A stretch of DNA of 64,000 bases, taken from positions 62,001-126,000 of the forward strand of contig NZ_JAGQCE010000001.1 of assembly GCF_024345995.1 (NCBI RefSeq), read 5' to 3'. The position numbers and the translations under genes are program-made. How positions within the stretch are numbered: the stretch's first letter is position 1; each line of letters opens with the position of its first letter. Below are positions 1 through 64,000 of this stretch, piece after piece. Under the pieces are notes generated by a model. It ran no database searches and had not been told where the DNA came from. It saw only the letters and a list, made by a program, of their open reading frames with translations. Source of the DNA: Synechococcus sp. Cruz-7E5. Lineage in GTDB: Bacteria; Cyanobacteriota; Cyanobacteriia; PCC-6307; Cyanobiaceae.

Positions 1-297
1 GTAGGCGTCGTAGCCGACCAGACGGACGTGATGGTCGGGGTAGGCGCGGTGGCAGGCCTCGAGCTCACTGACGATCACGCCCAGGTCCTTCTCACCGAAG
101 AAAGGCAGTTTCCAGTACGACCAATAGGTCGCCATCGAACGGCTGGGGTGAACGTGCTCGACAAGCGGGCTCCATCCCTGGGCAATGATGTAAGCAATCT
201 GATCGTAGATCTCGTCCTGGGACATCGGCGGGAGGAAGCCGAAGGTCTCCAGGGTGGCGACTGTTTGGTAGTCACCCACGGTGCTCTTGAAGGGCAT
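1..297 (-). CDS. rbcS: RuBisCO small subunit (partial, C-terminus outside window)
   Basis: Small subunit of form IA RuBisCO, which caps the L8S8 holoenzyme packaged in the alpha-carboxysome. The visible 99 residues start MPFKSTVGDYQTVATLETFG and run through the typical small-subunit region with the SYWKLPFFGEKD segment; the reading frame is still open at base 1, so the last part of the gene is missing. An AAGGAT ribosome-binding sequence lies just upstream of the ATG at 295-297. It follows rbcL on the same strand with a 92-bp gap, as in cso operons of alpha-cyanobacteria. Confidence 0.96.
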   Translation of the reverse strand, partial: MPFKSTVGDYQTVATLETFGFLPPMSQDEIYDQIAYIIAQGWSPLVEHVHPSRSMATYWSYWKLPFFGEKDLGVIVSELEACHRAYPDHHVRLVGYDAY

Positions 298-342
298 GGG
301 GATCCTTGTGGGGAATCAGGTGAATGCAGGCAAACCGGATGT

Positions 343-378
343 GACCGCAGGGAGGGAAAAACTCCCTCCCCGCAGGTC
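343..378 (-). promoter_or_regulatory. rbcL-rbcS intergenic stem-loop
   Basis: Between the rbcL stop and the rbcS start lies an inverted repeat: GGGAGGG at 350-356 pairs with CCCTCCC at 364-370 around a 7-base loop, and GACC/GGTC (343-346, 375-378) can extend the stem. Read on the minus strand the loop carries a run of T but there is no U-tract after the stem, so a processing or mRNA-stabilising element is more likely than a full terminator. Confidence 0.5.
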
Positions 379-389
379 AACAGCCCCGA

Positions 390-1802
390 TCAGTTGACGT
401 CAAGTTTGTCGACGGTGTCGAACTCGAACTTGATTTCCTTCCAGGTCTCGAGCGCGATGGCGAGCTCGGGGCTGTGTTTCGCGGCTTCCATGAGGATGTC
501 GCGGCTCTCCTTCTCGATCTCACGACCGGCGTTACGGGCCTTGACGCAGGCTTCGAGGGCCACACGGTTGGCGGCGGCGCCAGCGGCGGAACCCCAGGGG
601 TGACCGTGTGTGCCACCACCGAATTGCAGCACGGAGTCGTCACCGAAGATCGCCACCAGCGCGGGCATGTGCCACACGTGGATGCCGCCGGAGGCCACAG
701 CGAAGACGCCGGGCATGGAGCCCCAATCCTGGTCGAAGAAGTTGCCGCGGCTGCGGTCTTCGGGGACGAAGGATTCACGCAGTTGGTCGATGAAGCCGAG
801 GGTGGTCTGGCGATCACCTTCGAGTTTGCCCACCACGGTGCCGGTGTGCAGCTGGTCGCCACCGGAGAGGCGCAGACACTTGGCCAACACTCGGAAGTGG
901 ATGCCGTGCTTGGGGTGACGGTCGATCACCGCGTGCATGGCACGGTGAATGTGCAGCAGCATGCCGTTCTTGCGGCACCACTTCGACAGACCGGTATTGG
1001 CCGTGAAGCCACCGGTGATGTAGTCGTGCATGATGATGGGCTGGCCCAGTTCTTTGGCGAACTCGGCACGCTCATACATCTCCTCGGGAGTGGCGGCGGT
1101 GCAGTTGAGGTAGTGCCCCTTCTTCTCGCCGGTTTCTTCCTGGGCCAGCTGTACGGCTTCGGCCACGAACTCGAAGCGGTTCTGCCAGCGCTGAAAGGGC
1201 TGGGAGTTGATGTTTTCGTCGTCCTTGGTGAAATCGAGACCACCACGGAGGCATTCGTACACCACCCGGCCGTAGTTCTTGCCGGAGAGGCCGAGCTTCG
1301 GCTTGATCGTGCAACCCAGCAGCGGACGGCCGTACTTGTTCATCCGGTCGCGCTCGACACAGATTCCGTTCGGCGGGCCGGGGCAGGTCTTGATGAAGGC
1401 CATCGGGAAGCGGATGTCTTCCAGACGGAGGTGACGCAGGGCCTTGAAGCCGAATACGTTGCCCACCAGGGAGGTGAGCACGTTGGTGATCGAGCCTTCC
1501 TCGAACAGATCGAGCGGGTAGGCGATGAAGGCGTAGAACGACTCCTTGTCACCAGGAACGTCTTCAATTCGATAGCAACGGCCCTTGTAGAAGTCGAGGT
1601 CGGTGAGGAGCTCGGACCACACTGTGGACCAGGTGCCGGTTGAGGATTCGGCAGCCACGGCAGCGGCCACTTCTTCCTTGGGAACGCCTTCCTGACCAGT
1701 GACCTTGAAACAGGCCAGCAGGTCAGTGTCGAGGGGAACGTAGTCGGGAGTCCAGTATGTGTCCCTGTACTCCTTTACCCCAGCGTCGTACTTCTTGCTC
1801 AT
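390..1802 (-). CDS. rbcL: RuBisCO large subunit, form IA
   Basis: Ribulose-1,5-bisphosphate carboxylase large subunit (470 aa, normal for form I), which fixes CO2 in the carboxysome lumen. The sequence carries the substrate lysine motif [12 protein letters not shown], the carbamylated-lysine and Mg-binding motif [12 protein letters not shown], and the HIHRAMHAV segment. The N-terminus [17 protein letters not shown] is typical of the proteobacterial-like form IA enzyme of alpha-cyanobacteria. An AGGAGA sequence precedes the ATG. Its position between csoS1 and rbcS marks the start of a cso carboxysome operon. Confidence 0.98.
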
Positions 1803-1872
1803 GGGGAAAATCTCCTTGTAGGTCGGGTGGGAAAGATGAGAGTGCTGCGCTCCATCAGGGGCGCGTCAGACC

Positions 1873-2184
1873 TCAGTCCTTGGAACCCAGACCGAAGTTG
1901 CTGTTCAGGGCCGGCTCGACTTCACGATGGGGGCGGGCGATGATGTGGGCAGCAACGAGGCCGTCACCCACGCGCTCACAGGCATCGGCACCGGCACGCA
2001 CAGCCGCATTCACGGCCCCGGTCTCACCGCGGACGAGAACGGTCACGTAGCCGCCACCCACGAACTCACGGCCGATCAGACGCACTTCGGCGGCCTTGGT
2101 CATGGCGTCGGCCGCTTCGATTGCCGGCACGAGGCCGCGCGTCTCGATCATGCCGAGGGCGATGCCCATGGTTTCATTCGCCAT
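1873..2184 (-). CDS. csoS1: Alpha-carboxysome major shell protein CsoS1 (BMC domain)
   Basis: A 103-residue single BMC-domain protein that forms the hexamers tiling the carboxysome facets. The start MANETMGIALGMIETRGLVP and the pore/edge region with KAAEVRLIGREFVGGGY and VRGETGAVNAAVRAG are diagnostic. A GGAG sequence lies 8 bases before the ATG. It is the first gene of the csoS1-rbcL-rbcS transcript, 70 bp ahead of rbcL. The remaining cso genes (csoS2, csoSCA, csoS4) would be expected beyond base 1 but are not visible. Confidence 0.95.
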   Translation of the reverse strand: MANETMGIALGMIETRGLVPAIEAADAMTKAAEVRLIGREFVGGGYVTVLVRGETGAVNAAVRAGADACERVGDGLVAAHIIARPHREVEPALNSNFGLGSKD

Positions 2185-5306
<3,122 letters not shown>

Positions 5307-5551
5307 GAGCAGCAACCGTTGATCGCTGAAGCCAGTGCAATCTCCCCACGAATGAGACAGCCTGGCCATCGGTCAAAGATCTAGGTCTTTATACCTATAC
5401 CGCTCGGCGCAACCTGGGCTGTCCGAGTCTTTGCCGAGAGCCAGGTAGCAGGGATTCACACTGCTTGAGTGAGGATTCCAAGATCCTGATCATCATGATG
5501 TTTCGGTTTGAGCCAGACCCGGCATCTGCCTACCTGGCTGCTCTTTGATAA

Positions 5552-6514
<963 letters not shown>

Positions 6515-6540
6515 TCCTCTGAAAAGCGCCTGAGCCTGGT

Positions 6541-7428
6541 TCAGATCTCGGCGGCGGCCCGCTCCACCAGGCGGCGGGCCACAGCCTGGACCCCAGTGTG
6601 GGCATATGTATCGGTGAAGGCATCCAGGAAGACCGCCAGCTGATCCATACGTCCCTGCCAGGGACCCAAGGTGGTTTCCAGAGCCTGGACGGCTCGCTGA
6701 CCACTGAGCCCCAGTTGGGAGACGAGTCCGTCAGCCCAGCCGACCCATTGCTCAACGCCCCGTCGCAGGAAGCCCAGGTGGGCCTGATCGTTGCGCCCGG
6801 GCATCAAGCCTGCCATCCGCCGGTAGGCGGGGAGCTGACGCAACTGGATTGCACTCGCTTGCCCGAGCAGTCCATCAAGCCGCTGCAGCGCCTGATCTCC
6901 CAGCGGCAGCAGACCGTCGAAGGTGACAAGGGCCGCCATGCGCAGTCGTGCCTCCGATCCGTAGTCGGCCAGGGCGGCAGCAAAGTCAGCGAAACTGTCG
7001 CCGGGAAGGCCATTCACCTGGGTGAAGGCCAGCAGTTCGGCCGACACCTTCAGTCCCAGGTCCACCGCCTGCAGTGTGTCCCCCGGTGGCGTGAGGTCCG
7101 CAATGCGTTTGAGCAGGGGCACGCCGGCGCTCACACCAGCAAGCACGCGTAAGCCAGCCGTGGCGTGCTGGGAGCGGTTCACAGCGTCGTAGACGCTCAG
7201 GGCCCGGCCATACCCTTCATGCCGCGCCCGGCTGAGTTGATCAGCCCGGGCTCGCACCTGGGCGATCAAGGCAGCATCGTTGCTGCCGATCACCGACTCG
7301 ATCAAGGCTTCAGCACTGGTGATGTTGCTCCAGCCACCAGGCACAAGCAGGCTCAGGCCCTGGAGCGAGAGCACAGTGAGACCCCGGCGCGGCAGGCGCT
7401 CCAGACGGGAGAGAACAGGGGTGCCCAT
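6541..7428 (-). CDS. Uncharacterised protein, third gene of the por operon
   Basis: A 295-residue, alanine- and leucine-rich, apparently mostly helical soluble protein starting MGTPVLSRLERLPRRGLTV. No catalytic motif or family signature was recognised. The start at 7428 leaves 4 bp to the stop of the upstream gene. A longer reading frame to 7533 would overlap that gene and is less likely. Tight spacing places it in one transcript with por and the 174-aa gene, so a role near pigment synthesis or thylakoid biogenesis is an inference from context only. Confidence 0.8.
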   Translation of the reverse strand: MGTPVLSRLERLPRRGLTVLSLQGLSLLVPGGWSNITSAEALIESVIGSNDAALIAQVRARADQLSRARHEGYGRALSVYDAVNRSQHATAGLRVLAGVSAGVPLLKRIADLTPPGDTLQAVDLGLKVSAELLAFTQVNGLPGDSFADFAAALADYGSEARLRMAALVTFDGLLPLGDQALQRLDGLLGQASAIQLRQLPAYRRMAGLMPGRNDQAHLGFLRRGVEQWVGWADGLVSQLGLSGQRAVQALETTLGPWQGRMDQLAVFLDAFTDTYAHTGVQAVARRLVERAAAEI

Positions 7429-7432
7429 GACC

Positions 7433-7957
7433 TCAGGAGCGGGGGAGGGGTGAGGATCCGAGGGCGGCAAGTCCCTGGAGATCAAAGTTTTCAAGGACAC
7501 CGTGGCGATGGGCGGCATCAAGGGAGCTTCCATGCTCGATCACCTTCACCTGAAAGCGATCTGCCACCAACAGCGCACTTGCATGAGGCCCCTGTTCGAC
7601 CAACGGCCACCCCTTCAGTCTTTCCTCTGCTTGCTCGAACTTTGCTCGGGCTTCTGGTGCGGTGATCGTGTCGGAGATGGCCAGAAGGGCAATCACCTGG
7701 TCGCCCTGTTTAAGACGCGCTTCGCTGAACCCCCGCTTTTCCTGCGACATCGTCACCCGCAATTCGGGATTCGATCGGGGAAAGAGCCGGTTGAAGCGGG
7801 AGCCGTTCACCACCTGCTGCAACGGCACATCGGCGACCGTTCCACCGGGCAACCAGTCGGCGAAAGGCAGAAGCAGCACCCCGCCCACCAGCAAGCCAGC
7901 GGCCAGCAGCAGAGCGACAACCCAGCGAAGCGGACGGGGCATCACCATCACATTCAC
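7433..7957 (-). CDS. Uncharacterised single-pass membrane protein, second gene of the por operon
   Basis: A 174-residue protein with an N-terminal hydrophobic anchor (about residues 10-32, VVALLLAAGLLVGGVLLL) followed by a polar extracytoplasmic or lumenal domain of about 140 residues. No known domain was identified by eye. The start may be any of the Met residues at 1, 4 or 6. Its start lies one base from the por stop and its stop is 4 bp from the next gene, so the three genes almost certainly form an operon. It may anchor a membrane complex, but that is inference. Confidence 0.82.
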   Translation of the reverse strand: MNVMVMPRPLRWVVALLLAAGLLVGGVLLLPFADWLPGGTVADVPLQQVVNGSRFNRLFPRSNPELRVTMSQEKRGFSEARLKQGDQVIALLAISDTITAPEARAKFEQAEERLKGWPLVEQGPHASALLVADRFQVKVIEHGSSLDAAHRHGVLENFDLQGLAALGSSPLPRS

Positions 7958-7958
7958 C

Positions 7959-9344
<1,386 letters not shown>

Positions 9345-9842
9345 TCAGGGCTGAACCTGGGCCGGCAGTGGCTGGGTGCTGATCAAGGGTCTGCCTGATG
9401 GAGCCATGCCAGGCCTGGCTTCGGCTGGTTCATTCCAGACAACCCGCAGTCGGTTGGGAGCGATCCACTGATCCTGTTCGCGGATCAACTGTTGCTCACC
9501 AGTGGTGACGAAGAGTTGATCGAAACGCTTCTGAGCCTTCTGTAATTTGGCTTTCTCGATCTGAAGGATTGCACTCAGTTCATCGTGCTGGTTTAACCGC
9601 TGCTGGTAGGCAGCAGCTAAATGGACCAGGCTGAGGCCCGCCAAGAGAGTCACACCCAGCTTGACGCTGAGGCCAATGACGCTGCAAAGCAATTCCTGCC
9701 GATCGGTCGATCCCTGATGAATTGCAACCACAGTCGCTGCACTGACGGGTTGTGCGGCGGCGGGCCGGGATGCTGGCCGTCGCCCGGATGCCCTCTGACG
9801 CCTCGGGGTGGATACGGGCCTGAGCTGCTGCGCGGCGGACAA
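9345..9842 (-). CDS. Hypothetical membrane protein with coiled coil
   Basis: About 165 residues: a basic, Ala/Pro/Arg-rich N-terminal segment, one hydrophobic helix (LSVKLGVTLLAGLSLVHLAA), a heptad-like helix (ELSAILQIEKAKLQKAQKRF), and a short C-terminal domain with LIREQDQWIAPNRLRVVW. The topology resembles small septal proteins such as FtsL, but no homology can be claimed. The frame stays open to 10049, overlapping psaM. The TTG at 9842 (MSAAQQLRP) is preferred because it avoids psaM and the codon composition changes near there. The start is uncertain. Confidence 0.65.
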   Translation of the reverse strand: MSAAQQLRPVSTPRRQRASGRRPASRPAAAQPVSAATVVAIHQGSTDRQELLCSVIGLSVKLGVTLLAGLSLVHLAAAYQQRLNQHDELSAILQIEKAKLQKAQKRFDQLFVTTGEQQLIREQDQWIAPNRLRVVWNEPAEARPGMAPSGRPLISTQPLPAQVQP

Positions 9843-9912
9843 GGGGGGGAAGGAGAAGATCTTGCCCGCTTCTAGCAGTTCAGGCCAGACCTGCCAAGGG
9901 CGAGCCCTCGAT

Positions 9913-10017
9913 TCAGGCCCGGTAAAGGCTGACGCAGAGACGAATCGCCAGAACGCCGGCGTGTGCGGCGACCACCAGAGCGACCAGAACCTCTGCCTGG
10001 GTGAGTGTTGTGACCAT
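9913..10017 (-). CDS. psaM: Photosystem I subunit XII (PsaM)
   Basis: A 34-residue, single-helix protein, MVTTLTQAEVLVALVVAAHA then GVLAIRLCVSLYRA. The pattern TQ-x-x-x-ALVVA-x-x-x-x-LA-x-RL-x-x-x-LY matches PsaM, the small membrane subunit at the trimer interface of photosystem I. It is easily missed because of its length and because a longer frame overlaps it. It lies just upstream of the 9345-9842 gene on the same strand and divergent from the CRR6 gene. Confidence 0.85.
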   Translation of the reverse strand: MVTTLTQAEVLVALVVAAHAGVLAIRLCVSLYRA

Positions 10018-10106
10018 GGACGACGAAGGGGTACAGGTGTCGCCACCATTGTTCGGCTCCCTTCTGCCCGGTGTCACAGGATGGCATCGTGCTGTCACAG
10101 CTCTTG

Positions 10107-10598
10107 ATGGCCCAACCTCCTTCCAGCCTTTCTGTTGCCGCCGAGAGCGTCCGCTCTCTTGATCTTTCGCCGCTGCAACCCTGGGGCGCGTGTGCTCCAG
10201 CTGATCTACTCGCCTGTGCTGGAGCTTTGGGCCTCGACTTTGACTGGCCCCTTCAGCCAGGCGATCCACGCGAGCTCTCAGAACTGCCTGAACTGCGCCT
10301 GTGGAGCCTGAGGGCCGATGCGCTTCACCCCTGGCTACCGCTTGTTCTCGACCGCAGCAGCGGCCAGCTTTGCCGCCATGTGGCCATGCTTCTGCCCCAT
10401 CGCTTCAGCCGCCATGAGGGGATCCGTTTTGCACCGGAGAGCCTCGAGCTCTGGATCACCCACCGTTTCTTCCTGCTGGATCACTGGAGCAATGAGCGTG
10501 GCCTGAATTGCCGTCAGGGGCTCGCTCAGATGGCTGCGGTGCTGGGTTTCGAGCTCGATCCCAGCTTCTGGGAGTCGATCAGCCGATCAGCAGGCTGA
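10107..10598 (+). CDS. CRR6-family NDH-1 assembly protein
   Basis: A 163-residue protein of the CRR6/DUF1817 family, known from plants and cyanobacteria to assist maturation of the NdhI subunit of the photosynthetic NDH-1 complex. The family core reads DWPLQPGDPRELSELPE, then LRLWSLRADALHPWLP and the RFSRHEGIRFAPESLE block. The ATG at 10107 (MAQPPSS) is preferred over 10071. Its last 20 bases overlap the converging permease gene. Confidence 0.85.
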   Translation: MAQPPSSLSVAAESVRSLDLSPLQPWGACAPADLLACAGALGLDFDWPLQPGDPRELSELPELRLWSLRADALHPWLPLVLDRSSGQLCRHVAMLLPHRFSRHEGIRFAPESLELWITHRFFLLDHWSNERGLNCRQGLAQMAAVLGFELDPSFWESISRSAG

Positions 10599-11340
10599 AG
10601 GCCCGCCGGCCGCTGTCGAGAGCCAACAGGCCAGTGAGCCCTCGCAGCAGCTGAACCAGGAGGGTCTCTGGAACTCTCTCCAGTCGTGCCGCAGACCAAC
10701 TTGCCGCCACTGATGCCGATCCCCCCAGGATGAAGGCGATGGCCCCCTGGGCCTTCGCACCGATCAGGAAGGTCACCGACGCCGCCGACGCGGAGCACAA
10801 CACGGCCAGGGTGCTCAGGCGGATGGATTCACGCACGGGCAATCGCAGGCACCTGATCATGAGGGGAACCATCAGCAGGCCGCCACCCACCCCCAGCAGC
10901 CCTCCGGCAAGGCCGGCGACGCTGCCCACCAGTGCCAGAGCCGGCAGCGGCGTCGGTCCTGGAGATGGTTCCGTCTCATAGTCCTGGCGAGGGGAGATCG
11001 TCAGAGTCAGGGTCAAGTACATCAGGGTCTGCAGGCCCAGCAGTTGCCAGCCGCTGAGCAGTCCCCCCAGTCGGCTGAACAGCAGCCCGCTCAGGGCGGC
11101 ACTCAGGCCGATGGTCAGGCCCATCGCAGGCATCACCCGACCCTGGCGCAGATGCACCCAGGTTCCCCCCAGGGTGGTGGGGACGATCGCCAGGGTGCTG
11201 GTGGCCAGGGCCTGATGGGGCGCTAGGCCCACCATCAGCAGCATCGGTGAGAACACCAGACCGCCACCGATGCCCAGCAGACCCGAGAGCAGCCCAGCCA
11301 CCACACCGAGGGGCACCAGCACCAGCAGATCGCTGTGCAT
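10579..11340 (-). CDS. TauE/SafE-family (DUF81) membrane permease
   Basis: A 253-residue polytopic inner-membrane protein with two repeated halves, each opening with a glycine-rich helix: VAGLLSGLLGIGGGLVFSPML near the N-terminus and VAGLAGGLLGVGGGLLMVPLM in the middle. This internal duplication is the hallmark of TauE/SafE exporters of sulfite, sulfonates or other organic anions. The substrate cannot be read from sequence. The start at 11340 (MHSDLLVLV) is chosen over the upstream in-frame codon at 11406, which would run into the divergent gene. Confidence 0.88.
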   Translation of the reverse strand: MHSDLLVLVPLGVVAGLLSGLLGIGGGLVFSPMLLMVGLAPHQALATSTLAIVPTTLGGTWVHLRQGRVMPAMGLTIGLSAALSGLLFSRLGGLLSGWQLLGLQTLMYLTLTLTISPRQDYETEPSPGPTPLPALALVGSVAGLAGGLLGVGGGLLMVPLMIRCLRLPVRESIRLSTLAVLCSASAASVTFLIGAKAQGAIAFILGGSASVAASWSAARLERVPETLLVQLLRGLTGLLALDSGRRAFSLLIG

Positions 11341-11348
11341 GATCGGGA

Positions 11349-12128
11349 TTGATTGGCGGCCGTACGGTGGCACCAGCATCCTCTGCTGATACCCCTTTCC
11401 CGTCAAGCTGGCGCTGGATCCCCCCCCTCTGCCTGCGCGGCGACTGGCAGATGGCCATCGACGACTGGTTGCTGGATCAGCTGCCGCTCAAGCCAGGGCA
11501 GGGAGTCGTGCGCCTCTACACCTGGAGCACGCCGACTCTGTCGCTCGGCCACCACCAGAAGGCCATCGACCCTGCCTGGAGAACCGCGACACGACAAGGC
11601 CGCCTAGCCCTGGTGCGCCGGCCCAGCGGCGGTGGAGCCGTGCTCCATGCCGGCTGCCTCACCTATGCCCTGCTCTGGCCCAATCCTCCCCGCCAGCGCA
11701 AGCAGGCTTACGGCCTGGTAGCCGTCTGGCTGGCGCAGGCTTTGGCTCGCCTGGGGCTGGACCTCAGCCCAGGCCAGGACGAGACCACGGCGCCGGCCTC
11801 CAACTGTTTCGCCAGCAGCACCGCCGCTGATCTGGTGGGCATCGATCGCCAGAAGCGGGTGGGCAGTGCCCAGCTCTGGCGCAAGCGCCAGTTGCTGCAG
11901 CACGGCAGCGTGCTGGTCGACCCTCCGGTTGCCCTGTGGCAGGAGTTGTTCGGGTCGCCCCTTGAGGCTCCAGCCACAGCTCCAGGGCTGTCTGAGGCTG
12001 CTTTGGAGCGTGAGCTGCGGCTTGCGGCGATCAGGAATCTGGGGGGAGGACCGCTGCTGGTTGAGCCACTGAGGCCAGCGGAATGGGCGGCAGTCGATCG
12101 CCGCCGCCACAGGTTTCGCCTGTCCTGA
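11349..12128 (+). CDS. Lipoate-protein ligase A-like protein
   Basis: A 259-residue member of the biotin/lipoate ligase fold. RRPSGGGAVLH is the nucleotide/lipoyl-binding loop, and QKRVGSAQ carries the lysine equivalent to the LplA catalytic lysine. Such proteins transfer lipoyl or octanoyl groups to dehydrogenase subunits, or act as related ligases. The start appears to be TTG at 11349, 8 bp from the divergent permease start. A GTG 18 bases downstream is an alternative. Confidence 0.8.
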   Translation: MIGGRTVAPASSADTPFPSSWRWIPPLCLRGDWQMAIDDWLLDQLPLKPGQGVVRLYTWSTPTLSLGHHQKAIDPAWRTATRQGRLALVRRPSGGGAVLHAGCLTYALLWPNPPRQRKQAYGLVAVWLAQALARLGLDLSPGQDETTAPASNCFASSTAADLVGIDRQKRVGSAQLWRKRQLLQHGSVLVDPPVALWQELFGSPLEAPATAPGLSEAALERELRLAAIRNLGGGPLLVEPLRPAEWAAVDRRRHRFRLS

Positions 12129-12149
12129 GGAACGGCCAGAGCATGAGGG

Positions 12150-13376
12150 TCAACCATCGCCGCTCTCGGCGATCCCCCGCGCCACCTGGGCCAGGGCAAG
12201 CCCAAGTGGGTAGGTGCCCTGGCGCCTGGCGGCCTCCAGCAATGGCGGCGGCAGCCGCAGCCCCAGGCGGGCCAGCACCACTTCAGAGAGTTCCGGACGC
12301 TCCAGGGTGCCGGATGGCAGGCCAGCCGAACCCAGCACCAGCAGTCGATCGACACCTGGCTCGTCCAGCTGCAGGGCGGCCTGCCAGAGCGGCGCATCGT
12401 GCTGGATGCTCGGGAGGGTGTTGAGGGGTTGAATGTGGTCCAGCACCCGCTCCTGATCCCAACGCTGAACAGGCAGATTCTGCAGGGGGTCATCGCCGAT
12501 CACGCCTTTCCAGCGCCCCCGCTCACAGACGAGAACCCAGTCGGGATTGCCATCGCTGTCATCCCGCCGCATCCGAGAAAGCTCGCGTAGCGGCGCATCG
12601 CCCTCCAGGACCCGAAACCGGCGGCGGGAGGCCTCACTGACCTTGAGATCCTTCAGGGCCTTCTGCAGGGCCAGCAGCTGGATCTGGTTTCTGGAAGCGC
12701 CCAGCCCGAACCACCCGAGCATGATCAGCCAGAAGGCCCCAAGCCCGCCACCCCGCAGCAGCAGGAGCGTGCCCATGCCCACTGCCATCAGCGAGAGGAA
12801 GCGGCCCATGGCGGCAGCCACCTGCACGCCGCGCCGTTGACTGCCAGTCCACTGCCAGACCAGCGCCTTGACGATCAATCCTCCGTCCAGTGGCAAGCCG
12901 GGGAGCAGGTTGAACAGGGCCAGTACCAGGTTGAGGGTGCCGAGCTGGCTGACCATTTCACCCAGCAACGGTGAGACATGGGCCACGGCATGGCTGCCAC
13001 CGAGGAAAAGACCGGCCAGCAGCAGGCTGACCAGGGGGCCGGCTGCAGCCACCTGCAGGGCTGCCATCGCTGTGCTGCATTCCTTCTCGACACTGGCCAC
13101 CCCGCCTAGCAGGAACAGGGTGATGCTGCGCACTTTCACCCCATGGGCGATCGCCACCAGGGAGTGGCCCAGCTCATGCAGCAGCACAGAAACAAACAAC
13201 AGCAGCGCTGTTCCCAGTGCCAGCAGCCAGAGGCTGGCACTGGAGGCCTGTCCCGCCAGCTGAATGCCGTATTGCTGCTCAAAGCCCAGGGTGGCTAGCA
13301 GCAGGATCACGAACCAACTGGGGTGGACGCGCAGCGGGATGCCGCCGATCTTGAGGAGCTGCCAACCTTCACCCAC
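12150..13376 (-). CDS. Site-2 protease family zinc metalloprotease with CBS-like tail
   Basis: A 408-residue intramembrane M50 protease. The zinc site HELGH lies near residue 67 in a membrane segment and the second motif, LPGLPLDGG, around residues 158-166 supplies the aspartate. Several hydrophobic helices fill residues 17-230. The soluble C-terminal part (about 240-380) looks like a CBS pair. Such S2P-like proteases in cyanobacteria cleave membrane-anchored regulators. It faces the lipoate-ligase-like gene tail to tail. Confidence 0.9.
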   Translation of the reverse strand: MGEGWQLLKIGGIPLRVHPSWFVILLLATLGFEQQYGIQLAGQASSASLWLLALGTALLLFVSVLLHELGHSLVAIAHGVKVRSITLFLLGGVASVEKECSTAMAALQVAAAGPLVSLLLAGLFLGGSHAVAHVSPLLGEMVSQLGTLNLVLALFNLLPGLPLDGGLIVKALVWQWTGSQRRGVQVAAAMGRFLSLMAVGMGTLLLLRGGGLGAFWLIMLGWFGLGASRNQIQLLALQKALKDLKVSEASRRRFRVLEGDAPLRELSRMRRDDSDGNPDWVLVCERGRWKGVIGDDPLQNLPVQRWDQERVLDHIQPLNTLPSIQHDAPLWQAALQLDEPGVDRLLVLGSAGLPSGTLERPELSEVVLARLGLRLPPPLLEAARRQGTYPLGLALAQVARGIAESGDG

Positions 13377-13455
13377 CTGGTTCCGTCCTGCCGATGCCCA
13401 GGCAGATCCTGGGCGGTGTTGATCCGATCCTAGAAAGAGTGCCTCCGACCTTCCT

Positions 13456-14118
13456 GTGCTGACTCCCCCCCTGTTGAAGATCTGCGGCCTGCGCCAACCG
13501 GCCCAGGCCCAGGCGGTGGCCGAGCTGGGGGTGGATGCCGTGGGGGTGATTGCGGTGCCCTCTTCCCCGCGCTGGCTGGCTCCGGATCAGCGACTGTTGC
13601 TGTTCCAGGCGATGGCCGCCGGCCGCCCAGACTGCCGAGGGGTGCTGGTGCTGGCGGATCCAGGTGACGAGCTGATCGTGCAGATGGATTCCGCCCATGG
13701 CCACCAGGTGCTGCAACTGCATGGGCAGGAGTCCCCCGCTCGCTGCCGGGAATTGGCCGCAAAAACTGGCTGCACGATCTGGAAAGCCCTGCGAGTTCGT
13801 AGGCCAGAGGATCTCGATCGGGTGGAGGAGTATCGAGACGCGGTGGAAGCGGTACTGCTGGACGCCTGGGTTCCGGATCAACTGGGAGGCAGCGGCCAGC
13901 AGATCCCTACTGCTTGGCTCAAGGGCTTCCAACCATGCCTGCCCTGGTGGTTGGCCGGTGGTGTGGGACCAGCCAACGCGGCTGATTTAATGGCAAATTT
14001 CAACCCCTGCGGACTCGATGTATCCAGTGCTGTCGAACGCTCTCCCGGCGAGAAAGATCTCGATCTGGTGCGCGCTTTGGTGCAGCTGGTGAAAGGCGAA
14101 GCCTCGGGGAAGAAATGA
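13456..14118 (+). CDS. trpF: Phosphoribosylanthranilate isomerase
   Basis: TrpF catalyses the third committed step of tryptophan synthesis, converting phosphoribosylanthranilate to the CdRP ribulotide. The catalytic cysteine motif KICGL is at the N-terminus, the LQLHGQE motif is mid-protein, and the phosphate-binding WLAGGVGPAN and GLDVSSAVE loops follow. At 220 aa it has the normal length of a monofunctional enzyme. The start is GTG at 13456. It ends 2 bp before the converging folE stop. Confidence 0.94.
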   Translation: MLTPPLLKICGLRQPAQAQAVAELGVDAVGVIAVPSSPRWLAPDQRLLLFQAMAAGRPDCRGVLVLADPGDELIVQMDSAHGHQVLQLHGQESPARCRELAAKTGCTIWKALRVRRPEDLDRVEEYRDAVEAVLLDAWVPDQLGGSGQQIPTAWLKGFQPCLPWWLAGGVGPANAADLMANFNPCGLDVSSAVERSPGEKDLDLVRALVQLVKGEASGKK

Positions 14119-14120
14119 AC

Positions 14121-14864
14121 TCAGGTGCTGAGCAACGCTTGCTGTTGCTTCACCAGTTCAAAGAATTCCTGTTTGAGACTGGGGTCGTGGCGGAAATCAC
14201 CCCGTACCACTGAATTGACCATGCTGGTCTGAGGTTCTTTGACCCCACGCCACTTCATGCAGTAGTGCTGGGCTTTGACCAGGATTGCCAAACCCTGGGG
14301 CTTGCACAGACGTTCGATTTCATCCGCGAGGATCATCACAGCTTCCTCCTGGATGTGTGGACGGGAAAAGACCCAATCCGCCACCCTGGTGAACTTGGAA
14401 AGGCCGATGACCCTATCGCCAGGCTTGATCCCGATCCAGCAGTTGCCCAGGATCGGCACCAGATGGTGGGAGCAGGCCGAGCGGACACTGATCGGCCCAA
14501 CAGTATAGATCTCGTCAAGATGTTTGACGTTGGGAAAGCTGGCGATCTTCGGTTGTTTGTGGTAACGACCCTTGAAGACCTCGTGGAGGTACATCCTGGC
14601 GACGCGCTCGGCAGTTTCCTCAGTGTTGTGATCGTTGTCGATGTCGATAACGAGGCTACGCAGCATCTCCCTGACCTTTCCGGCCACCTCGATCTCGAGC
14701 TGGTCGAGTTCGCCCTCGAGCAGATGATCAGAAATGTTGTCGTTGGCGAAGTAGGGGACGCCAGCCTGGTTCAGGCGCTCGCGAATGCGCGCGCTGATAG
14801 GTCCTGGTGCCACGTCGGGGGTGATCGAGTTGGAGCGAGTGGTGGAGGGGATGGTGGATGTCAT
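14121..14864 (-). CDS. folE: GTP cyclohydrolase I
   Basis: FolE opens the guanine ring of GTP to make dihydroneopterin triphosphate for folate and pterins (queuosine through QueD also starts from this product). The zinc and active-site motifs are intact: SACSHHLVPILGNCWIGI, the LSKFTR segment, and the C-terminal AQHYCMKWRGV with the zinc cysteine. A 25-residue Ser/Thr/Pro-rich N-terminus precedes the core. The gene follows the SDR by 7 bp and is probably co-transcribed with it. Confidence 0.96.
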   Translation of the reverse strand: MTSTIPSTTRSNSITPDVAPGPISARIRERLNQAGVPYFANDNISDHLLEGELDQLEIEVAGKVREMLRSLVIDIDNDHNTEETAERVARMYLHEVFKGRYHKQPKIASFPNVKHLDEIYTVGPISVRSACSHHLVPILGNCWIGIKPGDRVIGLSKFTRVADWVFSRPHIQEEAVMILADEIERLCKPQGLAILVKAQHYCMKWRGVKEPQTSMVNSVVRGDFRHDPSLKQEFFELVKQQQALLST

Positions 14865-14871
14865 GAAAGAC

Positions 14872-15582
14872 TCAGAAAGCGCCGGAGGCGGGCATGAGGG
14901 TCAGGTCCTCCACCACCTGGGACGGAGGCTGCTGGGCAAGGAACAGCAAGGCTTCCGCGGCTTGATCGACATCAAGCATGGCACGGCGATCGAAGGAGCT
15001 GTGGACGGTTTTCGTCACCCAAAGAGGGGTGTCAACCGCGCCGAGAGTGAGGGTGGACACGCGAATGCCATGGCTGCGCTCCTCGGCGGCGAGGCAGCGA
15101 CTGAAAGATTCCAACGCCGCTTTGGTAGTGCAATAGGCCCCCCATTCGGGGAACGCATTCCTGGCAGCATGGCTGCTCACGTTGATGATCAGGCTGGATT
15201 CTTGCTGACGTAATCCAGGCAGGACCGCCTGACAGACCTGGAAGACACTGGTGAGGTTGAGTTGAAGCAACCATTGCCATGCGCCCAGGTCCATCGTGGC
15301 CAGTTCACCGGTGTATGCGGCTCCGGCATTGTTGATCACCACCGTGGGCAGCAGTCCGCGGCCCAGCAGATCACCCAGGTGGACTGGAAGATTCTCGGAA
15401 TCGGTGAGATCCGCCGACACCCATTCCACTCGTCGGCCGATGGCCCGTAGCGGGGCTGCGACGCTTTCGAGATCACCGCCGGAGCGTGCCAGGAGCAGAA
15501 GATCCCAGCCAGCAGCCGCGAAGCGGCTGGCAGCTGCAGCTCCGATGCCCCTGGAGGCACCGGTGATCAATACGGAAGCCAA
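14872..15582 (-). CDS. Short-chain dehydrogenase/reductase
   Basis: A classical 236-residue SDR. TGASRGIG binds the nucleotide near residue 7, NNAGAAY is the structural motif, and the catalytic Ser, Tyr and Lys lie in NVSSHAARN and YCTTKAALE. The substrate is unknown. It sits between accA (24 bp upstream) and folE (7 bp downstream), all on one strand. The location beside fatty-acid and alkane genes suggests a fatty-acid or carbonyl substrate, but this is weak inference. Confidence 0.9.
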   Translation of the reverse strand: MASVLITGASRGIGAAAASRFAAAGWDLLLLARSGGDLESVAAPLRAIGRRVEWVSADLTDSENLPVHLGDLLGRGLLPTVVINNAGAAYTGELATMDLGAWQWLLQLNLTSVFQVCQAVLPGLRQQESSLIINVSSHAARNAFPEWGAYCTTKAALESFSRCLAAEERSHGIRVSTLTLGAVDTPLWVTKTVHSSFDRRAMLDVDQAAEALLFLAQQPPSQVVEDLTLMPASGAF

Positions 15583-15606
15583 GCTGGTCGTGTGTCGAAT
15601 CGAACC

Positions 15607-16596
15607 TTAAGGGGTTGCGCCGGATTCCGTGGCCTCTGGATCCAGGATCCGGCCCATGCGCCGGAACTTGGCATAACGCTGCTCCAGCAGGTCGGCTTCG
15701 CTGAGCTGACCCAGCTCGTGCAGGCCCTGCACCAGGGCAACACGCAGGGTCTCGGCAGCCTGGAGCGGTGCCCAGTGGTTACCACCGGAGGGTTCGCTCA
15801 GCACTGTGTCGACAACCCCCAACTGCAGCAGATCGTCAGCGGTGATGCGCAGGGCGGCGGCGGCGGCCGGGGCCTGGGCCGCATCCCGCCAGAGGATCGA
15901 GGCGCAGGCTTCAGGACTGGCCACGGTGTAGACGCTGTGCTCAAACATCAGCAGACGGTCGGCCACACCAATGCCAAGGGCGCCGCCGGAGCCACCTTCA
16001 CCGATCACTGTGGCGATCACCGGAACCCGGAGGCGGAACATCTCGCGCAGATTCACAGCGATCGCCTCGCCCTGCCCCTGCTCTTCGGCGAGCACGCCGG
16101 CATAGGCGCCAGGGGTGTCAATGAAGCAGAGGATCGGCAAGCGGAAGCGATCGGCATGCTCCATCAGGCGCAGAGCCTTGCGGTAACCACCCGGGGAGGC
16201 CATGCCGAAGTTTCTGGCCACATTTTCCTTGGTGTCGCGGCCTTTCTGGTGGCCGATCAGGACCACCCCCTGCTCACCGATGCGGCCGATGCCGCCCACC
16301 AGGGCCTGGTCATCGGAGCCTCGGCGATCTCCGTGCAGCTCAAACCATTCATCGGTGATCACCTGGATGTAATCCAGGGTGCTCGGCCTCTGGGGGTGGC
16401 GAGCCACCTGGATCTTCTGAGCGGGTGTGAGGGACTGAAAGATCTCCACCCGGCGGCGGGCCGCCAGGGTTTCCAGCTGCAGCAGTTGCTGACTGACATC
16501 CACTTCCGAATCCCTGGCAAGCTGGCGGATCTGATCAATCTGATCCTCCAGTTCCACCAATGGTTTTTCGAAGTCGAGCAATGGGCGTCGGGCCAT
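15607..16596 (-). CDS. accA: Acetyl-CoA carboxylase carboxyltransferase subunit alpha
   Basis: AccA (329 aa) forms with AccD the carboxyltransferase that makes malonyl-CoA, the first step of fatty-acid synthesis. The N-terminus [20 protein letters not shown] is characteristic, and the catalytic core has [33 protein letters not shown] and [14 protein letters not shown]. It lies 78 bp downstream of aar, in the same direction, in the order ado-aar-accA known from many cyanobacteria. Confidence 0.96.
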
Positions 16597-16674
16597 GGCG
16601 TGGGAAGGGGAATGGCTCTGGTGGAATCAGTGCTGGCTTATGGGGAGCATCGCCAGCTGATGTGTGATGACCGT

Positions 16675-17721
16675 TCAGACAGCCGCGAGCTGTGGGAGCT
16701 GAACCTGATTCAGGCCGATCGAACGGAAACCATGACGAAGGGACGCTGCCCCGATCAGCTCCATGTTCGCCAGGGTGATGTTGTTGCGGCCCCAGCTGAA
16801 ATTAGTGTGAATACCCTCGAACTCCAGCAGCATGGCTTCTGCGAAACAGGCAAATAGCTGACGCCTGGGGTTTTCCATCTCCGCCATCTCCATCATCTGC
16901 CAGCCGATGTCCTGCCAGAACTCAACGATGCCCCCCTTGATGACGTGCACGTTGGCTCCAGCCACCTTGCTGTCGAGATTCTTGGGATAGCCGCCATCGA
17001 TCATCAGGCAGGGTGACTTGAGGCTGGCCGGATCGATGCTCAGGCTCTGCGGCAGGCTGGCCACCCAAACCACCACATCCGCTTCTGGCAGGGCCTCTTC
17101 AAGGCTGAGGATGCGGCCGCCGCCAAGTTCGGTCTGCAGATCAAGCAAAGGCTGGGGTTGGCGTGCCACCAGCAGCAGCTCACCGACACCCGTTTTCTGA
17201 CTGAGCCAGCGGCAAACGGCACTGCCAATGTCGCCTGTAGCCCCTACCACGACCACCTTGGCGAGGCTCAGGTCGATGCCTAGAGCCGGTGCGTTCGTTT
17301 CCACCTGCTGGGCAATAACCCAGGCGGTATGGGTGTTGCCGGTGGTGAAGCGCTCCCACTCCAGAGCGGTGCTTCGGATCTGCTGGTTCTTGAGCAGGTT
17401 GAAGTTCTCGAAGATGATCGAGGTGAATCCACCCAGGGCAGTGATGTCAATCCCACTCTTCTGGGCCAGTTCCATCGCGCTGAGCACTTTGCGCCGGGCT
17501 GTCTTGAACCGGCTGAGCATCTCAGGCACGAACACCGAATCGATGTAGGCACCCTCGATGGTTTTGCCAGTGAGGCTGGTAACGCTGAAAGTCTCCACAA
17601 GCTGAGGTGGAGCAACACACCACAGGTCGAGGTCACCGTCGGCGTATTCGGGAAATCCCAACTCCAGGGCCTTGCTCCGAGCCTGCTCAAGGCTGGTTGA
17701 GTGGCCGATCAGACCGAACAT
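16675..17721 (-). CDS. aar: Long-chain acyl-ACP reductase (AAR)
   Basis: AAR reduces fatty acyl-ACP to the aldehyde with NADPH, the first step of cyanobacterial alkane synthesis. From the start [16 protein letters not shown] it is 348 aa. The nucleotide-binding motif is [14 protein letters not shown], and the catalytic cysteine lies in [17 protein letters not shown], which closely matches the characterised enzyme. The upstream extension to 17769 lacks family support. It is followed by accA and preceded by ado with a 90-bp gap. Confidence 0.95.
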
Positions 17722-17811
17722 GCAGCTGTTGAGGGGGGCGGATGGATGCGGCTGTGGCCGACAACACATCCTGCCATGGCTGAAGTGGCTGGAAGAGCTC
17801 CTCGAGAGGCT

Positions 17812-18573
17812 TCAGCCCAGCAGCGCGGCGGTGGCCATGCGGGCGATCTCCCTTGTGGTGAAGCCGATATCGGTGAGAGCTTCCTGGTAAGAGGTCATGA
17901 AGTCGGCCATCAGATCCTCCTGGTCCATCTGCAGCACCGCGGCGTCGCCGGCCACCTGCTCCAGCATCTTGCGCACCAGTGGCAGGTTGACCCTGTTGGC
18001 CTGCTCGAGTTCTTCCCGGGAGGACTCGAGGTTGGCCTTCAGCCATTCCTGACCGTAGTTGAGATGAGTGTATTCGTCCTTGACCACACCTTCGGTGATC
18101 TTGCGGGCGAAGGGATCTGCAACGGGGATGTAGATGTGGTAGGCCGAGATGGCAAACGCTTCGATCAGGATTGCCTGGATCAGAAGACAGGTGACCACCT
18201 TGCCTTCGGCCAGGGCCGCCTGGAAGTTGCCATGCAGGGGTGAGAAGAACTCCTTGGCGAAGTCCATATCGGCAATGACCGACAGATTATTCGCGCAGGC
18301 CGTGAATCCCTTCTTGTGCTTGAGCTCCATGCGGGCCAGCCGCCCGAGCTCTTCAGCATGGTCGGGGATCAGGCTGCCGAGCGAAATGTAATTGTCGTGG
18401 GCTTCCTGCTCACCTTCGATCACAATTGCGTTGATTCGGCTGTAAGCGTCCTTGTAGATGCTGCTGCTGAAATCAGGCAATCCGAGAGCCTGCTCAGCGC
18501 TGGCGCAGAGAGCCGTGGCGGCGGCGGCTGTGGTGGGAGCGGTTGCAGCGATGGTGCTCTCGAGGCTGGACAT
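17812..18573 (-). CDS. ado: Aldehyde deformylating oxygenase (ADO)
   Basis: ADO converts fatty aldehydes to alkanes and formate using a ferritin-like di-iron site. Metal-binding segments are visible: [32 protein letters not shown] and [12 protein letters not shown]. From the ATG at 18573 ([10 protein letters not shown]) it is 253 aa with a short Ala-rich N-terminus. The upstream in-frame extension overlaps the creatininase gene and is rejected. With aar it forms the complete two-enzyme pathway to alkanes. Confidence 0.95.
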
Positions 18574-18631
18574 GGCGTCGCCGGCAAGGGGATCAGTGTC
18601 AGCGACTGTAACCAGGCCTGACGGAATCGGT

Positions 18632-19426
18632 TCAAGGGTGCGGTGGCCAGTCACTGGTGAGCAGATCCTTGAGCAGCGTGACCCAGCCCTCCACAAGGGC
18701 TCTGTACAGCGCTTCGCCCAAGGCTGCATCAGCGCCACGGGCATCTCCCACTACCCCGCTGGCAGAGAGATCGGCGGTCAGCCAAGCGGTGGGTACAGCG
18801 CCCTCAAGGCTCCAGCCCGCTGGCGGGGCCGGATCGGGTTGACCCTCCCGGGGCCGTTCATGCCCCACCAGTTCCGGGGCCAGATGCAGCATCAGGCTTG
18901 TTTCGGCCAGGGCTGCATGCAATCCCTCGCTGCGTTCCGGCTCGGGCAGCAGTGCCGCCACCCCTGGCGGACCGCTCCAGAGGAAGCAAGGCATCACCGC
19001 CAGGCGGGGATGGGCAGCCCGCAGCTGCCGCGCCGCCACCTGCAACAGGGCGATCTGGCCGCCATGTGCGTTGAAGAGCACGAGGCGCTGAAACCCCGCC
19101 CGGGCCAGGTCGCCCCCGACGGCCATCACCACCTGGAGCATCACCTCCGCTGGCAGGCTGAGAGTGCCGGGGAAGGCTCCATGTTCGGGGGAAAAGCCCA
19201 GCTGGAACAGAGGCAGCCGCCAGATCGGCAGCTCAGCCGGCAATTTTTCGAGGACGGCCTGCAGCACCCGTTCGGCAAAGATCGCGTCGGTGCCCAGAGG
19301 CAGGTGCGGGCCGTGCTGCTCCACAGCTCCGAACGGCCAGATCACGGTGCTGCCCTGGCGGGCGGCCGCCTCCTGGGCCGCCATCCAACTGAGACCTTCC
19401 AGGGCGTGCTTGGCAGGTGCTCCCAT
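18632..19426 (-). CDS. Creatininase family protein
   Basis: A 264-residue metalloamidohydrolase-fold protein. Creatininase-family metal motifs are present: [18 protein letters not shown] near residue 30, [15 protein letters not shown], and VLFNAHGGQ. Members hydrolyse cyclic amides or act on pterin, riboflavin or FAPy intermediates, so the true substrate is not determined. The start at 19426 ([11 protein letters not shown]) is selected because upstream sequence overlaps the divergent S1 gene. It lies 58 bp upstream of ado on the same strand. Confidence 0.88.
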
Positions 19427-19478
19427 CCTCTCCACGGGTCGATCCTTACAGTGTGGTGCTGTCAGATCACCCTGGGCC

Positions 19479-20771
19479 ATGGCTGGATCGCAGCGTCCCG
19501 TTCCTCCCGCAGGCCCCCGCGTCAAGCCGGCGCCTTCCTCCCAGGTGGAGCCGCCGTTGCGCAAGCCTCCCCAGCTGATGTACCTCAGCCGCAAGGATGA
19601 GGAGGAGGACAAGACACCGCCGGCATCCAGCGAAGAGCAGGCTGGAGTGAAAGCGCCGCAGGGTGCCCCGTCTGCGGCCGCACCCCGGCCGGCTTCAGCT
19701 CCCCAGGTCGGAGCAGAGCGCGCCAGCGATGACGACCGCTTCGAGACTGCGAGCCTTGAAGGAATGACCATGGCCGACCTGATGGGGGCGGCTGATGGGC
19801 CTTCACGTCAGGCCCGGTCCAACCGCTCTGCCGGAGGTGCCCCCTCAGGCACCACCACCTCCCGGCCGACCCGCACCGTTGATGATTTCGACTTCGATGA
19901 GGACGCCTTTCTCGCTGCACTCGACGAGAACGAGCCGGTAGGCGCTACTGGTGATGTGGTCACCGGCACGGTGATCAGCGCTGAAAGCGACGGCGTTTAC
20001 ATCGACATCGGTGGCAAAGCACCGGGCTTCATGCCCAAGGCCGAAGCCGGCCTTGGGGTGATCGGCAATCTCAAGGAACGCTTTCCAAAGGGTCAGCCTG
20101 TGGAGGTGCTGGTCACCCGCGAGCAGAACGCCGATGGCATGGTCACGATCAGCGCCCGGGCCCTGGCCCTGCGCCAGAGCTGGGAGAAGTTGAAGCAACT
20201 GGAGGCCGCCGGCAAGGTGGTGCAGGTGAAGGTGACCGGCTTCAACCGAGGCGGCGTCACCTGCGACCTGGAGGGACTGAGGGGGTTCATTCCCCGCTCC
20301 CAGCTCCAGAACGGCGAGAACCACGAGCAGCTGGTCGGCACCTCTTTTGCCGTGGCCTTCCTGGAGGTGAATGCCGACACCCGCAAGTTGGTGCTCTCGG
20401 AGAAGCGGGCTGCCAGTGCCTCATTGCTGGCGGAGCTGGAAGTGGGTCAACTGGTGGACGGTCAGGTGGTGTCGGTCAAGCCGTATGGCATCTTCGTGGA
20501 TCTCGGTGGGGTCAGTGGTCTGCTGCACCAGTCGTCCATCACTGGCGTTCATCTGCGCGACATCCGGGAGGTCTTCAGCCAGGGGGAGCGGCTCAAGGCA
20601 CTGGTCACCCAGATCGATCCGTCCCGGGGCCGGATCGCCCTCAACACTGCCTTGCTCGAGACCCAACCCGGCGAGCTGCTCACGGCCAAGGAAACAGTAA
20701 TGGCCGAGGCTGAGGACCGGGCCAACCGGGCGCGGCTGTTGATGCGTCAACAGGAGCAGGAGGCGGGATGA
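19479..20771 (+). CDS. S1 RNA-binding domain protein (ribosomal protein S1 homologue)
   Basis: A 430-residue protein with an unusual 130-residue low-complexity N-terminal region rich in Pro, Ala, Ser and Glu, an acidic patch (VDDFDFDEDAFLAALDE, near residue 133), and three S1 repeats. The first begins at GDVVTGTVISAESDGVYIDI, the second at GKVVQVKVTGFNRGGVTCDL, and the third at GQLVDGQVVSVKPYGIFVDL. It resembles the shorter cyanobacterial S1 paralogues involved in mRNA binding. The start codon at 19479 gives MAGSQRPVPP. It overlaps the Tab2 gene by 4 bp. Confidence 0.9.
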   Translation: MAGSQRPVPPAGPRVKPAPSSQVEPPLRKPPQLMYLSRKDEEEDKTPPASSEEQAGVKAPQGAPSAAAPRPASAPQVGAERASDDDRFETASLEGMTMADLMGAADGPSRQARSNRSAGGAPSGTTTSRPTRTVDDFDFDEDAFLAALDENEPVGATGDVVTGTVISAESDGVYIDIGGKAPGFMPKAEAGLGVIGNLKERFPKGQPVEVLVTREQNADGMVTISARALALRQSWEKLKQLEAAGKVVQVKVTGFNRGGVTCDLEGLRGFIPRSQLQNGENHEQLVGTSFAVAFLEVNADTRKLVLSEKRAASASLLAELEVGQLVDGQVVSVKPYGIFVDLGGVSGLLHQSSITGVHLRDIREVFSQGERLKALVTQIDPSRGRIALNTALLETQPGELLTAKETVMAEAEDRANRARLLMRQQEQEAG

Positions 20772-21667
20772 GTCAGGCCGCCCCTGCAGTGCCCGATGTC
20801 CAGCACACCCCCGACTGGGAAGTGGATTTCTTCTCCCGTCCGGTGCTTGATCCTGGCGGTAAGAAGCGCTGGGATCTGCTGATCACGGCCACCCCTGCCA
20901 GTGAGGGCAACCAGCCCCGCTTTCGCTGGGTGAAGAACTGTCCGGCCAATACGGTCAACTCGGTGTGGCTCCAGGGCGCGCTCAACGAGGCGCTGGCGGC
21001 GGCAGCTGAGCAGGGACTGGGGACCCCGCGGCGGCTGCGCTGCTGGCGGGCCACGATGCGCACCATGGTGCAGCGGGCCGCCGAGTCGATTGGCCTTGAG
21101 GTCATTCCAAGTCGGCGCTGTTACGCCCTGTCCGAATGGCTCAGTGAACGGGAACGGGACGTTTATCCCGCCGAGGAGGGGTACATGGCAGGCCCCCTGG
21201 CACCGCCGCCCCAGCCGATGCGTTCGCCCCCCCTGCCCCTGCCGGAGGCGGCCAGGGGGGATTCGTGGGCCTGGGCTTCCCTGCCCCTCGGTGCCCTGCG
21301 CGAAGCCTCCGAGTGGGAGATCGGCTTCGGAGGGTTGTTTCCCATACCCGCCGATCTTCCCGATGAACTGGTGGTCCCGGGCCTGCGCCTGTTCAGCCGC
21401 AGCCGCTCCCTGGCCATCGCCGGCTGGTTCGCAGGCCTTGAGCCTGCCCGTTTAGAGATGGAAGCAAACAACCTGGTGCTCGAAGCGGGCCTGGAAGACC
21501 GCTGGAGGCTGGCAGTCCTGGCTGAGCAGGAGGCGAAGGAGGTGGTCGAAGCTTTCACAGCGGCTCGCGAGGCCGCAGCTGGCCTGCAGTTCATCGCCGT
21601 GCAGAGCGATGTGGACTCAGGGCGTTTCGATGGTTTCTGGCTCCTGCGCGACATGCCCGACTTCTGA
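20768..21667 (+). CDS. Tab2/Atab2 family RNA-binding protein
   Basis: A 299-residue protein of the Tab2/Atab2 family (DUF1092), whose algal and plant members bind photosystem mRNAs and promote psaB and related translation. Recognisable blocks are WEVDFFSRPVLD, KRWDLLI, WLQGALNEAL, RRLRCWRATMRTMV, and PSRRCYALSEWL. It starts in the stop codon of the S1 gene (ATGA overlap), so the two are translationally coupled. The shared transcript suggests a joint role in translation of photosynthesis messages, which is inference. Confidence 0.9.
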   Translation: MSQAAPAVPDVQHTPDWEVDFFSRPVLDPGGKKRWDLLITATPASEGNQPRFRWVKNCPANTVNSVWLQGALNEALAAAAEQGLGTPRRLRCWRATMRTMVQRAAESIGLEVIPSRRCYALSEWLSERERDVYPAEEGYMAGPLAPPPQPMRSPPLPLPEAARGDSWAWASLPLGALREASEWEIGFGGLFPIPADLPDELVVPGLRLFSRSRSLAIAGWFAGLEPARLEMEANNLVLEAGLEDRWRLAVLAEQEAKEVVEAFTAAREAAAGLQFIAVQSDVDSGRFDGFWLLRDMPDF

Positions 21668-21679
21668 GACCCAACTCCC

Positions 21680-22492
21680 GTGGCTGAAGCCGTCGACCCC
21701 CCTTTCGATCGCCCCGATCGGGGCTTCAACGCTCTGGACGGCTGGACCTGGGTGGGCACCTATGGCGGCTACTTTCTCCAGTGCGACCTGCTGCAGGAGT
21801 TCGAGCACGGCTTCTTCACACGCCAGTGGAGCGGGCGCGGCCCCCAGGAGCTGGCGGCCGCCATCAGTGCCGGTGTTTCGGTTCACCGCACCCGCCAGAT
21901 CCACAGTTCCCGGGTGCTGGCCGCCAGCCAAGCGGCCGCTGAACCCTGGCCGGAAGGCGATGGGCTGGTCAGCGATGGTGGTGGCCAGTCGCTCTGGGCC
22001 TGCGGCGCCGACTGCACCCCCGTGCTGATTGCCGATCGGGCCAGGGGCTCGGTGGCGGCCTGTCATGCCGGCTGGCGCGGGGTGGCCACCGGCATCCTGC
22101 CAGCAGCGATCGAAACCCTGGAGCGCTCGGGCAGCCAGCGCAGCGATCTGCTGGTGGCCCTGGGGCCTGCCGTGAGTGGTGAGGCCTACCAGGTGGAGTT
22201 GGATGTGGCCATGCAGGTGGGCAGCGCCTGCTGCGCCCCTGGTGAGGATCCCGCAGAGGTCCTGGTGGAAGCCGGGGCCCTCAAGCCCGATCCTGCGCCC
22301 GGCTCCCCTGGTGATCGCTACCGTCTCGACATCCGCCTGGCCGCCAGGGCCCAGTTGCTCAACGCCGGACTTGGCCCTGAGCAGCTGCGGCTCTGCCCCC
22401 TGTGCACGGTGGCGGAGCCGCAGCTGTTTCACTCCTGGCGCCGCGATCAGGTCAAAGCTGTGCAGTGGAGCGGCATCGTCGCCCAGGCCTGA
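21680..22492 (+). CDS. pgeF: Peptidoglycan editing factor PgeF (laccase-like, YfiH family)
   Basis: A 270-residue multicopper-oxidase-like fold protein of the YfiH/PgeF family. Conserved features are the Cys-His zinc motif in CGADCTPVLIAD, ACHAGWRGVATGI, and LGPAVSGEAYQVE. Members remove wrongly incorporated amino acids from peptidoglycan precursors or act on purine nucleosides. The family histidine usually in VHG-x-x-V is present as RQIHSSRVL. The start is GTG at 21680, 12 bp after the Tab2 stop, likely the same operon. Confidence 0.88.
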   Translation: MAEAVDPPFDRPDRGFNALDGWTWVGTYGGYFLQCDLLQEFEHGFFTRQWSGRGPQELAAAISAGVSVHRTRQIHSSRVLAASQAAAEPWPEGDGLVSDGGGQSLWACGADCTPVLIADRARGSVAACHAGWRGVATGILPAAIETLERSGSQRSDLLVALGPAVSGEAYQVELDVAMQVGSACCAPGEDPAEVLVEAGALKPDPAPGSPGDRYRLDIRLAARAQLLNAGLGPEQLRLCPLCTVAEPQLFHSWRRDQVKAVQWSGIVAQA

Positions 22493-22510
22493 AGCTCGCC
22501 TCGATTCGAG

Positions 22511-24175
22511 TCATGTCTGGTTTGAGCCCTGCACACCCAGCAGGCTGCAGGCCACCGCCTCCGCCACCCGAATGCCATCGATGCCGGCGGAGAGGATGCC
22601 ACCGGCATAACCGGCACCTTCCCCGGCTGGGTAGAGGCCGCGGGTGTTCAGGCTCTGCAGATCAGGCCCCCTCGGGATCCGCACCGGCGAGGAGGTCCGC
22701 GTTTCGACCCCGGTCAGCAGTGCTTCGGCCATGGCGTAGCCGGGAATGCTGCGCTCGAAGGCTGGGATTGCCTCCCGCAGAGCAACGACGGCGAACTCCG
22801 GCAGGCAGGCGCTCAGATCAGCGGGGGTGGTGCCCGGGGCGTAGGAGGGCTGGATCGAGCCCGGCGGGCGGCTGACCCCACGGCCTGCCAGAAAATCGTC
22901 GAGCCGCTGGACGGGTGCCCGATAGCTGCTGCCGCCGAGGGCAAAAGCCTTCGCTTCCCAGTGACGCTGGAAGGCCACTCCGGCCAGGGGGTCGGCTGGT
23001 CCCTCGCCGTAGGGGAGCAGATCTTCCAGCTCCAGTCCGACCACGATGCCGCTGTTGGCATTGCGCTCGTTGCGGGAGTGTTGGCTCATGCCGTTGGTGA
23101 CCAGGTGGCCCGGCTCAGACGCGGCTGCCACCACCAGCCCGCCGGGGCACATGCAGAAGCTGTAAACGCTGCGGCCATCGCCGAGATGATGGACGAGCTT
23201 GTACTCGGCTGCGCCCAGTCGCGGGTGGCCCGCGCAGGGCCCCCAACGGGCCGCATTGATCAGCGCCTGGGGATGCTCGAGGCGCACGCCGATCGAGAAG
23301 GGCTTGGGCTCCAGTCGCACCCCGCCTCTGTGCAGGCTGGCAAAGGTGTCGCGGGCGCTGTGGCCCACCGCCAATACCACATGACGGGCCGCGTGACAGG
23401 AGCCATCGGCGAGCACAACGCCACAGACCCGTTGTCCGCCTGGGACCGCTTCGGTCTCGAGGCACACCACCTCGCTCTGGAAGCGGATTTCCCCTCCAAG
23501 GGCCTCGATGCGGCTGCGCAGTCCGCGTACCACCGTGGCCAGCTTGAAGGTGCCGATGTGGGGGTGGTGCAGCGTGAGAATCTCGGGATTGGCACCGCAG
23601 GCCACAAGCTCCAGCAGCACTTTTCGCCCCAGGTGACGGGGGTCGCGCACCTGGCTGTAGAGCTTGCCGTCAGAGAAGGTGCCGGCTCCACCCTCGCCGA
23701 ATTGCACATTTGAATCAGGGTCGAAGGGCCGCTGGCCCCGCCAGAAGCCGAAGGTGTCGGCCGTGCGTTCCTTGATCGACTTGCCCCGCTCCAGCAGCAG
23801 GGGCCGCAGCCCCATCTGGGCAAGCACAAGCGCGGCGAAATAGCCACAGGGTCCTGCCCCGATCACGATCGGGCGCTCGGGCCGCTCTGAGGCCCCTGGC
23901 TCCAGGCGAGCCGGGAACCGGTAGGTGGTGTCGGGGGCCGGGCGCAGATGGGGGTCCTTCCGCCAGCGCTGCAGCAGGGCCTTGGGATCGGCCACTTCTA
24001 GATCGAGGCTGTAGCTGAAGCGGATGGCGTCCTTGTTGCGGGCATCAACGCTGCGCCTGACCAGCTTCAAAGCCCGAAGGCTCTGGGCTGGGAGCCCAAG
24101 CCGCTTCAGCACTGCCTGGCGCAGGTCGTCGTCGGTGTGATCAAGGGGAAGCTTGAGTTCGCTCAGCCGCAGCAC
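22511..24175 (-). CDS. FAD-dependent oxidoreductase (COG2509 family)
   Basis: A 554-residue flavoprotein. The first 90 residues form a small alpha/beta domain typical of this family, then the Rossmann motif PIVIGAGPCGYFAALVLAQM starts near residue 101. QFGEGGAGTFSDGKLYSQ, VLAVGHSARDTF and the C-terminal GLYPAGEGAGYAGGILSAG are family hallmarks. The physiological substrate is unknown. It lies tail to tail with pgeF. Confidence 0.9.
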   Translation of the reverse strand: MLRLSELKLPLDHTDDDLRQAVLKRLGLPAQSLRALKLVRRSVDARNKDAIRFSYSLDLEVADPKALLQRWRKDPHLRPAPDTTYRFPARLEPGASERPERPIVIGAGPCGYFAALVLAQMGLRPLLLERGKSIKERTADTFGFWRGQRPFDPDSNVQFGEGGAGTFSDGKLYSQVRDPRHLGRKVLLELVACGANPEILTLHHPHIGTFKLATVVRGLRSRIEALGGEIRFQSEVVCLETEAVPGGQRVCGVVLADGSCHAARHVVLAVGHSARDTFASLHRGGVRLEPKPFSIGVRLEHPQALINAARWGPCAGHPRLGAAEYKLVHHLGDGRSVYSFCMCPGGLVVAAASEPGHLVTNGMSQHSRNERNANSGIVVGLELEDLLPYGEGPADPLAGVAFQRHWEAKAFALGGSSYRAPVQRLDDFLAGRGVSRPPGSIQPSYAPGTTPADLSACLPEFAVVALREAIPAFERSIPGYAMAEALLTGVETRTSSPVRIPRGPDLQSLNTRGLYPAGEGAGYAGGILSAGIDGIRVAEAVACSLLGVQGSNQT

Positions 24176-24467
24176 GTGCCTGCCTGGTCCCGGGTAGAAA
24201 TGTTGCTTGACCCTCTATTCCAGCAGCCCGCCCCCACCGGCGCATCAGGGCTGTCAGGCTGGGGCCACGAATCCGTTGGCATCGCGACTGTTGTTTATGG
24301 GTCTTGCCCACTGCCCGCTATGTGTTGCCCTGGCCGTGATCAGCCTGGTGCGTGGCGGCGCCCTGGGGGTGCTGCTCTTTCGGCTGTGCGTTGGCGAAAG
24401 CCAGTCGCGTTGGCGCCTCAGCGCTGCCTAGGGTCAAGCGCCACATAAGTTCAAGAGTTCTGGCGCC

Positions 24468-25253
24468 ATGGCATTCCAGGCCACCTACTTTGGCGCCAAC
24501 GGCTGGCTGCTTGATTTCGACGGCTTCCGCATCCTGCTGGATCCCTGGTTGACGGGACCCCTGGAATTTCCTCCCGGCCCTTGGTTCTTCCGGGCCGAGC
24601 TCAATCAGGCCTTGCCGGTCCCCGACGGGCTGGATCTGCTGTTGCTGACCCAGGGGCTCCCCGACCACTGCCATCCAGCGACCCTGGCACTGCTGGATCC
24701 CAGCCTGCAGGTCGTGGGCTCTGCCGGCGCTGCCACCAAAGCGTCCCAACTGGGCTTCCAGGCGGTCAAGGCCCTCGTTCCCGGGGAAAGGTTTCAGTAC
24801 GGCGAGCTGACGATCACCGCCAGCTCCGGGGCCCCTGTGCCTCAGGTGGAGAACGGATACCTTCTGCAGCATCCCGCCGGCAGCCTCTATGTGGAACCCC
24901 ATGGCTTTCTCTCGGCTGACCTCCCGTCCCAGAAGATTGATGCGGTGATCACCCCGGTGCTCGATCTGGGCCTGCCCCTGGTGGGAGCCTTCGTCAAGGG
25001 GATGCAGGTGCTGCCCCAGCTTCTTGAGCGCTTCCAGCCCAGGGTCGTCCTGGCCAGCACCAGTGGCGGTGACGTGCGTTACGAGGGCGTCCTGACCCGG
25101 ATCCTCTGGCAGAAGGGGAGCATGGAGGAAGCAGCCGGGGGATTGGCGGCAGGCTCCCGCTTGATCGATCCAGTGCCTGGTGTGATCTACGACCTGCAGA
25201 CCGCTCAGGGAAGCATCAGCAGTTCATGCTCCACCATGAAAATGTTGCCGTAG
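24468..25253 (+). CDS. MBL-fold protein with altered metal motif
   Basis: A 261-residue beta-lactamase-fold protein (MAFQATYFGANGWLLDFDG). Where hydrolases carry HxHxDH, this protein reads LLLLTQGLPDHCHPATL, so the first two histidines are Gln and Leu while the Asp-His pair is kept. This TQGLPDH form appears characteristic of a plant and cyanobacterial subgroup rather than a random mutation. Function is unknown. The last 49 bases overlap the 3-prime end of the converging HD-domain gene. Confidence 0.85.
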   Translation: MAFQATYFGANGWLLDFDGFRILLDPWLTGPLEFPPGPWFFRAELNQALPVPDGLDLLLLTQGLPDHCHPATLALLDPSLQVVGSAGAATKASQLGFQAVKALVPGERFQYGELTITASSGAPVPQVENGYLLQHPAGSLYVEPHGFLSADLPSQKIDAVITPVLDLGLPLVGAFVKGMQVLPQLLERFQPRVVLASTSGGDVRYEGVLTRILWQKGSMEEAAGGLAAGSRLIDPVPGVIYDLQTAQGSISSSCSTMKMLP

Positions 25254-26044
25254 AGATTGGCGAGGATATCTTTGCCGGCCTGAGTCAGCTCTAGATATGG
25301 AATGGCATTCTTGATGTAGGGGAACACCTGGCCCCAGTAGAAGGTTGGATAGGCCTTGAGCAGCTGCCCGGGGTTCTCGCAGCCCAGAGCCTTGTTAACT
25401 CCCGTTTCCTCGAACTCCCAGAACAGGGCCGGAATCTTGTTGAGGTAACGGGGATCGCTCAGCTGGCCAATCAAATCAGAAGCCCGCACCAGGCCGGGCA
25501 TGTGGGTGGTGCACTGGTGATCGGTGGAGGCGGGAACCGGAAAGCGGGTGAGTTCGATGTTGCTCTTGATCGTCTCGGCATCGATCAGACTGTGGCCGCC
25601 GAAGCGCTCGTCGATGAACAGCTTGCCGCGATCGATGTGATGGGGCGTCAGTGCTGCACAGGTGGCGCCTTCCTTGAGCCTCACCGATTCACCGTTGACG
25701 CCTGTGGCGTAGTGGCCATCCTTGTCGTCACGACAGACACCCTTGATGTAACCAATGTCGTGGCAGAGGTGTGAAATTGTGAAATGCAGCCAGTCGTCCG
25801 GCGTGATGCCACCTTCTCTCAGATGCTTGCCATAGAGGATATGCTGGCCCACCAGGGTGACCAGGATTGTGTGCTCGACATCGTGGTAGAGGGCATCGCC
25901 GGTAGCGATGTTTTCCAGGGCCATCGAAGCCGCCCAGGAAATGATCTCCTCGTATTCACGCTTGAGCGTGCCGTAGGAGGATCGGTAAGTTGCGACCAGA
26001 CGTTGCTGCACGTCGGCGATCATCAACCGTGTGGCGTTGAACAT
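25205..26044 (-). CDS. HD domain-containing metalloprotein (Npun_R2479-like)
   Basis: A 279-residue HD-superfamily protein. The metal motifs YHDVEHTILVTLVG and ISHLCHDIGYIKG provide the His...His-Asp set near residues 53 and 93, with a further His in LTPHHIDRGKLF. It matches a conserved cyanobacterial family of HD metalloproteins of unknown substrate. The start MFNATRLMIADVQQRLV is retained as the longest plausible frame. It overlaps the MBL gene tail to tail and is divergent from gor by 63 bp. Confidence 0.87.
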   Translation of the reverse strand: MFNATRLMIADVQQRLVATYRSSYGTLKREYEEIISWAASMALENIATGDALYHDVEHTILVTLVGQHILYGKHLREGGITPDDWLHFTISHLCHDIGYIKGVCRDDKDGHYATGVNGESVRLKEGATCAALTPHHIDRGKLFIDERFGGHSLIDAETIKSNIELTRFPVPASTDHQCTTHMPGLVRASDLIGQLSDPRYLNKIPALFWEFEETGVNKALGCENPGQLLKAYPTFYWGQVFPYIKNAIPYLELTQAGKDILANLYGNIFMVEHELLMLP

Positions 26045-26107
26045 CGCGGATGGTGACGGACTGCCCGCCTGATTCTTCGCTACAAGCTTGCCACCTTCTC
26101 AGCGGCT

Positions 26108-27586
26108 GTGAAGACTGGATGGCAACCGATCGACCATTCTGGCAGCAGTGCACCAGCTCCCACTGTGACGACCATCCCAGATCCGGCGGCCAGCCCAGAA
26201 GCCAGTTCGGTCGCTGCTCACGACCGCTTCGACCTGGTGGTGATCGGGGCCGGATCCGGGGGGCTGGCAGCCGCCAAACGCGCCGCCAGCCATGGGGCCA
26301 GAGTTGCCGTGGTCGAGGGTGACCGGGTCGGCGGTACCTGCGTGATCCGCGGTTGCGTGCCCAAGAAGCTGCTGGTCTATGGATCGGCATATCAGCACCT
26401 GCTGGCCGATGCGCCCAGCTATGGCTGGAGCGTGGGACCGGCCCAATGCGCTCCCTCCAAACTGCTGGCGGCGGTGCGTGCAGAGGTGGATCGCCTCAAT
26501 GGTTTGCACATCGGCTTTCTCGAGCGCGCTGGGGTTGAGCTGGTGACGGGCTGGGGGCGCTTTCTCGATGCCCATCACCTTGAAGTGGTTGGCCGCGATG
26601 GCAGCTCGGATGGAAGCCGGCGCATCCTCTGCGGAGAACGCCTGCTGATCGCCACGGGGGGGCGCCCGCACCGCCCCTCGATTCCTGGGGCCGAGCTGGG
26701 CTGGGTGAGTGATGACATGTTTCTGCTGGAGGGTCTGCCCCAGCGGGTGCTGATCGTGGGCGGCGGCTTCATCGCCTGCGAATTCGCCTGCATCCTGCGC
26801 GGTCTTGGGGTGGAGGTGGATCAGTTCGTGCGCGGTGATCACCTGCTGCGGGGCTTCGACCGGGAACTGAGTGCCGCCGTGCACGAGGGCATGGAAGCCG
26901 ACGGCATCACCATCCATTTCGCCCAGACCCTGACCGCCATCACCGGCAAGCCCGGTGAGCTGATCGCAACCACCTGCCAGGGACGAGCGGAGCCCTGTGG
27001 CGGTGTACTGCTGGCCACGGGCCGCCAACCCTTCCTGTCCGGCCTCAATCTGGCGGCGGCGGGAGTGGGGGTGGATGGCGGTCGTATCCCGGTGGATGCG
27101 GCTCAATGCACCAATGTACCTCACATCTTCGCGGTTGGGGATGTCACCGACCGCATCAACCTGACTCCGGTGGCGGTGGACGAAGGCCGTGCGTTTGCCG
27201 ACAGCATCTACGGCGGACGAGCCCGGCAGGTAGACCACGACCTGGTGGCCAGTGCCGTGTTCAGCCAACCGGAGCTGGCCACGGTGGGCTTGAGTGAGGA
27301 AGAGGCCATAGCCCGCTTCGGTTCGGATGGGATTCGCCTCTATCGGACCCGCTTTCGCTCCATGGCCCAGGCCCTGCCTCAGCGCGGTCCTCGTTGCCTG
27401 CTGAAGCTGGTGGTGGAGGTGGCCTCAGATCGGGTGCTGGGCTGCCACATGGTGGGCGAACACGCGGCAGAGATCATCCAGATGGCGGCGATCGCAATCG
27501 GCATGGGGGCTACAAAGGCCGATTTCGATCGCACCATGGCCCTCCATCCCACCGTGGCCGAGGAGTTCGTGACGATGCCCCAGTGA
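26108..27586 (+). CDS. gor: Glutathione-disulfide reductase
   Basis: A 492-residue FAD/NADPH disulfide reductase that keeps glutathione reduced. FAD motif VVIGAGSGGLAAAKRAASHG, redox pair GGTCVIRGCVPKK, NADPH motif LIVGGGFIACEFACIL, second FAD motif FAVGDVTDRINLTPVA and the catalytic HPTVAEEF near the C-terminus are all present. About 38 N-terminal residues precede the first motif, longer than usual, so a downstream start is possible, although no better Met was found. Confidence 0.92.
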   Translation: MKTGWQPIDHSGSSAPAPTVTTIPDPAASPEASSVAAHDRFDLVVIGAGSGGLAAAKRAASHGARVAVVEGDRVGGTCVIRGCVPKKLLVYGSAYQHLLADAPSYGWSVGPAQCAPSKLLAAVRAEVDRLNGLHIGFLERAGVELVTGWGRFLDAHHLEVVGRDGSSDGSRRILCGERLLIATGGRPHRPSIPGAELGWVSDDMFLLEGLPQRVLIVGGGFIACEFACILRGLGVEVDQFVRGDHLLRGFDRELSAAVHEGMEADGITIHFAQTLTAITGKPGELIATTCQGRAEPCGGVLLATGRQPFLSGLNLAAAGVGVDGGRIPVDAAQCTNVPHIFAVGDVTDRINLTPVAVDEGRAFADSIYGGRARQVDHDLVASAVFSQPELATVGLSEEEAIARFGSDGIRLYRTRFRSMAQALPQRGPRCLLKLVVEVASDRVLGCHMVGEHAAEIIQMAAIAIGMGATKADFDRTMALHPTVAEEFVTMPQ

Positions 27587-27616
27587 GCAAGGGAGGATGA
27601 GAGCGGCCAGAGGGAA

Positions 27617-27666
27617 ATGATCACAAAGCTGTCAGCGGATGGAGACAGCGGCAACATTGATCACAT
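27617..27666. promoter_or_regulatory. Paired TGATCA sites upstream of the response regulator gene
   Basis: Two TGATCA-centred elements, ATGATCACAA at 27617-27626 and ATTGATCACAT at 27656-27666, have their TGATCA cores exactly 40 bp apart, about four helical turns. A near-identical element follows the gene (28539). This arrangement fits a dimeric regulator, possibly autoregulation by the OmpR-family protein. No protein has been assigned to the site. Confidence 0.4.
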
Positions 27667-27702
27667 TCTGTGGGTTATTTAGATCGAGAGTCATGCGCTT
27701 CG

Positions 27703-28536
27703 ATGGCCTCTCTCGTCCTGCTCATCGACCATGAACGGATCGGCCGTGAAAGCCTGGCCACTCAATTGCTGGAGGCAGGCTTCCTGGTGGCGGAGGCCGA
27801 GGATGGTCATCGAGGCCAGGCCATTGCTTTGCAGGCCAACCCGCAGTTGATCGTGATGGATCTGTTGCTGCCGGGAATCGACGGTCTCACGGTTCTACAG
27901 CGCCTGCGGCGGGATCAACGCACCAGTCGGACCCCGATCCTGGTGCTCACGGCACTGAGCAGCATTGATGACAAGGTGCGGGGCTTTACTTCCGGTGCTG
28001 ACGACTACCTGGTCAAGCCCTACGCCCCTGAGGAACTGCTGGCCCGGGTCAAGGCACTGCTTCGGGGGCGAGCCACCACACCCCAGCTGGTGCGGGCACC
28101 GGACCTGCTCAGTTACGGCCCGCTCACCCTGGTGCCGGAACGGTACGAAGCCCTCTGGCATCAAACGCCGGTGCGCCTGACTCGCACGGAATTCGAACTG
28201 CTGCACTGCCTGCTGCAGCGTCATGGTCAGGTGGTGCCCTGGGCGGTGCTCCTGCGGGAGATCTGGGGCTACGGACCCGAGAACGACGTGGAATGCATCC
28301 GCACCCACATCCGCCATCTGCGCGGGAAGCTGGAACGCGACAGCCACAGGCCCACCCACATCAAAACGATCTACGGGATTGGCTACTGCCTGGACCTGCC
28401 CCTCGATACGGCCGCGGAGGCGTACGTCGGCATAGGACCCCTGGGACTGGTGGAGGAATCACCCGATCAGCACGGTTTGACCAGCGCGCCAAGCTCCTTG
28501 GGCTGGGACCGAGGAAAACGCCGACTGGAGGCCTGA
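27703..28536 (+). CDS. OmpR/PhoB-family response regulator
   Basis: A 277-residue two-component regulator: receiver domain (residues 1-120) with the phosphorylated Asp in VMDLLLPGIDG, the switch Thr in LVLTALS and Lys in DDYLVKPYAPEEL, then a winged-helix output domain (about 135-230) with RLTRTEFELLHCLL and HIRHLRGKLE...TIYGIGYCL. A 40-residue C-terminal tail has no known domain. The ATG at 27703 is preferred over GTG at 27670. The first acidic pocket reads LLIDHER, with His where most receivers have a second Asp or Glu. No sensor kinase gene is adjacent. Confidence 0.9.
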   Translation: MASLVLLIDHERIGRESLATQLLEAGFLVAEAEDGHRGQAIALQANPQLIVMDLLLPGIDGLTVLQRLRRDQRTSRTPILVLTALSSIDDKVRGFTSGADDYLVKPYAPEELLARVKALLRGRATTPQLVRAPDLLSYGPLTLVPERYEALWHQTPVRLTRTEFELLHCLLQRHGQVVPWAVLLREIWGYGPENDVECIRTHIRHLRGKLERDSHRPTHIKTIYGIGYCLDLPLDTAAEAYVGIGPLGLVEESPDQHGLTSAPSSLGWDRGKRRLEA

Positions 28537-28538
28537 GT

Positions 28539-28552
28539 AACATTAATCACAT
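28539..28552. promoter_or_regulatory. Copy of the TGATCAC-type element downstream of the regulator
   Basis: AACATTAATCACAT here differs by one base from AACATTGATCACAT at 27653-27666. It lies 3 bp after the regulator stop and about 140 bp before the Cys-rich ORF, so it could control the latter. Regulatory function is inferred only from repetition. Confidence 0.35.
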
Positions 28553-28689
28553 CGATCGGTCGTTCTTGGACATCCAGCCTTGGCCAGTGGCGCTTGGATG
28601 GATCCAGGATTTTTCCCTTCTCCCTGAATCCTGTGAACGACACTTGCCCCTGGATCGACCCCTGCCTTGAGCGTGTGGCCTGCCCGGTG

Positions 28690-28779
28690 ATGAGCACGGC
28701 CAAATCGAGCGGAAAAGGCTGCAAAGCCAAAAAGTGCTCTAACTGGAAAGGCGGTCGCTGCCGCTGTGGCCGCGACTGA
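28690..28779 (+). CDS. Possible Cys-rich basic microprotein
   Basis: A 29-residue ORF, MSTAKSSGKGCKAKKCSNWK followed by GGRCRCGRD, with four cysteines spaced like a zinc- or redox-binding knuckle and many Lys/Arg residues. The frame can extend upstream to 28594, adding three more cysteines, but the ATG at 28690 looks a better start. A perfect 16-bp hairpin begins 9 bp after the stop. I do not recognise a family. Coding status rests on cysteine pattern, base composition and the flanking hairpin. Confidence 0.45.
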   Translation: MSTAKSSGKGCKAKKCSNWKGGRCRCGRD

Positions 28780-28787
28780 ACTCCAGC

Positions 28788-28826
28788 CGTCATTCTCCAG
28801 AGGACCTGATCCTCTGGAGAATGACG
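28788..28826. terminator. Perfect 16-bp palindrome, probable bidirectional terminator
   Basis: CGTCATTCTCCAGAGG at 28788-28803 is followed by a 7-base loop and its exact complement at 28811-28826. It lies between the Cys-rich ORF (plus) and the ferritin gene (minus, stop at 28864), where transcripts converge. There is no strong T-tract on either side, so it may instead be an RNA-stabilising or Rho-assisted element. Confidence 0.6.
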
Positions 28827-28863
28827 ATTCCTCAGGCAGAAGACGGCTCAGATAGACGATCGA

Positions 28864-29442
28864 TCAGGCTGCGGTGGGTCCAGCAGCTCCGCTCAGGGAT
28901 TGGTCCAGGATCATCAGTGCGCCGAAGTCGGTGCCGCAGTGACGGACCTGGGCGAGCAGATGGGCAACTTCACTCTCGGCATCCACCTGAGCCTTGATCA
29001 TGGGGTCAAGAAAGATGGAGCTGCGGTAGTCGCCGCAGCGCTCAGCCAAGCTGTAAAGCTGTTGCAACGATGTCGTGACTTCTGCCTCCATTTCAAAGGC
29101 GGATAGCAGCACATCTTCAACATTTGTCCACGTCTGCCTCGGTTGGGAAAGATCAGAGAGCTCAACCGGCTGGGATCTGGCGACCAGGTAATCAACGAAC
29201 AGACCGGCGTGGGCCCGCTCACCGTCGGATTCAGCCCTGGCATAGGCGGCAAACCCATTCAGTTCTCTTTGGGTAAACCACACGGCTATTGAGAAGTAGG
29301 TGTAGCTGGCCATCAATTCCATCTGCAGATGGTTGCACAGCCCCTGGTGCAATTCAGCCTCCATCTCCTGGGCCACCGGACGTCGCGGCAGCAAGGGAAC
29401 CGTATTCAGGCTCGTGACGCTGGCCGGATTGCTGATCAGCAT
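28864..29442 (-). CDS. Ferritin
   Basis: A 192-residue non-haem ferritin that stores iron as a 24-mer. The four-helix ferroxidase pattern is visible: HLQMELMASYTYFSIAVWF, AYARAESDGERAHAGLFVDY, DVLLSAFEMEAEVTTSLQQL and DPMIKAQVDAESEVAHLL. The N-terminal 25 residues are additional to the usual bacterial start, and a Met near residue 27 (MEAELHQGL) is an alternative start. It stands alone between convergent and divergent neighbours and may respond to iron, but no Fur box was found. Confidence 0.93.
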   Translation of the reverse strand: MLISNPASVTSLNTVPLLPRRPVAQEMEAELHQGLCNHLQMELMASYTYFSIAVWFTQRELNGFAAYARAESDGERAHAGLFVDYLVARSQPVELSDLSQPRQTWTNVEDVLLSAFEMEAEVTTSLQQLYSLAERCGDYRSSIFLDPMIKAQVDAESEVAHLLAQVRHCGTDFGALMILDQSLSGAAGPTAA

Positions 29443-29572
29443 GGGTTCATTCCAATTGGCCTAGTCTACAAAGGATCCCGAGCTTGCTGCCATCGTCTGC
29501 TCGCCTGCAGCCAGAACCAGTAGCCGAACCCTTGAACTCAAGCTCACATAAAGCGTGAATCTGTTCCATTGC

Positions 29573-29875
29573 ATGTCTGAGGACTGGCGCACCCCAGGCA
29601 GCATGCCAACAGAACTGGCCTCCCTGACCCGATTGTGCTGGTGCCTTGGGGTGCGGAGTCGTCAGGCCCTCCAGGCCGCCCGAAGTCGCACCAACCCGCA
29701 GTTGCGCGCCAGGTTGGAGCACGATTTATTGCATTTCCGTCTGCAGAGCAACACCATCGCTCGCCATGCCGAGACGTTGGTGGAGTTGCTGGATTCACTC
29801 CACTGGGAGGTTGCCCTGCTCCGTGAAGTGCTGCTCCGGAATCAGCGTCACTTCGGTGTTTCCACCACCGGCTGA
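29573..29875 (+). CDS. Hypothetical helical protein
   Basis: A 100-residue protein starting MSEDWRTPGSMPTELASLTR, Arg- and Leu-rich and predicted to be helical over most of its length (RLEHDLLHFRLQSNTIARHA then a leucine-rich segment to LLREVLLRNQ). No domain was recognised. It is divergent from ferritin with a 130-bp shared upstream region and precedes the SQR-like gene by 132 bp. Confidence 0.65.
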   Translation: MSEDWRTPGSMPTELASLTRLCWCLGVRSRQALQAARSRTNPQLRARLEHDLLHFRLQSNTIARHAETLVELLDSLHWEVALLREVLLRNQRHFGVSTTG

Positions 29876-30007
29876 TCCCTTGCTGACCCCCCGCTCCGTT
29901 GTCTCAAGGATTGACGCAGAGGCTCTCGAGAGGCCGTGAGAGGACTCCCACAGCCATTGTCGTGTGGTCCCGGCGCGCCCTAGACAGGAGAGGTGAGATC
30001 AGATGTC

Positions 30008-31312
30008 ATGAGCCCATCCAGCCCGTCGCAGCAGCACCACCAGATCCTGATCGTCGGCGGCGGAGCGGCGGGGATCACGGTGGCCAGCCAGTTGCTTCTC
30101 GCCAGGAGAGGTCTTGACGTGGCCATTATTGAGCCCAGCAGCGATCACTACTACCAACCGGGCTGGACCCTGGTCGGCGGAGGGGTGATGACCCAGGAGC
30201 AGACCCGCCGTGATGAGGCCGACCTGATTCCCGCTGGTTGCAGCTGGATCCGCGCCGCCGCCGCCAGCTTCGAGCCGGAGGCCAATCAGGTGACCACCAC
30301 CGATGGGGACACCATCAGCTACGACGCCCTGGTGGTGGCCACCGGCCTGCAGCTGCGCTGGGAGCGGATCAAGGGATTGGAGGAAGCGCTTGGTCGCCAG
30401 GGTGTCACCAGCAACTACTCCCGGGAACACCTTCCCTACACCTGGGAGACCATCCGCAACTTTCCGGGCGGTACCGCGATCTTCACCTTTCCGGACACCC
30501 CGATCAAATGTGCTGGGGCGCCCCAGAAGATCATGTACATGGCCGATGACATCTTCAAGGCCACCAGTGGCGTGGGGGTCAACACCAAGGTGGTGTTCGC
30601 CACCGCCGGACCCGGTATCTTCGGTGTTCCGGTCTATGCCCGGGTGCTGAAGAAGGTGGTGGAGGAGCGGGGTATTCAGGTGCTTCTGCGCCACAACCTC
30701 AAGGAGATCAGGGCCGATGAGCAGGTAGCGGTCTTCGAGGTCAGCGATGCTGAGGGGGCCATCTCCAGAGAGGAGATTCCGTTCACGATGATCCACGCGG
30801 TGCCGCCGATGTCAGCCCCCGATGTCATCGCCAAGAGCCCGTTGGCCACCAGCGCCCCCGGTGGCTGGGTGGATGTCGACAAATTCAGCACCCAGCACGT
30901 CCGTTATCCCAATGTCTTCTCCCTGGGGGATGTGTCGTCGTTGCCCACCTCCAAGACCGCCGGGGCGGTGCGTGGCGAGGCACCGGTGCTCGTGGCCAAT
31001 CTGCTGGCCCAGCTCGACGCTAAGCCTGTGCAGGCCCGCTACGACGGTTACAGCGTCTGCCCGCTGATCACCGGTTACGACAAGGTCGTGATGGCCGAAT
31101 TCGACTACGACCTGCAGCCTGTGAGCTCCTTTCTGATCGACCCCACCCGCGAGCGCTGGAGCATGTGGCTGATGAAAACCAAAGGTCTGCCCTGGATTTA
31201 CTGGAACAGAATGCTCAAGGGTCAGCCGCATGAGAGCCGCTACCTCAAGCCGCTCAAACCACTGATGCAGGCCCTTGGTCTGTCCTACAAGGGCGAACCG
31301 TCCGCCAGCTGA
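30008..31312 (+). CDS. Sulfide:quinone oxidoreductase-like flavoprotein
   Basis: A 434-residue FAD protein of the SQR family, which passes electrons from sulfide to the quinone pool. The FAD motif ILIVGGGAAGITVASQLL lies at the N-terminus. The redox cysteines expected in SQR appear in TPIKCAGAPQK and SVCPLITGYDKV, and YPNVFSLGDVSSLPTSKT closes the FAD site. The C-terminal region (WLMKTKGLPWIYWNRMLKG) is amphipathic and probably contacts the membrane. A GTG at 29993 is the alternative start. Confidence 0.88.
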   Translation: MSPSSPSQQHHQILIVGGGAAGITVASQLLLARRGLDVAIIEPSSDHYYQPGWTLVGGGVMTQEQTRRDEADLIPAGCSWIRAAAASFEPEANQVTTTDGDTISYDALVVATGLQLRWERIKGLEEALGRQGVTSNYSREHLPYTWETIRNFPGGTAIFTFPDTPIKCAGAPQKIMYMADDIFKATSGVGVNTKVVFATAGPGIFGVPVYARVLKKVVEERGIQVLLRHNLKEIRADEQVAVFEVSDAEGAISREEIPFTMIHAVPPMSAPDVIAKSPLATSAPGGWVDVDKFSTQHVRYPNVFSLGDVSSLPTSKTAGAVRGEAPVLVANLLAQLDAKPVQARYDGYSVCPLITGYDKVVMAEFDYDLQPVSSFLIDPTRERWSMWLMKTKGLPWIYWNRMLKGQPHESRYLKPLKPLMQALGLSYKGEPSAS

Positions 31313-31313
31313 G

Positions 31314-32141
31314 TCAGCTGTTGCGGGCCAGTTCATCGAGCTGGTCCTGCATCTCTGCCACCACCCGCCTGTAGCAGGCCTGCACGTAGGCCCTGTCGCG
31401 GCTGGCGGCATGGCCGCTGCGCTCGAACCGGATCGGCCGGCAGACCCGGGTGTGGATCTTGGCCGGCAGTGGCAGGTTGGGCAGTGGCCCTACGGCCAGG
31501 CCCCAGGGCAGGCCGAGGTAGAGGGGAAAAACCTCGGGGTCGATGCCGAACAGCCAGGGCAGGCCGCGTTCATGCCAGCGCTGCATCGGTTCGTAGCAGT
31601 CCTCCAGGACGATCAGAGTGTCGTGGCTGCCCCAGGAGATCAGCGGCACGATCGGCACGCCGTGACAGAGGGCAAGTCGGATGAAGCCAGTCCGCCCCCT
31701 GAACTGAATGGTCTGGCGCAGACGGTGCGGCCGGAAGGCGTCCTGGCCACCACCGGGGAACACCAGCAGGCTGTCGCCTCGTTCCAGCACGGCCATGGCC
31801 CCCCGCGGGTAGTAAGGAATCGCCCCGGTGCGGGCCGCCAGTTGCGCCGCCTGGGGAAACACCTGCCACACCTTGGGATGGGCCAGGCCGTAGACCCTCC
31901 GCTCCAGACCGATGCGCCGGAACCAGTCGAACATCAGCATCGGCAGGTCAGGGCTGGCCAGCCCGCCGTTGTGGGATCCCACCAGCAGCAATGGTCCTTC
32001 GCCAGGTATGTGCTCCCAGCCGCTGGTGCTCACTCGGAAGTAGTGGCGGTAAAGCCATTCCCAGAGCGGCATCAGGCGCTGGATCACCTCTGGATCGCGC
32101 TCGGCACCAGGTTCAGGGCCCGCCGTTCGGCCTTCAGTCAT
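31314..32141 (-). CDS. Lysophospholipid acyltransferase family protein
   Basis: A 275-residue acyltransferase of the PlsC-like fold. The catalytic block reads VGSHNGGLASPDLPML, an extended form of HX4D, and VFPGGGQDAFRP stands where the EGTR/FPEG motif usually lies. Members acylate lysophospholipids or diacylglycerol in membranes. The exact acceptor is not readable. It converges on the SQR gene with a single base between them. Confidence 0.85.
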   Translation of the reverse strand: MTEGRTAGPEPGAERDPEVIQRLMPLWEWLYRHYFRVSTSGWEHIPGEGPLLLVGSHNGGLASPDLPMLMFDWFRRIGLERRVYGLAHPKVWQVFPQAAQLAARTGAIPYYPRGAMAVLERGDSLLVFPGGGQDAFRPHRLRQTIQFRGRTGFIRLALCHGVPIVPLISWGSHDTLIVLEDCYEPMQRWHERGLPWLFGIDPEVFPLYLGLPWGLAVGPLPNLPLPAKIHTRVCRPIRFERSGHAASRDRAYVQACYRRVVAEMQDQLDELARNS

Positions 32142-32176
32142 GGGTTTGGGTGAGGCCGACGCGTGAGTTGTTTGCC

Positions 32177-32344
32177 ATGAGAGCGTCCATTGATCGTTCT
32201 CTGCGCCTGCGCAGCCTGGTTGCCGAGATCCTGGTGCTGACGCTGATCCTGCTGCAGGTGGCGCGACTACCGCTCGACCAGAGCCAGTCCGGCGGCATCA
32301 AACACTCCTTCGAACAGCACCGAACTCAGGTACCGCTCCCCTGA
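32177..32344 (+). CDS. Possible small membrane protein overlapping cysK
   Basis: A 55-residue frame starting [20 protein letters not shown] with one hydrophobic helix and G/C-rich third codon positions over its first 30 codons. Its last 26 codons are antisense to the end of cysK, which weakens the case. No family was recognised. Confidence 0.28.
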
Positions 32345-33253
32345 GTCAGGCAACACCACAACGATCGTTTTGCCGGCGAAGACATCCTCAGCGGCCAGGC
32401 GCAGGGCAGCCACGGTGGCGGCTCCGCAGGAGATGCCCGCCAGGATGCCTTCCTCGCGCATCAGCCGCCTGGCCATGGCCACGGCCTCCTGGTCGCTGAC
32501 AGCCTCCACTCGATCCACCAGATCCAGATCGAGGTTGTCGGGCACGAAGCCGGCGCCGATCCCCTGGATCTTGTGGGGCCCGGGCTGGGGTGGTTCGCCA
32601 GCTTTCGCCTGGGCGATCACCGGGCTGTTCACGGGCTCCACCGCCACCGAGAGCAGCGACTGCCCTCGTGTGGTCTTGAAGTAGCGGCTCACCCCGGTGA
32701 TGGTGCCTCCCGTACCGACCCCCGCCACCAGCACATCCACCTGGCCGTCGGTGTCGTTCCAGATTTCCGGTCCGGTGGTGTCGTGGTGGATCTGGGGATT
32801 GGCAGGGTTGGAAAACTGCTGAAGCAGTACGTATCGCTCGGGATCGGAAGAGGCGATCTCATGGGCCCTTCCCACCGCGCCGGTCATGCCGAGCTTGCCC
32901 TCGGTGAGCTCGAGCCTGGCGCCGTAGGCGGTGAGAAGCTTGCGGCGCTCCAGGCTCATTGTTTCCGGCATCGTCAGCGTGAGCGGTATCCCCCGGGAGG
33001 CGGCCACGAAGGCCAAAGCGATGCCGGTGTTGCCGCTGGTGGGCTCGATCAGCTCTTTGCCGGGACCGAGCCGTCCTTCCTTTTCGGCCTGCCAGATCAT
33101 CGCGGCACCGATCCGGCATTTGACCGAATAGGCGGGATTGCGTCCCTCGATCTTGGCGAGCACCGTGGCCCGGCTGTCACCGACCACCCGGTTCAGCTTC
33201 ACCAGTGGGGTGCGGCCGATGCTCAGGCTGCTGTCAGCGAAAATCGACGCCAT
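32267..33253 (-). CDS. cysK: Cysteine synthase A
   Basis: O-acetylserine sulfhydrylase, which makes cysteine from O-acetylserine and sulfide using PLP. The PLP-lysine motif is [11 protein letters not shown] (the usual NPxxSVKDR with Cys replacing Asp), followed by [26 protein letters not shown] for phosphate binding, and [12 protein letters not shown]. The ATG at 33253 ([20 protein letters not shown]) matches family starts. At 328 aa the length is normal. Confidence 0.95.
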
Positions 33254-33301
33254 CAAGGACACCGGAACTTTGGGAACCCTCGCACCCTCGGGCCGTCAAG
33301 A

Positions 33302-34387
33302 TCAATTGCCGGTCTCGGCCTGAACGCTTGAGCGGCGCGAATGCTGCCAGACCTGAAAGGCCAGCAGCAGCACCAGCACCGGAACGATGACCCAGAGGGT
33401 GAAGCTGCGCAGCGGTGAGGCCAGGGCCGGAACGGTGAGAGGAAGGATCTGCTCCACCAGATAAAGACCGTAAAGGCCCACCAGTAGAACGCCTTCTCGC
33501 CGGGAAATCACCCCCCCGGTCCAGAAGATGGGCAGCAGCGCCAAGGTGGTGGCCACCATGATCGGAAGATCCCGCTGGACCATCGCAGGATCCACGTTCA
33601 AACCTCGTGATCCAGAGAGGAAGGCGCACCCCCCCAGGATCACCAGCTGGTTCAGCAGGTTGCTGCCCACCACATTGCCAATAGCGAGATCGGCCTTGCC
33701 CTTGAGGGCCGCCATGATCGATGTGACCAGTTCCGGCATCGACGTGCCTGCCGCCACGATCGTGAGGCCGATCAGGGTTTCACTGACTCCAAGGCTGAGC
33801 GCAATGGCCGTTGCTCCTTTCACCAGAATCTGGGATCCCCAGACCAGCAGGCCGAGCCCGACAGCCAGCTTCACCAACGCCTGCAGGTAGCCGCCCTCCG
33901 CTTCCGAGGAATCGATGTCACCGTCACCGCCGCTGGGACCTTCTTCCCGGGCCGTGCGCATCTCCCAGATGGTGTTGATCACGACCCCGGTCAGCAGAGC
34001 CAGGCCTGCCTGCCAGGTGACCCTGCCTGTGGAGGCCATGCCCCACACCGCCATCGACACCGCCAGCAGCACCGGCACGTCGCGGCGGATCAGGCGACTG
34101 TGCACCCTCAGCGGCAGGATCACGGCACTGATGCCCAGCACCACCAGCACATTGAAGATATTGCTGCCCACCACGTTGCCCACCGCAATATCGTCTGCGC
34201 CCTGCAGCGTGGAGAGAAGGCTCACGAACAGTTCCGGGGCGCTTGTCCCCATCGCCACCACGGTGAGGCCGATCACCAGCTGAGGCACGCCGAGCAGCAG
34301 GGCCAGGGCCACCGAGCCCTGGACGAACAGCTCCCCCCCACCGAAGAGCAGGAGGATGCCCACGACCACTTCGATCACACTCAGCAA
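33302..34387 (-). CDS. K+-dependent or plain Na+/Ca2+ exchanger, YrbG family
   Basis: A roughly 361-residue, ten-helix antiporter with the two alpha repeats of the CaCA superfamily: GLTVVAMGTSAPELFVSLLS followed by VGNVVGSNIFNVL in the first half, and GLTIVAAGTSMPELVTSIMA followed by IGNVVGSNLLNQL in the second. An acidic cytoplasmic loop (SGGDGDIDSSEAEGG) separates the halves. The start is uncertain: TTG at 34387 and GTG at 34378 both precede the first helix. It is divergent from bicA. Confidence 0.9.
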   Translation of the reverse strand: MLSVIEVVVGILLLFGGGELFVQGSVALALLLGVPQLVIGLTVVAMGTSAPELFVSLLSTLQGADDIAVGNVVGSNIFNVLVVLGISAVILPLRVHSRLIRRDVPVLLAVSMAVWGMASTGRVTWQAGLALLTGVVINTIWEMRTAREEGPSGGDGDIDSSEAEGGYLQALVKLAVGLGLLVWGSQILVKGATAIALSLGVSETLIGLTIVAAGTSMPELVTSIMAALKGKADLAIGNVVGSNLLNQLVILGGCAFLSGSRGLNVDPAMVQRDLPIMVATTLALLPIFWTGGVISRREGVLLVGLYGLYLVEQILPLTVPALASPLRSFTLWVIVPVLVLLLAFQVWQHSRRSSVQAETGN

Positions 34388-34628
34388 ACCGGGCTCCAGC
34401 GGGACCCCGATTCTGCCTTGCGATTGAAAGGGCGCAGCATCAATCTGGGCCTCCTGGCAAGGACGACCTTGAGCTGAACCTCTGAGGGTCGCTGTGGTGT
34501 GCGTTGTCACCAAGCTGACGGATTGTCACAACCTGGGCCGATCGCCCCCCTCGCCCAGATCTGGGACGTGGCTCTCTCTTAGTGTCCGACCCAACCATTC
34601 CAGAGACTTTGTGGCCATAGCCCGCCCG

Positions 34629-36311
34629 ATGAGCTGGTTGAACCAGATCAGTTCACAACACATCAAAGGGGATGTGTTCGGCGGTCTCACGGCAGCGGTG
34701 GTGGCCCTGCCGATGGCCCTGGCCTTCGGTGTGGCCTCCGGTGCCGGGGCGGTGTCGGGCTTATGGGGCGCGGTGCTTGTGGGTCTGTTCGCCGCCCTCT
34801 TCGGCGGCACCCCCACCCTGATCTCGGAACCCACCGGTCCGATGACGGTGGTGATGACAGCGGTGATCGCCAGCCTGACCGCGAAGGCGTCCAGTCCCGA
34901 ACAGGGACTGGCCATGGCCTTCACGGTGGTGATGATGGCCGGGGCGCTCCAGATTCTGTTCGGCTTCCTGAAGCTGGGCCGCTACATCACGATGATGCCC
35001 TACACGGTGATTTCGGGCTTCATGTCCGGCATCGGTTTCATCCTGATCATTCTTCAGTTCGGTCCCTTCCTGGGTCAGCCCATCCCCAAGGGGGGCGTGA
35101 TGGGCACGCTCACAGCTTTGCCCCAGCTCATCAGCGGGGCAAGGCTGCCGGAGGTGATCCTGGCGCTGGTCACGGTGGCCATTATCTGGTTGACACCGGC
35201 CCAGGTGAAGCGGTTTGCCCCTCCCCAGCTGGTGGCTCTGGTGGTGGGAACGCTGTTGTCACTCACACTGCTAAATGGCGGCAGCGGCCCTGAGGTGGAA
35301 GGGATCCGCCGAATCGGCGAAATTCCGAGTGGATTCCCCCAGCTTGTTGTGCCCCACTTCGAGCCAGAACTTTTGCAGTTGATGGTGGTTGATGCCTTTG
35401 TGCTCGGTCTGCTGGGATGCATCGATGCATTGCTCACCGCCGTGGTGGCAGACAGCATCACCCGCACCGAGCACAACTCCGACAAAGAGCTGATCGGCCA
35501 GGGTCTGGGCAACATCGTTTCCGGTCTGTTCGGTGGCATTGCCGGTGCCGGCGCCACCATGGGCACCGTGGTGAACATTCAGACGGGAGCAAGATCCGCT
35601 CTCTCGGGCATCACCCGTGCCCTGATTCTGATGGTGGTGATTCTGGGGGCATCAGGGCTGGCTGCTTCTATCCCGATGGCTGTGCTGGCTGGCATTGCCT
35701 TCAAGGTGGGCATCGACATCATCGACTGGAGTTTCCTGGGCCGCGCCCACCACGTCTCGATGAAGGGGGCTGTGATCATGTACGGAGTGATCCTGCTCAC
35801 CGTGCTGGTGGATCTGATTGCAGCGGTCGGTGTGGGCATCTTCGTGGCCAACATCCTCACGATTGAGAAGATGAGTACCCTGGAAACCAAGTCAGTGAAG
35901 GCGATCAGCACCGCCGACGACGATCTCAACCTGCCCGAGAACGAGAAGGCTCTGCTGGATCAGGGAGGCGGCAAGGTGCTGCTGTTCCAATTGATCGGTC
36001 CAATGATCTTCGGTCTGGCCAAGACCATCTCCCGCGAGCACAATGCAATCCAGGACTGTGATTCGATCGTATTTGACCTCAGCGAGGTTTCGCACATGGG
36101 GGTCACAGCCTCACTTGCCTTGGAGAATGCCGTCAAGGAGGCTATTGAGAAGAAGCGCAATGTCTATCTGGTGGGGGCTGAAGGTAGCACCCTCAAGCGC
36201 CTCAAGAGCATGAAGGTGTATGGCCTGCTGCCACCCGATCATGTGGAGCTGAGCCGGGTAGAAGCCTTGGCCGATGCTGTCAACTCCCTACCCAAGGTCG
36301 GTATCGCCTGA
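34629..36311 (+). CDS. bicA: SulP-family bicarbonate transporter, BicA type
   Basis: A 560-residue SulP transporter with a C-terminal STAS domain. The sequence follows characterised BicA very closely: GDVFGGLTAAVVALPMALAF, LFGGTPTLISEPTGPMTVV, GLLGCIDALLTAVVADSITR, TEHNSDKELIGQGLGN and FGGIAGAGATMGTVVNIQTG. The STAS part (about residues 440-555) has LLFQLIGPMIFGLAKTI. BicA imports HCO3- with Na+ and feeds the carboxysome, so this gene belongs functionally with csoS1-rbcLS. The ATG at 34629 (MSWLNQISSQHIKGD) matches the family start. Confidence 0.93.
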   Translation: MSWLNQISSQHIKGDVFGGLTAAVVALPMALAFGVASGAGAVSGLWGAVLVGLFAALFGGTPTLISEPTGPMTVVMTAVIASLTAKASSPEQGLAMAFTVVMMAGALQILFGFLKLGRYITMMPYTVISGFMSGIGFILIILQFGPFLGQPIPKGGVMGTLTALPQLISGARLPEVILALVTVAIIWLTPAQVKRFAPPQLVALVVGTLLSLTLLNGGSGPEVEGIRRIGEIPSGFPQLVVPHFEPELLQLMVVDAFVLGLLGCIDALLTAVVADSITRTEHNSDKELIGQGLGNIVSGLFGGIAGAGATMGTVVNIQTGARSALSGITRALILMVVILGASGLAASIPMAVLAGIAFKVGIDIIDWSFLGRAHHVSMKGAVIMYGVILLTVLVDLIAAVGVGIFVANILTIEKMSTLETKSVKAISTADDDLNLPENEKALLDQGGGKVLLFQLIGPMIFGLAKTISREHNAIQDCDSIVFDLSEVSHMGVTASLALENAVKEAIEKKRNVYLVGAEGSTLKRLKSMKVYGLLPPDHVELSRVEALADAVNSLPKVGIA

Positions 36312-36680
36312 AACGCTGTAAGGCCTGACCCCTCACTGGAGTGGGAAGTTGAGGGCTTGAACTTAATGGTCCCATTGAGGGCCTTTACTCAAGGGGAACG
36401 GGGAAGGAGGAGTTCGCCGGGCCCCACCCAAACCACTGAATGGATCAGATCTGCGTTTAATGCCAGATCACCCGCAGCAGGACATAGCCATCGCTGATCA
36501 ACAAAGTTGTTCCAGTCGGTAACACCTAGTTGGGCTTGAGTTGAAAAAATGGACATTGTCCAGAGTTGAGTGGAGGCATCACTGGACATCAGCGTTATGG
36601 AGGGACTCATCCAAGGAACCAAAAGACAGCCTGGTTTGCAGAGAGCCAGCCTGTAACAGCTTCTCGTGTGATTGGCAATT

Positions 36681-36708
36681 GGCGATCGGTGGTTGGCGAT
36701 CGGTGGTT
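36681..36708. repeat. 14-bp tandem repeat, two exact units
   Basis: GGCGATCGGTGGTT occurs twice in tandem, with a diverged third unit (GCGGTTAGTGGTT) immediately after and a partial unit (GGCAATT) before. The core contains GCGATCG, close to but not the cyanobacterial HIP1 octamer. Confidence 0.6.
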
Positions 36709-36837
36709 CGCGGTTAGTGGTTGGGCAAACTTAGAACCGCCTCAATACCTTGGGGAGGCTGATTCAGACAGGATCGACAATTCCCGGGATCAACCCGGAT
36801 AATCAATCAGTCGATGTTCTGCTGCAATTTCAGATAC

Positions 36838-36870
36838 AAAAAAACCACCGGTGGCACTGGACACCGGTGG
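36838..36870 (-). terminator. Rho-independent terminator (minus strand)
   Basis: CCACCGGTG (36845-36853) and CACCGGTGG (36862-36870) form a 9-bp stem with an 8-base loop. Seven A residues at 36838-36844 give a T-tract after the stem on the minus strand. It lies 54 bp past the stop of the small membrane protein gene. Confidence 0.8.
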
Positions 36871-36924
36871 CAGGGTGGAGGGACAGCGGATTGGGCCCCT
36901 CGGGTGGGACCGTGAATTACGCGC

Positions 36925-37074
36925 TCAGTGCCCTCGGGATCTGGAGACCCGAACCGGGACCAGCACGGGTTGCATCATGCCTCCACCGCCGTTGTCGTCG
37001 TCGGAATTGGTGGTGAGCCAGAAGGCCAGGCCGAACAACGCGAGAACGCTGGAGGCAAGCAGCAGTTCGGCCAT
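36925..37074 (-). CDS. Small single-pass membrane protein (49 aa)
   Basis: The frame reads MAELLLASSVLALFGLAFWL, then TTNSDDDNGGGGMMQPVLVP and VRVSRSRGH: one N-terminal hydrophobic helix, an acidic stretch, a glycine run and a basic tail. It is too short for most gene callers but has a textbook terminator 54 bp downstream, and codon third positions are mainly G or C. I do not recognise the family; photosystem- or NDH-associated microproteins have comparable architecture. It lies 105 bp downstream of the futA remnant on the same strand. Confidence 0.65.
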   Translation of the reverse strand: MAELLLASSVLALFGLAFWLTTNSDDDNGGGGMMQPVLVPVRVSRSRGH

Positions 37075-37179
37075 CGATCGGGCTCAGAGTCCCCATAACC
37101 TAGCCAGAATCCATGGTCTTGCTGTGACCGATGCTGCGATTGGGTCGGTACAACCCGATTGCCCGCCCACAGGGGTGTG

Positions 37180-37458
37180 TTACTTTGAGTGGTTGCGCTC
37201 CATCAGGGCCACTGCCCGCACCAGGGGAGCATCAGAACTGAAGAAGGGCTGGGTGACATTGTTGGTCATCCCTTTGATCCAGGCCCGGGTGGAGGCTTCA
37301 CCACGCTGGATCATCTGGTCGGCCACCAGTGACTGATTGTAGGGACTCTGGCGATTTCGCAAGCAGAGTTGTCCTTTCAACGCAAGTTTGGCCAGTTCAG
37401 CATAGGTGCGGATTGTTGCCGGATTGACCCGTTCTGGGTTCACCACCACCCTCCCCAC
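37180..37458 (-). pseudogene. Truncated second FutA/IdiA-like iron-binding protein
   Basis: Eighty residues here align without gaps to the middle of the intact FutA at 37674-38753, with 46 identical by hand count. The segment includes VNPxxVNP, IRTY, a CxRxRxSxYxQSL block with the iron-ligand tyrosine, and QPFFxSD. Both ends are missing: no signal peptide, no N-terminal HY ligands and no C-terminal YY pair. It is therefore a decayed paralogue, not a functional gene. The divergence shows it is not a recent duplicate of its neighbour. Confidence 0.8.
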
Positions 37459-37459
37459 C

Positions 37460-37642
37460 CATCAGCAGCAGGGTGCCCCGGATCTGGGCAATGCCGTCGT
37501 GACCAAGTCCGATCGCATCCGCTGGAGGGCTCGTGACGGCGTCTCGAACCAGAGCCAGCAGCGGCAACAGGGCAAGGAAACAGATGGGCAGGACGGCAGC
37601 AACGAGAAAGAGACAGGTGCTCTTGCCTGGCGTCCTGGCCAC
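37460..37642 (-). pseudogene. N-terminal remnant of an iron ABC permease (FutB-like)
   Basis: About 60 codons read MARTPGKSTCLFLVAAVLPI..., with a membrane helix and then GHDGIAQIRGTLLL, which resembles the first part of cyanobacterial FutB permeases. After TLLL the sequence switches abruptly into the futA remnant in another frame near 37460. The rest of the permease (several hundred codons) is absent. The start lies 31 bp after the intact futA stop, the normal place for futB. Confidence 0.6.
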
Positions 37643-37673
37643 GAATGAATGGCTGTGGAAGGCGAGTGCGTAC

Positions 37674-38753
37674 CTACTTCCAGTTGGCCTGTTGCATCAG
37701 CTGCACGGCTTCGCGGTTGCGCTGACCGAGCTGCTGGATCGTCACCGGAGTGGACCTGAACGTGCCGAAGCTTCGCAGCGTGGGGTTGTTGCCCCATCCC
37801 TTCACGGGATACTCGTTGTTCGCCCTGGCGTATCCCTCGCCCGCGGTGGGGGAGGAGAGGAACTCAAGCAGCTTGCGGGCCCCTTCCGGATTGCGGGACG
37901 ATCTGGTCACCCCGCCGCCGGTGATATTCACGTGTGTGGGATCGACCCACACCACCTTCACCTTCCGGGCGTTCGCCTTGTCGGTGGCGTTGTCGGAGTT
38001 GAGCAAGCGGGCGAGGTAGTAGGTATTGGCCACGGCGGCGCCGCACTCACCCTGGCCCACGGCACGCACCATGGTGGTGTCGGAGGTGAAGAATGGCTGC
38101 TTGACGTTGGCGACCATACCCTTCAGCCAGCGCTCGGTGGTGGCTTTGCCCGCCCGCTGCAGTACATCGGCTGTAAGGGACTGGCTGTAGACACTGGCGC
38201 GGTCGCGCATGCAGAGCTTGCCCTTCAGCTCCGACCGGGCGAGATCGCCGTAGGTGCGGATCAGATTGGGATTCACCTGCGCGGGATTGACCATCACCGG
38301 CCGTGCCCGGCGGGTGAGAGCGAACCAGTGGCCGTTGGGGTCGCGCAGATTGGCCGGCACGTCTCTCCTGAGTGCAGCCGAGTTGATCGGGCGGAACAGA
38401 TTCAGCTCCTGGGCTCTGACGAGGCGAGCTGCATCCACAGTCACAAGAACGTCGGCGGGGCTGTTGGCACCTTCTCGGCGCAGACGCTCAATCATTTCAT
38501 CGTCCTTGCCTTCGATGAGATTCACCCGAATACCAGTTTCACGGGTGAACTGCGCGTAAAGCTCCTTGTCGGTGTTGTAGTGGCGGCCCGAGTACACACC
38601 GATTTCAGAACCTTTGGAGGCCTGGGCCAATTCTCCGCCAATCTCTATGGCAGCTGCCTGTGGAATGGAATCAGCGGCCGTGATGGAGGCGGTGAGAACG
38701 AGCAGACCGGTTACAACCTGCTGGATTGAACGGGAACAGAGGGGCTTTGTCAA
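37674..38753 (-). CDS. futA: Fe(III) ABC transporter substrate-binding protein FutA/IdiA
   Basis: A 359-residue periplasmic iron-binding protein. The N-terminus has a signal-like hydrophobic segment (VVTGLLVLTASITAADS). Iron-ligand residues of the FutA family are visible: HY in YSGRHYNTDKEL, Tyr in RDRASVYSQSL, and the double Tyr in VANTYYLARLL. It is the only intact gene of this transporter in the window, since the adjacent permease is reduced to a fragment. An unusual TGATCA-N8-TGATCA element lies about 90 bp upstream. Confidence 0.93.
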   Translation of the reverse strand: MTKPLCSRSIQQVVTGLLVLTASITAADSIPQAAAIEIGGELAQASKGSEIGVYSGRHYNTDKELYAQFTRETGIRVNLIEGKDDEMIERLRREGANSPADVLVTVDAARLVRAQELNLFRPINSAALRRDVPANLRDPNGHWFALTRRARPVMVNPAQVNPNLIRTYGDLARSELKGKLCMRDRASVYSQSLTADVLQRAGKATTERWLKGMVANVKQPFFTSDTTMVRAVGQGECGAAVANTYYLARLLNSDNATDKANARKVKVVWVDPTHVNITGGGVTRSSRNPEGARKLLEFLSSPTAGEGYARANNEYPVKGWGNNPTLRSFGTFRSTPVTIQQLGQRNREAVQLMQQANWK

Positions 38754-38869
38754 GATTGACGGCGGGATGGAACGCCTGGACGACGCCTCAACCGTAGAAA
38801 TGACCGAGGCTCTGGCCTCGCTTCAATGGAACAAGACTTGGTGATCATTGTGACCTGATCAGATGTGAT

Positions 38870-40033
38870 TTAGGCAAATCCCCGGCCCGGGTCCTTGGCC
38901 ACGCAGGCCTGAAGCTGGCGGCGCAGGCGCTGGTGATCCAGATTCTTACCGATCAGGACCAGCTGGTTCTTGCGCTCACCATTCCAGTCAGAGTCGTCAA
39001 TCGAGAAGCGTTTGCCAGCCAGGTGGAACACATGACGTCGCTCGCTTTCGTTGAACCAGAGGATGCCCTTGGCCCTGAACACCTCCGTGGGGAGCTGATT
39101 GTCCAGGAAGTTCTGGAATTTGCGCAGAGCGAAGGGTCCGTCGCTGGAAAATGAGAGCGAGGTGAACCCCTCGATGGCGAGATGGTCTGCCGGATGCTCG
39201 GAGGAACCCTCTTGATGCTCATGGCCATGATCGTGGCCATGAGCATGGCCGTCATCGTGGTTGCAATGACCATGATCGTGGTCACAGTCGCCGTGGTCGA
39301 GATGATCGCCTACCTGGGCTCCAGCGACTGCAGATACGGTCGCGTCGCTACTGGCCACCGCCCGGTCGGACTCGAACAGGCCCACGCTCAGCAGTAATGG
39401 CAGGGCCACGTCTCCCTTGACTGAGCGCAGGATGCGGGCATCTGGTTTGAGGTTGCGCAGCAGAGCTTCCAGCTGCTGCAGTTTCGTCTCCGGCACCAGA
39501 TCACACTTATTGAGCATCAGTATGTCGCCGTAGATAACCTGGGCACGGCCCACTTCGCTTTCAAAACTGCTCGCTTCGAAATTCTCGGCATCGATCAGGG
39601 TGATGATCGAATCGAGGCGGGTGCTGTCACGCAGCTCGCTGCCCAGGAAGGTCATCGCCACCGGTAGAGGGTCGGCCAGGCCGGTGGTTTCCACCACAAG
39701 ATAATCAACGGGCTCGGGGCGCTCGAGAATCCGCTCCACTGCCTCCAGCAGCTCTCCGTTGATCGAGCAGCAAATGCAGCCGTTGCTGAGCTCCACCATG
39801 TCTTCACCGGTGGCGATGATCAGGTCGTTGTCGATGCCGATCTCACCGAACTCATTGACCAGAACGGCGGTCTTGAGGCCGCTCTGGTTGCTGAGGATGT
39901 GGTTGAGCAGGGTGGTTTTGCCGGCCCCGAGGAAGCCCGTCAGGATCGTCACCGGCAGACTGGTGGGGCTCTGATCCTCCACCACCCCCTTGGTGGGAGA
40001 GGACGCGGGACGAGCAGGGGCAGTGCGGGCCAT
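38870..40033 (-). CDS. COG0523 (CobW/ZNG1-type) GTP-dependent metal chaperone
   Basis: A 387-residue G3E-family GTPase. The P-loop TGFLGAGKTTLLNHIL is followed by the metal site NGCICCSINGE, the VETTGLADP motif and LNKCDLVPE. A His/Asp-rich linker (from about residue 237, with repeated HGHDHGHEH) precedes the C-terminal CobW domain (FHLAGKRFSIDD). Proteins of this type insert zinc or cobalt into client enzymes. The location beside porin, znuA, znuC and zur argues for zinc. The ATG at 40033 is preferred to a TTG 9 bases upstream. Confidence 0.92.
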   Translation of the reverse strand: MARTAPARPASSPTKGVVEDQSPTSLPVTILTGFLGAGKTTLLNHILSNQSGLKTAVLVNEFGEIGIDNDLIIATGEDMVELSNGCICCSINGELLEAVERILERPEPVDYLVVETTGLADPLPVAMTFLGSELRDSTRLDSIITLIDAENFEASSFESEVGRAQVIYGDILMLNKCDLVPETKLQQLEALLRNLKPDARILRSVKGDVALPLLLSVGLFESDRAVASSDATVSAVAGAQVGDHLDHGDCDHDHGHCNHDDGHAHGHDHGHEHQEGSSEHPADHLAIEGFTSLSFSSDGPFALRKFQNFLDNQLPTEVFRAKGILWFNESERRHVFHLAGKRFSIDDSDWNGERKNQLVLIGKNLDHQRLRRQLQACVAKDPGRGFA

Positions 40034-40365
40034 CACGGGCAAGCGGGGGCGACATTCGCCTGATCCGGGCAGTCTGGCGCCAAGGCCGTCGATGGGGCAG
40101 GGAATCCAAGGGGCAAAGCACGAGCGTGCCGCGTAACTGGCAAGTCAATAGAGCGAGTTTGGCGCTCCAGTTCCCGGCCAGGCCAGCGGGCACCAGGCTT
40201 GGAGTCTTGTCTCCACCGCACTTGCCTCATCGCTGTTACGGAGGCCGGTGTCGGCTCGGTTGCGAAAACCAGAGCCCTGCCTGGCGAACCAAGGCAGCTG
40301 TCCCAGCCGGTGACAGCACCATCAGCAAGCAGCATTGCCCGCTGGGCCAGGACCAACGGTTGGGC
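40034..40365. other. Intergenic region between COG0523 gene and porin
   Basis: About 330 bp between two minus-strand genes. It should carry the promoter of the COG0523 gene. No Zur-like inverted repeat, tRNA or credible ORF was seen. Confidence 0.4.
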
Positions 40366-41949
40366 TCAGAACGAGAAGCTGGTCTTGACCAACCCGCCCA
40401 ATTGGCTGAATGAGCTGTCGCTGGGGGTGTCCTGGCCGAGGGGACGGCTCAGATAGAACAACGCCGGGGTGATCGAGATGTTGTCGGTGACCTGAAGCTT
40501 GTACCACCATTCCCAGACGAAATTGCCGTCATCGGGGCTGTCGCCTCCGGTCAGAGCCGTGGCAAACACCGGCTGACCCACCGCCATGCCCAACGTATTG
40601 CCCTTGAGCAGCACATCGGCCCACTCCAGACCCACCATCCACGACTGGCTGGCGCTCAGTGCCCCGCTTCCGGGATCTGAGCCATAGGAGGTGGTGCCAT
40701 ATCCCCAGCCGGCACTGATCGAGGGGATCCAGCCCGATGTTTCAGGCTGCCAGTAGCCGCTGAGTCCGAAGGCATTTGTGCGGCTGGAGGAAGGAGCTTC
40801 GAATCCAGCTGTGGCGAACGGTGTGGCCCCTGGGATGGCCACGCCGTTCTGGATGTAGTTGTAGATGGCCGCCACAGCCCATCGATCGCCGGCGTAGGCC
40901 AGCTGAGCGGTGCCGGTGCTCTGACTGTTGCCGTTGCCGAGTCCACCACGGCTGGAATCACCCAGGAAGCCGGTGGCGGCCACATAAGCGGCGCTGATAC
41001 TCCAGCCGTTGCTTTGCCACCACAGGCCTGCGCCGGGTCCGGCGTTCTTGCTGTAGTTGACCGGACTTCCGTTGAGGAAAAAGAGATTCAGAATCGGTTC
41101 AGTGACATAGGCACTCGGCCAGATCGCCAGCATGTCCTCCTGCCCGAGCCTGCCGCCGATTGTGGCGGTGAAATTAGTGCTGATCGGGAACTGGTAATAG
41201 AGTTTGTCGATCCCGAGGGAGTCGGGGCCCGATGCTTCCTCGAAGGCAATCTCCAGGGTGGAGAGGTTGCCGGTTGGCCCCGCGCCACCGAAGGCACTGG
41301 TGCCGAAATTGCCGGCCCGGAGTACCGTCCGCAGAAGATCTTTGCCGGTGAAGCTGGTATCGAGCACCAGCTGCAGGTCGTAGCTGAAGGTGGTGGCGCC
41401 AACTTCCCGGCTGGCCTCATCCCGCAGATCGGTGGCACTGCCGCTGAAGGCATTGGCACCCAGCACGAACGTGGCATACCCCGAAAGCTTGGTGGTGGTG
41501 GAGAACTGGTTGGCCTCCAGCTCACCGACCTTGGCCTCGAGGTTGTCGACGCGGCCGCGCAGGATGGCGAGCTCCTTCTCGAACTCCTTGAGCAGACGGC
41601 GCAGCTCATCGGTCACCTCGTTGATCCGATCGAGGCAGGCGTTGAGCAGAGCGGCTGCTTCCCAGCGGCTCAGCGGCTTCTTGCCGCGGAAGGTGCCATC
41701 GGGGTAACCGGCGACGCAGCCGTAGCGCTCGATCAGGTTGGAGAGTGCCTGGTAGGCCCATTCGGTGGGCTGCACGTCGGAGAACTGGGTGATGCTGGTG
41801 ACCTGGTCCAGGCTGTTCTGACCTGGGCCGGCGGCGTACTGGTTGATGCCGTCCAGGTTCATGGCGATTGCGGAGGCACCGAACGGGGCCACTGGCGCCA
41901 GCACGGCAATGGCCGCAGGGGCGATCCGGCGAAGCAGGGAGGGCATCAT
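40366..41949 (-). CDS. Cyanobacterial outer-membrane porin (SLH plus OprB-like barrel)
   Basis: A 527-residue porin. After a signal peptide (RRIAPAAIAVLAPVAPFGAS) comes an SLH domain (SDVQPTEWAYQALSNLIERY, then GCVAGYPDGTFRGKKPLSRW), a coiled coil (LRRLLKEFEKELAILRGRVD), and a beta-barrel of about 350 residues ending in Phe (VKTSFSF), the usual barrel signature. Such SomA/SomB-like proteins mediate passage of inorganic ions. A candidate Zur site lies about 70 bp upstream, so a role in zinc entry is plausible. The start is one of two adjacent Mets at 41949/41946. Confidence 0.92.
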   Translation of the reverse strand: MMPSLLRRIAPAAIAVLAPVAPFGASAIAMNLDGINQYAAGPGQNSLDQVTSITQFSDVQPTEWAYQALSNLIERYGCVAGYPDGTFRGKKPLSRWEAAALLNACLDRINEVTDELRRLLKEFEKELAILRGRVDNLEAKVGELEANQFSTTTKLSGYATFVLGANAFSGSATDLRDEASREVGATTFSYDLQLVLDTSFTGKDLLRTVLRAGNFGTSAFGGAGPTGNLSTLEIAFEEASGPDSLGIDKLYYQFPISTNFTATIGGRLGQEDMLAIWPSAYVTEPILNLFFLNGSPVNYSKNAGPGAGLWWQSNGWSISAAYVAATGFLGDSSRGGLGNGNSQSTGTAQLAYAGDRWAVAAIYNYIQNGVAIPGATPFATAGFEAPSSSRTNAFGLSGYWQPETSGWIPSISAGWGYGTTSYGSDPGSGALSASQSWMVGLEWADVLLKGNTLGMAVGQPVFATALTGGDSPDDGNFVWEWWYKLQVTDNISITPALFYLSRPLGQDTPSDSSFSQLGGLVKTSFSF

Positions 41950-42017
41950 CGACTTGAAAGCTCTGAAGAAAGAACTGGAAGAAATGGCCTGACAGACAAG
42001 CCCCATCTCCAATTAAT

Positions 42018-42040
42018 CTGAGAATGATAATGGCTCTCAG
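42018..42040. promoter_or_regulatory. Candidate Zur box upstream of porin
   Basis: An inverted repeat CTGAGA (42018-42023) and TCTCAG (42035-42040) flanks AATGATAAT, giving a 23-bp AT-centred palindrome similar to cyanobacterial Zur boxes built around TGATAATNATTATCA. It lies between the porin start and the end of znuA. Confidence 0.55.
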
Positions 42041-42118
42041 TGTGGTGTGCGGCTGACAAGACCGGTTAGCGCTCTGGCCAGGGCTCTGCTGCGGTGCCCA
42101 TCTCTTCCCGGCTGGGTC

Positions 42119-43195
42119 TCAGCTGATCCGCGACCAGGCCCACACCAGGGCCTCGCCGCCCTTGCGGTCACAGGTGCCGCCCCAGCCCTCCACGATCGTG
42201 CAGGTGTTGCGCACCAGGGTGGCCATCAGGCTGAGGGGGCCATCAGGCCCTATCGCCAGACCATCGGCGGCCAGGGGCACTGAGGCGATCGGCACGCCGC
42301 TGAGCTCGCTGATGCGCTGGAGAGTCTTGGCAGGAGGGCTCTGCTCCGCGAACAAGCGAGGGGTGGAGCCGGCCTGGAGAACGCTGATCACCTGGCGGAA
42401 TCCCTCCGGCCGCAGGGCATCGCTGGTGCTGGTGGCATCCACCAGGGGCAGCTCCTTCAAGCCGTAGGCCTGAGCCAGGCTGGCAAAGGCGCGGTGGCTG
42501 CTGGCCAGAGCGGGCCAGGGCCTGGGGATTGCATCGAACTGCGCCCGGTTCCAGGCATCGAGGCTTTCGAGCTGCACGGCCATGGCCTTTGAACGCCGCT
42601 GCATGGCCTCGGAGGCGGTGGGATCGAGGCGGCCGAGCTGGTCGGCGATCACTGCAGCCATGGCCGCCGCCTGGCGTGGGTTGTGCCACACATGGGGGTC
42701 GTAGTCACCGTGGTCGTGACCAGCGCCATGGTGGTCTTCAGCGCTGTGGTCGTGGTGGTCTGTGGATTCGCCGCCGCTGACTGGCGTGAGCCTGAGGGGC
42801 TGGGGGACGGCCTGCTCGGAAACCGCCACCGCCCCCGGTAGAGCTGAGAGGGCTGGGGTGAGGTCGAAGCCGCTGATCAACAGCAAATCTGCGTCGGTGA
42901 TCTGGGCCTTCTGGTCGGGTCTGAGCCGGAAGTCGTGAGGATCATCGGTCGATTGCAGCAGACAGCTCACGGCCAGTTCGCCACCGGCCAGCCGCTGGGT
43001 GAGATCGCAGAGCACCCCATCGGCGGCCACCACCCGGGGCTGACCTGTGGGCGGGGTCTTGCTGGCTGAGGTTGAGGTGTCCGGGCCCCGGCTGCAGGCC
43101 AGCAGGGAGAGTCCAAGGCCGGCGAAGACCAGCAAAAACGCCGGGTTGAGCGGGTGGCGCTGATCGGCGAGCCGGGAACCAGGGAACGGGGCCAA
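42119..43195 (-). CDS. znuA: Zinc ABC transporter substrate-binding lipoprotein ZnuA
   Basis: A 358-residue cluster A-I binding protein. The lipobox LSLLAC near residue 34 predicts a lipid-anchored periplasmic protein. The metal histidines are expected in DPHDFRLRP, DPHVWHNPRQ and SSHRAFASLA, and a His-rich loop (HHDHSAEDHHGAGHDHG, near residue 147) is typical of zinc rather than manganese proteins. Divergent from znuC with a 137-bp shared control region that carries a candidate Zur site. Confidence 0.94.
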   Translation of the reverse strand: MAPFPGSRLADQRHPLNPAFLLVFAGLGLSLLACSRGPDTSTSASKTPPTGQPRVVAADGVLCDLTQRLAGGELAVSCLLQSTDDPHDFRLRPDQKAQITDADLLLISGFDLTPALSALPGAVAVSEQAVPQPLRLTPVSGGESTDHHDHSAEDHHGAGHDHGDYDPHVWHNPRQAAAMAAVIADQLGRLDPTASEAMQRRSKAMAVQLESLDAWNRAQFDAIPRPWPALASSHRAFASLAQAYGLKELPLVDATSTSDALRPEGFRQVISVLQAGSTPRLFAEQSPPAKTLQRISELSGVPIASVPLAADGLAIGPDGPLSLMATLVRNTCTIVEGWGGTCDRKGGEALVWAWSRIS

Positions 43196-43219
43196 GACTC
43201 ACCGATGCCAATATTCGAC

Positions 43220-43234
43220 GATAACAGTTCTCAT
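43220..43234. promoter_or_regulatory. Candidate Zur box in znuA-znuC intergenic region
   Basis: GATAACAGTTCTCAT (plus strand) shares the TTCTCA half-site with the porin site and pairs imperfectly with GATAAC. It is placed to control both znuA (25 bp upstream of its start) and znuC. Confidence 0.5.
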
Positions 43235-43332
43235 TTCTGATGCGTTCAGCGTTTGCCTTGCGCCGGCCTGATGGCTCCTTCGCGCTCCGGTCATCGGTAG
43301 GTTGCGCCAACCCATCCCCCGTGCCAGTGCCG

Positions 43333-44028
43333 ATGGCCCTCGAAGTCCGCCATCTCAGCGTGCGCCGCGGCGAAGGGCTGGCCCTGGAGGACATCAGCTT
43401 TCGCCTTGAGCCCGGCACTCTCACGGCTCTGGTGGGACCCAACGGCGCGGGCAAGAGCACCCTGCTTCAAGCGATCGAGGGCCAGATCCCCCTGCTCTCC
43501 GGTGAACTGCTGCTTGACGGCGCACCGCTCACCCCCCGACTGGCTCGGCGCCAGCTGGCCCTGATGCCCCAGCGTGGTGAGATTGCCTGGCAGTTCCCGA
43601 TCAGCGTGCGTGAGCTGGTGGGTCTTGGCCGGCTGGTGGCCGCCCGACCCGGCTGCTGTGCCGTGGAGGCGGCCCTGCAGCGTGTAGGCATCGATGGCCT
43701 GGCCTCACGCCGCCTTGATCAGCTCTCCGGCGGTCAGCAGCAACGCGCCCTGCTGGCCCGCCTGCTCGTGCAGCCCGCCTCGGTGTTGCTGCTGGACGAA
43801 CCCTGCGCCGCAATAGATCCTCCCTCGCGCACCCAGCTGCTGCAGGTGATGGGCCAGTTGCGGGATGCCGGCTTCATCCTGCTGGTGAGCAGTCACGACT
43901 GGGGCCACGATCTCGACGCCTACGACCGCGTGCTGGTGATCGACCGCCGGCTTCTGGCCGATGGACCCCCGGCCTCGGTGCGCCATTCCCTTGGCGATTT
44001 GCGCCTGGGAAACCATCGCTGCGGCTGA
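43333..44028 (+). CDS. znuC: Zinc ABC transporter ATP-binding protein ZnuC
   Basis: A 231-residue ABC ATPase: Walker A GPNGAGKSTLL near residue 38, Q-loop in LMPQRGEIAW, signature LSGGQQQRALLARLL, Walker B VLLLDEPCAAID and switch His in SSHDWGHDLD. It energises zinc uptake with ZnuA and ZnuB. The start at 43333 (MALEVRHLSVRRGEG) fits the family; an upstream ATG at 43240 would place the Zur site directly before it. It converges on zur. Confidence 0.93.
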   Translation: MALEVRHLSVRRGEGLALEDISFRLEPGTLTALVGPNGAGKSTLLQAIEGQIPLLSGELLLDGAPLTPRLARRQLALMPQRGEIAWQFPISVRELVGLGRLVAARPGCCAVEAALQRVGIDGLASRRLDQLSGGQQQRALLARLLVQPASVLLLDEPCAAIDPPSRTQLLQVMGQLRDAGFILLVSSHDWGHDLDAYDRVLVIDRRLLADGPPASVRHSLGDLRLGNHRCG

Positions 44029-44040
44029 ATGGGAGCTTAT

Positions 44041-44454
44041 TCAGTTGTCCTCAGGGGCGGATTGGCGACAACGGGAGCAGCGGCCGAAATACTCCAGGGT
44101 GTGGAACAGCAGCTCAAAGCCATGGGCTGCCTCGGGTTGCGGCTGGATGCCATGCATCGGACAGTGATCGAGCGGCAGCGTCAGGCCGCAGGAAACGCAG
44201 GTGAGGTGGTGGGTGTCCCGCTCCCTGGGGGCATAGAGGGCCTCACCGCTGGGGAGGTGGCGACAGCGGGCCAGGCCCAGGCGCTGAAGCTGGCGCAGGT
44301 GCCGATAGACCGTGGCGAGCCCGATCGGCTGTCCGTTGAGGCGCAGGCGCTGATGCAGGTCCTGGCCGGAGAGCTCTTCGGAGCTCTCTCGCAACATCGC
44401 CAGCACGCTTACCTGCTTGGCGTTCAGCTGCTGAGCGGCTGCCTCGGATTCCAT
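44041..44454 (-). CDS. zur: Zinc uptake regulator Zur (Fur family)
   Basis: A 137-residue Fur-family repressor: a winged helix with IGLATVYRHLRQLQRLGLAR, the metal-binding HHLTCVSCGLTLPLDHCP, and a C-terminal CSRC, giving the two CxxC motifs of the structural zinc site. It sits between znuC and znuB, which identifies it as Zur rather than Fur. It is expected to repress znuA, znuC and the porin when zinc is plentiful. Divergent from znuB. Confidence 0.92.
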   Translation of the reverse strand: MESEAAAQQLNAKQVSVLAMLRESSEELSGQDLHQRLRLNGQPIGLATVYRHLRQLQRLGLARCRHLPSGEALYAPRERDTHHLTCVSCGLTLPLDHCPMHGIQPQPEAAHGFELLFHTLEYFGRCSRCRQSAPEDN

Positions 44455-44486
44455 CGGTGTCTGCTCGGGCCCCTGGTCGGGATCCT

Positions 44487-45320
44487 ATGCAGACCGGTTC
44501 ATTCGCTTCGCCCCGCAGCCGCCCGATGAGCCCGACCTGGTGGATGCTTCCCCTGACCCTGGCCCTGCTCAGCGGCCTGCTCTGCCCCCTGGCGGGCACG
44601 CTGCTGCTCGTGCAGGGGCGCCTGTTCCAGGCCAATCTGATCTCCCATGCGGTGCTGCCTGGCCTGGCGGTGGCCATGGCGCTGGGCATCGACCCAGGGC
44701 TGGGTGGTGTGGTGAGCGGGGTGGCCGGCGCCCTGCTGGCGGAGCGGTTCAGCCGGCCCGGCAGCTCCGGTGGACGCGGCGATGAGGCGGTGCTGAACAC
44801 CGTGCTGGCCGGATTCCTGGGTCTGGGGGTCCTGTTGATCCCCTTGCTGCGGATCCGGGTGAACCTGGAAGCCGTGCTCTTCGGAGATCTGCTCGCGGCC
44901 GGACTGCCGGATCTGCTGCGCACCGGCCTGTCACTGCTGGCGGTGCTGTCATTGCTCAGCTTCCGCTACCGCCAGCTGGTGTTTCTCGGCGTGGACCCCC
45001 TGGGCGCAGCCAGTGCCGGGCTGGCGGTGGGGCGCCTGCGCCTGCTGCTCACCCTTGTGACTGCCCTGACAGTGGTCAGCGCCATGACGGCCGTGGGGGT
45101 GGTGCTGGTGATCGCCCTGATGGGGGCTCCGGCACTGCTGGCCCTGCAGGGGGCGATCAGCCTGCGCCAGGCCCTGCTGCGGGCGGCGTTGATCGGCGCG
45201 CTGCTGGCTGGCGGCGGCTTTCTGCTGTCGATCCAGCCCGCCATCAACCTGCCTCCTGGGCCCCTGATCGGAGTGCTGAGCCTGCTGCTGCTTCCCCTGG
45301 TCCTGAGACTGCGGCGCTGA
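44487..45320 (+). CDS. znuB: Zinc ABC transporter permease ZnuB
   Basis: A roughly 277-residue polytopic permease of the cluster 9 metal ABC family with about eight hydrophobic helices. NLISHAVLPGLAVAMALG and the later MTAVGVVLVIALMGAPALLA are family blocks. Start choices are 44487 or 44526 (MSPTWWMLPLTLALL). Unusually, znuB is separated from znuC by zur, with zur in reverse orientation. Confidence 0.92.
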   Translation: MQTGSFASPRSRPMSPTWWMLPLTLALLSGLLCPLAGTLLLVQGRLFQANLISHAVLPGLAVAMALGIDPGLGGVVSGVAGALLAERFSRPGSSGGRGDEAVLNTVLAGFLGLGVLLIPLLRIRVNLEAVLFGDLLAAGLPDLLRTGLSLLAVLSLLSFRYRQLVFLGVDPLGAASAGLAVGRLRLLLTLVTALTVVSAMTAVGVVLVIALMGAPALLALQGAISLRQALLRAALIGALLAGGGFLLSIQPAINLPPGPLIGVLSLLLLPLVLRLRR

Positions 45321-45336
45321 GCAATGTCAAGGCGAC

Positions 45337-46719
45337 TCAACCTGGAGGCAGCCAGCTCACCTGACGCACCGGACCCTTGAGCATGGTCAGCTCAAGGCTG
45401 GTGGCATCGATCAGGGCAGCCTGGGGTTCAGCTCGGGAGCTGCCCGGCGCAGGTCCTGGGAGTTGCAGGGGGCGCAGGGCCAGCAACAGCCGATCGGTGG
45501 TGGGGTCGTAGCTCAGCCCCGTGCCCGGCTCCAGTTCCCAGCCCACCAGACTCTGCCGTCGTTCGCCCCCATCGCGGCTGAGGGCCAGCACGGTGAGCAC
45601 GGGCTGCTCGATTCCATCCAGCAGCAGGGCCCAGACCCGATCTCCACCCCTTGAGCAGGCGCTGGCGAGCAGTGCTTCCTGGCCCAGCCAAAGGGTTTTC
45701 GGGGCCTGGGCCGGCTCCACCAGCTCCAGGGAGCGGCGGAAGTCGGGCCAGTGGCGGGTGAGCAGAGCCCGGCCCGCCACCGGGCAGAAGCTGCTGAGAT
45801 CGCGGCTGCCGGGCAGGAGCTGGCGGCGGGCCGGTCGCGGCGGCAGGGTTCTCAGAGCCAGGCCATCGGCCTCGGGCACGATCATGGCTCCTCCCTGGGG
45901 CACCAGGGCGATCGGTCCACGGGGGTCCAGCTCCAGACTCCGGCGGCTACCGCCGCGCTCCCACAGCACCACCTCCTCCTGAGGGGGCTCAGGCCCCAGG
46001 GCCTGGGCTGCTGCCTGAACCAGCAGATCGCCACTGGCATTGCTGCTCAGGTTGGCAAATACATAAGTGTGGGTACTGAATGGCTGCAACCGCCCCGCCC
46101 GGGCTGAGCCAAGGTCGCTGGAGCGCCTGGCCAGGTGGTTTCGCTTCAGCTCGAGTCTCCAGACCTGGTGTTCCCCCTGCTGGTCCCGGCTGACCAGGCC
46201 AAGACCCGAACCATCTCCCAGGGCCACGGTCTGAGTGATTGCCGGCCACACGGGCGTCAGCGGTGTCCAGGCCCCAGCGGCTGTGCGCAGACGGACCTGC
46301 TCGCCCCCATCCACCGGGACCACGGCCAGAAGGTCGGGGCGGGGATCCCAGAACCAGCGCTGGACGGGAAGGGACAACCCTCGCTGGTCGAGGCCAGCCA
46401 GCCGAAGCTCAAGAGGTTGTTCGATGCGAGCCCCAACAGCCGGCAACAGCAGCAGGGGGTTGCCCTCCCCCTGGATCGTGAAGGGAAGCGGCGGTTGCAG
46501 CTGGCTGCTTTTGGTGAAGCTGGAAGCCCGCATCGGCCGGCTGAAGCGCAGGCTCAGAGCCGCCGGCCCGGAGCTGGCGCTTGCCTGGCGCAGTTCCAGA
46601 AGGCGCGGCGGACGATGCCAGAGAAACTGCTGCTGCAGCAGCGCCACGGCGGCGGCGGCGATCAGCAGCAACCTCAGGCGCTTCTGCCGACGCCACCAGC
46701 TCAGGGGCGTCGGCTTCAT
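45337..46719 (-). CDS. Membrane-anchored propeller-like protein, unknown function
   Basis: A 460-residue protein with one N-terminal helix (LRLLLIAAAAVALLQQQFLW), an Ig-like region with SLRFSRPM, and a long beta-rich C-terminal part with repeated WxxD/VxxDG-type strands resembling a WD40 or TolB propeller. No catalytic motif was recognised. It overlaps the TIGR03943 gene by 4 bp and is thus the third gene of an operon with a permease. It may act outside the cytoplasm with those two proteins, which is inference. Confidence 0.78.
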   Translation of the reverse strand: MKPTPLSWWRRQKRLRLLLIAAAAVALLQQQFLWHRPPRLLELRQASASSGPAALSLRFSRPMRASSFTKSSQLQPPLPFTIQGEGNPLLLLPAVGARIEQPLELRLAGLDQRGLSLPVQRWFWDPRPDLLAVVPVDGGEQVRLRTAAGAWTPLTPVWPAITQTVALGDGSGLGLVSRDQQGEHQVWRLELKRNHLARRSSDLGSARAGRLQPFSTHTYVFANLSSNASGDLLVQAAAQALGPEPPQEEVVLWERGGSRRSLELDPRGPIALVPQGGAMIVPEADGLALRTLPPRPARRQLLPGSRDLSSFCPVAGRALLTRHWPDFRRSLELVEPAQAPKTLWLGQEALLASACSRGGDRVWALLLDGIEQPVLTVLALSRDGGERRQSLVGWELEPGTGLSYDPTTDRLLLALRPLQLPGPAPGSSRAEPQAALIDATSLELTMLKGPVRQVSWLPPG

Positions 46720-47429
46720 GGCTCAAGCGGCTGGCGGGGCCGGGGGATCGGCACCACACGGCTGGCCTTGACCGCACTGCGCTGCCGGCCGCCGATGGTT
46801 TCGCTCACCATCACCCCCTCCAGCCGCAGCCACTCGTCAGGGCGGGGTCGGGGCTGATCGGGGGGCCAGCGCACCGGCAGCCCAACAGGCACGGCATCCA
46901 CCAGGCAGCAGCGCACCAGCAGGCGCGCCAGGTGGGGCTCCTCACCTTCGATGGGAAGGACGAAACCGCTGATGCGTACGGGATCACCTGCGTAGAGACG
47001 CGGATCCGGCTCGCTGCGCAGCAGGCGCACCCAGTCGGTGAGGCTGCGTTGGGCCGGAGGGAGCACAAAGCTGAGGCCCGGTTCCTCCAGCAGGTTGGCC
47101 TGGCGATTGGCGGCCAGATCGGCAAAGGAGGGACGGGGGGGCAGGGCCAGCACGGCCAGGGCAGCGCCGATGCTCAGCAGGGAGGTCCAGCGCCCGCTCG
47201 TGCGGCTGGCATCCCGCCAACGGCCGCTCAACTCCACAGCGGCCAGCAGCAGCAGCAGGAGTCCACTGGCCCAGACGAGCGGATGGAACACGGCCCGAAG
47301 GAGCAGATCGAGTCGTCCGCTCAGGTAGCTCTGCAGCAGCGCGACGCCCCACAGGCCCAGGGCCAGAGCCTTCAGGGGGCCCGGGGCCAGGCGCCGGAGC
47401 GTCAGGGAACGCTGGGGCCTGGATCTCAA
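46716..47429 (-). CDS. TIGR03943-family (DUF1980) membrane protein
   Basis: A 237-residue protein with two N-terminal hydrophobic segments (LKALALGLWGVALLQSYLSG and LVWASGLLLLLLAAVEL) and a soluble C-terminal OB-like domain. Within it, IRISGFV-type and LARLLVRCCLVDA blocks are typical of DUF1980. The TTG start at 47429 overlaps the permease stop as TTGA. Members are almost always paired with a UPF0718 permease, as here. The pair probably forms one transporter of unknown substrate. Confidence 0.82.
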   Translation of the reverse strand: MRSRPQRSLTLRRLAPGPLKALALGLWGVALLQSYLSGRLDLLLRAVFHPLVWASGLLLLLLAAVELSGRWRDASRTSGRWTSLLSIGAALAVLALPPRPSFADLAANRQANLLEEPGLSFVLPPAQRSLTDWVRLLRSEPDPRLYAGDPVRISGFVLPIEGEEPHLARLLVRCCLVDAVPVGLPVRWPPDQPRPRPDEWLRLEGVMVSETIGGRQRSAVKASRVVPIPRPRQPLEP

Positions 47430-48397
47430 AGCAGGATCAGGTTGACCCATTGGCCGATCAGCAACACCACAAGGGACGCCGCCCCCGCTGTGAGCAGGAT
47501 GGCGCGGGGCCGCAACAGGATGCTGAACAGCCCAACCAGCTTGAGATCCATCACCGGCCCCAGCAGCAGGAAGGCCAGCACAGCACCCGGGGTGACCTGG
47601 GCGGCAAATCCCAGGGCAAGAAAGGCATCCACGCTGGAGCACACCGACACCACCAGGCTGAGCAGCATCAGGCTCAGAATCGAAAGAGTGGGAGCACCGC
47701 CCACCGCGATCAGCCACTGGCGAGGCACCAGGGTCTGAACCAGGGCGGCGATGGCACAACCCATCACCAACAGCAGGGCCAGCTCCAGAAACTCGGCGCC
47801 GCCGTGGGAGAGCACCTGGCCGAGGGGGGGGCGACGGCTCGATCCCGCCACAACTGACGTGGCGCCGCCGGCCGGAGCACCGATCAGGCCACTGCGGCGC
47901 TCCAGCAGGGTCACCTCTGCCAAGGGTTGGCTCAGACGCCGTTCCTCCAGCAGAGCCGGCTGCAACAGCTGGCTGTCGGGAAGGAGCCGCAACAGTGTGG
48001 CCAGAGCCACGGCGATCAGCACGGCCCCCAGGGGCCGTGCTGCCAGCAGCCAGGGCTGATCAGGAAAGGCGGCCCAGGTGCTGGCCAGGACGATCGGATT
48101 GAGCACAGGAGCCGCGAACAGAAACCCGAGGGCGGTGGCGATCGGCGCCCCTTTCACCAGCAGATGACGGGCCATGGGCACGTTGCCGCACTCACAGGCG
48201 GGCAGGGCGAAGCCCAGTGCCGCCCCGCTCAGGGGGCCCAGCAGCGGGTGGGCAGGCAGGGCCCGCACCCACTTCCCCCCGGGGCTGATCCAGCGGGCCA
48301 GGCTGGAGAGAGCCACCCCGATCAGCAGAAAGGGCATCGCCTCCACCAGTAACGCCTGAAACAGAGCCCAGGTGGTGGCCAGCCGCTCCACACCCAT
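47426..48397 (-). CDS. UPF0718/YraQ-type permease (DUF318)
   Basis: A roughly 323-residue polytopic membrane protein with two halves of about four helices. The family motif ALPACECGNVPMARHLL in the first half carries a Cys-x-Cys pair, and VVSVCSSVDAFLALGF mirrors it in the second. A Ser/Gly/Arg-rich loop (residues about 165-210) separates the halves. The frame is open upstream to 48472, but that extension is derived from a queD fragment, so the start is placed at 48397 (MGVERLATTW). Substrate unknown. Confidence 0.87.
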   Translation of the reverse strand: MGVERLATTWALFQALLVEAMPFLLIGVALSSLARWISPGGKWVRALPAHPLLGPLSGAALGFALPACECGNVPMARHLLVKGAPIATALGFLFAAPVLNPIVLASTWAAFPDQPWLLAARPLGAVLIAVALATLLRLLPDSQLLQPALLEERRLSQPLAEVTLLERRSGLIGAPAGGATSVVAGSSRRPPLGQVLSHGGAEFLELALLLVMGCAIAALVQTLVPRQWLIAVGGAPTLSILSLMLLSLVVSVCSSVDAFLALGFAAQVTPGAVLAFLLLGPVMDLKLVGLFSILLRPRAILLTAGAASLVVLLIGQWVNLILL

Positions 48398-48530
48398 CAC
48401 GCGAAGGTCGAGGAATCTGTGATCAAGGAGCGAGCGCCACCGCTCCAGCAGCATGTCATCAGCATTCACCAAAAAGTTTGAACTGCCCGGCCTGGAACCA
48501 GCTGGTGAAGCTAAGGCTGCGGCTTACTCG
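48395..48530 (-). pseudogene. Decayed fragment of queD
   Basis: This stretch aligns at nucleotide level with the intact queD at 56188-56655: the part corresponding to NADDxLLExWRxL...LDLRVM (17 of 24 codons give the same residue) lies at 48395-48469, and a second block matching the segment before the active-site Cys follows at about 48493-48525. About 70 bases present in queD are missing between the blocks. No complete frame survives. It abuts, and may supply the start region of, the permease gene. Confidence 0.8.
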
Positions 48531-48590
48531 CACTCAAAGGGTCTGTGGCCCCACTCGAGAATGCAGAGATCAGTTGCATCAAGGCCCAGC

Positions 48591-49304
48591 TCAGCGGGAG
48601 GGCAGAGCCTTGAGGGCTTCGCCAGATCCCATCACAACAAGTAATTCGCCCTCTTTCAGGACATGGGACGCCGGTGGGTTCACAGTCAGCTGGTTCTCTG
48701 GACCGACAGCCAGGACGGTGACGTTGTGATTCTTGCGCAAATTCAGTTCACGCAGAGACTGATTGACAAAGGCCTTTGGCACACGAATTTCCTCGATGCT
48801 GTTGCGGTCATCGAGCCGTAGCCGTTCGAGCATGTTCGGACGAACGAGCTCCAGGCCAAGCCGGTGGCCCTGCATTTTTGATGGATAGACCACTCGATCA
48901 GCTCCGACGCGCTGGAGCATCTTCATGTGAAGATCACTGGTGGCACGGGAAATCACCTGCTTCACCTTCGTGCCATCGCTATGTTTCGCGATCAAAGTGG
49001 CGGTGATGCTCGCTTCGATGGGTTCGCTGATCGCCACAACAACAGTGTCAACCTCCAAGGCCCCTGCTTCACGTAGAGCCTCCTCATCCGTGCAGTCCAC
49101 AACCCTGGCTTCAATCGATGGGTCGATCAGGCGCATGGAATCGATGGCTCTCTGATTGGCATCGATCGCCAACACCGTTGCACCGTTATGAATGAGCTCG
49201 TCACAGACCGCTGATCCAAACCGGCCAATACCGATGACCGCAAAGGTTTCGAACGACGTCGATCCATCGGGGGCCCATTGCCACCACGCATTTTTTGATG
49301 TCAT
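48591..49304 (-). CDS. ktrA: Potassium uptake regulatory protein KtrA/TrkA-type
   Basis: A 237-residue RCK protein: RCK_N domain with FAVIGIGRFGSAVCDELIHN and the acidic DANQRAI nucleotide contact, then an RCK_C domain (about 150-230, LRLDDRNSIEEIRVPKAFV). It binds adenine nucleotides and gates the KtrB channel. The stop is followed by the queD remnant region, and the start lies 11 bp after ktrB, so both form one operon. Confidence 0.94.
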   Translation of the reverse strand: MTSKNAWWQWAPDGSTSFETFAVIGIGRFGSAVCDELIHNGATVLAIDANQRAIDSMRLIDPSIEARVVDCTDEEALREAGALEVDTVVVAISEPIEASITATLIAKHSDGTKVKQVISRATSDLHMKMLQRVGADRVVYPSKMQGHRLGLELVRPNMLERLRLDDRNSIEEIRVPKAFVNQSLRELNLRKNHNVTVLAVGPENQLTVNPPASHVLKEGELLVVMGSGEALKALPSR

Positions 49305-49315
49305 CGGTTCACAAT

Positions 49316-50722
49316 TCAGATGAAGACCTCTTCGCGGGGGTAGCCGACCCTGGACTGGGGTCTGCTGCCGTAGAGGGCTGAGAGCAACAGCATGATGCCC
49401 AGCCGACCCACGAACATCCCCACCATCAGCACCAACTGACCCCAGCGATTAAGGTTAGCGGTCACTCCCACATCCAGTCCGACGGTGCCGAAGGCCGACA
49501 TGCAGGTGAACAGCTTCTCAAGGAAGCTGTAGGCCTGGTGGGCAGTGGGTTCTCCTCCCGCCGTTGGTCCAAGTCCAAGCAGCAGAGTCATCAGGATCAC
49601 GAACAGGCCTGATGCCAGGGCCACGCCCACGGCCTTGAGAACGATGTCCCCGGGAATCTGGTGCCTGCGGATGATCACCTCCTTGCGGTCTTCGAGGGTG
49701 GAGCGGGTGGCACCCATCAGAACCGCGAAGGTGGTGGTCTTGATGCCACCGCCGGTACCGCCGGGGCTGGCACCGATGAACATCAGCACGATCATCAGCA
49801 GCAGGCCCGCATCGGAGAGCGTCTCGATCGAGAGAGGCACCGTGTTGAAGCCTGCCGTGCGAGTGGTGATCGATTGGAAAATGGTGACCTGCAGCTTGTC
49901 CCAGAGAGTGAGGGTATTGATGACTCCATCGGGAGCGAACTGTTCGGTGAACAGCAGTCCCAAGGCCCCGATCACGATCAGCAGCAAGGTGCTGCGCAAC
50001 ACCAGCCGAGTGTGCAGACTCAGTCGGCGGATCCGTTGGAGCCGGAAGCGCTTTTCCCAGAGGTCATTGGTGACGCGCCAGCCAATGCCGCCGGTGACGA
50101 TCAGACTACCGATGACACCATTGACGACTGGGTTACCTTTGTAGCCAACCAGGTTATCGCTCCAGAGGCCAAAGCCAGCGTTGTTGTAGGCACTGATGCA
50201 ATGAAACATCGCTGCCCAAAGCCTTTCGCCATGGTTGCTGATGTCGGTGAACCCGAAGATGTAGAGAATAAGTGTGCCGACCCCCATCACGCAGCCGGCG
50301 GTGATCAGAATCCGATGAAATGTGGGGCCGATGCCCCCGACGCCGAACTCATCTAGCGCCCGGCCCTTGTCGAGGCGTAGACGCAGGCCGGATCGACCTT
50401 GAACGAAACCCTGAAGAAAGGTGGTGATCGCCATCAGGCCGAGCCCGCCGGTGATGATCAGCCCGGCCAGCGTCACCTGCCCAAAGAATGTGAGGTCCTT
50501 GCCCACATCAATGATCGACAGACCCGTCACCGTGATCGCCGAGGTCACGGTGAACAAAGCCTGCCAGAGCCCAACATCATCGCTGGAGCAGAGCGGCGAA
50601 GCCAGCAGCAGGGTTCCAACAGCAATCACCAGCGCACCTGTGACCACAGTGAACTGGGGCACCGTGAGTCGGTGACGCCACAGCAAGAGGCGGGTCCAAA
50701 GGTGATCAGGAGATCTGGACAT
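49316..50722 (-). CDS. ktrB: Potassium transporter KtrB (TrkH family)
   Basis: A 468-residue Trk/Ktr channel-like subunit with four M-P-M repeats. The selectivity-filter segments read SAITVTGLSIID, ISAYNNAGFGLWSD, ITTRTAGFNTVPL and MSAFGTVGLDVGV, each with a conserved Gly. A Gly-rich gate loop (ASPGGTGGGIKTTTF) is intact. Uptake of K+ coupled to Na+ is the known role of cyanobacterial Ktr. The start at 50722 (MSRSPDHLW) is preferred to 50761. Confidence 0.94.
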   Translation of the reverse strand: MSRSPDHLWTRLLLWRHRLTVPQFTVVTGALVIAVGTLLLASPLCSSDDVGLWQALFTVTSAITVTGLSIIDVGKDLTFFGQVTLAGLIITGGLGLMAITTFLQGFVQGRSGLRLRLDKGRALDEFGVGGIGPTFHRILITAGCVMGVGTLILYIFGFTDISNHGERLWAAMFHCISAYNNAGFGLWSDNLVGYKGNPVVNGVIGSLIVTGGIGWRVTNDLWEKRFRLQRIRRLSLHTRLVLRSTLLLIVIGALGLLFTEQFAPDGVINTLTLWDKLQVTIFQSITTRTAGFNTVPLSIETLSDAGLLLMIVLMFIGASPGGTGGGIKTTTFAVLMGATRSTLEDRKEVIIRRHQIPGDIVLKAVGVALASGLFVILMTLLLGLGPTAGGEPTAHQAYSFLEKLFTCMSAFGTVGLDVGVTANLNRWGQLVLMVGMFVGRLGIMLLLSALYGSRPQSRVGYPREEVFI

Positions 50723-50867
50723 CACCGCGCCAGGGCCCTTGTCTGCCAACCGATCGCCCACTTCGAACAGTGATTGGGAGATTAGTGGAGAGGCTGGATC
50801 CTGCAGTTGGGTGGCTGGAATCTGGAGCCAGAAAGTAGCCTGACCACCCCAGAAGCTTTATTACGCC

Positions 50868-53630
50868 TTGATCAGCCCTGTCGCCCCTGCCTGGCACAGC
50901 CTCGAACCCCAGGCCTGCCTGAGAGAGCTTGATGCCAGCGCCGAGGGCCTGAGCACGGCCCAGAGCGCCGAACGACTGGCCCGACTGGGCCTCAACCGGC
51001 TGGAACTGGCGCCAGGCCGCAGCAACCTGCGCATCCTCTGGGACCAGCTCAGCAACGTGATGCTGATCATGCTGCTGGCCGTGGCGGCTGTGTCGGCCGC
51101 CATCGCCTTCCAGGCGCAGAAGTTCCCGAAGGATGCGATCGCCATCGTGCTGATCGTCGGGCTGAACGCCCTGCTGGGCTACATCCAGGAAAGCCGCGCC
51201 CAGAATGCTTTGCTGGCCCTGCGCCAGATGGCCCAGCCTCTGGTCACGGCGCGGCGTGACGGCCACTGGGAGCGGATTTCGAGCGAACAGTTGGTGCCCG
51301 GCGATCTGATCCGCCTGGAAGCGGGCGATCGGGTCCCCGCCGACGCCCGGCTTCTGGAAGTCGCCGAACTGGGCCTGCGCGAGGCGGCTCTCACTGGCGA
51401 GGCCGAAGCCGTCTTCAAGAAGGCCGATCTGGTTCTCGATGCCACCACCCCTGTGCTGGAACGGCAGAACTGCGTTTTCCAGGGCACCGAGGTGGTGCGG
51501 GGGCGGGGCACAGCCGTGGTGACATCCACAGGCATGGGCACTGAGCTGGGCCAGATCGCCGAGCTGATCAACACCGCCGGGGGCGAAACCACGCCTCTGC
51601 AGGAACGGCTCGATGGGCTGGCCAACGTGCTGGTGGTCTCGGCGCTGGTGCTGGTGGCGCTGGTGGTGCTGGGGGGCTGGCTGCTTGGTCAGCCGTTGCT
51701 GGGCCTGCTGGAGGTGGCGCTCAGCATGGCGGTGGCGATCGTGCCGGAGGGCCTGCCCGCGGTGATCACCGTGACCCTGGCGATCGGTACCCAGCGCATG
51801 GTGCAGCGCGCTGCTCTGATCCGCCGCCTGCCGGCGGTGGAGGCCCTCGGCTCGGTCACGGTGATCTGCACCGACAAGACCGGCACACTCACCTTGAACC
51901 GCCAGGTGGTTGAGGAGCTGCGCTGCGGCAATCAATCGATCGCCGTCAGCGGCCAGGGCTACGACCCCCATGGCTCCTTCTCCGCGGCCGAGCTCGCCGC
52001 CCCCGAGGGGGCGGCAGCGGGCATCACCCCTGGAGCCAGGGACCTGCTGCTGTCGGCCGGTGTGCTCTGCAGCGACGCCGAGCTCAAGAAGGCAGAGGAC
52101 GGCAGCTGGGATGTGCTGGGCGATCCCACCGAAGGAGCTCTGGTGGTGGCCGCCGGCAAGGCCAAGCTGGATGGCTTCGCCATGCGCAGCCGCTACGAGC
52201 GCACGGCGGAGATTCCCTTCAGCTCCGAGCGCCAGCTGATGGCTGTGTGGGTGCAGGACAGAGACGGCACGCTCCAGGCTCCGCTCGGGGAGGTGGCGGC
52301 CGGCTCCAGCACCCTGGCGATCGGCAAAGGTGCTCCCGAGGTGATCATTGGCAGCTGCGACCGCTGGATCTCAGGCTCGGGTGTGACCGCTCTCTCTGAT
52401 CCTCAGCGTCAATGGTGGTTGGAGCAGGCGCGCACTCTGGCCGCTTCCGGCCTACGGGTGCTTGCGTTCGCATGCGCGCCTCACCATCACAGCCCCGAGC
52501 TTGAGCTCGACCATCTGGTGCTGCTGGGGCTGATGGCCCAGCTCGATCCGGCCCGCCCGGAAGTGGCCCAGGCAGTGGCCCGCTGCCGGGAGGCGGGCAT
52601 CCGGCCGGTGATGATCACCGGCGACCATCCCCTCACCGCCCGCGCCATCGGCCAGGGCATTGGCCTGGTCGATGGAGATGCCGAGGTGGTGCTGGGCCGG
52701 GAGCTCGAACAGTTCGACGACATCCGGCTGCAGGAGACCGTCAGCCGCTGCAGCGTCTATGCCCGAGTGCCGCCCGAGCAGAAGCTGCGCATCGTCAAGG
52801 CACTGCAGGCCAATGGCCAGGTGGTGGCCATGACCGGTGATGGCGTCAACGACGCCCCGGCGCTGAAGCAGGCCCACATCGGCGTGGCGATGGGCATCAC
52901 CGGCACGGAGGTGAGCAAAGAAGCCTCCGACATGGTTCTGCTCGATGACAACTTCGCCACGATCGTCAACGCAGTCGAGGAAGGGCGGCTCGTTTACGCG
53001 AACATCCGCCGCTTCGTGAAGTACATCCTTGGCAGCAACGTGGGTGAGCTGATCACGATTGCCTCGGCCCCTCTGCTCGGCCTGGTGGGCTCTCCCCTCT
53101 CCCCCCTCCAGATCCTCTGGATGAACCTGGTGACCGACGGTGTTCCCGCCCTGGCGCTGGCACTGGAGCCTGGGGAGGAGGGTCTGATGCAACGGCCTCC
53201 GGCTGAACCTGGCGAGTCGATCTTCGCGCGCGGGATCGGCAGTTACATCCTGCGCATCGGTGTGGTGTTCGCTGCGATCACGATCGTGCTGATGGTCTAT
53301 GCCTTCAGGTCTGGGGCTCCTTGGCAGACGATGGTGTTCACCACGCTCTGTCTGGCCCAGATGGGCCATGCCCTTGCCGCTCGCAGCGATCTCCCCTTGG
53401 TGCAGGTGAATCCGTTCTCCAACCCCTGGCTGATCGGAGCCGTCGTACTCACCTCTGCCCTGCAGATGGCCCTACTCTACGTGCCTGTCCTATCGAACTT
53501 CTTCGAGACGACGCCACTGAGCCTTCAGGATCTGGCCATCTGCATAGGGTTCAGCTTCCTGTTCTTCCTCTATCTGGAGCTGGAGAAGATCTGGCGGCTG
53601 TGGCGCCGCCGCGCCCATGCCGATGCCTGA
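50868..53630 (+). CDS. P2A-type cation-transporting ATPase (Ca2+/Mn2+-like)
   Basis: A 920-residue P-type ATPase with N-terminal cation ATPase domain, actuator [10 protein letters not shown]4 motif [15 protein letters not shown], phosphorylation site [16 protein letters not shown] nucleotide site, [15 protein letters not shown] hinge and M6 [17 protein letters not shown]4 PEGLP with M5 NVGELITI and M6 NLVTDG resembles the SERCA/PMR1 group, so calcium or manganese export is likely. The start appears to be TTG at 50868. Overlaps dedA by 14 bp. Confidence 0.93.
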
Positions 53631-54315
53631 GCTGCTGCTCGGCTCCCTTGTCCCGGCGGGAAGGTTGCAGCAGTGGGCCGAAGCGTTTCTCACGCTGATC
53701 GGTGACACGGTCGAGACCAATCCCGCCCAGGGCTATCTGCTGATCGGCCTGGCGCTGCTCCTGGAGAACGTGATCCCGCCGATTCCGTCAGAGCTGGTGA
53801 TGCCCCTGAGCGGCTTTCTGATTCAGCAGGGCAAGCTCCAGTTCATTCCCGTGGTGGTCGCCGCCTTGATCGGCACCGTGCTCGGGGCCTGGTTCTGGTA
53901 CGGGATCGGACGCCTGGTGAATGAGCAACGGCTGGAGCATCTGATCGGTCGCCATGGCCGTTTGATCGGCCTCAAGGCTGCTGATCTGGCTCTTAGCCGG
54001 CGCTGGTTTGCCCGCCATGGAGCGGCCGTGGTGTTCTGGGGTCGACTGGTTCCTGGTATCAGGCCATTCGTTTCCATACCTGCCGGTATTGAACTGATGC
54101 CTCAACGGTCGTTTCTGTTCTGGACTAGTGCCGGAAGCCTGCTCTGGATCCTGGCACTCGTTAATGCTGGCCTCCTGCTGGGGGACAACTACCGCCAGAT
54201 CCTCGACTGGATTGCGCCCTTGACCAGCCTATTGAGCCGCCTTGTGCTGATGCTCATCGCTTTGGCAACGGTCTGGCTCGGGGTCCGTGCTCTTCAGCGA
54301 AGCTCCAGACGCTGA
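53617..54315 (+). CDS. DedA family membrane protein
   Basis: A 232-residue DedA/SNARE-associated-like protein with about five hydrophobic segments. The family block LENVIPPIPSELVMPLSGFL near residue 50 and FWGRLVPGIRPFVSIPAGI near 140 are clear. DedA proteins flip undecaprenyl phosphate or phospholipids. It is translationally coupled to the P-type ATPase by a 14-bp overlap. Confidence 0.93.
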   Translation: MPMPELLLGSLVPAGRLQQWAEAFLTLIGDTVETNPAQGYLLIGLALLLENVIPPIPSELVMPLSGFLIQQGKLQFIPVVVAALIGTVLGAWFWYGIGRLVNEQRLEHLIGRHGRLIGLKAADLALSRRWFARHGAAVVFWGRLVPGIRPFVSIPAGIELMPQRSFLFWTSAGSLLWILALVNAGLLLGDNYRQILDWIAPLTSLLSRLVLMLIALATVWLGVRALQRSSRR

Positions 54316-54358
54316 AGTCTCTGCTGAGGCAGTCCGCCCAGAGGAGCTCTGGATCCAA

Positions 54359-54625
54359 TCACTCACCTTCTGACTGCTCCGTCGACGGACGACCGTCATG
54401 GTCGCTGAACGTATTGTTGGGGGCGAGCAGGGTTATAAGCCCAGCACTCATCATCATAACGAAAAGCAAGGTGACTGCGATGAGCTTCTTGCCAACTCCT
54501 ATGTTTTGCGGCACTTCAGCCACAGGTTGACCACAATCCACACAGATAAACTGGCCCTTCCCCGAGCTTGCTTTGGTGATCATGCGGCAGCCACAACGTT
54601 GACAGGGCACGACAGATGAATGCAC
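54359..54625 (-). CDS. Small zinc-ribbon membrane protein
   Basis: An 88-residue protein with an N-terminal zinc ribbon (CQRCGC...CVDCG, residues 8-32), then one hydrophobic helix (LIAVTLLFVMMMSAGLITLL), and a polar acidic tail. It converges on dedA with 43 bp between stops. No family name was recognised. Confidence 0.7.
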   Translation of the reverse strand: MHSSVVPCQRCGCRMITKASSGKGQFICVDCGQPVAEVPQNIGVGKKLIAVTLLFVMMMSAGLITLLAPNNTFSDHDGRPSTEQSEGE

Positions 54626-54782
54626 TCACACCCTCAGACTATTGCAGACCTGCCGTGGTATCTGCTGCTTCAACCGCAACCAATAATTGGGATATTCATG
54701 GCCTGTCTTCAGCCATCGACGATTCATCACTGGCTCGATGGGTAACCTCATATCACGTTGTGATCCCCTATTCCTGACGTGA

Positions 54783-56096
54783 TCACTTAACGACAGGAGG
54801 CGTCACAAGGATCTTGTCAACGCGCTTGCCATCCATATCCATCACCTCGAAGCGATATCCTTGCCAATTGAAATTGTCGGATGCCTTGGGGATACGCTCC
54901 AGGGCATGGATCACGAATCCAGCCATGGTGTGGTACTGCCGCTGTTCATCTGAGCCGAGAAGTTTGCTGCCGATCCGATCATCGAAGTCATTGATGTCGA
55001 GGCTTCCGTCCACCAGCCAACTGCCATCATCGCGGGTAACGAAGGAGGGCCCCTCTTCGTCTTCCAGCGCGGGCAGGTCCCCGACGATGCCCTCCATCAG
55101 ATCATTGAGCGTCACGAGACCCTCAACCCCACCGAACTCATCGGTGACCAGGGCGATGTGTATGCCGGTGCGCTTGAACTGCTCCAACACCGTGAGGCAC
55201 CGGATCGATTCCGCCACATAGAGCGGCGGCTGGCAAAGCGCTTCCAGATCGATGGGGTCATTGCCCAGGTGGGCGTTGAGCAGGCTGCGCACTCGAACGA
55301 TACCAATGCAGTCGTCCAGACTGCCTCGGCCTACGGGGAAACGGGAGTGGTTCGACTCCTTCACCTCCGTGAGATTCTCCTCCAGGGATGACTCCAGATC
55401 CAGCCAACGGATCTCGGTGCGCGGCGTCATCATCGTCTTGATTGTGCGATCCCCCAGCCGCAACACCCGTTGCACCATGTCGTGCTCACTTTCCTCGAAG
55501 ACACCGGAATCGGCTCCCTGGCGGATCAGGGCCTTGATTTCCTCCTCGGTGATGTCGGGTTCAGCGGAGGGGTCCACGTTCAGGAGCCTCAGCACAGCAT
55601 CGGTGGAGATGCCGAGCAGGTGCACCGCCGGAGCACTCATTTTGGAGAGCGTGCGCATGGCGGGTGCAATGCGGCAGGCGATCCGCTCCGGATTGGCCAG
55701 GGCAATGCGCTTGGGCACCAGCTCGCCGATCACAAGGGAGAGGTAGGTGATCAGGGCCACCACCAGAGTCACAGTCAATCCTTCGCTATATGGCTGCAGC
55801 GCCTCGATCCCATCGAAGATGGGTCTGAGCTGCTGCGCCACCGTGGCCCCGGCAACGGCACCACTGAGGATGCCGATAAGGGTGATGCCGATCTGCACCG
55901 TCGAGAGGAAATCGTTCGGCGATTCCGCCAGGCGAAGGGCCGCTCGAGCAGGTCGGCTCCCTTTTTCGGCCAGCTGCTGCAGCCGCAGCTTCCGGGCTGA
56001 AACGACGGCGATTTCAGAGCCTGAGAAGATCCCGTTGGCGATGATCAGCAACAGGATGAAGAGGATCTCGAACGCCAAGCAGGGATGAAGACCCAA
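54783..56096 (-). CDS. CNNM/CorC-like (hemolysin family) transmembrane protein with CBS pair
   Basis: A 437-residue protein: DUF21/CNNM membrane domain (residues 1-200, ANGIFSGSEIAVVSARKLRL then LVIGELVPKRIALANPE), a CBS pair (about 210-335, MTPRTEIRWLDLESSLEE), and a CorC-HlyC domain (C-terminal 85 residues with WLVDGSLDINDFDDRIG). Such proteins are linked to Mg2+ or Na+ export. The N-terminal MGLHPCLAFEILFILLLI starts directly in the first helix. Confidence 0.92.
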   Translation of the reverse strand: MGLHPCLAFEILFILLLIIANGIFSGSEIAVVSARKLRLQQLAEKGSRPARAALRLAESPNDFLSTVQIGITLIGILSGAVAGATVAQQLRPIFDGIEALQPYSEGLTVTLVVALITYLSLVIGELVPKRIALANPERIACRIAPAMRTLSKMSAPAVHLLGISTDAVLRLLNVDPSAEPDITEEEIKALIRQGADSGVFEESEHDMVQRVLRLGDRTIKTMMTPRTEIRWLDLESSLEENLTEVKESNHSRFPVGRGSLDDCIGIVRVRSLLNAHLGNDPIDLEALCQPPLYVAESIRCLTVLEQFKRTGIHIALVTDEFGGVEGLVTLNDLMEGIVGDLPALEDEEGPSFVTRDDGSWLVDGSLDINDFDDRIGSKLLGSDEQRQYHTMAGFVIHALERIPKASDNFNWQGYRFEVMDMDGKRVDKILVTPPVVK

Positions 56097-56187
56097 TCGG
56101 GGTCATCAATCTACCGGGTGGATCAGGTCATGTCCTGGCTGTTGTGGGTTGTAGCCCAGGTGTGGCCAGCTAACAGCTCCACATCCA

Positions 56188-56655
56188 TCATGGCCTGTCC
56201 AGGAGGAACCACTCGGGGGATGCCTCATAGCAGGCGGCGTTGCGCTCATTTTCGCGTGCCTCCACCTTCCAGCAGCAGCTGCGGCCGTCGTCGCGGGCGC
56301 GCAGGAGCTCATTGGCCCAGCCCCAGACCAGCTCAGCGCTGCTCTCCATCCCCACGTTCTCCATCACGCGCAGATCGAGGGCTCCTTGATCATGCAGCGT
56401 GCGCCACTGCTCCAGCAGCGGGTCATCGGCATTCACCAGAAAAGTGTGATCGAACTGCCCGGCCAGTTGGGCCTCCAGCTCCTTTAGGCCTGAGAAGTCG
56501 ACCACAAAGCCGTTGGCATCCAGCTGGCGGGCGCGGAACCAGCAGGTGAAGCTGCGGCTGTAGCCGTGCACGAAGCGGCAGTGGCCCTGGTGCCGCCACT
56601 GGCGGTGGCAGCAGGGGTAACCGCTGAACTGTTTCGAGCAGGTGAACAGGTGCAT
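56188..56655 (-). CDS. queD: 6-carboxytetrahydropterin synthase QueD (PTPS family)
   Basis: A 155-residue PTPS-fold enzyme that converts dihydroneopterin triphosphate to carboxytetrahydropterin for queuosine. The Cys/His motif [13 protein letters not shown] has active-site Cys and metal His, [15 protein letters not shown] and [11 protein letters not shown] follow, and the [13 protein letters not shown] block carries the catalytic Glu. The start at 56655 ([12 protein letters not shown]) is likely. A decayed copy of the 3-prime half lies at 48395-48530. Divergent from hisIE. Confidence 0.9.
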
Positions 56656-56697
56656 GGCCGGGATGGGAGAGGATCTCATCAGCCGGACTCCCCTTCC

Positions 56698-57408
56698 TTG
56701 GAGGCATCATTTCAGCCCCCCAGACCGATCGCTGCCGATTCCGCCCCCTGGCTTGATCAGCTGCGCTTCGATGGGGCCGGCCTGATCCCCGCCATCGCTC
56801 AGGACTGGCTCGATGGGGCGGTGCTGATGCTGGCCTGGATGAACCGGGAGTCGATCCAGCAGACCCTGAACACTGGGGAGGTGCACTACTGGAGCCGCTC
56901 CCGGGCCGAGCTGTGGCACAAGGGCGCCACCAGCGGCCATCTGCAGCGCCTGAAGGGGCTCCGCTACGACTGCGACAGTGATGTGCTGCTGCTGACGGTG
57001 GAGCAGGTGGGGAATGTGGCCTGCCACACGGGTACGCGCAGTTGCTTCTTCACCGCGGCTTCCAGCCAGGGGACCACCGAGCCGGGTCCTGCTGATCCAC
57101 CTGCTGACGCCTGCAGCGAACTGGCCCGGCAGATCCAGGACCGCCGCGATCAGCCAGTGGAGGGGAGCTACACCAATCGCCTGCTGGAAGGGGGTGACAA
57201 CCAGATCCTCAAGAAGATCGGCGAGGAGAGCGTCGAGTTCGTGATGGCCTGCAAGGACGACGAGCCCGATGGAATCGCGGGAGAAGCGGCCGATCTGATC
57301 TTTCATCTCCAGGTGGCCCTGGCCCACCACGGGGTCGACTGGCGCCGGGTGCTGGAGGTGCTCGCCGCCCGACGCGGCGCTCCGCGCCGGAGCCAAGGGC
57401 ACGAATAG
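56698..57408 (+). CDS. hisIE: Bifunctional phosphoribosyl-AMP cyclohydrolase / phosphoribosyl-ATP pyrophosphatase
   Basis: A roughly 236-residue HisIE fusion for steps 2 and 3 of histidine synthesis. HisI part: [35 protein letters not shown], the metal Asp/Cys set in [10 protein letters not shown] and [13 protein letters not shown]. HisE part (from about residue 145): [20 protein letters not shown] and [13 protein letters not shown]. No ATG is present near the expected start. TTG at 56698 is the best candidate. The frame continues upstream into queD antisense, which is rejected. Confidence 0.93.
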
Positions 57409-57434
57409 GGTCGGAGGAACCGAGCCTGTCCCCC

Positions 57435-57791
57435 TTGCCTGCTTCGCCCGAGGATCCTGCCGCTAACTGTGGAGGCCGCCCACCTCTACTCGCCACCGGT
57501 GTGGCCCCACTGGGAATCATCTCGATCGGGATCGTCCCCATGGGCGTTGTGGCCATTGGCGTGGTGCCGATGGGGGTGATCAGCGTCGGAGCCGTCTCGA
57601 TGGGTCTGGTGTCGGCTGCGGTGGTGAACATGGGTGTGCTCACCGCAGGAGTGACCACCATGGGCGTGTGGTGGGCCGGCCTCGCGGGCCATGGGCTGGT
57701 GCGGCTGAACAAACCGGCGTCGCCGCCGATCTCCTTGCCGGTGGACCCTGCCAGGGATCCTGTCCACCAACATCACCAGAACATGCCCTAA
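57435..57791 (+). CDS. Glycine-pentapeptide repeat membrane-type protein
   Basis: A 118-residue protein with about 13 successive five-residue units of pattern xxxG-[VIL]: APLGI, ISIGI, VPMGV, VAIGV, VPMGV, ISVGA, VSMGL, then more degenerate units to AGHGL (residues 24-88). The repeat block is strongly hydrophobic and resembles the AIGGV-type repeats of other bacterial hypothetical membrane proteins. A Pro/His-rich tail follows. Start is TTG at 57435. Converges with the metzincin gene with a 4-bp overlap. Function unknown. Confidence 0.7.
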   Translation: MPASPEDPAANCGGRPPLLATGVAPLGIISIGIVPMGVVAIGVVPMGVISVGAVSMGLVSAAVVNMGVLTAGVTTMGVWWAGLAGHGLVRLNKPASPPISLPVDPARDPVHQHHQNMP

Positions 57792-58549
57792 GGCGGTTGC
57801 CCGAAGCGGCTGGGCTGCTGGTACAGCCAGCGCACGGTGGCCCGGTCGCGGGCAGTGAGGCTGAGCACTGGCCGGGCACCGGGCACTGCCGCCATGGCAT
57901 CGGCAGGCTCGTCGCTGTGGCCCCAGAGCCCGATGGCGTGGCCAAGCTCGTGCAGTGCGGTTGCTTGCAGGGCTTCAAGGCGCTGATCGGGGCTTAGCAG
58001 AACGACAACGCGGGGCTCCAGGCGCCAGGCAGCCTGGCGCTGCACCTCCAGCACCTCCAGCAGGGCCCGGCCATGGCTGGCACGGCGGCGGCCCTGGGCA
58101 TCAAGGAGCGGCGGACGGCGCCGCTGGACCAGGATGTGGGCCTGGTCGGGATTGCTCACCATCACCAGGGGGAGTTCAGAGCCCCAGCTGGCCAGGGCGC
58201 CAGTGACGGCCTGCTGCCAGCGTTGTTCGAAACGGGAGCCGGGGGCGGACTCCCCAAGAGGCTGAACCCACACGCACCAGCGATGAAGCCGAGGCCAGCC
58301 CCAGGGGGTGGCCTCAAGCATGTGGCGGTAGTCGAGGCCGCTGGGGTCTGCAGCTGAAGCCGCGTCAAGAGCCGCTGGGGAAGACGGTCTGGCGGGGGGG
58401 CGGCTGTCGTTGGCCACCGGGCAGATCTGCTGACTCTCAGGTCCTGCACCGGCTGGAGCTGCTCCAGCAAATGGAACTGCCAGGAAGATCCCGATCAGGC
58501 TCAGAACAAGCCCTTCTCGATGACACCTGGAAGAAAGGACGGCAGGCAC
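57788..58549 (-). CDS. Exported metzincin-like zinc protease
   Basis: A 253-residue protein with an N-terminal signal segment (LVLSLIGIFLAVPFAGAAPA) and the extended zinc motif HELGHAIGLWGH near residue 200, followed by SDEPADAMAA, an M-containing turn as in metzincins. The central region carries RWCVWVQPLGE and a FEQRWQQAVTGAL helix typical of matrixin-like peptidases in cyanobacteria. Probably periplasmic or secreted. It lies 9 bp downstream of the DUF2214 gene. Confidence 0.83.
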   Translation of the reverse strand: MPAVLSSRCHREGLVLSLIGIFLAVPFAGAAPAGAGPESQQICPVANDSRPPARPSSPAALDAASAADPSGLDYRHMLEATPWGWPRLHRWCVWVQPLGESAPGSRFEQRWQQAVTGALASWGSELPLVMVSNPDQAHILVQRRRPPLLDAQGRRRASHGRALLEVLEVQRQAAWRLEPRVVVLLSPDQRLEALQATALHELGHAIGLWGHSDEPADAMAAVPGARPVLSLTARDRATVRWLYQQPSRFGQPP

Positions 58550-58558
58550 GCAGCAGCC

Positions 58559-59065
58559 TCAGCCCGGCAAGCCAACGCCTCGGGCCATCAGTGTGGCCAG
58601 CAGAGGAATGGTGGCGAAGCCAACGAGCTCGATGTTGAGAATCCAGCCCAGACGGCTGGCCAGGCCCTGGCTGACCTTGGGCAGCTCTCCCTTGCGCAGA
58701 GGCAGGGCCCAGAGGATGTAGGTGACAGTGGGGTAGAGCGATAGGGCCCCCACCGAGAGGTATACCCCAACCTTCCACCAGAACAGGGGATTCTCGGTGT
58801 AGAAGCTGCTGCCCTGGCCGTAATGCAGCACCCGCAGGATGCCGCTGAGCAACACCAGCAGGGCAGCGATCCCGTAAACGATGTCGGTGATCACCATCGT
58901 GATGGCCACCGAACGATCCGGATCCGGTCGGATCAGGCGGCGCTCCAGGACCAGGGCCCCGAAGCAGACCATGAAGCTGAGGTAATGGACATAGGCCACG
59001 GCCGCACTGGGCAGCACACCGGTGGGCAGTACCAGAGCGGCGGGCAGATGAACCAGTGCTGACAT
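58559..59065 (-). CDS. DUF2214 family membrane protein
   Basis: A 168-residue protein with four hydrophobic helices. The DUF2214 pattern is clear: AYVHYLSFMVCFGALVLERR, DIVYGIAALLVLLSGILRV, FYTENPLFWWKVGVYL and SLYPTVTYILW. Conserved His and Trp residues in the helices suggest a possible cofactor site, but the function is unknown. It is divergent from the sigma factor gene. Confidence 0.86.
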   Translation of the reverse strand: MSALVHLPAALVLPTGVLPSAAVAYVHYLSFMVCFGALVLERRLIRPDPDRSVAITMVITDIVYGIAALLVLLSGILRVLHYGQGSSFYTENPLFWWKVGVYLSVGALSLYPTVTYILWALPLRKGELPKVSQGLASRLGWILNIELVGFATIPLLATLMARGVGLPG

Positions 59066-59225
59066 GGCCAGGGCTGTGCTCGGTTGACGCCATGACGGTA
59101 GCGAGACAGGGGAAGCACTGAGCCACCAGCCGAGCTGATGGATTCAATGGGAAGTCCCGGAACCAGAATCTGAATGAATTCCGAATACCGAAGCAAGTTG
59201 GAAGTTGGAAGCCTTTATGATGATT

Positions 59226-59254
59226 TTGAGAGAATTGAATTTTCGCTCTATATT
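59226..59254 (+). promoter_or_regulatory. Sigma-70 type promoter of the group 2 sigma gene
   Basis: TTGAGA at 59226-59231 and TATATT at 59249-59254 are separated by exactly 17 bp in a locally AT-rich stretch. Transcription would begin near 59261, ahead of the GAGGAAGG ribosome-binding site at about 59267-59274. This excludes the longer sigma reading frame starting at 59205. Confidence 0.72.
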
Positions 59255-59276
59255 CAATAAAGTTTCGAGGAAGGTC

Positions 59277-60200
59277 ATGGCCAGTTCGTTGAGTGCCTTT
59301 CTTGGAGAGATCGGACGCCATCAACTGCTCACCCCATCCCAGGAGCTCACACTCGGGCGCAAGGTACAGGCGATGATTGCACTCAACGAACGTTGTGCTG
59401 AAGCAGGCGGCAGCGGCAAAGCCTGTGATTACAGCGATGTGGAGCGTCGCACCATCCGCACGGGTGAACGGGCCAAGGATCTGATGATCACAGCGAATCT
59501 GCGCCTGGTGGTGAACCTGGCCAAGCGTTATCAGGGCAAGGGACTGGATCTGCTGGACCTTATCCAGGAAGGAAGCCTGGGGCTGGTGCGAGCCGTCGAG
59601 AAGTACGACCCCACCCGGGGACATCGCTTCAGCACCTACGCCTACTGGTGGATCCGCCAGGGTCTGAACCGTGCGCTTTCCACCCAGAGCCGCACGATCC
59701 GCATTCCGGTGAATGTCAACGAAAAGCTCACCAAATTGCGCGCCGCCAAGGCACGGCTGCTGCAGGCCAATGGCCTTTCTGCCTCGCCAAGGGAGCTGGC
59801 CACAAGCATGAATCTTCCGCTCACGGAGGTGGAAGACCTGCTGGGCTGCGAATTGCGCAGTGTCACGGTCAGCCTGCAAGGAGTGGTCAAATCAAAGTCG
59901 GATCCCACCGAGCTGGTGGATGTGCTGGCAAGCGATGAAATGCCACCGATGGAGCGGGCCGAACTGGCCGAGCGCAGCGCCTCGGTGTGGCGATTGCTCG
60001 ACGGCTCGAATCTCACCCCACGCGAACGCACAGTGGTGATTCTGCGCTTCGGACTTGATGGCAGCCATGAGTGGCGCACCCTGGCCGAGGTGGCCCGCCA
60101 GTTGGGCTGCAGCCGGGAGTATTGCCGCCAGGTGGTGCAGCGTGCCTTGCGCAAACTGCGTAAGGCAGGTGTCCAGAGCGGCCTCGTGGAAGCGGGCTAG
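59277..60200 (+). CDS. Group 2 RNA polymerase sigma-70 factor (RpoD-like)
   Basis: A 307-residue sigma factor with regions 1.2 (LSAFLGEIGRHQLLTPSQEL), 2 (DLIQEGSLGLVRAVEKYDPT then FSTYAYWWIRQGLNRALS), 3 and 4 (LTPRERTVVILRFGLDG, then LAEVARQLGCSREYCRQVVQ). Region 1.1 is missing, as in group 2 non-essential sigma factors. The start at 59277 has a strong Shine-Dalgarno sequence and a promoter directly upstream. Region 2.4 with ...AYWWIRQ matches typical -10 recognition. Confidence 0.93.
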   Translation: MASSLSAFLGEIGRHQLLTPSQELTLGRKVQAMIALNERCAEAGGSGKACDYSDVERRTIRTGERAKDLMITANLRLVVNLAKRYQGKGLDLLDLIQEGSLGLVRAVEKYDPTRGHRFSTYAYWWIRQGLNRALSTQSRTIRIPVNVNEKLTKLRAAKARLLQANGLSASPRELATSMNLPLTEVEDLLGCELRSVTVSLQGVVKSKSDPTELVDVLASDEMPPMERAELAERSASVWRLLDGSNLTPRERTVVILRFGLDGSHEWRTLAEVARQLGCSREYCRQVVQRALRKLRKAGVQSGLVEAG

Positions 60201-60295
60201 GTCTGGATCACCGTCCTAAATCGGCCTGAAACCGTCCTTGCCTGGTCAGACTCGCCTGATGATGATGACCATGTCAATTGCTCCCAGAGCGAGCC

Positions 60296-60718
60296 ATGGC
60301 TCCAATCGACGCCAGCCCCTCAGATGCCTCCGATGGGTCCTCTTTCCAGGGGGACTCAGACGGGGCTGACCGGACCACCGTCGATACGGAAGTGCTGGAG
60401 AGCACAGTCGTCGATGAAGGGCTTCTGCAGCGGCTGTTGCGCAGAGCGGGCCGTGCCATCGCCTTGCCCGCTCTGGAATGTCTGGAACTGCTGCTGGATG
60501 GCAGCACCCCGAACCAGGTGCGGCTGACGATGCTCGCAGCCCTCACCTATCTGCTGCTGCCCTTCGATCTAATCCCCGATTTCATCCCAGCTGCCGGCTT
60601 CAGCGATGATCTGGTGGCGCTCACGGCACTCCTGGGCCTTACAGGGCGCCATCTCACTCCAGACATTCGCACCAGGGCCCGGCGCAAGCTGGACCGCTGG
60701 TTCCCCCCCGGCCGTTGA
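60296..60718 (+). CDS. YkvA family (DUF1232) membrane protein
   Basis: A 140-residue protein with an acidic N-terminal half and the DUF1232 core, AALTYLLLPFDLIPDFIPAA followed by GFSDDLVALTALLGL. The function of the family is unknown. The start at 60296 (MAPIDASPSD) is preferred over 60278. The stop codon overlaps the start of the next gene as TGATG. Confidence 0.86.
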   Translation: MAPIDASPSDASDGSSFQGDSDGADRTTVDTEVLESTVVDEGLLQRLLRRAGRAIALPALECLELLLDGSTPNQVRLTMLAALTYLLLPFDLIPDFIPAAGFSDDLVALTALLGLTGRHLTPDIRTRARRKLDRWFPPGR

Positions 60719-61080
60719 TGCCAGACCACAGCAGCTCACCAGCCAGCACGGCATCGGCCAGTGATGCATCCCTGAGCAGCGACCAGTTGGAAGATCTCCA
60801 GTCCTTCCTCAAAGACTGGTTACGCCATCAGGGGCGTACCCAGGCCGATCTGCGCAGGGCACTGCGTGCTGAGTCGATCCGGATGCCGGTCCTGCTGGAG
60901 GCACTCCAGCATCTCCATGCTCAAGGCGGTCTCAGCGCCCTGGCGGACCGCCTCTGTGGCATCGAGGAGCTCTGGCAGCGGGAGGAGGGAGAGCCTGGCC
61001 ATGGGATCGCCGACGAAGATGACCCCCTCGGTCAATTGGATCTTCTGCTTGAGGAGATCCGACAGGACAGGCGGAACTAG
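60718..61080 (+). CDS. Hypothetical helical protein, coupled to YkvA
   Basis: A 120-residue soluble, acidic protein with a helix-turn-helix-like segment (HQGRTQADLRRALRAESIRM), a Leu-rich middle and a charged end (GQLDLLLEEIRQDRRN). No known family. It starts within the YkvA stop codon, so the two are co-translated. Confidence 0.75.
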   Translation: MPDHSSSPASTASASDASLSSDQLEDLQSFLKDWLRHQGRTQADLRRALRAESIRMPVLLEALQHLHAQGGLSALADRLCGIEELWQREEGEPGHGIADEDDPLGQLDLLLEEIRQDRRN

Positions 61081-61095
61081 CCGCTGGAAGGCAGA

Positions 61096-61410
61096 GTGTC
61101 AGTAGCCACGCTGCTCTCCATGGCACCCATCCCAACCAAGTCTCTGGCGAGCCCAGGGCCAATGCCACCGTTTGCTGCCCCACTGGCTACGGCGGTCGTG
61201 GCCCTGATATTGCTCGCCCCCTCTGGTCTGCGGGCCCAGAGCCTGCGCTATAACCTCGGCCCCGGCAGCAACGTGGGTGAGCCGACCCAGGTTGAGTCCA
61301 CCGATTGCGTCACCGATCCCAAGGATGGATCGGTCACTTGCAAAACCAAGCTCAAGAACCCTCCAGGGGACACCCCAGCTCGACCCCAGTTCGAGCCCTT
61401 CAACAATTGA
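61096..61410 (+). CDS. Small exported protein, unknown function
   Basis: A 104-residue protein with an N-terminal hydrophobic signal (PLATAVVALILLAPSGLRAQ) and a mature part of about 55 residues containing two cysteines (STDCVTDPKDGSVTCKTK), likely disulfide bonded. GTG at 61096 has a GGAAGG sequence at proper spacing. ATG at 61120 is the alternative. It overlaps the PsiE-like gene as TGATG. Confidence 0.68.
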   Translation: MSVATLLSMAPIPTKSLASPGPMPPFAAPLATAVVALILLAPSGLRAQSLRYNLGPGSNVGEPTQVESTDCVTDPKDGSVTCKTKLKNPPGDTPARPQFEPFNN

Positions 61411-61901
61411 TGGCCAGATTCTCCGGCCTGTTTGATGACAAGACGTTCCTTGCGCTTGTCGATCGTTTTGAGCGCCAACTGGCCAAGGCGCTCTCAGTTC
61501 TGCTCTGCGTGGTGCTGATCGCCGCCACCACCCAGCTGATCATTCAGGTGTGGCAGGAGTTTTTCAACCCCGACACCGGCTGGCTGGGAAACGATCTGAT
61601 CCGGATCCTCGGTGATGTGCTCACCGTGCTGATCGCCCTCGAGGTGCTGCAGAACGTCACGGCCTACCTGCGCCACCATGTGGTCCAGATCGAGCTGGTG
61701 CTGCTCACCGCCCTCACCGCCGTGGCGCGGAAGGTGATCGTGCTCCCCCCCGGCGCGGAGGACAAACCACTTCTGCTGCTGGGCTTGGGGATCACGGTGG
61801 TGAGTCTGTCAGCGGGCTACTGGCTGGTGCGCTCCTCCACCCTGATGGAGGAGGCGTCCAGAAGAAGGCGAGCCAGAGTGTTCCGGGATCCGGATCAGTA
61901 G
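61410..61901 (+). CDS. PsiE-like phosphate-starvation-inducible membrane protein
   Basis: A 163-residue protein with four hydrophobic helices: LSVLLCVVLIAATTQLIIQV, LIRILGDVLTVLIALEVLQN, VQIELVLLTALTAVARKVIV and LLLGLGITVVSLSAGYWLV. The order and LEVLQNVTAYLRHH block match the PsiE family. The start ATG lies inside the upstream stop codon. Its last 110 bases are antisense to the end of the cupin gene. Confidence 0.87.
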   Translation: MARFSGLFDDKTFLALVDRFERQLAKALSVLLCVVLIAATTQLIIQVWQEFFNPDTGWLGNDLIRILGDVLTVLIALEVLQNVTAYLRHHVVQIELVLLTALTAVARKVIVLPPGAEDKPLLLLGLGITVVSLSAGYWLVRSSTLMEEASRRRRARVFRDPDQ

Positions 61902-62376
61902 CCACCACCCGGTGACGGCGCCCGGGCGTGATCAGGAGGCTGTCACCCACGGCCAGATCCCGCGCTTCGGCCTCATCCTCGAAGCGGAGCCTGGCGCTGC
62001 CGCGAAGCAGAAGCACCCATTCGGCCTCCGGCTGGTCGTACCACTGGCCGGGGGCTGTGCAGTGGGCACAGGAGTGAATCCGCTCCAGTCGCAGGCCGGG
62101 GCTTTCCAGCAGCAGATCCAGCCGTTCCTGCCCCGCCGGCGGACAGGGGCTCTGGAGCAGGTTGTCCGCTCCAGCGCCCCCCCCGGGAGCGGGGTCCTGT
62201 TCTCCCCAGCGCTTGCCGATCTCAAAGCCCTGCTGCCTGGCCAGGGCCACCACCTCGTGATGGCTTGAGCAGGCCGCAAGGTCGTCCCGCAGCTTGGGCC
62301 TGGCTTCACTCAAGGCCACGAAGGCGTTGAGCTGGCGCACTTTCTCGAGAAAGGCCTGCAGTTGCTCCTCGGCCAT
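61792..62376 (-). CDS. Nif11 domain-cupin fusion protein
   Basis: A 194-residue protein. Residues 1-60 (MAEEQLQAFLEKVRQLNAFV, then HHEVVALARQQGFEIGKRWG) match the Nif11 domain known from nitrogenase regions and from leader peptides of RiPPs. Residues about 85-180 form a cupin with EWVLLLRGSARLRFEDEAEA and LLITPGRRHRV. No GG leader-cleavage site follows the Nif11 part, so this is a fusion rather than a precursor. Start ATG at 62376, 10 bp after the GNAT gene. Overlaps the PsiE-like gene by 110 bp. Confidence 0.8.
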   Translation of the reverse strand: MAEEQLQAFLEKVRQLNAFVALSEARPKLRDDLAACSSHHEVVALARQQGFEIGKRWGEQDPAPGGGAGADNLLQSPCPPAGQERLDLLLESPGLRLERIHSCAHCTAPGQWYDQPEAEWVLLLRGSARLRFEDEAEARDLAVGDSLLITPGRRHRVVATDPDPGTLWLAFFWTPPPSGWRSAPASSPLTDSPP

Positions 62377-62386
62377 GACGAAATGC

Positions 62387-62866
62387 TCAGTCCTGGAGCA
62401 GATCCTTGACCATACGGAAGCGGCGAAAGGGAACCGAGGTGATCGTGAGTTCCTCGATCCAGTCGACGCTCCAGCCTTCCCGCTCGAACAGGGGGCGCGA
62501 GAGGAAGCTGGCTTCGGTGCGCAGCCGCTGGCTGCCGTAGCCACGGGCCAGGGCCTCCAGGGCCCGCAGCAAGCTGGTGGCACGGCCCTGGCGACTGGCC
62601 CTTCCGCGGCAGTAGAGCAGGGAAATGCGATCGAGGGGCTCCAGCACCGCGAATGCCTCGATCACCTCACCTGCGCCGGAGCAGCTGGCCAGGCCCAAAC
62701 CCTTCGCCAGGATCTCCTCGAACGGTGAGCTCTCCTGCACCACATCCGCCCAGGCCCTGACCTGCTCCGGGGTGTAGAGCTGCGGGGCCTGGCTGAGCAC
62801 CGCGTCACGATATACCTCGCGCACCTCTTCGAGGTCCTGGGGAACGAGCGGTCGCAGGCTGTGCAT
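62387..62866 (-). CDS. GNAT family N-acetyltransferase
   Basis: A 159-residue acetyltransferase fold starting MHSLRPLVPQDLEEVREVYR. The acetyl-CoA loop is RGRASRQGRATSLLRALEALA near residue 87, and the C-terminal SFLSRPLFEREGWSVD block is typical of YafP-like members. The substrate is not known. It precedes the Nif11-cupin gene by 10 bp, so the two are probably one operon. Confidence 0.88.
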   Translation of the reverse strand: MHSLRPLVPQDLEEVREVYRDAVLSQAPQLYTPEQVRAWADVVQESSPFEEILAKGLGLASCSGAGEVIEAFAVLEPLDRISLLYCRGRASRQGRATSLLRALEALARGYGSQRLRTEASFLSRPLFEREGWSVDWIEELTITSVPFRRFRMVKDLLQD

Positions 62867-63033
62867 CGGCTAGCCCCTGGCTGGTTGCTGGGACGGTATC
62901 GGGGCGGCCCACCCATTGAGACAACTTTGTTGCGGCCCCCTGGGTGTGGCCCAGAGCCGTCCAACCTGCTGCATAGCGTGGATCCAGGTTCAGCGTTTGG
63001 CCTTGCCCCAACGGCGAGCGCCGGAGATCCCCC

Positions 63034-63267
63034 ATGGCCGACTCACGTCCACTCAGCATCGGTGAACTGGAGGCGGGCTTTTCGGCCTACTGCCAGGCCC
63101 TGAGACGGCTTGTGGCCGACGGACACAGCATCGAGCGCATCGAGCGCACTCTCTGCTGGCATAACCTCAGCGCCCTGCACAGCTCACTGCCCCAGCGCTA
63201 CCGCTCACCGGAGGATCTCTACCGTCGCTACCTGCGGGCCCGTGCGGCTGAAAGCACGCCAGAGTGA
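63034..63267 (+). CDS. Conserved small hypothetical protein
   Basis: A 77-residue soluble helical protein (MADSRPLSIGELEAGFSAYC, RRLVADGHSIERIERTLCWH, SLPQRYRSPEDLYRRYLRAR). The middle pattern of paired Arg-Ile helices is not known to me from a described family. It precedes the cytochrome gene by 26 bp. Confidence 0.7.
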   Translation: MADSRPLSIGELEAGFSAYCQALRRLVADGHSIERIERTLCWHNLSALHSSLPQRYRSPEDLYRRYLRARAAESTPE

Positions 63268-63292
63268 CCGTCTTGGCAAGGAGCGAGAGCGG

Positions 63293-63682
63293 GTGTCTTT
63301 GATCCAACCCTCATCGCCCAGCCATCCGACCCGGCGCCGGTGGCTGGTGATTCTGGCGTTGTTCGGTTTGCTGCTGCTGGTCTGGTGGCCCCGGCCGGTG
63401 TGGGGTGACTCCCTGGCTACTCCTGACATGGCCTCAGGCGAAAGCCTGTTCGAGAACCATTGCGCCGGATGCCACATCAACGGTGGCAACATCCTGCGCC
63501 GCGGCAAGACCCTCAAACTCCAGGCCCTGGAGCGCAACGGCATCACAGGCCCGGAAGCCATCGCCGCCATCGCCTCAGCTGGCCTGGGTCAGATGTCGGG
63601 TTATGGGGAGGTGCTGGGGCCAGGTGGATCTGAGGCGGTGGCTGGATGGGTGTGGCAACAGGCTCAGCGGAACTGGAGCTGA
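63293..63682 (+). CDS. Cytochrome c6-like protein (c6B/C type)
   Basis: A 129-residue c-type cytochrome. A hydrophobic signal (WLVILALFGLLLLVWWPRPV) is followed by the haem motif CAGCH in LFENHCAGCHINGGNILRRG, the KTLKLQALERNG block, and the axial Met in GLGQMSGYGEVLG. The HINGGN spacing resembles c6B/c6C variants rather than the main PetJ. Lumenal or periplasmic electron carrier. Start is GTG at 63293 or TTG at 63299. Confidence 0.85.
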   Translation: MSLIQPSSPSHPTRRRWLVILALFGLLLLVWWPRPVWGDSLATPDMASGESLFENHCAGCHINGGNILRRGKTLKLQALERNGITGPEAIAAIASAGLGQMSGYGEVLGPGGSEAVAGWVWQQAQRNWS

Positions 63683-63730
63683 ACGACCGCGCCATCCCCA
63701 GCCACCAACGCCAGAAGTCCCTGAAGACTC

Positions 63731-64000
63731 CTAGAACGCCTGAATCCAGGGGTAGACCTCCACGCTGGTCCAGATCCCCTGGCGCCAGTAGACATCCCCC
63801 TTCACCAATGATTCAACCCGCTCCTGGCTGTCGGCTTCATAGATGCCGAACACTCGGGTGGTGCACGCAGTGGGCCCGAGGGTGATCAGCACCCCCTCCT
63901 CCTTCTGCAGCCGCAGTCCGGCCAGATGTTCCTCCCGATAGGGTCCTCGCCGCTCGAGCACGTCGTCGCTGTAGGTGCCCCAGAGGACGAATCTGGCCAT
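63731..64000 (-). CDS. YciI family protein
   Basis: An 89-residue dimeric alpha-beta barrel protein. The start MARFVLWGTYSDDVLERRGP is at the window edge, so the upstream gene context is unseen. The YciI pattern RREEHLAGLRLQKEEGVLIT-like (YREEHLAGLRLQKEEG), then FGIYEADSQERVESLVKGD and DVYWRQGIW, is complete. Function is unknown beyond possible dehydrochlorinase-like or metabolite-binding roles. Confidence 0.88.
   Translation of the reverse strand: MARFVLWGTYSDDVLERRGPYREEHLAGLRLQKEEGVLITLGPTACTTRVFGIYEADSQERVESLVKGDVYWRQGIWTSVEVYPWIQAF

Follow-up and report, generated by a model that had tools for sequence, protein, structure and literature searches.

P3, a predicted membrane-anchored beta-propeller protein, accompanies the ArsP_1 permease/TIGR03943 pair across cyanobacteria

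Results

A third gene is co-inherited with the permease/TIGR03943 pair

Our analysis supports the conclusion that a third protein, herein termed P3, belongs with the pair formed by an ArsP_1-type permease and a TIGR03943 protein, and an uncharacterised transporter thereby gains a new probable subunit that accompanies the pair across cyanobacteria. The three genes were examined in a 64,000-nucleotide stretch of Synechococcus sp. Cruz-7E5 (hereafter the window), where they occupy the minus-strand span 48397..45337 as three same-strand genes encoding the permease, its TIGR03943 partner and P3, in that order (Table 1).

Table 1. Features of the trio and of the adjacent zinc genes, in window coordinates
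Feature	Position	Strand	Basis or remarks
Permease gene (ArsP_1 / UPF0718, ScfA/YcgR-type)	47426..48397	-	323 aa from ATG 48397; PF03773 3e-54
Cys-Glu-Cys-Gly-Asn motif, permease residues 68-72	48182..48196	-	66/66 aligned homologues
TIGR03943 gene (ScfB/YcgQ-type, DUF1980)	46716..47450	-	TIGR03943 1.7e-45; start by orthologues
CCxxD motif, TIGR03943 protein (C174, C175, D178; numbering from TTG 47429)	46896..46910	-	73/73 aligned homologues
P3, third gene	45337..46719	-	460 aa; predicted membrane-anchored Ig-like + beta-propeller protein
P3 predicted N-terminal membrane helix, residues 5-35	46615..46707	-	model pLDDT ~70; hydropathy, Arg/Lys-rich N-terminus
P3 Big_5-like Ig domain (predicted), residues ~40-124	46348..46602	-	PF13205 in relatives; model
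P3 TolB/PD40-type beta-propeller region (predicted), residues ~125-460	45340..46347	-	profile A3 vs PDB; PD40 in relatives
znuB	44457..45320	+	PF00950 1.9e-38; convergent with P3, 16 bp between
Zur (Fur family)	44041..44454	-	best PDB match 7NE9, 1.4e-46
znuC	43333..44028	+	ABC_tran PF00005 3.2e-30; named from its position next to znuA and znuB
Zur-box-like palindrome between znuA and znuC	43219..43233		15-base pattern, weight matrix
znuA	42119..43195	-	PF01297 2.2e-44
Second Zur-box-like palindrome, upstream of porin gene	42025..42039		15-base pattern, weight matrix

Co-occurrence of the third protein with the pair, the check proposed in the first-pass annotation, came out in its favour. Among 201 genomes of the picocyanobacterial family, 107 carry all three genes and 91 carry none, and the three discordant genomes are all fragmentary or incomplete. 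Across 386 genomes of the phylum, P3 and an above-cut-off TIGR03943 protein are found in the same 157. Many of the co-occurrence cases reflect common ancestry, and there are only a handful of independent losses. No genome has an above-cut-off TIGR03943 protein without P3; two weak TIGR03943 matches alone stand without it. In 19 genomes with TIGR03943, P3 escaped the picocyanobacterial profile A1, and in 18 of these it was recovered by the phylum-wide profile A3. TIGR03943 matches were obtained in B. subtilis and S. elongatus, whose genomes served as controls.

The genes for P3 and TIGR03943 also tend to stay together, as in the 104 non-family genomes with listed places they lie less than 1 kb apart in 71, 1-5 kb apart in 8, far apart in 14 and on different contigs in 11. 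P3 is likewise retained on another contig in genus g9, and in two lineages (G009 and G005) exactly the trio has been lost as a block with both neighbours retained. Co-occurrence and gene order conserved this widely go beyond chance. In G192, one of the genomes without a detected full trio, the trio probably lies at a contig break. A match in a Mageeibacillus MAG (L038) spans 53 residues.

Gene boundaries and the two known families

It had been claimed that the three genes overlap by 4 bp at each junction, as a sign of a stoichiometric complex. This holds for P3 and the TIGR03943 gene (ATGA), but at the TIGR03943/permease junction a 4-bp overlap is obtained only with a TTG start at 47429. The in-frame ATG at 47450, which agrees with the MGQ start of TIGR03943 orthologues (loci L031-L036), is preferred over the possible TTG, and the overlap with the permease gene is thus probably 25 bp rather than 4. 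Permease orthologues begin MGVERL or MGMERL. Such overlaps likely point to translational coupling, not to stoichiometry. No sigma-70-like promoter was found. Nor does the trio follow znuB, as had been stated, since znuB ends at 45320 on the plus strand and P3 at 45337 on the minus strand, such that the two are convergent.

The identities given earlier to the first two proteins stood. The permease is a member of PF03773 (ArsP_1; 184.6 bits against a gathering score of 32.3), and its Cys-x-Cys motif is part of CECGN, which along with CSSxD is invariant in all 66 aligned homologues. ArsP exports trivalent organoarsenicals. The closest NCBIfam model is that of the SO_0444 family Cu/Zn efflux transporters (NF033936), to which we did not assign the permease, as its 71.1 bits fall far under the model cut-off of 300. 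The second gene product scores 155.1 bits against the TIGR03943 cut-off of 88.8 and is predicted to comprise three TM helices followed by a beta-rich C-terminal domain, according to a weak AlphaFold model (pLDDT 54.7, only 8 alignment rows eligible). With their genes adjacent, the two proteins constitute a pair of the ScfAB/YcgRQ type.

P3 is predicted to combine a membrane helix, an Ig-like domain and a beta-propeller

For window P3 itself, neither Pfam (PF13205 included) nor NCBIfam gave a match at E<=1, and its AlphaFold model is weak (pLDDT 54.6, only 8 alignment rows eligible). The model nevertheless agrees with the earlier description of a membrane-anchored, beta-rich protein, with one helix followed almost exclusively by beta strands, predicted at low confidence. 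Phylum-wide profile evidence suggests that in P3 a single membrane helix precedes an Ig-like domain of the Big_5 type and a beta-propeller of the TolB/PD40 type. PF13205 (Big_5) was matched at E<=0.1 in 25 of 36 P3 family members (best 5.9e-07), with the relative L156 reaching 29.1 bits against a cut-off of 23.6, and the corresponding residues 50-120 of the window protein are modelled at pLDDT mostly 70-86. For the remainder of the protein, profile A3 searched against the PDB matched TolB (7mx5) at 8.2e-05 and S9-type propellers at 0.018-0.075, and PD40 matches were found in 10 of the 36 family members. TolB was returned by A3 alone, no propeller being found with profile A1. A Foldseek search with the P3 model gave mostly propellers, which at TM <0.25 and with the model's low pLDDT is suggestive only, and comparison of P3 with itself yielded weak off-diagonal signals of repeated blades (best E 1e-04).

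P3 would resemble TolB and the S9-peptidase propellers in its predicted propeller, and would differ from them in its predicted N-terminal membrane helix and Big_5 domain and in its place beside the permease pair. No peptidase domain was detected in P3 or the relatives searched, and not one Cys or His of P3 is invariant across the phylum.

Zinc genes recur near the trio in one family

A zinc gene lies within 7 kb of the trio in 19 of 20 family genera. The layouts are several and include same-strand arrangements in which P3 is followed by znuC at 75-79 bp or by zur at 26-81 bp. Clustering of the neighbours of family loci returned znu, COG0523, porin and His-rich gene families, whereas outside the family it gave no recurring recognisable neighbour; in 40 stretches from there, a Zur gene stands beside P3 in one (L137) and ZnuA or ZnuC matches in none. 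The metal link that had been suggested from location is supported within the family, and the zinc linkage is almost absent beyond it.

The best PDB match of the window Zur, 7NE9, is SynZur of WH8102 (PMC9337993). Using a 15-base pattern and a weight matrix, we found no Zur box in the promoter of the window operon and boxes at 3 of 66 trio operons, approximately the shuffled rate of 2.4%, compared with 17 of 20 for the positive control znuC, which shares boxes with the matrix training set. By promoter box, the trio was accordingly not assigned to the Zur regulon, and the operon does not look like one for ordinary Zur-repressed uptake. A close Zur homologue (E<=4.4e-36) is retained in 18 of 20 genomes in which no full trio was detected, and the trio therefore appears dispensable for zinc regulation.

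Discussion

Proposed role of the trio

We propose, with a probability of somewhat under one half (about 0.45), that the trio is a three-subunit inner-membrane transport module in metal homeostasis, with zinc the likeliest metal; as the operon lacks a Zur box, handling or export would be likelier than scarcity-induced uptake. The ArsP_1 permease, with its CxC and CSSxD motifs, would form the path across the membrane, and the TIGR03943 protein would be its partner, with the C-terminal CCxxD beta domain probably periplasmic. P3 would be the third subunit, anchored by its single helix, with the Ig-like domain and the propeller of the TolB type reaching into the periplasm (or the thylakoid lumen), where it may dock on or order the extracytoplasmic face of a module whose substrate would be a thiophilic metal or a metal-ligand complex. 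The gene set, its order and its co-inheritance are observed and the domain make-up is suggested by profiles, whereas we infer the physical complex, topology, substrate and role in zinc homeostasis. In favour of this reading are the co-occurrence of the three genes, the invariant Cys motifs in both permease and TIGR03943 protein, the zinc genes nearby in the family and the binding of Zur to the ArsP_1 operon of B. anthracis (PMC6336718). Against it are the restriction of the zinc linkage to one family, the absence of a Zur box at the operon, the lack of any invariant Cys or His in P3, the Zur homologues retained where the full trio was not detected, and the reported phenotypes of the Firmicute homologues, which do not involve metal. 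A more specific proposal, which we consider unlikely, is that the three proteins make up a cyanobacteria-specific machine for metal export or periplasmic loading. To our knowledge, zinc efflux in picocyanobacteria is unexplained, and the recurrent vicinity of zinc genes there suggests zinc as the first thing to measure.

It is a real possibility, if short of even odds, that the trio instead transports a non-metal substrate in a general envelope or stress role, and that its position near zinc genes is a clade-specific layout of picocyanobacteria without common function. The separation of trio and zinc genes outside the family and the missing Zur box would both fit, as would the biofilm and acid-stress phenotypes of S. 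mutans, the control by an ECF sigma factor in B. subtilis and the proposed, not demonstrated, amino-acid permease function (PMC5584981). However, zinc genes near the trio in 19 of 20 genera and in several different arrangements are hard to ascribe to inertia, and the invariant Cys motifs likewise count against this reading. That P3 is a mere passenger, co-transcribed with the pair and acting elsewhere in the envelope, seems quite unlikely: propeller proteins are functionally diverse and second P3-like matches occur in some f6 and f14 genomes, but TIGR03943 above its cut-off is never without P3, and P3 is retained when unlinked.

We regard it as very unlikely that the trio belongs to the Zur regulon as a system for zinc uptake or delivery under scarcity, as synw0968-0973 in WH8102 would suggest. 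By gene order P3 is probably SYNW0973, whose gene is listed as upregulated both under low zinc and when zur is mutated (PMC9337993), P3 and znuC stand in tandem in two of three g35 loci, and in one operon (L051) a strong box precedes the permease by 23 bp. Against this, boxes in trio promoters are as rare as in shuffled sequence, and synw0974 and synw0975 are unnamed in the main text of PMC9337993. Moreover, in the near relative G112, the stops of the 0972-like gene and P3 abut (locus L074, 8913/8914), and read-through of the znuA transcript could therefore be an alternative source of the synw0973 signal. The published Zur target synw0973 merits a re-check.

Relation to known systems

Compared by sequence, the cyanobacterial trio is a variant of the ScfAB/YcgRQ pair extended by P3. 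In ScfA/ScfB of group A Streptococcus, SMU.746/SMU.747 of S. mutans and YcgR/YcgQ of B. subtilis, the gene for a permease with 8 TM helices likewise lies next to that of its partner, with ScfB qualifying as a TIGR03943 protein via its stated homology to YcgQ (PMC5584981). Acid-stress, biofilm and in-vivo fitness phenotypes are reported for these Firmicute homologues; the available text of PMC5584981 gives none involving metal and describes no third gene, whereas the cyanobacterial module adds P3. The ArsP_1/TIGR03943 pair thus spans Firmicutes and cyanobacteria and affects fitness in Gram-positives with no known substrate, and P3 as a co-inherited third component offers a handle on it, namely a soluble-domain partner and genetically tractable strains.

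An ArsP_1 permease is also tied to the Zur regulon in B. anthracis, where the BAS1632 operon has two Zur boxes that are bound by Zur in vitro (PMC6336718), in contrast to none at the window operon. ScfB is stated to have two TM helices (PMC5584981), compared with the three predicted for the TIGR03943 protein of the window.

Organization of the operon

The permease, TIGR03943 and P3 genes of the window, which is picocyanobacterial, are followed by a convergent znuB gene, and their third product, P3, is without a match in Pfam or NCBIfam at E ≤ 1; close relatives of it by identity are found in Synechococcus sp. 1G10 and J7-Johnson (93-94%) and in WH 5701 (84%). The first-pass annotation had placed the operon directly after znuB and assigned a 4-bp overlap to each gene junction. 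The first statement needs correcting, as znuB lies on the plus strand, ends at 45320 and converges on P3 at a distance of 16 bp rather than lying upstream of it. The overlap holds for the P3/TIGR03943 junction, which reads ATGA, while that between the TIGR03943 and permease genes is more likely 25 bp, since an in-frame ATG at 47450 agrees with the MGQ start of the orthologues in loci L031-L036. Beyond znuB, the window carries zur, znuC, znuA, a porin gene and a CobW/COG0523 GTPase gene, and the best PDB match of the zur product is 7NE9, the Zur of WH8102 (1.4e-46).

Features of the operon and of the neighbouring zinc genes in the window
Feature	Coordinates	Strand	Remarks
Permease gene	48397..47426	-	PF03773, 3e-54
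TIGR03943 gene	47450 or 47429..46716	-	TIGR03943 NCBIfam match, 1.7e-45
P3 gene	46719..45337	-	460 aa
Zur-box-like palindrome 1	43219-43233		between znuA and znuC
Zur-box-like palindrome 2	42025-42039		upstream of porin gene
Porin gene			NF033921; palindrome 2 upstream
CobW/COG0523 GTPase gene	40042..38870		

Co-occurrence of P3 with the permease/TIGR03943 pair

We consider it likely, with a probability of about 0.85, that the permease, the TIGR03943 protein and P3 constitute a three-gene functional module. Amongst 201 genomes of the host's family, P3 was detected in 109, and TIGR03943 and the permease in 108 each; 107 encode all three and 91 none, so that the proposed association of P3 with the pair is borne out with only three discordant genomes. 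In one of these a contig end cuts P3 and Zur then comes next (G192), another has a single weak 67-residue match (G068), and the last, a 73% complete genome, has the pair without P3 (G188). The association extends to the phylum sample of 386 genomes, in which 158 have a TIGR03943 match, 157 of them above the cut-off. A profile built from 43 family members (A1) found P3 in 139 genomes, all with a TIGR03943 match, and a broader profile (A3), in which 30 of the 36 sequences are non-family, found P3 in 159. The latter set shares 157 genomes with the TIGR03943 set, the non-overlap comprising G320, where TIGR03943 falls under the cut-off, and G228 and G242, which have weak P3 matches and are listed as same phylum only. 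A second P3-like paralogue occurs in G282, G307, G420 (tandem) and several f6 genomes, and a segment of a Mageeibacillus MAG (L038, 8001-8144) is 51% identical to P3 residues 23-75, possibly through chance or contamination.

Many genomes without the trio are small-genome family members, which we infer to be Prochlorococcus-like, and most others in the phylum sample were not itemised singly; the number of independent losses is therefore small, or not countable from this sample. Identifiable losses are those of the streamlined family group and of G005, G009 and G081, whose congeners keep the trio. In G009 precisely the trio is missing between znuB and the gene beyond it, and in G005 between zur and the gene beyond it, with both flanks as in congeners (loci L162 and L161, compared with L046 and L166); G081 also lacks it, but its gene order differs. 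Block loss alone demonstrates linkage of the genes, nothing more. Outside the family, 104 of the 108 P3 genomes have the places of both P3 and TIGR03943 listed, and the two lie less than 1 kb apart in 71 and 1-5 kb apart in 8; in 14 more they share a contig at a greater distance, and in 11 they are on different contigs. Within genus g9, P3 and the pair are on separate contigs and both are retained. As P3 is retained when unlinked and the losses in G009 and G005 are exact, the trio behaves as a single evolutionary unit. We fetched 40 non-family stretches, covering linked and unlinked cases; in the first 20, picked as linked, P3 follows TIGR03943 on the same strand within ~2.2 kb in every case, as it does in L157 and L158, though A1 had missed it there. 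Genes of the 6-pyruvoyl tetrahydropterin synthase family and of hisIE type repeatedly adjoin the trio locus in a number of the family's genera (L042, L043, L045, L046 and L162).

Conserved features of the three proteins

The Cys-x-Cys motif noted earlier in the permease proved conserved, with C68-E-C-G-N and C253-S-x-x-D present in 66/66 aligned sequences. The TIGR03943 protein retains C174-C175 and D178 in 73/73, and its model (pLDDT 54.7) has long helices at 16-36, 50-72 and 78-94 ahead of a five-strand C-terminal domain; given three helices, the CCxxD domain would lie outside if the basic N-terminus is inside. Relatives of the pair include ScfA/ScfB, SMU.746/747 and YcgR/YcgQ, whose function is described as not established in the portion of the source consulted (PMC5584981). 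In the openly licensed literature, as far as it was covered, we found no description of a third component of the pair, nor TIGR03943 by name.

P3 alignments have a hydrophobic N-terminal helix, a conserved FSRPM...SVE segment, which we interpret as Big_5-like, and recurring LSPDG-like stretches, which we interpret as propeller blades. Pfam matches amongst the 36 A3 members (E ≤ 0.1) were to Big_5 (25), PD40 (10) and DPPIV_N (5), and in the PDB A3 matched TolB (7mx5, 8.2e-05) and, more weakly, propellers of the S9 type (0.018-0.075). The AlphaFold model backs the helix and Ig-like part (block pLDDT mostly 69-86) and not the propeller, and its Foldseek matches are mostly propellers at TM <0.25. 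Since no Cys or His is invariant across the phylum-wide alignment, a structural or docking role is more likely for P3 than one in carrying metal.

Zinc genes and regulation

A role for the trio in metal, probably zinc, homeostasis is a tentative proposal, to which we give slightly less than even odds. Amongst 29 family loci from 20 genera (g9 excluded, as P3 is split from the pair), a gene for Zur, ZnuA, ZnuB, ZnuC, COG0523 or a His-rich protein is found 7 kb or less from P3 in 19 genera, g52 having none. The layouts vary. P3 is convergent with znuB in g1, g10 and g45, and with the His-rich gene plus znuA in g5, g30 and g3. It stands in tandem before zur, 26-81 bp away, in g6, g24, g31, g33 and g44, and before znuC, 75-79 bp away, in two g35 loci; the remaining one of the three g35 loci, L052, has no zinc gene in range. 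In g19 and g59, zur lies upstream of the permease on the opposite strand. Of the 40 non-family stretches, one has a Zur gene (L137) and none a ZnuA or ZnuC match, though remote or divergent znu genes could be missed because the profiles were made from family sequences and the stretches span 13-16 kb.

Allowing one mismatch, the two palindromes are the sole matches in the 64 kb, against an expectation of 0.61; at least two occur in 15/100 shuffles. They also ranked top in a scan with a weight matrix trained on 11 znuA-side boxes, palindrome 1 amongst them. The COG0523 GTPase, which has a His-rich loop, sits with the porin downstream of palindrome 2 (38870-42039), and both are probably further Zur targets. 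Counting scores of at least 10 as boxes, we found them at 17/20 znuC promoters, a control sharing boxes with the training set, at 3/23 zur promoters and at 3/66 permease promoters (L051, L077, L157); shuffled sequences gave a rate of 2.4%. The matrix found no Zur box at the window operon itself, and on these counts the trio is not a standard Zur-repressed unit. The word in L051 is strong (20.2 bits) and lies 23 bp ahead of the permease start; nearly all other permease promoters differ.

Published data bear on regulation elsewhere. An ArsP_1 operon of B. anthracis is reported to be bound by Zur (PMC6336718, in part), and in WH8102, according to the text available to us, synw0968-0973 rise in expression when zur is mutated and synw0970-0973 depend on zinc and Zur, synw0973 being described as uncharacterised with unclear regulation (PMC9337993). 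Synw0973 is very probably P3, since G112, with a Zur 98% identical to that of WH8102, has the order znuC, znuA, His/Asp-rich gene and P3, with no gene between. Transcript read-through into P3, not true regulation, is a live alternative for the synw0973 signal: the His/Asp-rich gene and P3 of G112 abut (L074, 8913/8914), the main text consulted does not mention synw0974 or synw0975, and the RNA libraries were strand-specific but their counting mode is unstated there (PMC9337993). Given the missing Zur box, and as the same source recognises no zinc efflux pump orthologue in the WH8102 setting (PMC9337993, in part), we lean towards export rather than uptake. The His/Asp-rich gene is co-directional with znuA in marine-type strains (L048, 11128-12273, minus strand; L074, 7771-8913, plus strand) and is the SYNW0972 counterpart by gene order; its product has weak Zip similarity (0.0005), probably owed to its His-rich run.

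What the first reader, a model, noticed from the sequence alone, without database searches (positions are those of the whole stretch)
48395..48530. Decayed queD piece in front of the permease gene, intact copy 8 kb away
Bases 48395-48530 match queD at 56188-56655 in two blocks with about 70 bp lost between them. The first block encodes NADDxLLExWRxL...LDLRVM with 17 of 24 residues identical, and remains in frame with the permease, lengthening its ORF. So either queD was once duplicated or a recombination joined queD upstream of the permease, and the present permease start may derive from queD codons.
Basis: seen in the sequence. Interest (0 to 1): 0.6.

Follow-up and report, generated by a model that had tools for sequence, protein, structure and literature searches.

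The report
queD remnant beside an inserted block
In this Synechococcus relative, an 8-kb block of ion-transport genes has split an ancient two-gene operon and duplicated its first gene, and the reported fragment is the decaying second copy of that gene: a clear case of ordinary genome remodelling.

Summary
In detail: 48397-48551 (- strand) is a decayed copy of the QueD/PTPS-family gene at 56188-56679 (82-83% identity; E = 1.5e-21 against the whole genome). The interpretation needs turning round. queD was not brought to the permease. In five of nine same-genus genomes, and in many related picocyanobacterial loci, one intact queD sits directly in front of the permease; in the same-genus genomes the permease GTG start overlaps the queD stop (GTGA). 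In this genome and three congeners a ~7.6-kb block (trkA, trkH, P-type ATPase, dedA, CNNM/CorC) lies between them, with queD sequence at both ends. The outer copy is intact and is followed by a ~39-bp stub of the permease 5' end; the inner copy is decayed. So the block arrived with a direct duplication of queD plus the first permease codons. Congener G005 shows an intermediate: its inner queD is still 400 bp but has lost its metal-binding region through a 9-bp-repeat deletion. Here a deletion at an 8-bp repeat (CGTGATGG) rejoined queD exactly at the native permease start. Block identities contradict the chromosomal backbone, so the block has moved horizontally. This is a tidy example of known processes, modest in interest.

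The parts
48397..48551 (-). Decayed inner queD copy (remnant): blocks 48394-48475 and 48483-48519 plus a weakly matching 5' part to about 48551
   Evidence: Direct repeat 83% and 81%; E=1.5e-21 in own genome; weak extension to about 48551 at 70% identity, E about 1e-6; same remnant in G001 and G002
48394..48401 (-). CGTGATGG junction: 8-bp sequence found both inside queD and at the queD stop/permease start of relatives; deletion endpoint containing the native permease start GTG (48400-48398) and next codon ATG (48397-48395)
   Evidence: Read from aligned junctions of G000-G008
47426..48400 (-). ArsP_1-family permease, native reading frame start at GTG 48400
   Evidence: PF03773 E=3e-54; orthologues in same-genus genomes begin at this codon, overlapping the queD stop
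48591..49304 (-). Inserted block: TrkA-type potassium-channel regulatory protein
   Evidence: PF02254/PF02080; absent from this locus in G003, G004, G006, G007, G008
49316..50761 (-). Inserted block: TrkH/TrkG-type transporter (start codon uncertain)
   Evidence: ORF; plasmid matches annotated TrkH/TrkG; gene order
50868..53630 (+). Inserted block: P-type cation-transporting ATPase (named from the sequence)
   Evidence: ORF; distribution
53617..54315 (+). Inserted block: DedA-family membrane protein (named from the sequence)
   Evidence: ORF; gene order
54783..56096 (-). Inserted block: CNNM/CorC-type transporter
   Evidence: PF01595, PF03471, PF00571; close orthologue (>=93%) in the genus only in carriers G001, G002, G005
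56152..56190 (-). Stub of a permease 5' end directly after the outer queD (overlapping its stop), marking the outer edge of the inserted block
   Evidence: Local alignment to the permease start in G000, G001, G005 scores above all of ~2000 random 55-mers, in G002 equals the best 0.05%
56188..56679 (-). Intact outer queD (PTPS/QueD family), still next to hisIE as in relatives
   Evidence: PF01242 E=2.3e-23; 88-94% identical copies in all 8 congeners

Best explanation
The ancestral locus was hisIE divergent from queD-permease-DUF1980, with queD and the permease translationally overlapping (GTGA). A block of about 7.6 kb of ion-transport genes (trkA, trkH, P-type ATPase, dedA, CNNM) entered between them by a recombination that left queD, from about 10 bp before its start to about 12 codons into the permease, on both sides of the block. 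The outer copy kept the hisIE-side promoter region and stays intact. The inner copy lost that promoter region, is redundant and decays through deletions between short direct repeats. In this genome one such deletion put an internal queD codon run directly before the unchanged native start of the permease, so the ORF looks longer. The permease now lies 190 bp downstream of trkA on the same strand and is probably transcribed from the trkHA side (inferred). Shown: ancestral order, duplication, both junctions, the intermediate in G005, horizontal signal of the block. Inferred: the exact recombination route and the transcription change.
For: Single queD abutting the permease in G003, G004, G006, G007, G008 and in another genus (G031); in 25 of 69 named picocyanobacterial loci queD lies within 165 bp of the permease, L173 (=G005, block-bearing, inner copy) included. 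Same block between queD and permease in G001 (split over two contigs), G002, G005. Permease stub after the outer queD in all four carriers. G005 inner copy: 400 bp, in-frame deletion between two TTCACCTGC repeats removing the metal-binding segment, private changes 1 synonymous: 8 nonsynonymous against 26: 10 summed over eight intact copies. G000/G001/G002 share the same more decayed remnant. Backbone identity G000-G001 about 94-96% in most genes but block 82-94%; G000-G005 backbone 83-90% but block 88-93%, with conflicting trees. Same block, 82-89% identical DNA, downstream of the permease operon in Synechococcus CS-1325 and Tobar12-5m-g (L178, L182), where the chromosomal genes are only 68-82% identical.
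Against: The inner trkA-to-queD spacer differs between G005 and the G000/G001/G002 group, so the right-hand junction is not proven to be one event. No integrase, transposase or terminal repeats of a mobile element were recognised at this insertion. G001 carries the block across contig breaks, so its pairing rests on synteny.
Confidence: 0.87

Rival explanations
1. Sub-route A, tandem duplication: an ancestor had the order queD-permease-DUF1980-h45-block (as in L178/L182). The whole stretch was duplicated in tandem, then the first permease-DUF1980-h45 and the second block were deleted, leaving queD-block-queD-permease.
For: L182 and L178 have the block right after h45 in the same orientation; the DNA before CNNM right after the h45 stop in L182 (TGAGATCTGATCCAGCCAGTAGATTGA) resembles that between the permease stub and CNNM in G005 and G000; a permease stub follows the outer queD.
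Against: Needs two large deletions; no genome with the full tandem array found; queD in carriers is of the local genus type (about 90% to congeners, 78% to L182), so the L182 arrangement is at most a donor of the block.
Confidence: 0.35
2. Sub-route B, single-crossover (plasmid-like) integration: a circular DNA carrying the block plus queD and the first permease codons recombined with resident queD, giving the two flanking copies directly.
For: Explains both flanking queD copies and the permease stub in one step. In G001 a second copy of part of the block lies on contigs with a phage major head protein, tail fibre protein, integrase and an ArdC-type antirestriction protein.
Against: No such circle or plasmid was found; no viral contig encoded the block's TrkA or CNNM; the G001 second copy has neither CNNM nor queD next to it.
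Confidence: 0.3
3. The remnant is a working N-terminal extension or leader of the permease, kept by selection.
For: Frame open in G000, G001 and G002.
Against: Among the three genomes the 25 codons differ by about 4 replacement and 3 silent changes, giving no sign of constraint (read; too short for a strong test); G005 and the single-copy genomes use the GTG start without it; no promoter-like site in 48350-48650.
Confidence: 0.08
4. A loose queD fragment was translocated to the permease.
For: Sequence similarity alone.
Against: The permease side is the native queD position in relatives.
Confidence: 0.02

Closest known systems
Homology-facilitated illegitimate recombination / recombination at the border of homology (de Vries and Wackernagel 2002; Prudhomme et al. 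2002, seen here only as references in PMC3646047)
   Same: Foreign DNA captured beside a stretch of shared sequence, with one homologous anchor
   Different: Here the anchor gene ends up on both sides of the block; the route was not demonstrated
Campbell-type single-crossover integration of a circular DNA (textbook mechanism, own knowledge)
   Same: Predicts direct repeats of the homologous gene flanking the insert, one copy free to decay and precise loss possible by recombination between the repeats
   Different: No circular donor seen; duplicated unit runs slightly past queD into the permease
Zur/Znu zinc locus of marine Synechococcus WH8102 (PMC9337993)
   Same: znuB, znuC and a zur-type gene lie next to the permease operon here
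   Different: DUF1980 and queD gave no hits in a keyword search of that paper, and its single permease hit is ZnuB; regulation here not tested

Membership tests
Gene remnant (pseudogene) of a duplicated gene | Sequence homologous to an intact gene beyond chance | tested here: met
   E=1.5e-21 in own genome
Gene remnant (pseudogene) of a duplicated gene | Loss of parts needed for function | tested here: met
   5' part, ~74 bp in the middle and ~170 bp at the 3' end lost; G005 inner copy lacks the Cys/His-rich segment
Gene remnant (pseudogene) of a duplicated gene | Relaxed constraint | tested here: inconclusive
   G005 inner copy has 1 synonymous: 8 nonsynonymous private changes, as expected of decay; the remnant in this genome is too short to test strongly
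Horizontally transferred genomic block | Patchy presence in close relatives | tested here: met
   Present at this locus in 4 of 9 same-genus genomes
Horizontally transferred genomic block | Identity and trees conflict with chromosome | tested here: met
Horizontally transferred genomic block carried by a recognisable mobile element | Integrase or transposase at the site | tested here: not met
   None among the block's genes
QueD equivalog (TIGR03367) | Score above curated cut-off | tested here: not met
   40.1 bits against 89.25; PTPS superfamily PF01242 is met, so 'queD' is a family-level name
SO_0444-type Cu/Zn efflux permease (NF033936) | Score above curated cut-off | tested here: not met
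   71 bits against 300; general ArsP_1 PF03773 met

The most novel reading that the evidence does not exclude
The queD-flanked ion-transport block is a recurrent, reversible module: it enters and leaves the same locus in different lineages by recombination between the queD copies, and each entry switches the zinc-locus permease from the queD operon to the trkHA operon.
Probability: 0.18. Interest if true: 0.5.

Novelty: new member of a known kind. Interest (0 to 1): 0.3.

Why it matters
It gives a well-resolved series (before, intermediate, late) of how an inserted block splits a translationally overlapping operon, duplicates the anchor gene and leaves a remnant that gene finders may read as a longer permease. 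It also warns that a permease start annotated at TTG 48472 is likely wrong, and shows that the permease of a zinc-transport neighbourhood has been cut off from its ancestral upstream gene and that gene's hisIE-side promoter region.

Tried and rejected
Transposition of a loose queD fragment: rejected by synteny. Native N-terminal permease segment: rejected, in the other genomes that stretch is queD itself. Plasmid or viral origin of the block: no plasmid record matched closely and no viral contig encoded its TrkA or CNNM, though a second partial block copy in G001 lies beside prophage genes. AT-rich Zur-box-like palindromes upstream of the genes: a crude scan found none, which says little. A literature search for the same locus found nothing specific.

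Full report
OBSERVATION. The repeat is real and at the stated coordinates. Block 1 (48394-48475) matches 56361-56442 at 83% and block 2 (48483-48519) matches 56524-56560 at 81%. Searching the whole genome with 48350-48600 returns only itself and the queD locus, E = 1.5e-21. The gene at 56188-56679 is of the PTPS/QueD superfamily (PF01242), although it stays below the curated score of the QueD equivalog. The permease is ArsP_1 (PF03773).

ANCESTRAL ORDER. I compared eight same-genus genomes and further relatives. In G003, G004, G006, G007 and G008 one intact queD (88-92% identical) ends where the permease begins. The order there is sig - d2214 - mtlpr - h57 - hisIE - queD - permease - DUF1980 - h45 - znuB - zur - znuC (working labels for the window's genes), without any block (in G003 zur is interrupted). 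The other-genus genome G031 also has queD next to the permease. In 25 of 69 named picocyanobacterial loci queD lies within 165 bp upstream of the permease; one of these, L173, is the same strain as G005 and its adjacent copy is the decaying inner one. In 6 it lies farther upstream, and in 38 no queD was seen upstream, some of these on short contigs. The junction in the single-copy same-genus genomes reads ...GTGA..., the permease start GTG overlapping the queD stop.

DERIVED ORDER. In G000 (this window), G002, G005 and, over two contigs, G001, the genes trkA, trkH, a P-type ATPase, dedA and CNNM lie between queD and the permease. The outer queD keeps its hisIE neighbour. The inner queD keeps its permease neighbour. 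So the locus was split and queD doubled.

JUNCTIONS. Directly after the outer queD stop, all four carriers have a stub of the permease 5' end, about 39 bp (56152-56190 here). In three of the four its alignment score exceeds that of every one of about 2000 random 55-mers; in G002 it equals the top 0.05%. The duplicated unit thus ran from just before the queD start (visible in G005) through queD into the permease. At the inner side this genome, G001 and G002 share one remnant. Its 3' deletion joins at CGTGATGG, an 8-bp sequence found both inside queD and at the queD stop/permease start of relatives. The native GTG start (48400) and the next codon ATG (48397) therefore survive unchanged, and the 24 codons before them are a by-product.

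INTERMEDIATE. In G005 the inner copy is still about 400 bp. A deletion between two TTCACCTGC repeats has removed the Cys/His-rich segment in frame. It has 1 synonymous and 8 nonsynonymous private changes, against 26 and 10 summed over the eight intact copies: it is decaying. Its junction with the permease (GTGATTGCGGTGG) is of the G007 type, so it is the resident sequence.

HORIZONTAL MOVEMENT. Most backbone genes of this genome are 94-96% identical to G001/G002 and 83-90% to G005, but block genes are 82-94% to G001/G002 and 88-93% to G005 (short end pieces of trkH in G001 left aside). Gene trees conflict in the same way. The close CNNM orthologue (>=93%) occurs in the genus only in carriers. 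The block also sits immediately downstream of the permease operon in CS-1325 and Tobar12-5m-g at 82-89% DNA identity, where chromosomal genes are 68-82% identical. A second, partial copy in G001 lies on contigs with a phage head protein, tail fibre protein, integrase and ArdC-type protein, and viral contigs carry an 84% identical head protein. That pairing of contigs is inferred.

MECHANISM. Shown: duplication, split, decay, horizontal signal. Not shown: the route. A single-crossover integration explains both queD copies and the stub in one step. A tandem duplication of an L182-like order followed by deletions also fits, and the similar DNA before CNNM in L182 and the carriers favours it slightly. 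Consequence (inferred): the permease lies downstream of trkHA on the same strand, with no promoter- or terminator-like site in the gap, and is probably read from there.

VERDICT. Observation confirmed; duplication right; direction of events corrected; functional permease fusion unlikely. A well-resolved example of known processes.

Noticed in passing
L247 (G001:C41) 1-14315 and L248 (G001:C35) 10595-13382: Synechococcus J7-Johnson has a second partial copy of the block (trkH end, trkA; dedA, ATPase) beside a phage major head protein, tail fibre protein and integrase on one contig and an ArdC-type antirestriction gene on the other.
   Followed up: partly
L066 (G003) 273-2364: The zur gene is split by about 1.65 kb holding a 417-aa ORF that looks like an IS256-type transposase (judged by eye, not searched), so this strain probably lacks a working Zur from this gene.
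   Followed up: partly
window 56188-56679: The QueD-family protein has HGY where E. coli QueD has the zinc-binding HGH (E. coli sequence from memory); the Tyr codon is kept in the intact picocyanobacterial copies aligned, and the protein scores below the QueD cut-off. Its substrate may differ.
   Followed up: no
L178 13090-18666, L182 13033-20807: The same ion-transport block sits directly after h45 in two strains with a more distant backbone, i.e. the zinc-permease locus has received it on either side.
   Followed up: yes
L223 4347-4787: In Synechococcus sp. CCY 0621 the queD and permease tblastn matches overlap by 27 bp, unlike other strains; not examined.
   Followed up: no
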